DNA from: a virus | DNA: 42,149 bases | Strand: one strand, 5' to 3' | Virus record (IMG/VR): IMGVR_UViG_3300037572_000408 | Location: 1 to 42,149 of that record | In this document: piece after piece, positions 1-42,149 of the stretch | How positions within the stretch are numbered: the stretch's first letter is position 1 | How the letters are laid out: each line of letters opens with the position of its first letter | Program-made: the position numbers and the translations under genes | The notes under the pieces: model-generated | The model's database searches: none | The model's input: the letters and a program-made list of their open reading frames with translations, nothing else | What the model was told of the DNA's origin: nothing

Positions 1-1301
1 GTATACCGGATTGGGCTAAAAATGGGGTCAAGAACCTCGGAGAGAAGGATTGCACTCTGGATGGGATTCTCGATAAAAAGGAATTACACGTCATAGACAT
101 CACCTTCTACGATGATACCGATGTGACTGACATGAGTGTGCAAGAGAGATTGAAAATTCTAAGAGGACAGTTCGATAGTTATGAGCAAGTCACCATACCC
201 GGACCACATGATACTAAACTCACGGATGAAGAGGGATTGGAGGATTTGGTCAATAATTTCTTAGACGAGCACAAGACTCTGCTATTGAGAGATGGGAAGA
301 GCACTTACATGAAAGGTGAGAGAAGACATCCCAAATGGGTGCTTCTCAGACCTAACAAGTCAATCAATCTCAAAATATTGGATAAGAGAGGAAAGAAGCC
401 GTTCACTTACAGACTTGGAGCAGGACCATTGATTGATGATGATGGGATAGAAGACAAAACGGTAGAATTTGAAAATGATATCTATCTGGACGTAGGGACA
501 GTCTCAAGCCCAAAGCCATTCGAAGAGGGAGACATCGTAGAGGTGAAAGTTAGTGGGATAAAGCATCAAGAGATAGATGGTAGAGATGTTTACAGTCTTA
601 CTCCTATGAAATTGATAGGAGAAGGAGAAGGAGAATCCAGCGTCAGTATGGAAACTCTTGGGATGCTTTCGAAGTCACTCAAGCACCTTCATTTCCCACA
701 CGATGTCAAAGTGGTTGATGATAAAGTGGTAGTATTCATACCATACCAAGACGAAGTGTCTTACACATTGGAGAAGTCTCATGGCGGTTTCTGGGTCCAT
801 TCTCCTGATACCATTCTCAGTGATATGGGAGGAGGGAACTACAGTATAATGCTGAGTGAGAGTTTGAAACCATTTTGGGGGCAAGTAGTGAGTATGCTTC
901 TAAAGGGTAAGATTGAGAGAGTAGATGACCCCATTCCATCAGAAGATTCACAAGAGGACATAGAAGAAGACTCTGAAGAGTTGGATGATGAGGACTTGTT
1001 GCTCAAACCCAAGATGGAAGAGGGGCTTACGCTCATAGAGAGGGCATTGGATTTATTGGAGAAGAATCAATTCGGATTCACAGGTGGAGCAAAGGGTCTA
1101 GGGATAGATGTCGGGTCTCTGACAGAGAGTCCTAGAGGTCCTACTCATTTGGAGGGGGAAGAGAGTATGCCAGATTGGGATATGATTGCTCGGCCAACTG
1201 AGGATTCCGAAAAGGAATATCCGCATATAAAGCGGCAGCGTAGAAAGAGGAAAGGCTTGCAGTATAGCGATTCTGACGAGAAAGATGACCCTAAAACGTA
1301 A
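1..1301 (+). CDS. 5'-truncated protein with degenerate ATP-dependent ligase-like domain
   Basis: The reading frame is open from base 3 at the left edge to the TAA at 1299-1301, so the gene begins outside the window. The GTG at 123 is not needed as a start and has no ribosome binding site. The first part resembles the end of a nucleotidyltransferase core of ATP-dependent ligases: a VIDITFYDD strand followed by a QERLKIL helix (motif III region), LLLRDGKSTYMKGER at about 279-323 (motif IV-like), KWVLLRP at 333-353 (motif V-like), then a region like an OB fold (GDIVEVKVSGI). The motif IV glutamate and the motif V lysines normally seen are replaced, so ligase activity is doubtful. The C-terminal half is acidic (EDSQEDIEEDSEELDDED) and ends in a basic KRQRRKRK cluster. 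The position just before the protease is where a portal usually sits, so a structural role is possible. The ligase resemblance is by eye only. Confidence 0.45.
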   Translation, partial: IPDWAKNGVKNLGEKDCTLDGILDKKELHVIDITFYDDTDVTDMSVQERLKILRGQFDSYEQVTIPGPHDTKLTDEEGLEDLVNNFLDEHKTLLLRDGKSTYMKGERRHPKWVLLRPNKSINLKILDKRGKKPFTYRLGAGPLIDDDGIEDKTVEFENDIYLDVGTVSSPKPFEEGDIVEVKVSGIKHQEIDGRDVYSLTPMKLIGEGEGESSVSMETLGMLSKSLKHLHFPHDVKVVDDKVVVFIPYQDEVSYTLEKSHGGFWVHSPDTILSDMGGGNYSIMLSESLKPFWGQVVSMLLKGKIERVDDPIPSEDSQEDIEEDSEELDDEDLLLKPKMEEGLTLIERALDLLEKNQFGFTGGAKGLGIDVGSLTESPRGPTHLEGEESMPDWDMIARPTEDSEKEYPHIKRQRRKRKGLQYSDSDEKDDPKT

Positions 1302-1330
1302 TATTTTTGGTGTCGCTTCATTAAAGTAGT

Positions 1331-2743
1331 ATGGCGGCCACACTCAGAGCCAGTGTGTTATCCCCTCTTCGAGTCAGTTCAGAACATAAAATCACTCTCA
1401 TCAAGGGTGGAGACCTCATCGTTGCAGGCTACGCGAGCGTGGAAGTAGTAGACAAGCAAGGGGATAAAATAACCAAAGAAGCGCTCAAAGATGCATTCCA
1501 AAAATACATGGGGGACCCGAAATACAGAAACGTGCAATTAGCGCATTCTAACATACAAGTCGGTGAAGTGATTCCAAATTATACAGATAGTGAAGGGAGG
1601 TTGTGGAAAAGCGAAGTTGATGATGTCGGGATGTTTGTAGTAGTAGAACTCAGAAACGACATTGAAAAAGCAAAGGAAGTCGCTGCCGAAATCCGAAAAG
1701 GAGCATTAAGGGGTTTCAGTATCGGAGGGCAGGCATTCAAACGAGTCAGAAAATCAGACCCAGTGCACGGCGATTACCAAGAAATCAGCAAACTTGAACT
1801 ACACGAAGTAACAATCTGTGAAAAAGGAATCAATCCAGAAGCAACATTTAGAATATTGAAAGAAGACAAGGTGAATAAAATGACAGAAGAAGACAACAAT
1901 GTTATGACGCAAATGACTGACGTTCTTGGTCGTTTAGAAGGAAGGCTCGATTCTATGGAGAAAGGACTTCCTTGGTTAGACGGTAAGGACGATAAGAAAA
2001 ACGGCAATGGCGACGACGATGACAAAGGCAGCGACGATGACAATGGCGATGACAAGAAGGATAAGGATGAAAAGAATCCGTTTGAGAAGAAATCGGAATA
2101 CTCCGATGTCATATCTTCTGAGTATCTCGATTGGATGGAGACAAGTCTGAAGAGTGCAGGCGTGGACACAATAGCCGCACGCTCACACTTCGATAATGTC
2201 TCCAAGGCTAACGCTGGTTCCACCCCTGAGGAATTGGAGCAGAGTCTGCCACAGAGGACTGGTCAAGTTAAGGGTCGAGCGACCGAGAGCGGCAAGCCTT
2301 CTACCAATGCTCTATCCGCTTCAGGCCTTTCTGGTAAAGGCGGAGGAGTCAAGAAGGGTAACTTCCTAACTCCAGACCGAGTATCTGAGAGCGATGTTGA
2401 GGCTGCATATGAAATCTACAAGGCTGCTGCTCTTGAGCAAGAGTTCAAGGGTGCCTTGGAAAATAATTTCTCATCACGATACGCGCACGAGAGGACTAAT
2501 GAGGTAACTAAGGCCGAGGCACAGGCCTTCGATGCTCGTGGCCCACTTGCCCAAATCCAGAAGAGTATCGCTGCACTAACTGAGCGCATTGAGAATATCG
2601 GAACTCCCGCCGAAATTGGCGAGAATATCCAGAAGAGTAACGAATCCCTCCCAGTGTTCGAGGTCCCCTCAACAGAAGACCTTGCTGAAATGTCGTGGAC
2701 TGAGGTTCACAATTTAGCGAATAGAGCATTTAGGAGCGACTGA
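1331..2743 (+). CDS. Prohead maturation protease fused to scaffold-like region
   Basis: 470 residues. The N-terminal 180 residues look like the XkdF-type S78 family prohead protease: GYASVEVVDKQGD, then LAHSN with His72, RGFSIGG with Ser130, and ELHEVTICEKGINPEA with His158/Glu159. This gives a plausible His-Ser-His/Glu catalytic set of the herpesvirus-protease fold. After it come a short coiled stretch, a Lys/Asp-rich linker (about residues 222-250) and a long, probably helical C-terminal region. This matches the known arrangement in which protease and scaffolding functions are one polypeptide. It would guide capsid assembly inside the procapsid and then cleave itself and its partners. It lies directly upstream of the major capsid protein, the standard order. 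No good Shine-Dalgarno is seen before the ATG at 1331. Protease assignment is fairly sure; the scaffold role is inferred. Confidence 0.85.
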   Translation: MAATLRASVLSPLRVSSEHKITLIKGGDLIVAGYASVEVVDKQGDKITKEALKDAFQKYMGDPKYRNVQLAHSNIQVGEVIPNYTDSEGRLWKSEVDDVGMFVVVELRNDIEKAKEVAAEIRKGALRGFSIGGQAFKRVRKSDPVHGDYQEISKLELHEVTICEKGINPEATFRILKEDKVNKMTEEDNNVMTQMTDVLGRLEGRLDSMEKGLPWLDGKDDKKNGNGDDDDKGSDDDNGDDKKDKDEKNPFEKKSEYSDVISSEYLDWMETSLKSAGVDTIAARSHFDNVSKANAGSTPEELEQSLPQRTGQVKGRATESGKPSTNALSASGLSGKGGGVKKGNFLTPDRVSESDVEAAYEIYKAAALEQEFKGALENNFSSRYAHERTNEVTKAEAQAFDARGPLAQIQKSIAALTERIENIGTPAEIGENIQKSNESLPVFEVPSTEDLAEMSWTEVHNLANRAFRSD

Positions 2744-2761
2744 ATAAAGGAGTGATGAAGA

Positions 2762-3904
2762 ATGGCAAGAAACTATATTCGAACAGTAACAGACATGGAG
2801 CGTTATTATTATGGCGCAGGGAACGCAATGGGTTACACCTACAGTGGTAGTGAATTACTGAAGGCTGACAGCCCAATGCTCTCATCTACTGGTGGGACTT
2901 ATCAAGCAATTTACGGACGCAAAGTATGGAGTCAGATGAATCAAGAATTCAATGCCTTCAGCATACTGCCCAAGAAACCTTGGGACAGGTCTGGATGGCG
3001 AGTCATCACAGACAAGCCTAACTCTGGCTCCGTTCATGGCGGTGTTGCTGAGAATGCAACTCTGCCTGAGACGGTCAAGCCGACTTTCCAGCACGTTGCT
3101 GCAAAGCCCAAGACTATCGCCCATTCATTCGACATGAGCGAAGTGGCGATTTTCCTCGCTGACAAGGACGACGGCCTCGGAGACATTCGACAAGTTCTCA
3201 AGGAAGAGATGGGCAAGCATCACGCTGAGATGGTGAACTTGATGCTCACTGGCGACATAGACACTGTAGCAGGTAATAACTTGGAATCTCTCGACAGGAT
3301 TACTTGTGGTGATTCCACCGCAATGACTGCTGGAACCCATTATACGGCTACCAGAGAAGATATCTACAGTATCAACAGAAATGGGGGCGGCAACGGTTGG
3401 TCCTACTCTGAGTGCAATGCTGCAACAAGCGGAACTAATCGCACACTGAGTCTTGACCAACTGGATGATTTGTTCCAGAAAGTCTGGGTTCGTGGTGGAA
3501 ATCCGAAGGTCATTCTGACCGGCTACGATACTCTAATGCGTCTGCAGCAACTATTGCAGAGCCAGCAGAGGTTCATGGAAGAGAAGAGGGTCACCCCCAC
3601 TTACAACGGTGTGAAGGGTGTTCCGGGTATGGAGGCCGGGTTCATCGTGGCTACTTACAACGGTGTTCCAATCATTCCATCCAAGGACGTTTACAACTCT
3701 GATGGAATCAGCAGGATGTATTACCTAGACACAGATTACTTATACTTCAGCACAGCGATACCGACACAATATTTCGAGTCGGGCATCGAGACTGGAGACC
3801 CATTCGCCATCAACAGACTGGGTCAGGAAGGACTCTACCGAACAATGGGAGAGGTCTGGACCACTTTCTTCGGAGGACAAGGAAGTATTCGAGACATCAA
3901 GTGA
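2762..3904 (+). CDS. Major capsid protein, HK97 fold
   Basis: 380 residues, preceded by AAGGAGTGATGAAG. It follows the protease-scaffold gene and precedes a set of small head proteins, the canonical position. Features typical of HK97-type shell proteins are visible: an N-terminal helical arm, a long acidic spine-like helix region (DIRQVLKEEMGKHHAEMVNLMLTG), an inserted loop rich in Gly/Asn/Thr around residues 175-225, the P-domain-like NPKVILTGYDTLMRLQQLLQ, and a C-terminal strand set with GVPIIPSKDV and MYYLDTDYLYFSTAIPTQYF. The phrase on finding the capsid site, GLYRTMGEVWTTFFGGQGSIRDI, closes the protein as in many tailed-virus capsids. No crosslinking Lys/Asn pair can be judged by eye. 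Identity rests on context plus overall pattern. Confidence 0.85.
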   Translation: MARNYIRTVTDMERYYYGAGNAMGYTYSGSELLKADSPMLSSTGGTYQAIYGRKVWSQMNQEFNAFSILPKKPWDRSGWRVITDKPNSGSVHGGVAENATLPETVKPTFQHVAAKPKTIAHSFDMSEVAIFLADKDDGLGDIRQVLKEEMGKHHAEMVNLMLTGDIDTVAGNNLESLDRITCGDSTAMTAGTHYTATREDIYSINRNGGGNGWSYSECNAATSGTNRTLSLDQLDDLFQKVWVRGGNPKVILTGYDTLMRLQQLLQSQQRFMEEKRVTPTYNGVKGVPGMEAGFIVATYNGVPIIPSKDVYNSDGISRMYYLDTDYLYFSTAIPTQYFESGIETGDPFAINRLGQEGLYRTMGEVWTTFFGGQGSIRDIK

Positions 3905-3926
3905 TGATGGAGAATTATAGGAGATA

Positions 3927-3933
3927 GAGGTGA
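3927..3933 (+). promoter_or_regulatory. Shine-Dalgarno GAGGTGA before the first small head gene
   Basis: GAGGTGA followed by an A-run leads into the ATG at 3940. The same GAGGTGA-type site recurs before many genes of the operon (for example at 8073, 13647 and 32218), showing that leadered, Shine-Dalgarno-driven translation is the rule here. Confidence 0.75.
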
Positions 3934-3939
3934 AAAAAA

Positions 3940-4362
3940 ATGGCAGTAACATTTAGTTTAACGACAGGAAGTGGCGGCGTAATGGCCGTAGATTTTGAAA
4001 TAGATATGTATGCAGGAGCGTTAGAAGGTAGCACGCGCTGGTTAGACGGTGCGGCAGGAGTAGCAGATGCTTACCCCGGCGCTATAACTGGATTCCAAGC
4101 AACAAACGACGATACGATAAATACAGCAGGACGAGGGTTGAAACTCGTGATGGGTGTTCTCACTCTAGTGCAGAACGCTAACGTCTTCACAGTTGGTGGA
4201 GATGCAGATACCATTCACGGACTGATAATCGGCGGTTCGGGTGTAGCGGGTAAGTCTCTGACTTGCACGACTAACCTCACTACCGGCGGAAGTGCAACGG
4301 CCACAATGCTCGCAGAGGGCACATTGGACAACAGAACTCTTTTCATGGCAATAGTCTCTTGA
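3940..4362 (+). CDS. Small head-region protein, possible capsid decoration protein
   Basis: 140 residues, not recognised as a named family. The composition is Gly/Ala/Thr-rich and strand-forming, with no charged helices, no signal peptide and no membrane segment. It directly follows the major capsid protein after a 35-base gap carrying a strong Shine-Dalgarno. In tailed viruses this slot often holds a capsid decoration or stabilisation protein, so that role is the leading guess, based on position only. The C-terminal LFMAIVS is similar in feel to the FMAIGNRS end of the gene at 4816, hinting that both belong to one class of small beta-sandwich virion proteins. The next gene starts 10 bases downstream, with its ribosome binding site overlapping this gene's stop codon. 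Confidence 0.45.
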   Translation: MAVTFSLTTGSGGVMAVDFEIDMYAGALEGSTRWLDGAAGVADAYPGAITGFQATNDDTINTAGRGLKLVMGVLTLVQNANVFTVGGDADTIHGLIIGGSGVAGKSLTCTTNLTTGGSATATMLAEGTLDNRTLFMAIVS

Positions 4363-4366
4363 GGTG
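4361..4366 (+). promoter_or_regulatory. Shine-Dalgarno deciding a TTG start
   Basis: GAGGTG overlaps the stop codon of the preceding gene and lies 5 bases before the TTG at 4372. No ATG or GTG is placed as well, so this site fixes TTG as the start of the helix-extension-helix protein and suggests translational coupling. Confidence 0.7.
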
Positions 4367-4371
4367 TATAA

Positions 4372-4809
4372 TTGCCGCAGGTTAGGTTTTTGGGTCCTCA
4401 TTACGAGACCAGAAGTGCTGGGAAGGACGTTGTCTTTCCAAGGGCCCAATGGGTAGATGTATCTCAAAAGTGGATGGATGATAATCGTTTCCACATGGGT
4501 GAGAATTTCGAAATCGAAGGAGATGAGGCTCCTACTCACGATGATGGGGATGGCCTTCCAGATTCTGGATGGCGAAGACCTGATATCATAACGTGGTTAG
4601 ACGAACAGGGTGTATCTCTGGGTCTGGGTTACAAAACAAAGAGTGCGCTACTTGGTATAGTGGAGCAACATCTAAATCCCCCCGCCCCTGAGCCGATAGT
4701 AGAAGTAGTCGAACCTGAAGTAGAAGTAGTCGAGGAAATAGTCGAAGAAGTAATCGAGGAAATAGTCGAAGAACCAGCCAAGGAAGAGGCAGAAAAAACA
4801 GAAGAGTGA
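4372..4809 (+). CDS. HeH/LEM-like domain protein with acidic Val/Glu tail
   Basis: 145 residues from a TTG start. Residues about 1-50 form a small N-terminal domain. Residues 68-102 (RRPDIITWLDEQGVSLGLG then YKTKSALLGIVEQHLN) have the two-helix pattern of helix-extension-helix/LEM domains, which are common in phage head and neck proteins and related to SAP DNA-binding modules. Residues 103-145 are a low-complexity Pro/Val/Glu tail with repeating VEEIVEE units. The gene lies among the small head genes. It could act in head completion or DNA contact at the vertex, but that is inferred from position. A second protein of similar architecture (small helical domain plus acidic repeats) lies at 10342-10983 in the tail cluster. 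Confidence 0.6.
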   Translation: MPQVRFLGPHYETRSAGKDVVFPRAQWVDVSQKWMDDNRFHMGENFEIEGDEAPTHDDGDGLPDSGWRRPDIITWLDEQGVSLGLGYKTKSALLGIVEQHLNPPAPEPIVEVVEPEVEVVEEIVEEVIEEIVEEPAKEEAEKTEE

Positions 4810-4815
4810 TTAGAA

Positions 4816-5094
4816 ATGGCATTACTAGCAACATTAGCATTTGACGCAAGACCGACAGTATTTGGAAACAAGGCTGTGGTGACTGGAACACTAACTAACT
4901 CAGGAGCAACTAGCGGTCACATTGATTTTGCTGACCTTCTAGCGAGCGTAGATACTTTCCTCATCAACGGAGTAGGGGCGACCGCTTTGGCAGCACCCGC
5001 CTCATCCATTGACGGAACGTTGGTCTATCTCGCTACGATAACTAGCGGGTCTGGCGGCGACTACCAGTTCATGGCGATAGGTAACCGTTCTTGA
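4816..5094 (+). CDS. Small hypothetical virion protein
   Basis: 92 residues, starting 7 bases after the previous stop. It is strand-rich, with an alternating pattern in KAVVTGTLTNSGATSGHIDF and a short DLLASVDTFLINGVG segment; there are no cysteines and no clear transmembrane helix. It resembles small uncharacterised proteins encoded beside capsid genes in marine phages, but no function can be assigned. The context among head genes suggests a minor capsid, decoration or spike component. Coding is supported by tight spacing on both sides, a good ATG, and an Ala/Thr/Gly composition like its neighbours. Confidence 0.6.
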   Translation: MALLATLAFDARPTVFGNKAVVTGTLTNSGATSGHIDFADLLASVDTFLINGVGATALAAPASSIDGTLVYLATITSGSGGDYQFMAIGNRS

Positions 5095-5108
5095 AGGCGG
5101 TAATCTAA

Positions 5109-5309
5109 ATGGCAGCAACAACATCGTGCACAATACTAGGGCCTTACCCGCCTAAGGATTTCATAGAAGGCGCGAGCAGTGTTACGACAATAGCGGCTGC
5201 CGTAGTTACTGCTGCCGGTAATGCCACAATAGTGTCTGCTGACCCGCATACTATTCTTGGTAATGTTTGGATTTTTGTAACAACTACATATGGCACAGGT
5301 AGTGCATGA
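5109..5309 (+). CDS. Very small hypothetical protein
   Basis: 66 residues, preceded by GAAGGCGG about 8 bases before the ATG. After an N-terminal CTILGPYPPKDFIEGAS stretch it is dominated by Ala/Thr/Val (TTIAAAVVTAAGNATIV). This could be read as a weak membrane segment but more likely forms strands. It has no recognised relative. It fits the operon spacing, overlapping nothing and leaving only 15 bases before the next GTG-start gene, so it is probably real. Confidence 0.5.
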   Translation: MAATTSCTILGPYPPKDFIEGASSVTTIAAAVVTAAGNATIVSADPHTILGNVWIFVTTTYGTGSA

Positions 5310-5324
5310 GAGTGAGGGAGATGT

Positions 5325-5624
5325 GTGGGTTTCGAGTTAAAAACTCTCGATTTTGACGACATCTCTCGTGCTCAAAAAGAGAATGTTAGACTGGCTGAGT
5401 CCTTAGGGACAAGCGAGGTATACAACGATTTGAAGCCCTTGGAGGGCGTAATTTCTGAGCAGCGACAGAGAAACAAGGATATAGGCGACGTTCTCAATAT
5501 TGGCTCTGGCACTCGTTGTAAGCACTGTGGTCTTCTTCATTTCATGTGGAAGAAAGATTGTGGGAGTTGCAAAAGGCCTATGGAATACAACCTCGGCCAT
5601 CGTGATGAGGGGGCGAGGCTCTAA
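5325..5624 (+). CDS. Four-cysteine zinc ribbon protein
   Basis: 99 residues from a GTG start, with GAGGGAG at 5314-5320 as ribosome binding site. The N-terminal 60 residues are charged and helical. The C-terminal part holds Cys65-x2-Cys68 (CKHC) and Cys79-x2-Cys82 (CGSC) separated by 10 residues, the pattern of a small zinc ribbon, and ends GHRDEGARL. Such ribbons bind nucleic acid or support protein contacts; which applies here cannot be told. Its stop codon shares its last base with the ATG of the following connector-like gene, so the two are probably translationally coupled. Zinc binding is inferred from the cysteine spacing. A role in head completion is a guess from location. Confidence 0.65.
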   Translation: MGFELKTLDFDDISRAQKENVRLAESLGTSEVYNDLKPLEGVISEQRQRNKDIGDVLNIGSGTRCKHCGLLHFMWKKDCGSCKRPMEYNLGHRDEGARL

Positions 5625-7297
5625 TGCCACAAGTATTCAGTCCGGGTGAAGCAGAGACAAGGCCTCTTGACCCAGATGCCATTGTCTACACCACAGCGCA
5701 GAATGTCGCTGACCTACTCGATATAGGACCGCAGGATGCTGTTCTTGTCGCTCAAGACAGCACAGCGAACGCAGTATACGTCACCGGGACGGACTATAGG
5801 AACATAGGATTCAGTAAAGATGATATCATTCTTCTCTATTCTGATGCAGACCCCATGGGGACAGAGAGAACAATTACCTCGGTGACAACCAACTCACCCG
5901 GTGTCCAATTGAACTTCGCTGTCTCAATCACTCATGCTAACTACCAATTCGCTGACAATGCATATGTCCAGAACACGGCTTCCTTCACTAATGGTAGGAC
6001 TCGTGGTATGACCAAAGACAAGGTGGAGAAAATAATCAAGAGGATGCAGGACAAGATAGACAACATAACTCATAACTCTTGGAGACCCAATCTAGTTAAT
6101 GCAGAATACATCAATTTCGATACATACAAACCTTATCGCCGCCGATACTACACTGATTATGTGGGAACCACTCCTCTTCTATACAGAAACGTTCAACAGA
6201 TTCTTAGATTGGAACTCTGGCAAGGAGACGATTACAGAGAGATAGGTGCTGCAGAATGTAGAGTCATAATAACAGACTATACCAAACTCGCTTCTGATAG
6301 CGTATTCCTATCTTCTGGTAACGGATTCTTTGCCAAATTACAAATCGGGACGGGAACAAACCAATGGAGGTCAGACTTCGACAAAATTACTACAGCCCAG
6401 AATTTCGCTGACCTAATCAATAAAGAAGACAGAGTCGGTAAGACTGTCGTCAATTTCCTTTCAGACCAAAGTGATTCTACTACTACATTCACTTTAGAAG
6501 GTAGCACTTCTGCTGTTGCTGTTCATAACGAGTTCCTCGCCACCGCTAATTCTGATTATGGTAGCGGTGTGGTCAAGATAACTAGTATGCGTTCTACTTC
6601 TGCCGGGGAGACTTGCACTATCGCAGTAAGTGATGCTACCAACATAACGGTGAGTGAAACTACCTCAGCGACTGCATATAGCGCATCGGTGAGTTCAACT
6701 ACAGTGACTCTTGGTTACACTTTCGATGATAATGGAGCCACTACCACTGCATCTAAGACTGCTGGTTTCGTTGAAAAGGGTCTATTACAGGTAGGTAACG
6801 AGGTAGTTTCTTACACTGGAAAGACGGCAACGACGCTCCATCCTGATACAGGAGCCGTTACAGCGTGGGGAACTTTCACTGGGTGTGTTAATCTCAGCGG
6901 AACTCCTTTAACTACTTTGAACACCACAGGTGTAGAAATCACTCAATACCTTTTGTCAGTTGATTTGCAGGGCGGTAGTGCTTCTGGTGATAGAGGTAGA
7001 CTGCGAGATTGGTGGATTGACAACGAGATGGGTATCATTTACTTCAACAACTCATACCCGTTCTTCGAGTGGAATGCAATCAAGGTGGCTTACATTTATG
7101 GAGAGCGTTATCTTGAGAAAGGTATAGAGGATATGTGCACCAAGATGGTGGCGGTTGATTTACTGATGAGTGATGACCGTAGCGTTCTGATACCAGAAGG
7201 AACTCAGAATGTGGACTTGTCTTCCAAAATCCAACTCTACAAAGCAGATGTGGAAAGGACTCTGCCGCGTTACTTGGAGGTGGTCTCCTTTGGCTAA
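5624..7297 (+). CDS. Putative head-tail connector (adaptor) with beta-rich insertion
   Basis: 557 residues. The ends look like a head-tail adaptor. There is an N-terminal region with a helix starting MTKDKVEKIIKRMQDKID and a following TYKPYRRRYYTDYVG segment. A C-terminal helical bundle begins EKGIEDMCTKMVAVDLLM and ends KADVERTLPRYLEVVSFG. Connector proteins of the gp6/gp15 type are normally about 100-200 residues, so the Thr/Ser/Gly-rich middle (roughly residues 230-460) would be a large insertion, perhaps decorating the neck. It is followed by two short genes in the usual order of neck proteins. The assignment depends on order and on the helical ends; the insertion has no recognised fold. 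Confidence 0.5.
   Translation: MPQVFSPGEAETRPLDPDAIVYTTAQNVADLLDIGPQDAVLVAQDSTANAVYVTGTDYRNIGFSKDDIILLYSDADPMGTERTITSVTTNSPGVQLNFAVSITHANYQFADNAYVQNTASFTNGRTRGMTKDKVEKIIKRMQDKIDNITHNSWRPNLVNAEYINFDTYKPYRRRYYTDYVGTTPLLYRNVQQILRLELWQGDDYREIGAAECRVIITDYTKLASDSVFLSSGNGFFAKLQIGTGTNQWRSDFDKITTAQNFADLINKEDRVGKTVVNFLSDQSDSTTTFTLEGSTSAVAVHNEFLATANSDYGSGVVKITSMRSTSAGETCTIAVSDATNITVSETTSATAYSASVSSTTVTLGYTFDDNGATTTASKTAGFVEKGLLQVGNEVVSYTGKTATTLHPDTGAVTAWGTFTGCVNLSGTPLTTLNTTGVEITQYLLSVDLQGGSASGDRGRLRDWWIDNEMGIIYFNNSYPFFEWNAIKVAYIYGERYLEKGIEDMCTKMVAVDLLMSDDRSVLIPEGTQNVDLSSKIQLYKADVERTLPRYLEVVSFG
7276..7283 (+). promoter_or_regulatory. Shine-Dalgarno GGAGGTGG deciding a TTG start
   Basis: GGAGGTGG lies inside the end of the connector gene, 6 bases before TTG at 7290. 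It favours TTG 7290 over the in-frame ATG at 7209, which would overlap the upstream gene by 89 bases and has no comparable site. Confidence 0.7.
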
Positions 7298-7628
7298 GAA
7301 GGATGATTTCGCTGTAGAGACCTTATTTGAAATCAATAAGGGATTCAAAAAGGACGATAACGCACAGAAGGAATTGAGGGCTTTCTTTTCACAGGAACCT
7401 GTCTCACTTAGAGCAGTTAAAGAGCGGGAAGAGTTTGAAGAAGCGGGAATAATCCAGAAAGACGGAGTCATGATTGATGAGAATACCCAGCAACCGATAG
7501 ACTTCGAGAAGGGAAAAGGCGTCTTGAAGATAGTTGAGGAGAGGATGCTCACAGAAGGTAATTCCATGATGAATGAGTTAGGTTTCGAATACGTGGGTAT
7601 GAAGATTATCAGGAAGGTGAAGGTATGA
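7290..7628 (+). CDS. Small neck or head-completion protein (unassigned)
   Basis: 112 residues when started at TTG 7290 (M-AKKDDFAVET...), overlapping the upstream gene by 8 bases. It is highly charged and helical at the N-terminus (EINKGFKKDDNAQKEL), with a Glu-rich middle and a C-terminal ELGFEYVGMKIIRKVKV strand pair. It is not recognised as a named family. Placement between an adaptor-like protein and a tail-completion-like protein makes a neck or head-closure role likely. Its stop overlaps the next start as ATGA, which implies coupled translation. Confidence 0.5.
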   Translation: MAKKDDFAVETLFEINKGFKKDDNAQKELRAFFSQEPVSLRAVKEREEFEEAGIIQKDGVMIDENTQQPIDFEKGKGVLKIVEERMLTEGNSMMNELGFEYVGMKIIRKVKV

Positions 7629-8074
7629 CTGCTACTTGGCTCGAAGGGTTAGACGTATTGATTGATGTCTTAGACACGAATTGGAATCGAGGTAATACCA
7701 ATAACTACAAGCCTGTAATCATAGATATCGCTGAAATCAGTCCAGAGCGCGGGAAGAGGTTGGATATGAAAAATCGAGATTACGTTTTGGTCTTTGAGAC
7801 AGCGCACAACGAAGAGACTCCTGAAATGCTCTATGATTTTGTTACGACGCGCATTAATATCACTCTTGATGCTCGGACCATGAGGAGTCGTAAGCACATG
7901 CAGAACATGGAGAACGAGGTTCGTAGATGTATTCACATCAAGAGAAAGGGAGATGGCACTAATTTTGACAGGCTTGTATTCAAAACACGTACAGATTTGT
8001 CAGATAGGTCCAAAATGTTGTTCAGAACGACCTTCCAAATCGAAGTAGTTATCTTTGCAGAACTTATCCCATGA
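7625..8074 (+). CDS. Putative tail completion/terminator protein
   Basis: 149 residues, ATG overlapping the previous stop. The pattern is of small tail-completion proteins: an N-terminal helix (WLEGLDVLIDVLDTNWN), a strand region with YVLVFETAHNEETP, a domain with TTRINITLDART, a helix with MENEVRRCIHIKRKGD, and a terminal strand (RTTFQIEVVIFAELIP). Proteins with this layout lie just before the tail tube gene in siphovirus genomes and cap the tail at the neck. The gene is followed 14 bases later by the tube-like gene. Function is inferred from order and length; no catalytic motif is expected. Confidence 0.5.
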   Translation: MTATWLEGLDVLIDVLDTNWNRGNTNNYKPVIIDIAEISPERGKRLDMKNRDYVLVFETAHNEETPEMLYDFVTTRINITLDARTMRSRKHMQNMENEVRRCIHIKRKGDGTNFDRLVFKTRTDLSDRSKMLFRTTFQIEVVIFAELIP

Positions 8075-8088
8075 GGTGAGAGAGAGTC

Positions 8089-10332
8089 ATGCCGTCCACA
8101 GTCTACAAGGGTGATTTGTCCGAAATCAGTTTCGGACACGAGTCTGGGATAGTGTTAGAAAACGGTATGGGTTCGAATAATCTGCGTATTGTCGCTCATA
8201 CCAAAGACTCGATTGCAGATACCAGCGTCATTATTTTCGCAGATGGGGAAGACGGTTTGCCCGTCAATGCAAGTGAGCAGATAATGTTTCCAAAAGGGAT
8301 GCTGGTAGGCAGTAAGGTGGTCTTCTCTGACCTCGGTGCTGCTTTCAGTTCAGACGACAACTACTCAAAAAGTGGTAGGACTTTCACGATAGTGGCACAA
8401 TCAGCCACTGAACTCACCCTCACACCAGCATTGAGGACTGCTCACAGTGCTACTGCCAATGTGACTACTGCTACCAATGATGTAGGTAAATTACATATTC
8501 TGCCTTACAAGACCCCCACGATGGACATCAACATGGAACATGCTACTAATGCTAATGCTGCAGCAGAATCGGTTCTGACTGACCAATTCGTGGGAGTGGT
8601 AGGCACAGTCGCATTACCGGAGACCACAGTGGACTTGAAGAGATTTCATGTAGTGGGTCTTGGTCGTGATGTTGCAATCCAAGTTCCGGGTAGGTTCATC
8701 AACACAGGTGGCTCTTTCGAAGCCAACATACACAACGCTCGTTGGTTCTACTACACTCTTGGTCATGAGGTAGTCAAGATGCCGATAGTGACTGCTGTTG
8801 CGGCTGTGGATAGCAATGGGGCGCAGGCTGTTGGATATACAGGCGCAATAGCAATCACTGCTGTTCCTGTGGGATTAGACCCCGGAGATGCTATTTTCAA
8901 TCAATACGGTCAGTATGTAGGTCATATCACTGCTGCGAGCGATAGTGGTGCCGGTAGCACCATTACTTGCAGTGCTGGGATAAAAACGGCTCTTTCTAAT
9001 AATGATGCTCTTTACTATAGTTCCGCCGCTTTGTGCAATGCCGCTACTGTGGTGAAGACTACAACTACAATCAACCCCGGCGACTCCTTCTTCAAATACA
9101 CCGGAACTCCTGCTGCTGAACTGACTGGTAATGTGGTTCCGGGTGTGGGGGATTACGTCTGGATTCCAGAGGGTGCTGGGGCTAGTAATGACAATCTTAC
9201 TGACATAAACGTCCATAGAGAAACTGCAAGTGACGGTGTATGGCCCGTCAATGGCGCTGATAGCATAGTCAGTAGAGCCAACAAGACTGAGATACGGAGG
9301 ATAGCGGCTATCAAAGACTCCTCGATATGGATAGACGACCCATTCTGTTTTAGTCATGTCAGCGCTTCTGCAATCTTCTTCACCCAGTTCAATGGTGATA
9401 ACACCAAAGGTAGCCCCCATCTCATTACTACTTCCGGCAGTTCTTCTTATGCTACTTTACAAAATCCGGTGCAGAGGCTCATCTTTTCAAGGTCCACAGT
9501 CCCATCTTTCGCTATGGAAGTCAGTATCAGAAGAAACGATACTGCTGATACTGGAACTGATATTACTGAAGATGTCTCTGGAGGTGCTGCTGATACTAAG
9601 CAACTCACAAGGCTGTATCGTGGGTGCAAGGTCAAGGACTTCTCTCTCAAGGCAGATACTGATGCTGCTCTAAGAATGACTGTGAATTTCGATGCGGCTC
9701 TCTGTTACACGGATACAGGCAGATTGGAAACGAGTAACAAGGGAGACAGATACGACCCGCATAGGCTCTTCGAGGACACTGCTAACACTGAAGCCAACAG
9801 GAAGAAGTCAGGAATTGCCAAGAGGACTCAGAAGCCCTTCATGTTTTACAACGGAATCATAACCGTCAAGGGCGTGACGTTGGGGCAAGTAACTAGTTTC
9901 ACTTTGAAAGGCACTACAGGTGTTCAGCAGTTCTACACAATCACAGGGTCCAACGTGGATAGTGCCGTTACCGACCAAGTTCCCTTTGCTGGCGCTCGTA
10001 ATCCTACCATTGCTGTTGAAGGTAAGACCACCTATGACTTAGATTTGGAGATAATAGTGGATGACCCCGTTTTCTATCACAATATGAGGAGAGCAGTGGA
10101 CAACTTTGATGATACTACTACAGATACTACTGATTCAGATATGATTCGTCTCTCTTTCACCAAACAGGGTGGCACTGGGACCAAGGAGTCACTTGACATA
10201 ATCATAGATGATTACTTCATCACAGAGGCTCCTTTGCCAATACCGGAGGACAAAGGGCCGATTCGAAGTATGCTCAAGATTGCTCCTAAGTCAATGAGAG
10301 TTATTGCCACAGATACACTATTCCATTCATGA
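8089..10332 (+). CDS. Putative tail tube (major tail) protein with insertion domains
   Basis: 747 residues, preceded by GAGGTGAG. The N- and C-terminal thirds carry strands like those of tail tube proteins (FHVVGLGRDVAIQVPGRF near residue 187, FSLKADTDAALRMTVNFDAA, ITVKGVTLGQVTSFTLKG, and a closing LSFTKQ...ESLDIIIDDYFITEAPLP). Usual tube proteins have 150-300 residues. Here a Thr/Ser/Ala-rich central part (about 230-480) probably forms extra Ig-like or surface domains. The position, after the neck genes and before the chaperone pair and tape measure, is exactly that of the major tail protein. An alternative is another large tail-surface protein, but no other tube candidate exists in the window. 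Confidence 0.65.
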   Translation: MPSTVYKGDLSEISFGHESGIVLENGMGSNNLRIVAHTKDSIADTSVIIFADGEDGLPVNASEQIMFPKGMLVGSKVVFSDLGAAFSSDDNYSKSGRTFTIVAQSATELTLTPALRTAHSATANVTTATNDVGKLHILPYKTPTMDINMEHATNANAAAESVLTDQFVGVVGTVALPETTVDLKRFHVVGLGRDVAIQVPGRFINTGGSFEANIHNARWFYYTLGHEVVKMPIVTAVAAVDSNGAQAVGYTGAIAITAVPVGLDPGDAIFNQYGQYVGHITAASDSGAGSTITCSAGIKTALSNNDALYYSSAALCNAATVVKTTTTINPGDSFFKYTGTPAAELTGNVVPGVGDYVWIPEGAGASNDNLTDINVHRETASDGVWPVNGADSIVSRANKTEIRRIAAIKDSSIWIDDPFCFSHVSASAIFFTQFNGDNTKGSPHLITTSGSSSYATLQNPVQRLIFSRSTVPSFAMEVSIRRNDTADTGTDITEDVSGGAADTKQLTRLYRGCKVKDFSLKADTDAALRMTVNFDAALCYTDTGRLETSNKGDRYDPHRLFEDTANTEANRKKSGIAKRTQKPFMFYNGIITVKGVTLGQVTSFTLKGTTGVQQFYTITGSNVDSAVTDQVPFAGARNPTIAVEGKTTYDLDLEIIVDDPVFYHNMRRAVDNFDDTTTDTTDSDMIRLSFTKQGGTGTKESLDIIIDDYFITEAPLPIPEDKGPIRSMLKIAPKSMRVIATDTLFHS

Positions 10333-10341
10333 GGTTAGACT

Positions 10342-10983
10342 ATGTTGCCGGGAGGAAGAATGAGAGCGCGATTCTACAACAGGAACAGCAGAGCAGATTA
10401 TGTCATGTGGTTAGTTGATAGGATTGGTATAGAGATGGATGAGGAAATGCTCCAACTGGGCTCAAGACATGAGATTGATGCTTTCGCTGAGACTCTGTTA
10501 CATTATGAGGAAGAAGAAGAGCCAACATGGGTTCAAGCGGCAATAGACGTGACTGGAGTTCATTGGACTGATTCTTCTGATGATGAGGGTATTGTTCTAA
10601 CAGAACCTGAGCCTGAGCCTGAACCTGAACCTGAGCCTGAACCTGAGCCTGAACCTGAGCCTGAACCTGAGCCTGAACCTGAAGAATTGGTGGACTCTCC
10701 ATTCATCCTTAATGATTACAATTCGTATACCATACGTGAACTGCAAGATGTATGCAGACAACGAGGTCTTACGATACGTGGAACCAAAGCAGAGGTCGTT
10801 CTCAGATTACGACGAGACGATGATGGAATCACAGAAGCACAACCGACAGAAAATGAGACCGAGGCCCCCTTGGAAGAGGCTGCCGAGGAATCATTGGATG
10901 CCCCCGTAGATACGGCTGCAACCGAGGAAGTGAATGAAAATGACAGTAGTGGAAAAGAACAAAATATTGACGAAGAAGAATGA
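10342..10983 (+). CDS. SAP-domain protein with EP dipeptide repeat linker
   Basis: 213 residues. The N-terminal 85 residues form a small helical domain with an EEEEEPTWVQAAIDVTG stretch. This is followed by 13 consecutive Glu-Pro units, then a SAP-type helix-extension-helix at about residues 129-160 (YTIRELQDVCRQRGL, TKAEVVLRLRR), and a strongly acidic C-terminal tail. SAP domains bind DNA or other partners; the EP repeat would be a stiff, extended linker. The gene lies between the tube and the tail chaperones. Its own role is unknown: it could be an assembly factor or a minor tail component. The last 50 bases overlap the start of the next gene. Confidence 0.6.
   Translation: MLPGGRMRARFYNRNSRADYVMWLVDRIGIEMDEEMLQLGSRHEIDAFAETLLHYEEEEEPTWVQAAIDVTGVHWTDSSDDEGIVLTEPEPEPEPEPEPEPEPEPEPEPEPEPEELVDSPFILNDYNSYTIRELQDVCRQRGLTIRGTKAEVVLRLRRDDDGITEAQPTENETEAPLEEAAEESLDAPVDTAATEEVNENDSSGKEQNIDEEE
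10603..10680 (+). repeat. Hexanucleotide tandem repeat, 13 units of GARCCT
   Basis: Thirteen head-to-tail 6-base units, a mix of GAACCT and GAGCCT, encode (Glu-Pro)13. Because the unit is 6 bases, length change by slippage would keep the frame and alter only linker length. Confidence 0.95.
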
Positions 10984-11302
10984 CCACCAGTATGAGATAC
11001 GTGCCGACCCGGATAACCCGGACAGCATGCTATTGGTGTGGATAAGAGAGATTTCGTATCTCGATGTCCAGAAAGCCGCGCAGACAATGTTTGTAGTAGG
11101 AGGAGAGGGTGTAACGCTTGACCTCGAAGCATACTGGAAGTATGCCTTCACAAACTGGGTAGTGGGGACCGAGCCGGAATTGACTGCAGAAGAAATAACC
11201 CAACTCAATGCTTACGTGGGGGAGCAGTTGGCCAATCTCCTCCCTAAACCTGATGAATTAGCAGAGGCCATGTCGGGGGGGTTTACCAAAGCGAACAGTT
11301 GA
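10934..11302 (+). CDS. Tail assembly chaperone, unshifted product (gpG-like)
   Basis: 122 residues, or 120 if the second ATG at 10940 is used. GAGGAAGTG precedes the first ATG. It is a small acidic alpha/beta protein (YEIRADPDNPDSMLLVWIRE then EAYWKYAFTNWVVG). It stands between the tube region and the tape measure gene, where lambda G-like chaperones lie. These bind the tape measure and tube subunits during tail building and are not kept in the virion. The last codons (GGG GGG TTT ACC AAA GCG AAC AGT TGA) contain a perfect slippery heptamer. Part of the ribosomes would move into the -1 frame there and make the long form. The family assignment is mainly from position, size and the frameshift. 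Confidence 0.75.
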   Translation: MKMTVVEKNKILTKKNDHQYEIRADPDNPDSMLLVWIREISYLDVQKAAQTMFVVGGEGVTLDLEAYWKYAFTNWVVGTEPELTAEEITQLNAYVGEQLANLLPKPDELAEAMSGGFTKANS

Positions 11303-11580
11303 AGGTGCAGCAGTTTCTTCAGAGGAAAACAATAGAATCCCCTGAAGACATCTCGCTGCAACTAGAACTGTTTGCCTATATGGTAGCGAAACACTACGGT
11401 GTTTCATTGACGGAAGTGTATCAGATGAGTGAGGAGATTTTCACGCAATCGCTCGTTTGGGCATTGGCTGTAGAGGAAGAGCAAGAGAAGGAAGTCGCTC
11501 GTCAGAAATTCGCTGAGAGCACTGATAGTAATGAGATTATCACTTTCGATTACTCGTTCTTAGAACAGGAGGACTTCTGA
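11257..11580 (+). CDS. Tail assembly chaperone, -1 frameshift extension (gpT-like)
   Basis: The -1 frame opens after a TGA at 11254-11256 and runs to the TGA at 11578-11580. Entered by frameshift at 11275-11281 it adds 99 residues beginning VYQSEQLKVQQFLQ and gives a fusion of about 215 residues. It is helical, with SPEDISLQLELFAYMVAKHYG, a region typical of T-like chaperone extensions that contact the tape measure and tube. The first in-frame starting codon after the shift, TTG at 11299, has no Shine-Dalgarno, which argues against separate translation. The stop overlaps the ATG of the tape measure gene. The gpG/gpGT model is known for most siphoviruses; the shift itself is predicted here. 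Confidence 0.75.
   Translation: MSRGHVGGVYQSEQLKVQQFLQRKTIESPEDISLQLELFAYMVAKHYGVSLTEVYQMSEEIFTQSLVWALAVEEEQEKEVARQKFAESTDSNEIITFDYSFLEQEDF
11275..11281 (+). promoter_or_regulatory. Predicted programmed -1 ribosomal frameshift site, G GGG GGG
   Basis: Seven Gs are in register with the zero frame as X XXY YYZ (TCG GGG GGG TTT). The two frames overlap only in 11257-11302, and the slippery run lies in that overlap. A Shine-Dalgarno-like AGAGG lies 8 bases upstream at 11263-11267 and could help the shift. A downstream stimulatory structure was not worked out. Confidence 0.85.
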
Positions 11581-12389
11581 TGGCATTGTCAGGGCTGTTA
11601 ACCAGTCTCTCTGCAGTGAACTCTTCTACTCAAATCATCAGTGGTGCTATGGAGGGCATTCAAAGCGGAATAAGTAAAGTTGGTGAGTTCTTAGGTAAAA
11701 TCTGGAGCAAGTTCAGTGGTGCCGCTAAAGAGACATTCGATAAAATAAAGTCTCTATGGGAAGAACATATAGCACCCATTCTTGAGCCTTGGATTGAAAG
11801 AGCAAAGACGATTTTGGGAATATTCAAAGACCTTTTCATGGGGTTGGTCGAGAAGATATCTGGAGCCATAGGCTCCATTCCTGAGAAGTTAGGAAATCTC
11901 AAAGATGGAATAATCGAGAAACTTAGTGGGGTAAAGGACTTCATACTCGGAATACCGTTTGCTATCAAGGAGGCTATTGGTAAGGCTCTCAAAAATCTGA
12001 AAGCCAAAATGGGTGGGATTAAAGACAAACTGCTGAGTCTTAAGGACACTCTGAAAGATGTTATGACGGGTGTTATCGACAAGATAAAAGTGCCTTTCGA
12101 ATATGTCTGGGCCATCATAAAGAAAATTAAGAATGCAATCAGTAATGTGATAGGAAAAGCGATTGATAAAATATACGGTGGAGGTGGAGGAACGAACACT
12201 CAATCCACTACCACTGTGGGCACTGCTATTCAAGGCGGAATCACTCAGAACATGACTATGAACATAGAGATTAGCGGAATGACTGACCGAACTGATAAGA
12301 GGTCAGTAGCAAGAGAGATGGGACAACTCATTCAAGAGGAAATGGCTAGAGGAATGGGAGGAACAACGACACAGGGTAGGTATGCATAA
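11580..12389 (+). CDS. Short tape measure protein
   Basis: 269 residues. It is nearly all amphipathic helix from about 5 to 195 (repeated KDKL/KDTLKD/KIK motifs, hydrophobic patches such as FILGIPFAIKEAIG), then a GGGGG linker near 198, then a C-terminal module (MTMNIEISGMTDRTDKRSV, EMGQLIQEEMARG) of the type found at the end of tape measure and related tail proteins. It lies directly after the chaperone pair, the standard order. Tape measure length sets tail length at roughly 1.5 angstrom per residue. About 190-270 residues would specify only some 30-40 nm, so the virion tail should be short. The hydrophobic helices may also act in membrane passage during DNA ejection; this is inferred. Confidence 0.7.
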   Translation: MALSGLLTSLSAVNSSTQIISGAMEGIQSGISKVGEFLGKIWSKFSGAAKETFDKIKSLWEEHIAPILEPWIERAKTILGIFKDLFMGLVEKISGAIGSIPEKLGNLKDGIIEKLSGVKDFILGIPFAIKEAIGKALKNLKAKMGGIKDKLLSLKDTLKDVMTGVIDKIKVPFEYVWAIIKKIKNAISNVIGKAIDKIYGGGGGTNTQSTTTVGTAIQGGITQNMTMNIEISGMTDRTDKRSVAREMGQLIQEEMARGMGGTTTQGRYA

Positions 12390-13648
12390 TGGTGGCGGCT
12401 AATGGTGTTCCGATTCGTCTGGTTCAAGAAAATGGCGGTCTAATCGAATTGGATGCCACAAGCATAACTCTCACTACCAGCAGGAAGGCTGGCGGCATGG
12501 CAGTCCCGTTCTCTGGTGGACAGAGGTTCGGTTTGGATATGAACATGCAGAAGGCCATTGTAATCGTCCATGGAGTCTTCACTGATGATAAGGAGATAGT
12601 GGGAACAGACAGTCTTGCTTCTAGCATAGTTGATTTCACGTCTGTTTATCCTGTCGGCTGGGCTAATGCGACTATTTCATTCATAGATGGTCCTACAAAT
12701 ATAACGAGAAATAATCTCGCAAATCTATTCAATACTCAGAATACTTACGATAGTAGTGGTGATACATACAGTCTCACTATCCTTCGTCTCGCAGCCTCAA
12801 ATGGGACTAAGTTTACGATATCCTTCAAAAAACTGACAAGCGGGACAGTCACCAATACGACGAATGGGTCGTATGTGATGGGTATCAATCCAGATAGTAG
12901 TAGTATAACTGCGACAGTCTTGCGCGATGGCTTCATCAGTCTGATTAATAATGAACCGACGTTGGCCGCTGTATTCACCGCTACTGCTATTGATTCAACG
13001 ATAAAGCAAGTTGCGGGCGCTGTGAAGATATCACAAGACGTTGCTGGGAAAGCAGGTAACAACGTGACCCCGGATTGGAAGTATTTGGGCGCTGGTTTCA
13101 GCGCCCCATACACTTCTGATTTCGTGGGAGGGAGAACCGTGGTAAAGAAATCCGCTGGCGACAAGGCCATGGATTTGTATGGTCTTATGAACAATATGAA
13201 GAGGACTGGCGCTGGTAAGATTGTTACTGGTGGCCTCATGGCTCTTACTGGTGGAGTAGCCACTGTTGCACTTGCGAGCACTGGTGTAGGAGTAGTAGGC
13301 ATAGGAATGACTGGAGGAATAGCGGCTACTGGAGTTGGTATGATGTTAGAAGGCACAGGAATGGGTAGCGATTACATCATAGGTATACAGATTCCATACA
13401 ATTCCACCATACAGTCAGACGGCAAGACCTATGTCGCTCGTAACTTCATCATGCCTACTGGTTGGGGTAAAAGTCCTACGGATAAGTCTAGTGCAGGGAA
13501 CACTCTCGTAGCGAGCGCAGACCTGACCAAAGACGGTAACAGAGCAGGGATTAAGGGGGTAGTTCAGAAACTGGATATCACATACGAAGCCGGTGAGAAC
13601 GTCTATGGTTTCGTGATGAACTTCATCCCAGTAGATAGGTCAATCTGA
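12389..13648 (+). CDS. Distal-tail-like protein with Gly-rich hydrophobic segment
   Basis: 419 residues. The ATG's first base is the last base of the previous stop. The N-terminal region (LIELDATSITLTTSRKAGG, FGLDMNMQKAIVIVHGVF) and the C-terminal region (GVVQKLDITYEAGENVYGFVMNFIPV) are strand-rich and could pack as one tail-tip domain. The order after the tape measure suggests a distal tail protein. Between them, residues about 272-330 are a long Gly/Ala/Val stretch (GGLMALTGGVATVALAS, GVGVVGIGMTGGIAATGVGM) that looks membrane-inserting, like a fusion-type or glycine-zipper helix pair. This is not typical for distal tail proteins. It may pierce or dock to the host membrane, or be a folded core; the sequence alone does not decide. 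Confidence 0.4.
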   Translation: MVAANGVPIRLVQENGGLIELDATSITLTTSRKAGGMAVPFSGGQRFGLDMNMQKAIVIVHGVFTDDKEIVGTDSLASSIVDFTSVYPVGWANATISFIDGPTNITRNNLANLFNTQNTYDSSGDTYSLTILRLAASNGTKFTISFKKLTSGTVTNTTNGSYVMGINPDSSSITATVLRDGFISLINNEPTLAAVFTATAIDSTIKQVAGAVKISQDVAGKAGNNVTPDWKYLGAGFSAPYTSDFVGGRTVVKKSAGDKAMDLYGLMNNMKRTGAGKIVTGGLMALTGGVATVALASTGVGVVGIGMTGGIAATGVGMMLEGTGMGSDYIIGIQIPYNSTIQSDGKTYVARNFIMPTGWGKSPTDKSSAGNTLVASADLTKDGNRAGIKGVVQKLDITYEAGENVYGFVMNFIPVDRSI

Positions 13649-13657
13649 GGTGAAGCA

Positions 13658-16600
13658 ATGCCAGTAATGAGTCGTTCCAATCACGCTTTCATGTTCGATG
13701 GGGTGACTGACAGTATAATCGTCCCACAAGGGGCAATGAGCAGACTAGGCAAGGCAACCACACAGGGGACCAAGAGCGTAGGTAACATACTAGGAGAAGA
13801 CAACCAAGCAGGCAGTCACGGCAATTTGTCTGGTGCTCTCAACAATCAGTTGTGCATCGAGGCTTGGGTGGTTCCTGACTGTGGTGGCGTTGTAGTAGAG
13901 AAGGAAGGGCAGTTCAGATTGAAAATCGGAGATGTTGATACTCCCGGACCTGCTGTATTCGAAGTCTATCTCAATTCTGACAGCGGCACTGTAGTCGAGA
14001 CTCTCTCTACAGCAAAGTCAGTGACCAGCAGAGGCTACGAGGGAACGGTATACCCTCCAGCAGAGTTCAGAGGAATCCATGATTCCTACAACAGGTATGA
14101 TGGTTCTTCTGATGATGCAACATCTTTGAACATAGACCACAGGCCGTTGATTCACATTGTGGCTACTGTAAGGTCGAACTCGATAGACCTCTACATCAAT
14201 GGGGTGTTAATGGTTCAAAAATCCTTGTTGAACAGGAATGTAACCATAGCGAATTACGATTCACATCTGTATGTAGGAGGTAAAGGAGGCAAGTTCAGAG
14301 GTGTGATGGAGGCCCTTCATATCAGTAGCGATTTTTCAGAGGAGGCTATTGACAGGTCTGCACCACTCAGGAACGAGAATACGTTATTGCTTTACAGGTT
14401 CGAGGAGCCAATCGCTCCTATCTCAGGGACCTACAAGTTCTCTGCCATTGCCAACAACAGCACCACTATGGATGGCGCTACTGTTACCATATCTCAAATC
14501 ACAATAACCACAACTGATGCTATTACTCTGGCCAAGAAACTGACCGGACTATCAACGGTATCAGGTAACTATGTCTTTTCCAAGGACAGCACTGGGACTC
14601 ACAAGTATTCGGGTGGGGACTACAAGGTGGTGGATTACCAACAATCAACTGGCACTCCGGTGATGCACAGCATTTCCCACACTCCATACAATCTTCTCAT
14701 CAATGCTGGGGGCATAGACTTGGACACTCACAAACCGAACGGTAAACCACCAGAGAGGGTCAGACTCCATAACATAAACACAACCACTGGAAACATGCTA
14801 GTTTCCAGCATCCATCTTGATTTTCCCAATTCCAGCAATGGGCTTCGTAGCGCCTTACACACCAGAACAACAGGATTGGACAATCACTTCGTAGTAATAG
14901 GCGCTGACTTGCTCATCGACAATGCTACAGGAAAGCCATACCAAGACCCTCATTTCTCCACACAGATAATTGACAGGACGGGTCAGATGGTCATTGACGA
15001 GAGCCCATTCGCTCAACACGGTTTCGTTTATTCAAGCAACATGGCTAATACCACTGATGACAGTGATAATCCCTTCGCTGTTGTCTGGCCTGCTACGGTT
15101 GATACTTCTTTTCAGATAGGACATAGTGGCAGACACATACTCAATCACGTTGATGGGCACGAGTTCCTGAGAATGTTACCAAGAGCGAACGAGGAAATAA
15201 TTGACCAGAGAATAGACGGGTCTGCTGATTTGATTGATATCATATACGATGTAGGAAGAACGGGAGCAGGCGAACAGATATCAGTGAACAGTCGTGTAGA
15301 CATCTTCAGAGAACAAGATGTTTTCGAAATCAATAAAGTCGTCAATTCCTCTAGATGTGAGGCGCTCTTCAACAACGGTCTCACCAAGGAGAACAAGGAA
15401 CTCTTGGCGATAGGTGGAGTTAATTTCGATTACAAGGCTTTCATGCTCAAAGGCCCAGTTCCAGACAATCTGGATAATATCAATGCTGAGACCAGAAGGC
15501 ATCACTTACGACCAAGTGAGGAGAGTCGGGTAGCCATATTACATGTTCCAGCACTTTCTACTTACGACTTAGCCCCATTCGTCAAAATTTACTACAACGC
15601 TATTGATTTGACTGGCGCAAGCATGAGTGGCACTATCCAACCCCTGTTGATGGTGGAAAAGACCGTTCCTGCAGGGACCACAGTGGTCACAGGAACCACT
15701 ACCATATACGAATTGATAAAAACTGCAGTGACCAGCGCTTCTATCACTGCTACCCTTTATGCTCCCGGAGGTTACATAGAAGCGAGATTCGAAGGTCAGC
15801 AATTAGTCGGTAATCTGATACAATCACATTCTCTTGTTGGAGATACGAGTGAAGGCTATGAGTCTGATGACGAGTTGGATGAGAGTCTCACTCCTATCAA
15901 CTACAAACCACTGACTCCTACAGGTATTACTGTTAGCGGTAATCAGAATGCTGGTGGCGGCAATACGATAACCACAACAGGTAATACAACTGGTAACGTC
16001 AATATCGCAGTGGATGATACTATCTACACCTCCAGTCTGGTTTTCGTGGGTATAATAGCATCAATAGGAAATGATATCACATTGGACGAGAATCGAGCAG
16101 TTGCCCTAATCAATGGGGAGGAATTGTATGTAGGGGTTCTTGCAAACATAAATCCCAATACTACTCCACAAATCATAACCGCTTCCCATTCACCGAGCAC
16201 AAGTCATGATTCGGTATTTCATCGTATAGTGATTGATACATTCCATGGAGACAAAAATCAGACTTTGACGGACAAGGGGGAGTTTCACAGAAGGGAGCCT
16301 AGCGTGGTCCTCGATTCTCCTTCCAACGGTGAATTCGACAAGGGGGTCACCTCTTCCAATACACATATTCACGAGATGTTCGATATTATTGACAATGGTT
16401 CCATCAGTGGTAACAAGGAAGGAATGCGTTTGTTCATACAGCCTTCTGACAGAAGAAGAGTGAATCAACTCGCAAAGATACGTTCTTCCGTTAGTGATGG
16501 TGAGGAGGCGAACTTTGTATCACTCATGTATCTCATGTCGAGAGCCAGAGTCCGTTCTGTCAAAGAGTCAGACAAGGAAGGTGAGAACTTCACCTCTGTC

Positions 16601-19600
16601 CATTGCGTGGGTCTGTCAGAATCCACAGCCAACAGGAACGTGAGCGTGAGAGGTAAAGGCAGCCCGGACTCTCACATAGTCAAGGAGATAGAACCCAATG
16701 CGCCTGTCGTCACGGTTACTCTCGGTGGTCCCGGACAAGGGGCTATGGACACCAAACCGACGTTTGACCCCAGTCCGTTAGCACGCTTGCCCTTCTCCAC
16801 GAGGAGGAACTGTGCTACACTTGGTTACCGAATCACAACTACGACTAATGGTGGTAAAATCTACGTCAAACCACTCAACAACGAAGCAGACGACCTTGCG
16901 TCTTGGGGGACTTACGGATTCCCGATGAAGGGCAGAGTCTACTTGGAGGACGGTTCTAATGCTCTTTACGATTCCAAGGACGGAGACGAGTTCGTATTCA
17001 CTGCTGCTAGCGCTTTTGGCGATGGTAAGTTCTTGTTAGCGAACGGAACCGAGTTCCAAAATTTCTTTCAATGGTTGGAGGCAACAGAGACAGCATTAGG
17101 CGCAGTCTCTAATGGTAGCGACATGTATATCTCAACGTCGTTCTTCAATGACGAGTTCTTCGATGAGTCATCGCTTGCTGAGGATGGGACCACTGTCAAT
17201 GACAGGATGTTCCAGACTATGAACGATGTCTCTCATGATTACCAGTTGGGAACACAATACGCGAGTACGAGAGCGATAGTGGAGATTCCATTCTTTGCTA
17301 ACCAATTCTTCGATGAGCCTGAGAAGGGTATTCTACCCGGACCAGACAACTCCTTCAAGATTCATGTTGATGCTACTCAGACTGCACACACATACAACCC
17401 CAGCCCTGTAGGTAGGAGACACAAGGGAGTAGAGCCTGCAGATAGAGAGGCGAGGTCTTCCTTCACGATGAACAAGGCGGAGAAGAAGTTCACGCCCATA
17501 ACCCGTATTGACAAGTTCGAGTTAGTTGCCTCATTCTATCACCTTCACCCAGACAATAGCGAGTTGTTCCACAGTGTAAGTCTGAGCGATGCATCATACC
17601 AGAACGTCGGCAGTAACGTGAGAAACTACCGTAAGGTGTTCCTCGCTAATGGGGAATGGGCATATTACGAAGACATACCATTGGTGGGCACACGGTATCT
17701 CAAAATACCCAATGATAGCAATTGGGGTTTCTCAAGCGGTTTTGTAGAAAGCGCTGTAGTGGGAGCAGCCGTTTCACCGGGTGGCCCTTCTCTATCAGAG
17801 GGACTCATACCCATAGGCTCTGACAGCATAACCCCGTCCTCTGATTTCGAGAACAGAGGTGAATACTACCATGACAGTGCAAGCGCGAAGACACAGGGAG
17901 GCAATGTGGATTACGGTATCAGACAGTATGTCAGCGCGGTGGAGTTCAAGGCTGGACCGGAAAGCAATCCTCACGCGCCTAAAGTGATGAGTGGTAGAGC
18001 CACAGGCGTAGTGACTAACGTAGAGTGGTCAGTATTGGATGGCGCTAGTTCTAAGTTCATTCATGAATTAATTGTAACTATGAGTGATGAGGATATGGCT
18101 CTGTTCCCAGATTTAGATTATGATGATATGAATACATATACCTTCAGTTCTGGAGAGTATCTCTATCAAGCAGATGCAAGTGCTTCTCTGTCTCCGAGCA
18201 GCATGCATTACTATGGAAGAATCAGCAAGAACACCTCTAATGAGGTTGTATCTGCCAACACTCTAATGTTCGTGTTTTATGATACTGGTAACAGTAAGCC
18301 TTCTTGGGTTACCAATCTGCCCGGTAATGAGATAACGCTCACTAAGAAGACGAGGAGCATATTCGGAAACGTAAGTGGTGCTCCTCCAAGCAATACAACC
18401 AAGGCTGCTAACAATGAGATTATCGCCAAGACTTTCAAACCAGCAGGAGATGATGCTTGGACTATCTCAGCATCAACTCTCGTCTCAACCTGCACTATTA
18501 CCAATGGGAATGGTAGATTGGCCGGTTCGAACACAATATCGGGTCTGAACCTCAGAGAGGGGGATTCGATATACTCAGAAGAAACTGCGAGTAAGATTCT
18601 ACATATCGGAACAGTGTCTCATATAGAGGACTATGATGACGGAACTTACACAGTGACTCTGACTGGGAGTTGCCAAAACGATACCAGTAGCAAGCCTCTT
18701 CGTATTGAAATGCCGCAGGTAGATGATGATGAGGCAATCCTGAACAAAACTTGGAATTATCCATATGCTCCGGGTGGACTGCGTAGTGGCGATACGATAT
18801 GGGCCAACATGAGTATGAACAACCCACATTCCATAGAGGGACTCTTCTCTAAGAGCAGAGGGGTTCTCAATGAGGCATTAGTGTGGACGGGGTTCAACGG
18901 TGGTAAGGGAGCATTAGCCACAAGACCGAGAGAGAGCATACCGCTTGAAAACTTCCTAATTGGAGACACCTGTCTTGAAACTGCACAGAATTACGCCCAG
19001 CATGTGAACAAGACTGTAGAGGAGAATTACAAGGTTCTCGGTCTGACAGCGAGTCAAGCGCCCAAGGTCGCTTATGTGGACCCCTATCTCTCAGAGGATG
19101 GACATGCTCGTGTTCTTCTCTATGATGTCGCCCATGACAGGGAGTTCGTGGCATTCCAAGACCTGCATATGCAGGTTCAGACTAGCGCTGATGCTGTCAA
19201 GATTGGATGGCCTAAGAAGATGGTGATTGGTACAAGCAATGTAATCTCAGATACGATGGAATACGCCGCTACACTAAATGGCGGAGGACCTTCTTGGCTT
19301 ACTACTCAGATAGACGTTGCTAACGGCTTCCCAAGCGAGAACCCATACATACGCAGTGTTCAGCAATCCAAGTTCATCGAGAGTGCCTATGCTCATGATA
19401 TAGCGAACAGCCTATCCACTCGATTACTTACTTCACTCAATAGCGGGACTCTGCCGAACAGCATGTTCAACTATGCAAGTGGCTCTTTGTCTCCGGGCAT
19501 ATATGGAAAGGCTCATGGGCATCACGTCCATGATGGGTATTCGATATACGGTGCTTACCAGACCTTCTCAGAAGGAGACAGCGTCTTACTCAGAACCAAC

Positions 19601-22600
19601 GACAATACAGTCAATCCACTCATAGCGAATCCAGACCACAGTTTCTCAAGAACGAAACGCTCTGTATCAGATAGTTTTACTACCTCTCTAGTCAAGTTGA
19701 GGACAGATACTAGCATTTCTCATACTCTCAGAGACCCATCCACGTTCTTCGATACCCCAGACGGAACTCGCGTCATACCTGCTTTCCTTTGCCTTAAAGG
19801 AAAAAGAGCAAATGCACTCGACCTTACATCACATTCGGAATCTCGTTTGCAGCACCTCAAACAGTGGACGGACATGGACTTCGTGAGGAGATTAACGGTA
19901 GACTGTGGCTCTGTGGCTCAGAAGGACGGAGTGGTATCTGTAAAGTCTGCTGCATTGGAGATTGTTCGTCAAATCAACCAAGCAGGAGCGCCTAAGGGAC
20001 AGATAGTAGTGGACAAGGACACTACAGGCAGTGCTCATGACCCGACTGCTTGGTGGGACAGTGACAAGGCGTTCTCCACTCGTGACCGAGGGACTCACAT
20101 GGGCTATGTCAGAGCACACATAGGCAGAGAGGTGCAAGACAAGAACGGAAATATCGGATTCACTGTGGTGATACATAGCACTGTGCCGGGAGCGAGTGGT
20201 AGGAACTTCTGCGTTTGGCTGGATAACAGCAAGGGACAATCAGTCTATCAGCCTGAGTTCCTCATTGGACATGGAGGACGTTGGAGGAACTTCTGGGCAT
20301 TGCCTGAGGAGAAGGAGGGAGAGAACATGCATCCCGCTCCCATGCCTCTCAACAAGCATGGTAGACCTTTCGCTCCTGTCACCACACTCACACAATACGT
20401 CACCCCAGAGGACTCTGGTGAAGATGTAGTGAGCAATACCGACTTCGTGACCTTCGATGATAATGTAACAGATGCAGATGCCTCTGTGTTGAGGGGAACA
20501 TCTCACCATTTGGGTAGTGGTAAACAGTTCAATACAGTCAATACCGAGTCTTTCGAGACTGAGGGCTCATCATCAGTATTGGTAGAGGGTCTGAGAGTAG
20601 GTAAGCGAGCGATAGGGAGAGTGAACTTCGGTGGACTTGTAGCATCTGGCATTCCCGGTTGGGCTCCAGACGCAGGTGTGTGGGGATTCGGCAAGAAGGG
20701 CTCTCAAAAGTTCAGAGGCAGATACGGCAGTCTCACTGATGTCTCTTATACCAGTCATACCAATTCCTCTGACTTGAAGTCGGATGTAGTGGGAAACTCC
20801 TCTTTGTATGGACTGCAGTTCGAGGACCACAGAGGAGGAAAACACGGTCTGAGATTTATCTACAGGACTATGGGTGAGGGCTTCGCAAACGAGAACACCA
20901 CCCTGCCAGACACAATATCCAACGAAGTGTGTGTTTTCATTGACGACAGAGACGTGGGTCTTGGTGGATTCACTATGGGCAAACACATGTATGGTAGTGG
21001 AGACGCTTCTGGTAGATTGGACATTTCTGGAGGGTCTGGCTCTGCTGTTTCTATTACAGACCAAGCCTATTGTGGCAACAGGTGGAGAGGGGTTAGTGCG
21101 CCTAGCATAGCGGTGAATTGCACTATAAGCAAGAGCGCTAATGCTACAAGTCTTACTGTGAGTTTAGAGAGACCGTTTCAAAACGGAGACACTTGTGCAC
21201 ATCATGACATACTCGGTTATCTCGGCTTTCCTCTGAAGAATGGAGTCATCCAAATCACGGATTCTCAAGATGGAAAGGGGGGCATGACCTTCTCCTATAC
21301 TCATAGAACACAGAACAACAAAAGTGGACCACATACTTTCTTCGGGATAAAGAGTTCACAGAATGGAGACACATTTGTTAATTCATATTTGATTTCACCA
21401 TTATTGAACTGGACCACTATAGTCACTGACGAGTTGCTTGCAGTAATCTCAACCGCAGCAATCAACGCTGATGATTCAGATATCAACAATCCAAAGGGTT
21501 TAGCATTCGATTGCAGAGAGATGTATGCGACAGATGGTAGGACGTTTGGAGAATGGGGAGTTGCTGCAGACGCAATTATAATCAGAAGTTATGACACAAC
21601 GAAACCAGTCAAACCCCTTTCTGACTTCTTCTATGCCTCGTTTCATCGGGACATGGGAATACAAGCAGCACACATAGAGTTAGGAGAGGTTGAGAAGACT
21701 GATAATACTGGTTCTGGTTGGGCTTTCGGGACATCTAGAGCCCTTTCAAATACCGATATCAAAAATCAGAAGAGAATGGCTTGTGGTTACATACCCGACA
21801 CAGTCTTACAAATCATAACAAGAGGCAGAGGACCGAACACCAATACAGCAACACCACTACTCGTGGACTCCTTCAACAACCCGGTGGACACCAATGAATG
21901 GAGAAGGAACCTCAAAGGAGAGAGTTTCACCAGACACAGTGGTGACCACATCCTACCGATGATAAACAACCCGATTGTTGTTTACGACAACTCTGCTGGA
22001 AATAGTGATAATTGGGATGGAACGACCAAACAGTTCCCTTTGGCTCATGAGATGTGGAACTTCCTGATACCGGCAGGGGAGGAGGGAAACACAGACAGAG
22101 TTCCATCCTTCGGTGAGAAGAAGACAATCTACATGGCTGATAAGCAATTCATCGTAGTCGAGGGTTTGAATCCCGGCACTGCTTCTTTTGTGACTAACAA
22201 GACTACATTGGTATGGTATGAGGAAGGCAGGTCCGAGGATTGGCCTACTGCTGATATAGACGACACACTTGCATTCTCACATTTCGGAGACATCAAGAGA
22301 ACAATGGAGTTCGACGGGCTTCGTTCTCTCGGTAGTGTTTTCTCAGAACCCATAGTTCATTTCAAAGGAGGGAAGGGCAGTGTGGACCACAGCGTTCCAC
22401 TATTCTTCGGTGGTGGATTCAGCGGTGTGACCCTCGATATAAACGACGGGACTATGAATGACTACTCCACATTCTATACCCATCCTTATGCGAACGGACC
22501 CACAGGGACCTCAGGAATACAGAATGCCAACGAGATATCCACCAGTTTCGCTTTGTTGGACTGCAATGCGATGTTCGCTTTCTTCCCCGGCGCTGCATTC

Positions 22601-25600
22601 TGCAATCAGCATCGTGGCAGCATACTACCGCCGTTCTTCAACAAAGATAGCATCCTATCCCCGGACCTCTCAAAGACAGGGACTACGATAAACACCGGGC
22701 ATCCCAACAGCGGTAATACCTCCCCATACAATCACTCCACGACATCGCTCAGAGTGAGAGTTCAGAAACCAAGCCCACTCATACTGAGATTCGCTCATCC
22801 CACAGCGCGTTACGAGGACCACAAGAACAGCAGTGGCACGAGCAATGTGGAGAACAAGACCACATACATCGTCTTCGGTCCCGGACAGGCATTCCCGTTC
22901 ACCCAAGAGATAGCAGATAGCGCTAACATGAGTGGTGCTAACACAGAGCAGCCTCATCCCGGAGCAGTGGTGACGATAGGTAACACTTGGTCCAAAGTCC
23001 CAGTGTCTGGGACGGTTAAACTACCGAATCACATACAGAACTACGATGGCTTCTACATGCCTGAGTCCTCGACATATCAATTGGCGAGAGGCAGATTCCA
23101 CTGGCGTTCCACTATCAACTGGGAGCCACCACAAGGAAAGCCCAATGTGGCTATACTCAAACAAGGACCAGAGTCAGGAAGGATGTATGGGACTCATTTC
23201 AACGCAGACACAGCCACATCCGGAATAAACGACGAACTAGACAGGGCCCATCCAATGAGGCACTGCTCAGTGATAGGGCATGGTGTGGCAATGGCTGCTG
23301 ATATGGTCTTCCACATGGATGGAGGCTACCATCCCGGAGGACACTGGATGGACAACCAAATCACATTCAACCCGCCTCATCCCAAGAGCAATACAATCCT
23401 GCAAAAATGGGGAGCAGCAACACAGTTGCACTCAAGCGCATACAGAGTCGCTGGTCCAATAACCACGAAGGTATTGGGTTATGCAGCAGCCGAAGGAGAT
23501 TTGGTAGGCGCTGATGTGGATATGGAATACATCATCGTTGATGCGACTAGATGCCAGAATGGAGAGGAACTCGCCACAGTGATGGGTATGGCAATCAACA
23601 CCTATCCCGGAGCAGGGGCGCTCAAAGCGATGGGAGGGACACACATGCCGTCTATGGGTAATTCCATGCGACAGGACCGATATGGTTGGGTAGAAGTCGA
23701 ATGCACCAATATCACCAATTCAAATACAACGCCAAGCAACAATCACATCACTGTGGAAATGAGCGGCTATACTGCTAACAATACAGTCAATAGAGACCGT
23801 TTGGAACAGATACCGGCATGCGGCTGGCTGAGGACTGCTGCTGGCGGCTTTGCTCCTTACTATGCGAGAGAGGTGAATAACGACTCTACTCTCAAAGTGA
23901 GGTTCTACATTGCTCCTAACAGGATAAGCGGGCAGATGAAGTTTGAAGACAGAACCACTTGGTATGATACTGATGGAACTATCAGTGACTTCCCAGCCAT
24001 AAGCGCTAGTGATGTGTTACATGTCTGGTCGAAAGCAGGAGTTCATCGTTACAACAACGAAGTAGCGGCAACACGCGACCATATGTGCCAGACTCACTTC
24101 TCTGGAATCGTTGATGCCATAGACCGCACCAGACCGATAGGAGCAGCAGGATGGGCCGGAGAGCGCTATTCCTACTTGAACAGCCTCAAAGTGGGCACAG
24201 AAGGGTATGCTGGGGGTCTAGGCGCTTGGCATCCGATGTTAGGATTCTCTCCTTATGGCAGTGCCAGTTCTGCTATGACTGCATTTGGTAATCTACCAGT
24301 GGTGGCTCCTATGCCCAGAAGTCCTGAGAGTCTACCACCAATAGATGGTATAGGAACCAATCTTATGACTTACATGAATAATCCGTATGACTCTTCGGTT
24401 GGGTTTAATATCACTAATGATGGACAAGCAACATACGCAAGAAAGACATCTGATAATGATGGGCCAGACACACTCCACTCAAAACCCCCGATTTACGTTG
24501 ATACCACACTACCGGATTTCATGACTCATCCACAAGGGGTGTTGGGTCGAGCATTCCTCGTCGTGAGTTACGAGTGCGAGAGCGCTCTCATAGCAAAATA
24601 TGACAGAGATGGCATAACTGCTCTAGGAGACTGGTTACAAGTCAAAGGGGCGGCTGCTAACAGTGTTTCAAATCCCATACATTATGCTGGCACGACACGT
24701 TGGGACGAGAGGTTCCACGGTCAAGACCGTTTCATCGCACCTGCGAATGCTGGGCCTAATGTAGAAGCGCTGGTGCATAAGACTCCTACTGTTCCCTCAA
24801 TCACGTTTTCCGCTACGCATGGAGCAGATGCTGCGCCATTCAATGCCGAATACTTCCTGCATGGGGCTGCCGCCACCAACACCACAGTGGAAAACGCCAT
24901 ACCCGGATTGCACAAAACAGGAGATATGCTCTTCGATATTGACCACTCCATAGGCTCTTTCTTCTTGGAAGACTCAGGAGTGACGCGCAATGTTGCAGAT
25001 GATTTCTATGAAGATGTGGATTATACGACAGAATATGATAACGGTTCTACTTTGAGAGTCAATGATTTTTGGGCAGGAGATGTGAATGCATACGCCCTCT
25101 ATGATAGAGCGCCTGCGAAAAACTTCACGGTAGAACAAATAGTATGGAAGAGAATGGATGGCGGAAATCTCAGTCTTCCTGCAATTAACGCACGAGGGCT
25201 TGGCGCTGTCCCTTGGATGACGAGGGTGAAAAACGGCGTAGCGTATACTACTGGAGAGAAGATTTTCGGGAATGTGAGATTTTCTTTCGAGACTACAAAC
25301 AGTGCTATGCTACCAATTCTACAAGCACAGGAAATAGCCCATCCTCAGTTAGCGAGCAAAAATCCCCTGTTGATAGGAAACGTGTTGAATATTCCGAACG
25401 AGGAAATGCAGTTCGAGGAAATCACCGTCAAGGATGATTCCGGGCAAGAGCACATAATCGAGGGCGGTAGCCCACTGGGGACCATCATTCGAGGTTTCAG
25501 CAAAGTAACTGACAGAGAGGCCAAAGGAATGTCCCCGTCTCTTGCAAACAGTGGTATAGCCCCCAATCTGAAAATACAACTACCAGACCCGAACAGCATA

Positions 25601-28600
25601 CCCGGAAACATCATCGTGAGGTCAGGATTCGATAGACTGCAAGGTTATCAGAACGAAACTATGGGTTCAGGAGGAATGATGCATGCTGATTTGAATGAGG
25701 ATTATCTGGGTAATTTGTTCGACAACAGCGTCTCTGGTCCGAGAAAGGGACCGACATACGAAGACCACAACTGGGAACACATAGACCCATTGACCAAGGA
25801 CAGCACTACTGCTGGTTGGAAAGAGACCACAGACAACGCTCCATTGAGAACCAGTTACGAACAGCATGACAGGACTCTCTACTTCCACGTTACGAAAATG
25901 GGGCACAGTCACACTCACCGTTATCCGACAGTTTTTTCACACGAAAATGGTGTAGAGACAAGAATTTTAACTGCGAGTATTTTCAGTGGGACAACTTTGA
26001 CAGTCAATGCTGCAGTTTTAATGCCGACCACTAATACGGATATTTTTGCTGCTGATTTCGGTAGCAAGGAAATGGCTCATACAACGACTGGTAGGCGTTT
26101 TATCAGAATCTACAATTCATCTACTGAAGAAAGTGTAGTGGCTTCGTATACCGGAATAAGTGGACAAACATTCACTGGTGTTGTGGGTGACGTTGATTTT
26201 ACAGACTTCATGGCTGCTCAAACTATTACGAATCTGAAAGTGGTTCCTTCCTATTACATCCCCGCAGGAAGCAATCGCTTCTTCGCAGCACGTCGTTTAC
26301 GAGACCACGCTGAAGTGAGTGGAAATTCCCCAGACATGGCAAAAACCCAGTATTCGACAGGGACCTACGGGACCATCAATACAGAGACTCTCGCTTACAA
26401 CATCTACAACAAAGCGGTGATTACACCAATGCCTCTACCGAGAATGGGGCATCATTTCGTCACACCGACCATGCCCATGCTTCCGGGTCATTGGGCTCAC
26501 CCTGTATACCAAGGACTGTATCGTAGTCATCTTGCAGAAAATGCATCACTGCGAGGCTCTGTAGATAGGAATCTACTCAAAGAAAATACGACAGCGACCA
26601 CAGAAAAAAGTGATATAGCGTCAGGAGTATCTAATTATTTTCATCTACAAGATGCAGAAATTGCATTCGGTTCGTTGAATGCTGCGCCTAGTGGTCCAAG
26701 CGATATTCATGGTGGAGCATTCACTTTGATGTTCGAAAGTAAACTGAAAAACGATGGTTACGGGGTTTTAGCATCTACTGGTGTTGCTGGAAAAATCAAC
26801 CAACAAGGAGGCCATACCGTAGTTTTGGAAGCCTCTGGAAATTATACATTGGACGATTTTTTCCCAGACCCAGCAAGAGTAGGAGCGTATCAAATCGTCA
26901 TACAGCCGAATACTTTTTCCAACCAATTAATCGGATATCACGTTGATGGTGGCAGTTATACTCTAACAGGACAACAGGTGAATACAGTCATAGGACGCAA
27001 ACCAGCGACTTCTGGAATAAGCGGCACAGGCGCAGTTGCCCTTTTATTGGCTCAAACAACTCAAGCAGATGTAAGAGGTTGTGAGATTTTCATCAATGAG
27101 GTTATGCTGGATATCAATCCTGACCACGGTGAACAGTTCACCAACATACCTCCTTTGTTACTCTACAACCCGTTTGGGGTAGAAGGCACTGAATCACCTG
27201 CTTTCACCAGAAGAACACTTCCTTATCATCCAAAACTGTTCAGTAATTCCACACCGGGCTACACTCTCAATATTCCTTGGTGGAGCATAGTTCACAAAAT
27301 AGCCCCAGATGATGGTTCATCTAATAATTTCAAGCATTTAACACACCATCGTCTGGATAACTACTACATGATGAAGAGAAGTACCTTCGGAAGTATAGGA
27401 GTGCAATTAACAATTGCTGGATATCCTTCGAAATACCCTGCGATATACTCACATGTATTGCAGAATACCTCGATAAACCCTAAGTGTATAGTCAAAACTA
27501 TACATGCAGAAAGTAGTGGGACTAGAGAAATCACAGTAGATGATGCAAGTGCATTTCCAGAAACCCCACAATATGGTCAATTGTTAGAATTTACCGACGC
27601 AGATGGTAACATACAGACTCTACCATACACCAGAAGGTATGGATTGCAAATAGGAACTATCAATGAACCTAAGAAGTTTACATCAACTACAGTCTCTGGC
27701 TCTTTCTGGACTAAACTAACAGCATTACTCGCCGCTTCGGTCGAAACAACGCTCAGACTGACACATCCATACAACAACCTATCAGCAGGGAAAGTGATGA
27801 CTGATACGAATAATAGCATTTTCACCATGATTCTTCCACAAGTGGAGAAGGGGACTAGAGATACAACTGCATTACATATTCCAGATGCATACTTATGTCT
27901 CTGGCATTACAATCTAGGTAGGCCACATACTTTCTATTCCGACAGTTCTCGTACTTGGGGTAATCTAACATCTGATAGAGCAGTAGATAAGAAACCGTAT
28001 AATTGCATGCCTGAACATTTTGAGACCATACATTATCAGGATTCAGTATATGCAATGAGTTTAGGTCCATTTGATTTCCGAATGAAGAGTCCTAATCCAG
28101 AAGATAAAGATGGTGTTGCATCCACTGGTGCTGAAATTCATGCATTTTCTGGGTACGAAGCACAGGGTGGAACTAATTTCGATAGTCAGAAAATAATGTT
28201 CAGCAAGTTCTGGCCATGTGGTAGTCGTGGTGGGCCTCTCACAAGTAGGCTTGACCTATACACACAAGCAAGCATATCATGGAATATACCCAGAAAGTAT
28301 GCTTCCAACGATTTCTACTTCTGGAATGATGAAGACGGGTTGGATGAAAACTATGCTCAGGGCTCTTCTGGAATCACTTTCACGGCTATGGGCTCAGGTT
28401 ATAGTGGTGATAACAGAAAATATCCGTATGGGTGGCGTATCGCTGTGCGTCAAGCCTGTAACAAACCGACTTGGGGTATTCTCACAGGTAGAGGAAAACT
28501 GGAGGACGATGCTTCTTCTGATAATAATTTCACTGTTGATTACGCATCTGGCCCACTCGTTCAACATGAGGCCATGACATGGGCTTATGCTGGTGGAGAT

Positions 28601-30454
28601 ACTGGCTCGCAGTCTAACGTTTCTTACACTACTACCTATGTCGGTGTAATGGAGAGACAGACTAATTTCGCAGGCATGTTAGGTTGCGACAAACCAGAAT
28701 GGCAAGTGAAGTATAGCGAAGGCAGAAGAATGACCAGACCGTTCGGAACGCCTATCAGAACTCTACTCTCTAATTCTAACATGAATAAGGACTGGTGGGG
28801 GGAGGTCGCAGGAAAGGGCATTTACAGCCTCGCTGAGGCCGCGCAGTATTATTTGGTGGATTGGTGGGGCAATGAGCGTGGAGAGGACGTAAGGCGTGCT
28901 CCAGTACGTGGATTTGGCATCAGACCAGCATGGGACTGTGGTGATGTCTACGAATACGATAGAGCCAACAATAGAACTCCTCACGCTAGAATCTGGAATT
29001 ATGGTAAACCAATCTACGAGGTTCTCACCGGCATCAGCGCCCCAGTCATTGACTCTTCTGGAAATCTGGACAACGAACCACCATTGCTATGCGGTAGGTC
29101 AAACGCTGTAAATAACACTGATACCAACACTATGGTGGATGTTTTTGCGCCGACTCATTCCATGAGGATAGGAGACATGGGCAACGGTAGAGGAGTCAGA
29201 TATCCAATTCAATTCAATGAAGATATTCTGACGGAACTTTCTGAACCAATACACACTACAGGGTTAGTTTTGAGCAGTAACACGGCAGAGCCACCAGCCG
29301 TAACAGGGCTGTTACGCCCCCGTAACGATGTGTTACAGGCCGATGAAATACCAAGAGGAATCAGTGCGAGGCTCGAAATCTCCGAACATGGGTTACTGAA
29401 ACCAGATGCTGTGGTGAGCGATAGGGTTGAGGAGATAATCGGGACAAGTCCCCACAAGGACGCAGTAAGCCGAAACAGTCCAAGAATAGGCATAGACGGA
29501 CATAATGTGGAAAGTGTGGAGAAGGACCATATCGCAATCAATACAGAGGCCCACAGCCTGCATACTGACCGCAATGTAGGACAGAGAACCATCTTGCATG
29601 GGTGCTTACTAGGAGGGTCACAGACTCTAGCGCATCTCGACTTGACCAGTTTGGCCTTCGGTGTGCAACCTCGCTCTGCTCTTAGATTCAGTCATACGAG
29701 CAACATGAGCCCTTTGGGAGGTAACTATATTTTGGAAACTAGGAACTATGGGAATCCTTTCGATGATACAGGTTGGGGTTATGACGGGCTTTCGGGAGCA
29801 GTGAAAACCACTAACCCATATCAAAATGTTGATTTCAATAGAACAACAATCAAAAATAATCAGAGTGATAAGAGCATCAAATGGCTACTCAGACCTGTGA
29901 GATTACTAGATAAGAATCATGTAGAGATGTTCAGAACCCTACCCGCTACTATTTCAGGAACTCCCCAATACAACAACACAGTCAATAAAGGAACTAACAC
30001 CCCTACTGATTATTTCAGAGCATCTGCAGGAGGAAAATACGGTATATACACCTACGAAGTGACTACTCCGAGAGTCGCCTCCAATAATTTTCCAAGTTCG
30101 GCGGCTCCAAACACTAATGCTCCATATGTCCCAGTCTTCTACATGGCTTCAGGTTCTTCCACCATCACCCCTACCAGTCAAGGACCTAAGATTCTGGGAA
30201 CAGAAGTAGTGGGAGTAGACAAGTTTGACAAGACGACTATTACGAGTCCAGTAACACGTTTGGTGATGAGTGAAAACACACTACAACACTATCGTTCAGA
30301 TGCACCTCGAAGAAGACAAATAGCAGAAAACGAGAGTGAAATCAAAAGAATGGACTTTTCTGTCAAGCCTAGATTTAGTCAAGCGTTACATCCGAAGGGG
30401 CACAAAGGTGATGTGACGTTCAATGTTAGCGACCATAGTGGTGATGCCGCATGA
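13658..30454 (+). CDS. Giant tail-tip/adhesin-like virion protein, 5,598 residues, LamG-like N-terminus
   Basis: A single open frame of 16.8 kb, preceded by GAGGTGA at 13647-13653 and ending in an ATGA overlap with the next gene. Residues about 5-250 look like a LamG/concanavalin-type jelly roll (HAFMFDGVTDSIIVP, LCIEAWVV, HIVATVRSNSIDLYINGVL, SHLYVGG, NTLLLYRFEE). A second weaker LamG-like stretch lies near residues 4345-4480 (GGAFTLMFESKLKNDGYGV, EIFINEVML). The rest is Asp/Gly/Ser/Thr-rich beta protein with few cysteines and no obvious tandem repeats. It includes a His-rich part near residues 3195-3245 (DMVFHMDGGYHPGGHWMD) and HSHTH near 4082. No signal peptide or membrane helix was seen. 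Its place between a distal-tail-like and a hub-like gene points to a baseplate or tail-tip component, probably with carbohydrate- or S-layer-binding modules. Function beyond that is unknown. Confidence 0.6.
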   Translation: MPVMSRSNHAFMFDGVTDSIIVPQGAMSRLGKATTQGTKSVGNILGEDNQAGSHGNLSGALNNQLCIEAWVVPDCGGVVVEKEGQFRLKIGDVDTPGPAVFEVYLNSDSGTVVETLSTAKSVTSRGYEGTVYPPAEFRGIHDSYNRYDGSSDDATSLNIDHRPLIHIVATVRSNSIDLYINGVLMVQKSLLNRNVTIANYDSHLYVGGKGGKFRGVMEALHISSDFSEEAIDRSAPLRNENTLLLYRFEEPIAPISGTYKFSAIANNSTTMDGATVTISQITITTTDAITLAKKLTGLSTVSGNYVFSKDSTGTHKYSGGDYKVVDYQQSTGTPVMHSISHTPYNLLINAGGIDLDTHKPNGKPPERVRLHNINTTTGNMLVSSIHLDFPNSSNGLRSALHTRTTGLDNHFVVIGADLLIDNATGKPYQDPHFSTQIIDRTGQMVIDESPFAQHGFVYSSNMANTTDDSDNPFAVVWPATVDTSFQIGHSGRHILNHVDGHEFLRMLPRANEEIIDQRIDGSADLIDIIYDVGRTGAGEQISVNSRVDIFREQDVFEINKVVNSSRCEALFNNGLTKENKELLAIGGVNFDYKAFMLKGPVPDNLDNINAETRRHHLRPSEESRVAILHVPALSTYDLAPFVKIYYNAIDLTGASMSGTIQPLLMVEKTVPAGTTVVTGTTTIYELIKTAVTSASITATLYAPGGYIEARFEGQQLVGNLIQSHSLVGDTSEGYESDDELDESLTPINYKPLTPTGITVSGNQNAGGGNTITTTGNTTGNVNIAVDDTIYTSSLVFVGIIASIGNDITLDENRAVALINGEELYVGVLANINPNTTPQIITASHSPSTSHDSVFHRIVIDTFHGDKNQTLTDKGEFHRREPSVVLDSPSNGEFDKGVTSSNTHIHEMFDIIDNGSISGNKEGMRLFIQPSDRRRVNQLAKIRSSVSDGEEANFVSLMYLMSRARVRSVKESDKEGENFTSVHCVGLSESTANRNVSVRGKGSPDSHIVKEIEPNAPVVTVTLGGPGQGAMDTKPTFDPSPLARLPFSTRRNCATLGYRITTTTNGGKIYVKPLNNEADDLASWGTYGFPMKGRVYLEDGSNALYDSKDGDEFVFTAASAFGDGKFLLANGTEFQNFFQWLEATETALGAVSNGSDMYISTSFFNDEFFDESSLAEDGTTVNDRMFQTMNDVSHDYQLGTQYASTRAIVEIPFFANQFFDEPEKGILPGPDNSFKIHVDATQTAHTYNPSPVGRRHKGVEPADREARSSFTMNKAEKKFTPITRIDKFELVASFYHLHPDNSELFHSVSLSDASYQNVGSNVRNYRKVFLANGEWAYYEDIPLVGTRYLKIPNDSNWGFSSGFVESAVVGAAVSPGGPSLSEGLIPIGSDSITPSSDFENRGEYYHDSASAKTQGGNVDYGIRQYVSAVEFKAGPESNPHAPKVMSGRATGVVTNVEWSVLDGASSKFIHELIVTMSDEDMALFPDLDYDDMNTYTFSSGEYLYQADASASLSPSSMHYYGRISKNTSNEVVSANTLMFVFYDTGNSKPSWVTNLPGNEITLTKKTRSIFGNVSGAPPSNTTKAANNEIIAKTFKPAGDDAWTISASTLVSTCTITNGNGRLAGSNTISGLNLREGDSIYSEETASKILHIGTVSHIEDYDDGTYTVTLTGSCQNDTSSKPLRIEMPQVDDDEAILNKTWNYPYAPGGLRSGDTIWANMSMNNPHSIEGLFSKSRGVLNEALVWTGFNGGKGALATRPRESIPLENFLIGDTCLETAQNYAQHVNKTVEENYKVLGLTASQAPKVAYVDPYLSEDGHARVLLYDVAHDREFVAFQDLHMQVQTSADAVKIGWPKKMVIGTSNVISDTMEYAATLNGGGPSWLTTQIDVANGFPSENPYIRSVQQSKFIESAYAHDIANSLSTRLLTSLNSGTLPNSMFNYASGSLSPGIYGKAHGHHVHDGYSIYGAYQTFSEGDSVLLRTNDNTVNPLIANPDHSFSRTKRSVSDSFTTSLVKLRTDTSISHTLRDPSTFFDTPDGTRVIPAFLCLKGKRANALDLTSHSESRLQHLKQWTDMDFVRRLTVDCGSVAQKDGVVSVKSAALEIVRQINQAGAPKGQIVVDKDTTGSAHDPTAWWDSDKAFSTRDRGTHMGYVRAHIGREVQDKNGNIGFTVVIHSTVPGASGRNFCVWLDNSKGQSVYQPEFLIGHGGRWRNFWALPEEKEGENMHPAPMPLNKHGRPFAPVTTLTQYVTPEDSGEDVVSNTDFVTFDDNVTDADASVLRGTSHHLGSGKQFNTVNTESFETEGSSSVLVEGLRVGKRAIGRVNFGGLVASGIPGWAPDAGVWGFGKKGSQKFRGRYGSLTDVSYTSHTNSSDLKSDVVGNSSLYGLQFEDHRGGKHGLRFIYRTMGEGFANENTTLPDTISNEVCVFIDDRDVGLGGFTMGKHMYGSGDASGRLDISGGSGSAVSITDQAYCGNRWRGVSAPSIAVNCTISKSANATSLTVSLERPFQNGDTCAHHDILGYLGFPLKNGVIQITDSQDGKGGMTFSYTHRTQNNKSGPHTFFGIKSSQNGDTFVNSYLISPLLNWTTIVTDELLAVISTAAINADDSDINNPKGLAFDCREMYATDGRTFGEWGVAADAIIIRSYDTTKPVKPLSDFFYASFHRDMGIQAAHIELGEVEKTDNTGSGWAFGTSRALSNTDIKNQKRMACGYIPDTVLQIITRGRGPNTNTATPLLVDSFNNPVDTNEWRRNLKGESFTRHSGDHILPMINNPIVVYDNSAGNSDNWDGTTKQFPLAHEMWNFLIPAGEEGNTDRVPSFGEKKTIYMADKQFIVVEGLNPGTASFVTNKTTLVWYEEGRSEDWPTADIDDTLAFSHFGDIKRTMEFDGLRSLGSVFSEPIVHFKGGKGSVDHSVPLFFGGGFSGVTLDINDGTMNDYSTFYTHPYANGPTGTSGIQNANEISTSFALLDCNAMFAFFPGAAFCNQHRGSILPPFFNKDSILSPDLSKTGTTINTGHPNSGNTSPYNHSTTSLRVRVQKPSPLILRFAHPTARYEDHKNSSGTSNVENKTTYIVFGPGQAFPFTQEIADSANMSGANTEQPHPGAVVTIGNTWSKVPVSGTVKLPNHIQNYDGFYMPESSTYQLARGRFHWRSTINWEPPQGKPNVAILKQGPESGRMYGTHFNADTATSGINDELDRAHPMRHCSVIGHGVAMAADMVFHMDGGYHPGGHWMDNQITFNPPHPKSNTILQKWGAATQLHSSAYRVAGPITTKVLGYAAAEGDLVGADVDMEYIIVDATRCQNGEELATVMGMAINTYPGAGALKAMGGTHMPSMGNSMRQDRYGWVEVECTNITNSNTTPSNNHITVEMSGYTANNTVNRDRLEQIPACGWLRTAAGGFAPYYAREVNNDSTLKVRFYIAPNRISGQMKFEDRTTWYDTDGTISDFPAISASDVLHVWSKAGVHRYNNEVAATRDHMCQTHFSGIVDAIDRTRPIGAAGWAGERYSYLNSLKVGTEGYAGGLGAWHPMLGFSPYGSASSAMTAFGNLPVVAPMPRSPESLPPIDGIGTNLMTYMNNPYDSSVGFNITNDGQATYARKTSDNDGPDTLHSKPPIYVDTTLPDFMTHPQGVLGRAFLVVSYECESALIAKYDRDGITALGDWLQVKGAAANSVSNPIHYAGTTRWDERFHGQDRFIAPANAGPNVEALVHKTPTVPSITFSATHGADAAPFNAEYFLHGAAATNTTVENAIPGLHKTGDMLFDIDHSIGSFFLEDSGVTRNVADDFYEDVDYTTEYDNGSTLRVNDFWAGDVNAYALYDRAPAKNFTVEQIVWKRMDGGNLSLPAINARGLGAVPWMTRVKNGVAYTTGEKIFGNVRFSFETTNSAMLPILQAQEIAHPQLASKNPLLIGNVLNIPNEEMQFEEITVKDDSGQEHIIEGGSPLGTIIRGFSKVTDREAKGMSPSLANSGIAPNLKIQLPDPNSIPGNIIVRSGFDRLQGYQNETMGSGGMMHADLNEDYLGNLFDNSVSGPRKGPTYEDHNWEHIDPLTKDSTTAGWKETTDNAPLRTSYEQHDRTLYFHVTKMGHSHTHRYPTVFSHENGVETRILTASIFSGTTLTVNAAVLMPTTNTDIFAADFGSKEMAHTTTGRRFIRIYNSSTEESVVASYTGISGQTFTGVVGDVDFTDFMAAQTITNLKVVPSYYIPAGSNRFFAARRLRDHAEVSGNSPDMAKTQYSTGTYGTINTETLAYNIYNKAVITPMPLPRMGHHFVTPTMPMLPGHWAHPVYQGLYRSHLAENASLRGSVDRNLLKENTTATTEKSDIASGVSNYFHLQDAEIAFGSLNAAPSGPSDIHGGAFTLMFESKLKNDGYGVLASTGVAGKINQQGGHTVVLEASGNYTLDDFFPDPARVGAYQIVIQPNTFSNQLIGYHVDGGSYTLTGQQVNTVIGRKPATSGISGTGAVALLLAQTTQADVRGCEIFINEVMLDINPDHGEQFTNIPPLLLYNPFGVEGTESPAFTRRTLPYHPKLFSNSTPGYTLNIPWWSIVHKIAPDDGSSNNFKHLTHHRLDNYYMMKRSTFGSIGVQLTIAGYPSKYPAIYSHVLQNTSINPKCIVKTIHAESSGTREITVDDASAFPETPQYGQLLEFTDADGNIQTLPYTRRYGLQIGTINEPKKFTSTTVSGSFWTKLTALLAASVETTLRLTHPYNNLSAGKVMTDTNNSIFTMILPQVEKGTRDTTALHIPDAYLCLWHYNLGRPHTFYSDSSRTWGNLTSDRAVDKKPYNCMPEHFETIHYQDSVYAMSLGPFDFRMKSPNPEDKDGVASTGAEIHAFSGYEAQGGTNFDSQKIMFSKFWPCGSRGGPLTSRLDLYTQASISWNIPRKYASNDFYFWNDEDGLDENYAQGSSGITFTAMGSGYSGDNRKYPYGWRIAVRQACNKPTWGILTGRGKLEDDASSDNNFTVDYASGPLVQHEAMTWAYAGGDTGSQSNVSYTTTYVGVMERQTNFAGMLGCDKPEWQVKYSEGRRMTRPFGTPIRTLLSNSNMNKDWWGEVAGKGIYSLAEAAQYYLVDWWGNERGEDVRRAPVRGFGIRPAWDCGDVYEYDRANNRTPHARIWNYGKPIYEVLTGISAPVIDSSGNLDNEPPLLCGRSNAVNNTDTNTMVDVFAPTHSMRIGDMGNGRGVRYPIQFNEDILTELSEPIHTTGLVLSSNTAEPPAVTGLLRPRNDVLQADEIPRGISARLEISEHGLLKPDAVVSDRVEEIIGTSPHKDAVSRNSPRIGIDGHNVESVEKDHIAINTEAHSLHTDRNVGQRTILHGCLLGGSQTLAHLDLTSLAFGVQPRSALRFSHTSNMSPLGGNYILETRNYGNPFDDTGWGYDGLSGAVKTTNPYQNVDFNRTTIKNNQSDKSIKWLLRPVRLLDKNHVEMFRTLPATISGTPQYNNTVNKGTNTPTDYFRASAGGKYGIYTYEVTTPRVASNNFPSSAAPNTNAPYVPVFYMASGSSTITPTSQGPKILGTEVVGVDKFDKTTITSPVTRLVMSENTLQHYRSDAPRRRQIAENESEIKRMDFSVKPRFSQALHPKGHKGDVTFNVSDHSGDAA

Positions 30455-31884
30455 CTAAATTGATGGCGAGCGCTGGAAAGTTTGATTTCGATGTAGTTGA
30501 AATCATGACTGAAGCGAGACAACCAGTTTTTGTAGACAACGCAGTGCATCATGGTCTTGTTTCAAGTCAGACTTCTAACAAGCAGAAAGTCACCATAGAA
30601 AATAGGAATAACGCCACTTACAATGTCTTCAGTGAAAATGCTTATGAATTGGTAGAAGGAGACGGTTTCGTTCAATTGACTCACAAGAGGGGGCACGGTT
30701 ACACAAGCAAGATTGCACCCTTTTACCAAAACTCTGCACTTTCTCCTACATCTAAGAAGCCAATACTACTCTACAACGATGCTGATATCACCAAGAGGCT
30801 CACATTCAGTTCTATAGAGGCTTCCACAGATGGAGTGAAAATGAATCTCAGAAACATGAAGGGGAGGTCTTTGAATGACATAGGGCTCAAGGGAGACGCT
30901 GTCCATCTAGGTGACCCTATAGATGTGGGTTTCAGAACGAGTGACCTCGCTATGAAATTGGGAACTGATATGGTTGGGACTCTGACATCCGTGTCTCTCG
31001 GTAGTTTGAGAAGCCCAAGCAATACCAATGAAGGAAGAAGAAAGCATACGACTAAGTTCCTCGCTCAGGATTTTTACGGGGTGACGTTGATATCCGCATT
31101 GAAGTTCACATCGAGACACGATTCTAATATCGTATACTTCGACAGGTTCGCTAATCTGTTATACACACCGTTAGTTTTCACAGAAGCAAGTAGAGAAATC
31201 TCAGAGTTCGGGAGAACTGGTAACGAGGAGACCAATCCGATAGACAACACCGAGAACAAGATAACAGTTGTGGGAAATTCCATATCCTTGAATGAAGTAG
31301 CAAGCGTAACTGTAAGTGATTCCGAGAGACAACAAGGAAGATTTGATTTGGATATACAAGAGAACGTCACGAATATTTTCGATGCGACTGTGAAGAGCAA
31401 AGCAGATGCTAAGAGAGTAGCAAGACAGATTCTGAAATCCAACGCTATACACAGAGGTTCATTGAGGAGCAGTGGTCATCCAGATACTTGGGACATGAGA
31501 CCGGGTAAAGTGGCTCTGTATAAAGGGGTGAAAAGACTAATCACCGAATCAAGACACACCCTTACTACCAGAATGTCAGACTTCAATTTCTTAACTGTGC
31601 AGAAAGGTATAGAGGGAGTGTTGCATGGGGTAAGTGAGGGAATGATTGCCTCTTCAGCACCTCATAACCCAGATAAGATTTCCCAAACCACAGAGGAAAA
31701 TCTCTCATTATTCTCCTTCATTCAGATAAACATCATTCCTATCATCTCTGTAAGAGCGGTAGAAGTAGAAAATACGAAGTTCCTCATCGGCCCCGCTGCG
31801 GGTAGTGCAACCATCGGGCGAAGCCTCAACAATGTGATAGGAGTGAACAAATTGCATACATTGACTTTCAAGGGTGAAGACTGA
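30451..31884 (+). CDS. Putative tail hub/baseplate protein
   Basis: 477 residues. The strongest signal is at about residues 310-400: ATVKSKADAKRVARQILKSNAIHRGSL, then DTWDMRPGKVALYKGVKRL, then TESRHTLTTRMSDFNFLTVQKG. This resembles the last domain of gp27/gpD-like hub proteins, where an alpha helix with AxxxARxxL is followed by a 'P-G-xxV-x-(V/L)-x-G' strand and a closing strand pair. The N-terminal half has strands of hub type (FDFDVVEIMTEARQ, YELVEGDGFVQLTHKRG). Hub trimers join the tail tube to the tip and guide the cell-piercing parts. It follows the giant gene with an ATGA overlap and leads into a small tail protein with TGATG overlap. The family call is by pattern only. Confidence 0.5.
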   Translation: MTKLMASAGKFDFDVVEIMTEARQPVFVDNAVHHGLVSSQTSNKQKVTIENRNNATYNVFSENAYELVEGDGFVQLTHKRGHGYTSKIAPFYQNSALSPTSKKPILLYNDADITKRLTFSSIEASTDGVKMNLRNMKGRSLNDIGLKGDAVHLGDPIDVGFRTSDLAMKLGTDMVGTLTSVSLGSLRSPSNTNEGRRKHTTKFLAQDFYGVTLISALKFTSRHDSNIVYFDRFANLLYTPLVFTEASREISEFGRTGNEETNPIDNTENKITVVGNSISLNEVASVTVSDSERQQGRFDLDIQENVTNIFDATVKSKADAKRVARQILKSNAIHRGSLRSSGHPDTWDMRPGKVALYKGVKRLITESRHTLTTRMSDFNFLTVQKGIEGVLHGVSEGMIASSAPHNPDKISQTTEENLSLFSFIQINIIPIISVRAVEVENTKFLIGPAAGSATIGRSLNNVIGVNKLHTLTFKGED

Positions 31885-32228
31885 TGCCAGCAAGTGACCA
31901 CATGAGAAGATTGGTGTTGGACACCATAGCATCTAACATCAATGAGATGACGTTGGGATTCGATGGGACTCCTTCAACATCCAGCGATGGTGCTGCTGGT
32001 CGTCCGGCTATTACAATCACCCCAACTGTGACTGTGATAGATGATTCCACATTATTGGTCGAAGGAACGCTTGGGACAGAGCATTCATTCTCAGAGACGT
32101 TGAAAGAGGTATACGTGCAATTCAAGGGAAGCGACAGTTTCACACCAATGTCTCGACATGTGATAGCGCCAGTGACTAAGAACAGTGGGAATGAGATGAA
32201 GATTCAAATCCTAATCGAGGTGAGATGA
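31884..32228 (+). CDS. Small hypothetical tail/baseplate protein
   Basis: 114 residues, ATG overlapping the previous stop. It has an N-terminal helix (HMRRLVLDTIASNINEMTLG), a Thr/Pro-rich middle (ITITPTVTVIDDSTLLVEG) and a C-terminal strand set (LKEVYVQFKGSDSFTPMSRHVI, EMKIQILIEVR). This looks like a small tail-collar or fibre-adaptor fold, with a conserved-looking FTPMSRHVI loop. It is not assigned to a named family. Its place between the hub-like gene and the first fibre gene suggests that it connects fibres to the baseplate. The next gene's Shine-Dalgarno GAGGTGAG overlaps its stop. Confidence 0.5.
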   Translation: MPASDHMRRLVLDTIASNINEMTLGFDGTPSTSSDGAAGRPAITITPTVTVIDDSTLLVEGTLGTEHSFSETLKEVYVQFKGSDSFTPMSRHVIAPVTKNSGNEMKIQILIEVR

Positions 32229-32229
32229 A

Positions 32230-35055
32230 ATGGCAGATGCAAGTAACATACTCTCAGGACACACCACTGCTAACTACAACACTGCTTACAGTGCTAATCA
32301 AGGAAGGGGAGTAGACGGTCTAAAAGACGGAGACCAGATACTGTCAGCCTCATTGACCAATATGCTGGAAGGAGTTCACGATAACGGAATCCTATTGCTT
32401 GATGACACAGCCATAGGTGGCGGTAACAGACTAAACCCAGACAATTTATCTGGCGCTGTTTCCAAGGGAGCAAGCGCACACCAGATTTCAATCAAGGGAG
32501 GATATGTCGTATTGGACGGCGCTCTCTATGCGTTTGCTAATGGCTACAACGGCGCTAATCCTAACACCTTCACGATAAATCTTACAGACAATAAGCCGGG
32601 AACCACCACTGATAATGAGAGCAAGGTGGGAAATGTCGCTACAGTGGATTCTGATGAGGAATGCCTCTTCACCGTCTATCTGTCAAGCGAGACGGATAGC
32701 GATGTCGAACACATATATTGGGAACAAAGCGATGTGATACCAGTTGCTGCAGGAACATACCCATCCTCTCCAAGTGTCTATCTCAAGAGTCCAAGCGCTA
32801 ATTCTGTCAAACAGACAGTGGTCATCGCCACCATAAGAGCGATTCACAATGGCTCTGCACATAGTGACAATGACCTTGAGATTACCATAACTGAAATCAA
32901 CGACAAGAGGATTTTTCTGAGACCCACACCGATGTATCTCTCCCCTGTCACCAAAGGGGCAGTCGGTAGTTACACATCAGCCAATTCAGTCAATAGCGCC
33001 ACAGACCTCCAATCCTTACATGCAGGGCAGACTGGAGATTTGAATGCCTCTCCCTTCGGAGCAATATGGATGTCGCACTCCACAGACAAGATAACTGCAG
33101 GTGGAACCAGATTAGGAGCAATCGGAGATGATGTCCTATTTCTGTCGTATAAAGAGGGAGGGAGCCGTAAGACCATGCGCTTCGGGCCAGAAAAGGTGCA
33201 TGTAGATGATTCTCTCTCCACTACTACCAATTACTTCACTTTCGATGGTCCTAACATATTTGTCTTACAACCGCAACAAGGCAGCACTCTTCTCAACCCA
33301 GACAACAGCAGCACTGATTTTCCCATAGGGCATCTAGTCATGGTGAGAAACGAGAATAACTCTGGAGGACATGCTATAGCATTCGATAGCACTGGACTGA
33401 ATCATTCAGTTCCTGCACAAGAGAATGCCATATTCGTTAAGACTGCGTCTGCTTGGAGGAAGGTGTTCACGTCAAGTGCATCGTCTACGGGAGCAGTCAC
33501 AGCGGTCAATAACGCCACTGAGAACGAACTCGTTACCATAGGTAATACTGTTACAGAATTAGAAGCAGAAGCGCTTCTCAAGTTCGATGGTGTAACACTC
33601 GAAGTAGGAGCCTCAGGTAATGGCGCTGACTTGCTTCTACACTCGGCAACTGCTAACAATGTAGGTATGAAGTGGGACCATGATGACCAGACAAACGGCT
33701 CACTCATTCTAGGAGCAGATAACTACGGAGTAGATTTCAAGGCTTTCGGAGATACTGCTTCCAAGTTCATCCATTGGGATGCCTCTGTAGACACACTCTA
33801 TGTCCAATCAATATTAGACGTAGATGGAACAATCACTGTGGGTGTTGATGGCACAGGGTATGATGTCAAGTTCTTCGGTGATACTGCTAGTGCCTACATG
33901 CTCTGGGACCAGAGCCAAGACGATTTGATTCTAGGAGGTGCGGCTAGACTAGGCATCGGAGACACTACTCCCGGAACCCAATTGCAGATAACCGCTGATG
34001 GTCCGACTATTACTCTCAAAAATAGTATTGATGAAAACACTGAGGGCGGTGCTGAGAGCAACATACTGTTCGAAGACCATACAAATGCCTCTCTAGCATC
34101 TATCCAAGGAAGTCATCATGGAGCGGCCAGTGATACCAAAGGCAAATTGATTCTAAGCACGCATACTGGTTCAACACTTACAACAGCATTGACAATTGAC
34201 TCTTCTCAAGTAAGCACTTTTGCTGGTGATGTGACTATTACTGGTGACTTGACTATCAATGGTGCATCCAGTTCAATATCTGTTGAGACTCTGAATGTGG
34301 ACCAGCCTCTTATCGAAATAGGATTGAGTGATGGCGCTGCTCCTTCAGCAGATGCTGTTAAGGATTTGGGACTCAAAATGCACTGGCATACTGGTAGTGC
34401 CGCTAAGATTGCTGCTCTTGTCTTGGATGAATCAACCAGTGCAAGTGTCCCATCATTGACCTACATACCAGATGCGACTGATAGCAGTGGGCTCATGAGT
34501 GGTGCTGTTGGAACTATGGTGGCCAATCTAAGCGGAAATCTAAGCGGAGACCAGTCTGGTGGTAGTATTTCTGCTACTACGATAACTGGTTCTGCAGATG
34601 TGGTAATCAACACAGATGACTTCGTAGTAGACACTGATACCACCAATCCTGCTAAGGTCGGGATTAATCAAGCAACACCATTAGTTTCTTTACAAGTTGG
34701 GGGTTCTGGTTATGAACATAAATCAGTCGCAGGAGGGACAAGTAACAACACTACAACAGTGAGTATTTGCACTCCAGCACAGTTCCGGTCCATCGAAGTT
34801 CTAGTATCAAGTAAAGCAACAGATGATTCCGCATTTGAGGCTACTAAAGTTCTAGTTATCCATGATAGCACAAATGGCTCAACAGGTAATACTGCTATCA
34901 CAACATACGGAACCATTAACGATGGCGACACAGTCGCCACATATGGTGCAAGCATATCCGGTGGTAATGTGAACCTTACAATTTCCTATTTACAGATTGG
35001 CGGGGGTAACAAAACCTTCGCAACAGAGATAGCATGGATAGGATTGAAAATATAG
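32230..35055 (+). CDS. Modular tail fibre protein 1
   Basis: 941 residues. The N-terminal part (DGLKDGDQILSASLTNMLEG, IKGGYVVLDGALYAFANG) is of the type that anchors fibres to the tail in marine tailed viruses. The centre is Ala/Thr/Ser/Gly/Asp-rich and repetitive (YGVDFKAFGDTASKFIHWDAS and YDVKFFGDTASAYMLWDQS are a near-repeat, about 40 residues apart). It has the module FAGDVTITGDLTINGASSS, followed by VDQPLIEIGLSDGAA, well known in marine phage fibres. The C-terminal domain (about 840-941; FRSIEVLVSSKAT..., VLVIHDST, GGNVNLTISYLQ) is similar to that of the third fibre gene at 36918. Fibres of this sort make the first contact with the cell surface. Receptor and sugar or protein target are unknown. 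Confidence 0.75.
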   Translation: MADASNILSGHTTANYNTAYSANQGRGVDGLKDGDQILSASLTNMLEGVHDNGILLLDDTAIGGGNRLNPDNLSGAVSKGASAHQISIKGGYVVLDGALYAFANGYNGANPNTFTINLTDNKPGTTTDNESKVGNVATVDSDEECLFTVYLSSETDSDVEHIYWEQSDVIPVAAGTYPSSPSVYLKSPSANSVKQTVVIATIRAIHNGSAHSDNDLEITITEINDKRIFLRPTPMYLSPVTKGAVGSYTSANSVNSATDLQSLHAGQTGDLNASPFGAIWMSHSTDKITAGGTRLGAIGDDVLFLSYKEGGSRKTMRFGPEKVHVDDSLSTTTNYFTFDGPNIFVLQPQQGSTLLNPDNSSTDFPIGHLVMVRNENNSGGHAIAFDSTGLNHSVPAQENAIFVKTASAWRKVFTSSASSTGAVTAVNNATENELVTIGNTVTELEAEALLKFDGVTLEVGASGNGADLLLHSATANNVGMKWDHDDQTNGSLILGADNYGVDFKAFGDTASKFIHWDASVDTLYVQSILDVDGTITVGVDGTGYDVKFFGDTASAYMLWDQSQDDLILGGAARLGIGDTTPGTQLQITADGPTITLKNSIDENTEGGAESNILFEDHTNASLASIQGSHHGAASDTKGKLILSTHTGSTLTTALTIDSSQVSTFAGDVTITGDLTINGASSSISVETLNVDQPLIEIGLSDGAAPSADAVKDLGLKMHWHTGSAAKIAALVLDESTSASVPSLTYIPDATDSSGLMSGAVGTMVANLSGNLSGDQSGGSISATTITGSADVVINTDDFVVDTDTTNPAKVGINQATPLVSLQVGGSGYEHKSVAGGTSNNTTTVSICTPAQFRSIEVLVSSKATDDSAFEATKVLVIHDSTNGSTGNTAITTYGTINDGDTVATYGASISGGNVNLTISYLQIGGGNKTFATEIAWIGLKI

Positions 35056-35066
35056 AGGAATGAATA

Positions 35067-36902
35067 ATGGCAGAGAAAGATTTTCGTGTAAGAAAAGGGC
35101 TTGTAGTTGATGGAACTGCATCGGCTACAAGCGTTGCTGTGACTACTGGAAACGTAGTGGTCTCTTCAGGGACGATAGGAGTAACCGATGGTCCTCTGTT
35201 GAGCATTGTAGCAGGGTCACCTAATATCTCATTAATATCTTCTTCACCTACCAACGGAAATCTCAAATTATCACCCAATGGTTCTGGAGACCTCATCATT
35301 GATGCAGACACGATTGACCTAACCGCTGACTCAACGATTTTGAAGGTGAAAGACAATGTCGCTGCTGGTTTGGATATCAAGACTGGTGACCATTCATACA
35401 TCAAACTGGTTACTACAAACGGTAGTGAGCAGATAACATTTGGTCGAGGCTCCACATTTAATGGGACCATCATTGCTGATTTAGGCACTGTGTCTGCTGC
35501 AACCTCAATTACTGCTACAGATTTAATTGGCACTAACATTGATGGTATTATAGGTGCTGATACTGCTCGTGCTGGCACATTTGCCGCGCTAACAGGTACT
35601 TCTGGAACACTCACAAGTCTGACTTTGACTGAGGGAAACATCACCAATGCTGGAGACATCAATGCAGATAGTATCAGTGTTGATGCTGCCGCCGCTGGTC
35701 TCAATGTGGATTTCAGTGCTGCTAATACTGGCACTGGAGTGATTACTCTCAGAGATGCTATGGCAGACGCTCTAAGCATTACAGATGGAACAAACGACTG
35801 GATGGTGTTCAATACTAATGTTGAAACCCTCACCTTCGGTAGGAACACGACTTTCGCAGGCACTACTATCGCAGACCTTGGCACAGTTACAACTGCTGAC
35901 ATCAATGCTGGAACTTGGCAAGGAACCATAGATGGTGCTTGGACTGCTTCTGGTGTTACATGTGCCAATCTTGGAACTGTATCTGCTGCTACCTCAATCA
36001 CTTCTACGGCATTAGTAGGTGGGACAATTTCTGGCACGACCATTGATGCGACTACTGATTTCACTATTGGCTCTACAGTTATCACGGATGACTCGATTGT
36101 GATGACACCAACAACAGGAGATACACTTAGTATTACTTCTACTACTCATGGTGCATCAACTATCGCAACCGTGGATGCTGCTGGAAGTCTTCTAGCACCC
36201 CTAAACATTGATGCTGATGGTGTTATCAACCTGAAGTATAACTCCAATACGAAAGTTGTCGTAGGGACAGGAGGAATAGATGTCACAGGAAAAATGGATG
36301 CCACAGGCACAGTGTCCGGTGGAGGATTCAACAGCACTACTGAGCAAGCAAGTGCAGGAACAGGTATAGATTTACATAGCACTGCTACCATCAGAGCAAA
36401 AGAGGATGGAGGAATATACCAAGACATATCTGTCATAGCGCTTTCTGGAACTAAATTGACTTCTATAAACATGGAGAACAGCAACTTCAGAGCAAGTGAT
36501 ACCAATACGGTGACCGCAGCAATCGGTGCAGGTTCTGTCCATACTATTGCATACATAAATCTGGACAACAGTTCCAACAACAAGTATCACGCAGTAGAGG
36601 TTGAGTGTGGTTTCCAAGAGAAAATAACATCAACTAATGTAAGGACACGATGGTTGTCTCAGAAATTATACGCTTGTTACGATGGCAACACTGTCGAGTT
36701 TAGAACAGATAACACGAGATTCACGAATAGTCTGAATGCTTACCCGCCCGGAGAGTTCTGTGCAGGTCTCTACAATGATGGGAGTGACAAATATCTTTCA
36801 ATAGGGTTCTGCATATACGCAGAAAAATCCAGCACTGACAGAACTGCGACGTTTGGTGTGAATATGAATGGCATAAGCATGCCTGTGTGTCTCAATTCAT
36901 GA
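35067..36902 (+). CDS. Modular tail fibre protein 2
   Basis: 611 residues. It starts MAEKDFRVRKGLVVDG, a short attachment-like motif also used at the start of the last fibre gene (MAEKNFVIKKGLTVASG). The shaft has repeating segments: IADLGTVSAATSITATDLIG and CANLGTVSAATSITSTALVG are near-identical, as are FGRGSTFNGTIIADLG and FGRNTTFAGTTIADLG. The C-terminal domain (about 455-611: AIGAGSVHTIAYINLDN, AVEVECGFQEK, LYACYDGNTVEFRTDN, YLSIGFCIYAEKS, VNMNGISMPVCLNS) is distinct from those of its neighbours and contains several cysteines. It is therefore a likely receptor-binding tip. The next gene follows after 15 bases with a perfect Shine-Dalgarno. Confidence 0.7.
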   Translation: MAEKDFRVRKGLVVDGTASATSVAVTTGNVVVSSGTIGVTDGPLLSIVAGSPNISLISSSPTNGNLKLSPNGSGDLIIDADTIDLTADSTILKVKDNVAAGLDIKTGDHSYIKLVTTNGSEQITFGRGSTFNGTIIADLGTVSAATSITATDLIGTNIDGIIGADTARAGTFAALTGTSGTLTSLTLTEGNITNAGDINADSISVDAAAAGLNVDFSAANTGTGVITLRDAMADALSITDGTNDWMVFNTNVETLTFGRNTTFAGTTIADLGTVTTADINAGTWQGTIDGAWTASGVTCANLGTVSAATSITSTALVGGTISGTTIDATTDFTIGSTVITDDSIVMTPTTGDTLSITSTTHGASTIATVDAAGSLLAPLNIDADGVINLKYNSNTKVVVGTGGIDVTGKMDATGTVSGGGFNSTTEQASAGTGIDLHSTATIRAKEDGGIYQDISVIALSGTKLTSINMENSNFRASDTNTVTAAIGAGSVHTIAYINLDNSSNNKYHAVEVECGFQEKITSTNVRTRWLSQKLYACYDGNTVEFRTDNTRFTNSLNAYPPGEFCAGLYNDGSDKYLSIGFCIYAEKSSTDRTATFGVNMNGISMPVCLNS

Positions 36903-36903
36903 T

Positions 36904-36912
36904 GGAGGTGAT
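36904..36912 (+). promoter_or_regulatory. Full-length Shine-Dalgarno GGAGGTGAT
   Basis: GGAGGTGAT matches the complement of the conserved 3' end of 16S rRNA and lies 5 bases before the ATG at 36918. It is the strongest ribosome binding site seen in the window. Confidence 0.9.
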
Positions 36913-36917
36913 GAAGA

Positions 36918-39260
36918 ATGGCAGCACCTGCATACTCTGATGGCACAAAAATCGGTGGAAACTTACAGCACTTGCATCTTGGGGGTGGCTCAGACGGAGT
37001 CGCTTTGTCTATCGCTGATTGCACTACTTCCATATCTGACTTTACAGTCACGCTAGATTCTGCTAATGCTGCTATTGCGGTAGGCATGTTAGTTACTTCT
37101 GCTCATTTGCATCCAGAAACCTATGTGGTGAGTTACAGTTCAGGAGTACCATCAATAGAAGTTAGCAGGTTTCCCAAAACCGCATCAAGTGGCGGAGCGA
37201 CATTGGTGTTCTCTACACAATACGGCCCCGGTAGAGATGATGGCTTCGGCTTCTTAGCGGGTAGCGGTATCACTCTTGCGTCCTCTACAAATGCAGGGTC
37301 TGGAAGGACTGACTTGCTCATCACATCCACTTCTGGCTCTGGTAGTGTCGGAATTACTGGGACACCAGCAGCAGACCAAGTTGGTGTATGGACTGGGACT
37401 ACTGCTATGGAGGGTGATTTGGATTTAACCTACGGCGCGGCTACAGGTTTAGCGATTGGACGAGGAGGGGTCAATAGCGGCGCTGTAGCAGATTTGAGGG
37501 CTTACAGTGCTAATTCTGGTAATTATCTCCATTGGGATTCTTCTGCAACAACTCTTGGTTTGATAGGTCAGAGTGCGAAACTACATTTCTATGATGTAGG
37601 AGGTGGTGAGTATATCTCCACAAACAACGCAGGATTGTTGAGTATCAATGCGGCAGGTAATCTCGATTTGAACGGGGCTACCCTAACAATGGACTCAACT
37701 GACACAACCAACCTCACGATGACTGCTGCCAATGCCAGTAACAAAACGATGACCATTAACGCATCTAATTCTGGCGATGGCAATGGACTCATCTCAATCA
37801 CTGCTGATGGGACAATAGACCTAGACGCAGCAGGGGCACTTACGCTTGATGGTGGTTCTATCACAATCGGTGGCGATGCAGATGTGGCTGTTGATTTCGA
37901 TGCCTCAACATTTGACTTGGATGCATCCGGGGCACTGACTCTCGACTCAGCAACCAGCGTCTCGATAGGAACTGCGAATAGCGGCGTTGCGATTACAATC
38001 GGTCATGGCACTTCGGAAGTCACTTTCCAAGACAATGTGACGATAACAGGAAATCTCACTATAAGCGGAGACCAGACAGTAATTAACAGCACAGCAATAG
38101 TTGCTGAGGATAAGACGATAGTGCTTGGTGTCGCTGGTGGAATGGAAGATGCCACGTATGCCAGAGCCAGCGCTGTGGTCACCGTTACATCAACCTCTCA
38201 TGGTTTCAGTAACGGTGAATACGTCTATGTCTCAAACATGGGTAACAGTATTGCAGACGGCGTGTATGCGGTAAGCAGTGTGGCGACTAACACATTTGTA
38301 GTGGATTCACACGGCACTTCAGGCACGGTAGGCTCTGGCGCTACCATGCAGCATTCCTCTGCAAATACTACTGAAGCCACTGCTGATACTTCAGGTATCT
38401 ATGTTCCCGGAACATCGTTGCACAGTCTTCAATACGACACCAGTAACGGTTGGACGTTCTCGAACGATTTGGATATCACCAGTGGCCATCTCAGTTTCGG
38501 TGGAACCACAAAACTGACCTCGACCACTTGGTATGGCACGACAGCGAGTTCTCTTGTCACAGTAGGCGCTCTTAATGCTGGCTCGATTACATCAGGTTTC
38601 ACTTCAATAGATGTAGGCTCAGGGACCATTTCCACATCTGGCACTCTGACTGGCGGTGCTATTGTTGGAACCAGTCTGGCGGTTTCGGGCACGATTACCG
38701 GAGATACCTCTCTCACTCTTGACTCAACAACTCTCGTAACTGCTGAGTTGGGTGTCCTCGATGGCATCACCACAGCAGGTGGGACTGTAACAGCAAGCAG
38801 GGCAGTGGTAGTTGACTCAAACAAGGATATAGCATCTTTCCGTAATCTCACAGCAGCAGGTGAATTGAAGGGTGGCACTCTGAGTGTAGATGCAATTGCT
38901 GTCTTAGATACTTCTACTGGAACCGCAAGTAGCGTGGCCAATGCTGGAACACAAGAACTCGCACAATTCGCTTGGGCTACATATCGAACTGTGAAATATG
39001 TAGGACAGGTCACTGATGGCACAGATGTTGATGCGTTCGAGGTATTGGTAACATGGGGAGGACACGCCTCAAATGCTGAAAACGCTGCCGCGAGTATTGA
39101 CATGACGACATACGCTTACATCAGTTCAGATACTGCATTGGGTAATCTCAGCACTACTGTGGACGGCACTAACATCAACCTAATTTTCACAAACATAAGT
39201 GGTGGCACTATTTCCGCACTCACATATGATGTAGTAGCAACTCACTTAGCGAAGCAATGA
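36918..39260 (+). CDS. Modular tail fibre protein 3
   Basis: 780 residues. It starts with a short region (GTKIGGNLQHLHLGGGSDGV) and continues into a Thr/Ser/Ala/Gly/Asp shaft with beta-helix-like steps (NLTMTAANASNKTMTINASN, IDLDAAGALTLDGGSITIGG, FDLDASGALTLDS). The NVTITGNLTISGDQTVINST and EDKTIVLG elements are the same module as in fibre 1. An SH3-like barrel (VTVTSTSHGFSNGEYVYVSN) is inserted near residue 420. The C-terminal domain (about 670-780: ELAQFAWATYRTVKYVGQVT, DAFEVLVTWGG, NINLIFTNISGG) aligns by eye with the fibre 1 C-terminus. The gene probably encodes a trimeric fibre whose tip was shared or exchanged with fibre 1. Confidence 0.75.
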   Translation: MAAPAYSDGTKIGGNLQHLHLGGGSDGVALSIADCTTSISDFTVTLDSANAAIAVGMLVTSAHLHPETYVVSYSSGVPSIEVSRFPKTASSGGATLVFSTQYGPGRDDGFGFLAGSGITLASSTNAGSGRTDLLITSTSGSGSVGITGTPAADQVGVWTGTTAMEGDLDLTYGAATGLAIGRGGVNSGAVADLRAYSANSGNYLHWDSSATTLGLIGQSAKLHFYDVGGGEYISTNNAGLLSINAAGNLDLNGATLTMDSTDTTNLTMTAANASNKTMTINASNSGDGNGLISITADGTIDLDAAGALTLDGGSITIGGDADVAVDFDASTFDLDASGALTLDSATSVSIGTANSGVAITIGHGTSEVTFQDNVTITGNLTISGDQTVINSTAIVAEDKTIVLGVAGGMEDATYARASAVVTVTSTSHGFSNGEYVYVSNMGNSIADGVYAVSSVATNTFVVDSHGTSGTVGSGATMQHSSANTTEATADTSGIYVPGTSLHSLQYDTSNGWTFSNDLDITSGHLSFGGTTKLTSTTWYGTTASSLVTVGALNAGSITSGFTSIDVGSGTISTSGTLTGGAIVGTSLAVSGTITGDTSLTLDSTTLVTAELGVLDGITTAGGTVTASRAVVVDSNKDIASFRNLTAAGELKGGTLSVDAIAVLDTSTGTASSVANAGTQELAQFAWATYRTVKYVGQVTDGTDVDAFEVLVTWGGHASNAENAAASIDMTTYAYISSDTALGNLSTTVDGTNINLIFTNISGGTISALTYDVVATHLAKQ

Positions 39261-39285
39261 TGGATAGTGAAATCATGGTGATTGA

Positions 39286-42149
39286 ATGGCAGAAAAGAAT
39301 TTTGTAATAAAGAAAGGATTAACCGTTGCGAGCGGAACAATATCGTTGAAAGAGCAAGCGAACGCAGAAAGCGATGCAGCAGGTTACAGCCAACTTTGGG
39401 TGAAAGATACCGGAGACGGTCTGCTATACTTCACAGATGATAACGGAACGGATATTCAAATTACCACAGCGAGCGCTGTTAATGCTGCTGGTGGTGCTTC
39501 TGACCTTGATGGATTAACAGATGTAATCAGCAACATCACTAATTTTACAGACAGTATTCTCATATCCCCCGATGGGGCTGCTCCCCCACATGGGAATCTT
39601 AGCAGTGCAAGTGATAACATAGGAATGGGGAAGGATGTATTCACGGCATTGACTTCGGGAACTAAAAACACTGTTATCGGTAGCAAGGCGGGTGATGCAA
39701 TAGTAGATAGTAATGCCAATACATTCATCGGAATGGAGGCGGGTAGTGCTGTGACTGACGGAGGTTACAACACAGCCATTGGTTATCAAGCACAACAATC
39801 GAATACCGGCGCAAACAATGTCGCAGTTGGTTATAGAGCATTATTCAATTCGGGAGATGGTGGTTCAAACATAGCGGTGGGAAATAGTTCGTTGAGTTCG
39901 GCTGTAACGGGCTCTTCCAATATAGGAATGGGGGCTTCTGCATTACAGAATCTAACAAGTGGGACTTACAACATAGGCGTAGGCACACAAACACTACTGG
40001 TGCAAACTACCGGCTCAAGAAACATAGCGATAGGTTATCAGGCAATCAGGATGGGTACAGCACACAGCGACAACTTGGGTATCGGTTATCAGTCAATGTA
40101 TGGTGATGGCACTAACACAAATGGTGCTGTTAGCGGAGCAGACAATCTTGGTATAGGAAATTACACATTGGGAATGCTAACAAGCGGGGCTAGGAATATC
40201 GCCATCGGGAAAAATGCCGCAGATGGATTCGATGCGGAAAACGATAACATCGCAATAGGTATTTCTGCTCTCGGTGGCGCTGTTGCAGGTGCAGAAAAAA
40301 CGATAGCGATTGGTAACTATGCCGCAGATGCAGTAACAACTGCTGATAATCTGATAGCAATAGGATACAACGCCGCAGGTTCATTGATAACAGGTTCAAG
40401 TGACATTGCTAACTCAGTTTACATCGGTAATGAAGCAGGTGCAGCACTTACAAATGGTGCATACAATGTGGTGATAGGTCACGAGGCAGGTAAAACCATG
40501 TCCACTTGGAGTAGTGGAACATTAAGATGCTCTTACAATGTCCTTATTGGAAGTGGGGCAGGTCTGTCTCAAACCATCGGTGGGAGAAACACAGCCGTTG
40601 GTAATCAAGCGATGTATTTGGAACAGGAAACAGGTTACAATGCTTACTTTGGTGCGTATGCGGGTTATTATTCAAGAGGTGGTGAAAAGAATACAGGGCT
40701 TGGTTATGGTTCTATGTTTGGTACCACTAATTTCACAGGTGATAATAATACTGCTATGGGATATGGTTCTTTAGACGTAATTACAACAGGTTCAGCCAAT
40801 ATCGGCATAGGACACGATGCTGCAAATAACATCACTACGGGCTCAAACAATGTCGTCATAGGCGCGGCTGATGTATCAAGCGCAACAGGAGATAGCCAAT
40901 TATCAATTTCAGATGGTGATGGTGGTACTACATGGATTACAGGGACAGAAGCAGGTGTAGTCAATATCCCCGGTTCTCTAACCGTCGCTGGTTCAGCAGT
41001 TGGCGGTGCTTCTGCTCTCAATGGATTAACAGATGTAATCAGCAACATCACTAATTTTACAGACAGCATTCTCATATCACCTGATGGAGCCGCGCCACCA
41101 ACAGGGACCCTATCATCAGCAACAGGGAATGTGGGAATGGGTAAAGATGCTTTTGCGGCATTAACTGAAGGAACCTACAATGTCGCAATAGGAAAAGATG
41201 CGGGTAAGGCGATGACGGAAGGAAACTACAATGTCGCAATAGGTTGGACTGCTGGAGATTCAATAACCACTGGTGAGGATAGTGTTGTAATCGGCGGAAG
41301 AGCCGGTAGCGCAATAAACACTCAAACTGGTATTGTAGCAATAGGATATGATGCAGGACAAAACTCTAGGATGAATAATGGAGTTTTCATTGGCAAGCAA
41401 GCAGGTGGGGGGGTAACAACCGGTGCTGCCGGTGGTGTCGCTGTTGGGTTTGCCGCCGGTAAGTATGGAGTGGATGGTTATGGTAGCATAGCCATTGGTT
41501 ATAGTACGATGGAAGGTGCTGCGGCAACAGGTGCGGGCAATCAAGGTTGGGACAATATAGCGATGGGTACTAACACCATGAAAAATGTTTCAACAGGAGA
41601 AGCCAATATCGCCATAGGTGCAGGTTCGGGGTATGCAATCACCACAGGTACTCGGAATATCGCTATTGGAAAGACAGCCTATGATGCCGCAGACACCGAA
41701 TCAGATAACATCGCCATCGGCTACGATGCTATGGGCGCTGCTAATGGTGCCATTAACTGTGTAGTCATTGGAAACTATGCTGGTGATGCCATAGCCGGTG
41801 GTGCTTACAACACTATAGTAGGTCACGGAGCAGGGAGTCAATTATCATCAGGTTATGGAAACTCATTCTTCGGCTATAATGCTGGTGCTTTTGGTAATCA
41901 CGTCTATTCAGTAGCGATTGGTTATGGGGCGATGATGAATGCAGATAACACTGGCGACCACAATGTAGCAATAGGCTCATGGGCCATGCAGAATGGTTCA
42001 TTATCGGGCGATTACAACATCGGATTAGGCTACAAGGCGGGCTATAACCTCGGTGGGGCGGCGCATAAGAATATCACCGTAGGGTATCAATCCGGCGACA
42101 ATATCACTACCGGCGATTTCAATGTGATTATCGGTGGCGGCGATGCCGC
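39286..42149 (+). CDS. Modular tail fibre protein 4 with YadA-head-like repeats (3' end outside window)
   Basis: At least 954 residues, open to the right edge. It starts MAEKNFVIKKGLTVASG, like fibre 2, followed by a YSQLWVKDTGDGLLYFTDDN element typical of marine phage fibres. Most of the rest is a long array of about 14-28 residue repeats of the form N(I/V)AIGxxAG...TTG (for example NNVAVGYRALFNSGDG, RNIAIGYQAIRMGT, DNIAIGISALGG). This is the pattern of the YadA/trimeric autotransporter head, a left-handed parallel beta roll that trimerises and binds surfaces. Two arrays are separated by a linker (IPGSLTVAGSAV) and each is headed by the same LTDVISNITNFTDSILIS module. The C-terminal tip lies beyond the window. 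Confidence 0.8.
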   Translation, partial: MAEKNFVIKKGLTVASGTISLKEQANAESDAAGYSQLWVKDTGDGLLYFTDDNGTDIQITTASAVNAAGGASDLDGLTDVISNITNFTDSILISPDGAAPPHGNLSSASDNIGMGKDVFTALTSGTKNTVIGSKAGDAIVDSNANTFIGMEAGSAVTDGGYNTAIGYQAQQSNTGANNVAVGYRALFNSGDGGSNIAVGNSSLSSAVTGSSNIGMGASALQNLTSGTYNIGVGTQTLLVQTTGSRNIAIGYQAIRMGTAHSDNLGIGYQSMYGDGTNTNGAVSGADNLGIGNYTLGMLTSGARNIAIGKNAADGFDAENDNIAIGISALGGAVAGAEKTIAIGNYAADAVTTADNLIAIGYNAAGSLITGSSDIANSVYIGNEAGAALTNGAYNVVIGHEAGKTMSTWSSGTLRCSYNVLIGSGAGLSQTIGGRNTAVGNQAMYLEQETGYNAYFGAYAGYYSRGGEKNTGLGYGSMFGTTNFTGDNNTAMGYGSLDVITTGSANIGIGHDAANNITTGSNNVVIGAADVSSATGDSQLSISDGDGGTTWITGTEAGVVNIPGSLTVAGSAVGGASALNGLTDVISNITNFTDSILISPDGAAPPTGTLSSATGNVGMGKDAFAALTEGTYNVAIGKDAGKAMTEGNYNVAIGWTAGDSITTGEDSVVIGGRAGSAINTQTGIVAIGYDAGQNSRMNNGVFIGKQAGGGVTTGAAGGVAVGFAAGKYGVDGYGSIAIGYSTMEGAAATGAGNQGWDNIAMGTNTMKNVSTGEANIAIGAGSGYAITTGTRNIAIGKTAYDAADTESDNIAIGYDAMGAANGAINCVVIGNYAGDAIAGGAYNTIVGHGAGSQLSSGYGNSFFGYNAGAFGNHVYSVAIGYGAMMNADNTGDHNVAIGSWAMQNGSLSGDYNIGLGYKAGYNLGGAAHKNITVGYQSGDNITTGDFNVIIGGGDA
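39509..39566 (+). repeat. Intragenic direct repeat, copy 1
   Basis: 58 bases that recur at 41021-41078 with one mismatch (T for C), in the same frame 1,512 bases (504 codons) apart. At protein level similarity continues further (SPDGAAPPHGNLSSASDN compared with SPDGAAPPTGTLSSATGN). Confidence 0.9.
41021..41078 (+). repeat. Intragenic direct repeat, copy 2
   Basis: Second copy of the 58-base element at 39509-39566, with one mismatch. It opens the second YadA-head-like array of the fibre 4 gene and suggests segmental duplication of a head-plus-module unit. Confidence 0.9.

Follow-up and report, generated by a model that had tools for sequence, protein, structure and literature searches.

A 5,598-residue protein encoded in the tail module of a magrovirus-like virus as a candidate single-chain tail-tip scaffold

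A single gene of 5,598 codons fills 16,797 of the 42,149 bases (39.9%) of the viral DNA analyzed here, the whole of which (IMG/VR record IMGVR_UViG_3300037572_000408, positions 1 to 42,149) is referred to as the window. The gene lies on the plus strand at 13,658–30,454, begins with an ATG, and its only stop codon is the one at its end. It is one gene in one frame, is conserved among relatives, is located in the tail module close to the tape measure gene, and encodes a LamG domain. Based on gene order, conservation, and the LamG domain, we propose with moderate confidence that the 611-kDa product forms, as one chain, a scaffold of the tail tip and carries an attachment domain. It would thus be a virion protein that stays uncleaved at the tail tip and binds the host. 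The first-pass annotation had described one giant gene covering about 40% of the window, and both the frame and its retention in related viral contigs bear this out. In the longer record G001 (86,731 bases), a copy 99.7% identical takes up 19.4% of the sequence.

The capsid and replication genes indicate the kind of virus involved. The window encodes an HK97/SU10-like major capsid protein (2,762–3,904, plus strand; phrog_24667, E = 1.2e-52; SU10_MCP) and an S78-like prohead protease (1,331–2,743, plus strand; Peptidase_S78, E = 9.3e-10; head maturation protease in PHROGs). The capsid protein is 30.8–32.1% identical, over 99% of the query, to those of eight Haloarcula virus (druskavirus) records. 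In G001, the terminase and portal genes lie upstream of the genes seen in the window, and the structural module goes on into fibre genes. The replication module of G001 is on the opposite strand and encodes matches to DNA_pol_B (1.3e-34), ERCC4 (1.5e-17), PDDEXK_1 (4.5e-21), and Cpn60_TCP1 (8.6e-126), together with a clamp-loader-like AAA protein. Magroviruses are described with such a replication gene set in the ICTV profiles. The druskavirus-related capsid and this replication module point to a virus of the magrovirus kind (Magrovirales-type, infecting marine archaea), as far as genes can indicate. The best full-length match of the virus chaperonin (43%) was in a Poseidoniaceae MAG contig, which could itself be viral. 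As a separate observation, the ORF at 123–1,301 corresponds to the C-terminus of a longer frame in G001 (L039), one of 1,751 residues located between the portal and prohead protease genes. That frame has a weak DNA ligase match (E = 8.2e-5, under the Pfam cut-off), and the HCTV-1 gene in a like place is annotated with a zeta toxin domain.

Relatives of the giant gene were sought with four of its parts. Residues 2001–3000 as the query retrieved 22 loci, 12 of them with complete frames of 5,390–5,616 codons, and residues 4801–5598 retrieved 12 loci. The core-block profile yielded 274 relatives in 296 stretches; among the best 80 of these, 37 had complete frames (5,173–5,734 codons) and two were broken. 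With the C-terminal profile, 110 relatives were found in 150 matched stretches, and in all of the 80 best loci the frame was open up to the 5' edge of the available DNA. The N-terminal profile matched 27 of 40 contigs; in the 13 without a match, no more than 13.3 kb is present, and about 15 kb would be required. Each intact copy is one frame, about 5,100–6,360 codons long and 43–100% identical to the window copy: 51–100% over 29 full or near-full copies (the window and 28 others) and 43–56% in seven more, one of them truncated. Part of the extra length is due to small inserted modules (L120, L131). In these two loci, a small module carrying a GM-x-VSGTGIP-like motif sits at differing positions of the giant.

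Conservation is spread over the whole chain. Across 22 aligned copies, 953 columns are invariant. Between L007 and L019, which are 91% identical, dN/dS is 0.11 over 5,537 codons and 0.04–0.18 per 500-residue bin, low in every bin; the two flanking genes gave 0.10 and 0.07, and the tape measure gene 0.22. By this codon-based measure, the giant gene is evidently under purifying selection. Compared with L009 and L011, the window giant is 57–58% identical, the upstream gene 39–43%, the downstream gene 45–47%, and the capsid protein 84%; the tape measure of L011 is 26% identical. The strongly conserved core block at residues ~2000–2250 (19,655–20,407, plus strand; FDTPDGTRVIPAFL ... ENMHPAPMPLNKHGRPFAP) stands out in the alignment of relatives and belongs to no known family. 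A C-terminal peptide, residues 5571–5598 (30,368–30,451, plus strand; PRFSQALHPKGHKGDV...DHSGDAA), is also kept. H[S/T/N]GD occurs close to the C-terminus in 80/80 of the closest loci, and H-x-G-[D/E] in 48 of the 57 closed ends of a wider set. Conserved histidine-rich blocks, such as HMDGGYHPGGHW, were noted as well. A conserved HxH metal site was considered and dropped, as the GHSHTH block is not conserved in L215–L217.

Contigs chosen by their capsid gene, independently of the giant, gave the same picture. A capsid-gene scan matched 500 stretches, and 39 contigs from the best 80 were searched. The N-terminus of the giant was found in 26, all with at least 12.7 kb past the capsid gene start; the 13 others have at most 10.05 kb there. 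In a second scan, capsid identities of 69–83% were followed by a gap down to the 31–32% of haloviruses. This set of 22 records contained the start of the giant in 18 of 20 marine contigs and in neither of two halovirus records, the two marine misses ending 10.7–10.8 kb past the capsid gene start, short of the place of the giant. The core block was matched in 14 of the 22, and the six marine contigs without it are short of DNA there. Retention in related viral contigs, a check suggested along with the first annotation, was thus found wherever the DNA reaches the place of the giant (26/26 and 18/18 in the two sets). The profiles of the giant matched nothing in the whole records of HCTV-1 and HVTV-1, a search of a phage record collection gave no match, and none of 26 pattern-matched stretches in genome contigs, inspected for host or provirus copies, was a relative.

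Five records (L246, L270, G077, G116, and G117) have an interrupted giant frame, and in all five homology carries over into another frame. The twin of L270, L271, is 99–100% identical and has an intact giant of 5,439 codons. Over 19.9 kb, G116 and G117 share 99.9% identity; in both, the giant is spread over three frames and a further structural gene likewise occupies at least two. Gene fission into three genes was considered for this pair and dropped, because homology is unbroken across the junctions, the second junction lacks a start codon, both records represent one virus, and a second gene is in several frames. The broken copies resemble errors of sequencing or assembly, or recent lesions, rather than gene fission; programmed frameshifting or genuine changes of frame could also be the cause. 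Neither a standard tail-protein family nor, in the relatives, a clean division into ordinary genes was found, the two results that had been named at the outset as speaking against a novel giant.

The genes around the giant are arranged as chaperone-like small genes, the tape measure gene, a 419-aa gene, the giant, a 477-aa gene, and fibre-like genes. Relatives have the same order from the tape measure gene to the fibres. The assignment of the 269-aa tape measure (11,580–12,389, plus strand), made by eye at first, holds: it matches several tape-measure families of PHROGs, the best being phrog_4197 (E = 2.1e-11). Its length ranges from 208 to 445 aa in eight aligned loci. A short tail can be inferred from the tape measure length; at about 0.15 nm per residue, 269 residues suggest a tail near 40 nm, and the range of 208–445 aa suggests about 30–70 nm. 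The upstream neighbor (12,389–13,648, plus strand; 419 aa) matches no family, and the downstream neighbor (30,451–31,884, plus strand; 477 aa) overlaps the stop of the giant in an ATGA. This tight spacing is common: the end of an upstream gene is no more than 22 nt away from the start of the giant in 26 of 29 loci, and a downstream gene starts 0–3 nt past the last sense base of the giant in 21 of 29.

The two neighbors had been labeled 'distal-tail-like' and 'hub-like' by eye, and profile searches gave these labels no convincing support. Against tail-tip, hub, and baseplate families, nothing significant was obtained for the giant or for its neighbors in the window. The best PDB profile match of the 477-aa protein is a phage hub protein at a non-significant E of 0.12. 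One aligned member of the downstream gene matches phrog_1887 ('tail protein') at 0.0027, in an alignment where two of 12 rows are only 13–16% identical and are perhaps other genes. Neither neighbor matches HCTV-1 gp125 or gp127, and segments of the giant compared with profiles of its neighbors reached 1.5% at best. Small beta domains that seemed by eye to be repeated in the giant and the upstream gene were not borne out. Two further observations were made in the window. A gene at 10,342–10,983, amid the tail genes, encodes a SAP domain (E = 3.4e-9) after a Glu-Pro repeat array. At 39,286–42,149, 'NIAIG'-like units are repeated in a frame that stays open past the window end and, by eye, has the look of a trimeric beta-roll fibre; a matching end was found in L038.

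The one domain assigned to the giant is a LamG-like (concanavalin A-like) jelly roll at residues ~1–250 (13,658–14,407, plus strand). Pfam matched Laminin_G_3 (PF13385) in 18 of 22 members at E ≤ 0.01, with a best value of 7.4e-9; the window copy scores 25.6–26.2 bits, under the curated cut-off of 27.6. A structure model of residues 1–1180 (pLDDT 68.9, pTM 0.65) consists mainly of strands. In its N-terminal part the model resembles PAPP-A (Foldseek, E = 2.5e-7), laminin LG5, pentraxins, and neurexins in fold, and VIA-align gave a Z of 18.4 over 202 residues with an rmsd of 2.9. In the model, the N-terminus thus adopts a concanavalin A-like jelly-roll fold. The match lists for residues 1–1180 are filled by LamG; they barely cover residues 507–1180 and have no bearing on other families. 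Of the two LamG-like regions first suggested, the N-terminal one stands. The internal one is not supported: it reached 0.2% in a profile comparison with the N-terminal LamG and was matched by Pfam in 0 of 12 members. The model that covers it (residues 4330–5529) is, at a pLDDT of 36, unusable.

The rest of the chain agrees with the initial impression that most of the giant resembles nothing recognizable. In the parts scanned with Pfam and PHROGs, no known family beyond LamG was significant, and PHROGs gave isolated weak matches of unknown function in single members. PDB profile searches returned no match at E ≤ 1 for the core block and nothing significant for the C-terminal and N-terminal parts. 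For the window copy, residues 1181–5598 were assigned no domain by Pfam, PHROGs, or PDB profiles, and about 79% of the chain is without a usable fold. GC content is uniform along the gene. The protein gave no internal BLAST match at E ≤ 1 and no tandem array was found in the gene; the best of 630 segment-pair profile comparisons reached a probability of 65%, a weak likeness between small beta segments.

Our preferred reading, that of a tail-tip scaffold, would work as follows. A marine archaeal virus with a short, non-contractile tail would make one very long virion chain, whose many chained beta-rich domains would pack onto the end of that tail. The N-terminal LamG domain would contact the host surface, with finer host recognition left to the downstream fibre genes, which are more variable. 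The conservation of the giant favors a structural part of the core over a rapidly evolving whisker. LamG alone is ambiguous, as it also occurs in proteins other than attachment proteins. Haloarchaeal druskaviruses have a related capsid and, by profile, no giant, which means that some tails of this kind do without it. It is possible that the protein represents a new kind of machine. A more far-reaching proposal, which we put forward tentatively and regard as doubtful, is that, in a clade of abundant marine archaeal viruses, several baseplate and tail-tip subunits that are separate in other tailed viruses have become fused to a single, non-repetitive chain exceeding 600 kDa, an essential core gene product forming a one-piece tip larger than the tail tube that it caps.

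The protein could instead be a precursor that is cleaved after synthesis, possibly by a virus protease, to give several tail-tip proteins. The great length, the chained unlike segments, the length variation through inserted modules such as those of L120 and L131, and the protease gene within the same module would fit such a polyprotein, but that protease is of the prohead type, no cleavage-site repeats were noticed, and the stop-free single frame of intact relatives fits both readings; we consider cleavage unlikely. A classical receptor-binding whisker or adhesin, with host recognition as its main task, would account for the N-terminal LamG domain and for the position before fibre-like genes. 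Against it are the lack of tandem repeats and of strong internal homology, the even conservation, and the low dN/dS in all bins with no hypervariable tip seen, and this reading seems improbable. Still less probable is that the giant travels in the virion and is delivered into the host cell, or that it is an enzyme for crossing the envelope. The histidine-rich blocks would be in line with this reading, and giant chains travel with the DNA in other phages, e.g., N4; however, the parts scanned contain no enzyme family of Pfam or PHROGs, the gene follows the tape measure gene rather than lying beside the portal gene, and no 19-residue window of the protein exceeds a hydropathy of 1.6, so that it has no membrane-like segment. 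A cell-wall-crossing machine, as first envisaged, gains no positive support, with no enzyme, peptidase, or membrane segment found in the giant. That the ORF is an artefact (arising by chance, from a chimeric assembly, or from a misread genetic code), for which nothing but its unusual size speaks, is already refuted, since independent contigs keep it with protein-level selection, and one frame in relatives at 43–70% protein identity together with a dN/dS of 0.11 is far beyond chance.

To our knowledge, no magrovirus has been cultured, and their manner of attachment is not known. If the giant forms the tail tip, a single part claims roughly a fifth of the genome, and virion proteomics and cryo-EM would have a clear target. 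PMC10160649 ranks magroviruses with the most common viruses in the surface ocean and counts Laminin_G_3 as an auxiliary metabolic gene in four magrovirus groups. These published hits may represent the N-terminal domain of the giant; as Laminin_G_3 is here the first domain of a structural-module protein in 18 of 22 members, that annotation may need correction. In the literature covered on magroviruses, marine archaeal viruses, and giant phage proteins, we found no description of the giant gene, namely in PMC10768690, PMC12999244, and PMC13108676 and in portions of PMC5628999, PMC8651126, PMC5332604, PMC12324425, PMC4981710, PMC7886860, and PMC10160649; PMC5434244 and PMC11706807 lie outside this coverage and may mention it.

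Several known systems resemble the giant in part. Its first 250 residues share their jelly roll with LamG proteins (PF13385; the folds of PAPP-A, PTX3, neurexin, and laminin LG5), but LamG makes up less than 5% of the chain. Toxin binding domains among the fold matches share the same jelly-roll class only, and, among viral LamG proteins, the HVTV-1 protein L7TI36 (367 aa) is a LamG-like match by fold (E = 3.5e-5). UniProt A0A1B1IU10, an entry without a name in BFVD, a library of predicted viral structures, is a true relative, with 52% identity over 1,192 columns and a TM-score of 0.71 to the model of residues 1–1180. Repetitive giant adhesins have tandem repeats of one domain type, which the window giant lacks. 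Very long single virion chains are present in other phages, such as the virion RNA polymerase of N4. The giant shares this trait with the N4 and crAss-like proteins but matches no polymerase family. Giant transcription proteins of crAss-like phages are mentioned in portions of PMC7886860. The closest counterpart by position is in the Druskaviridae. HCTV-1 has a related capsid protein (31–32%) and prohead protease, as in the window virus, and its gp127–gp130, for which BLAST, phmmer, and segment profiles gave no match to the giant, follow the tape measure gp126 in the same place; there, four tail-tip genes of 697, 439, 1,045, and 270 aa stand where one giant stands here.
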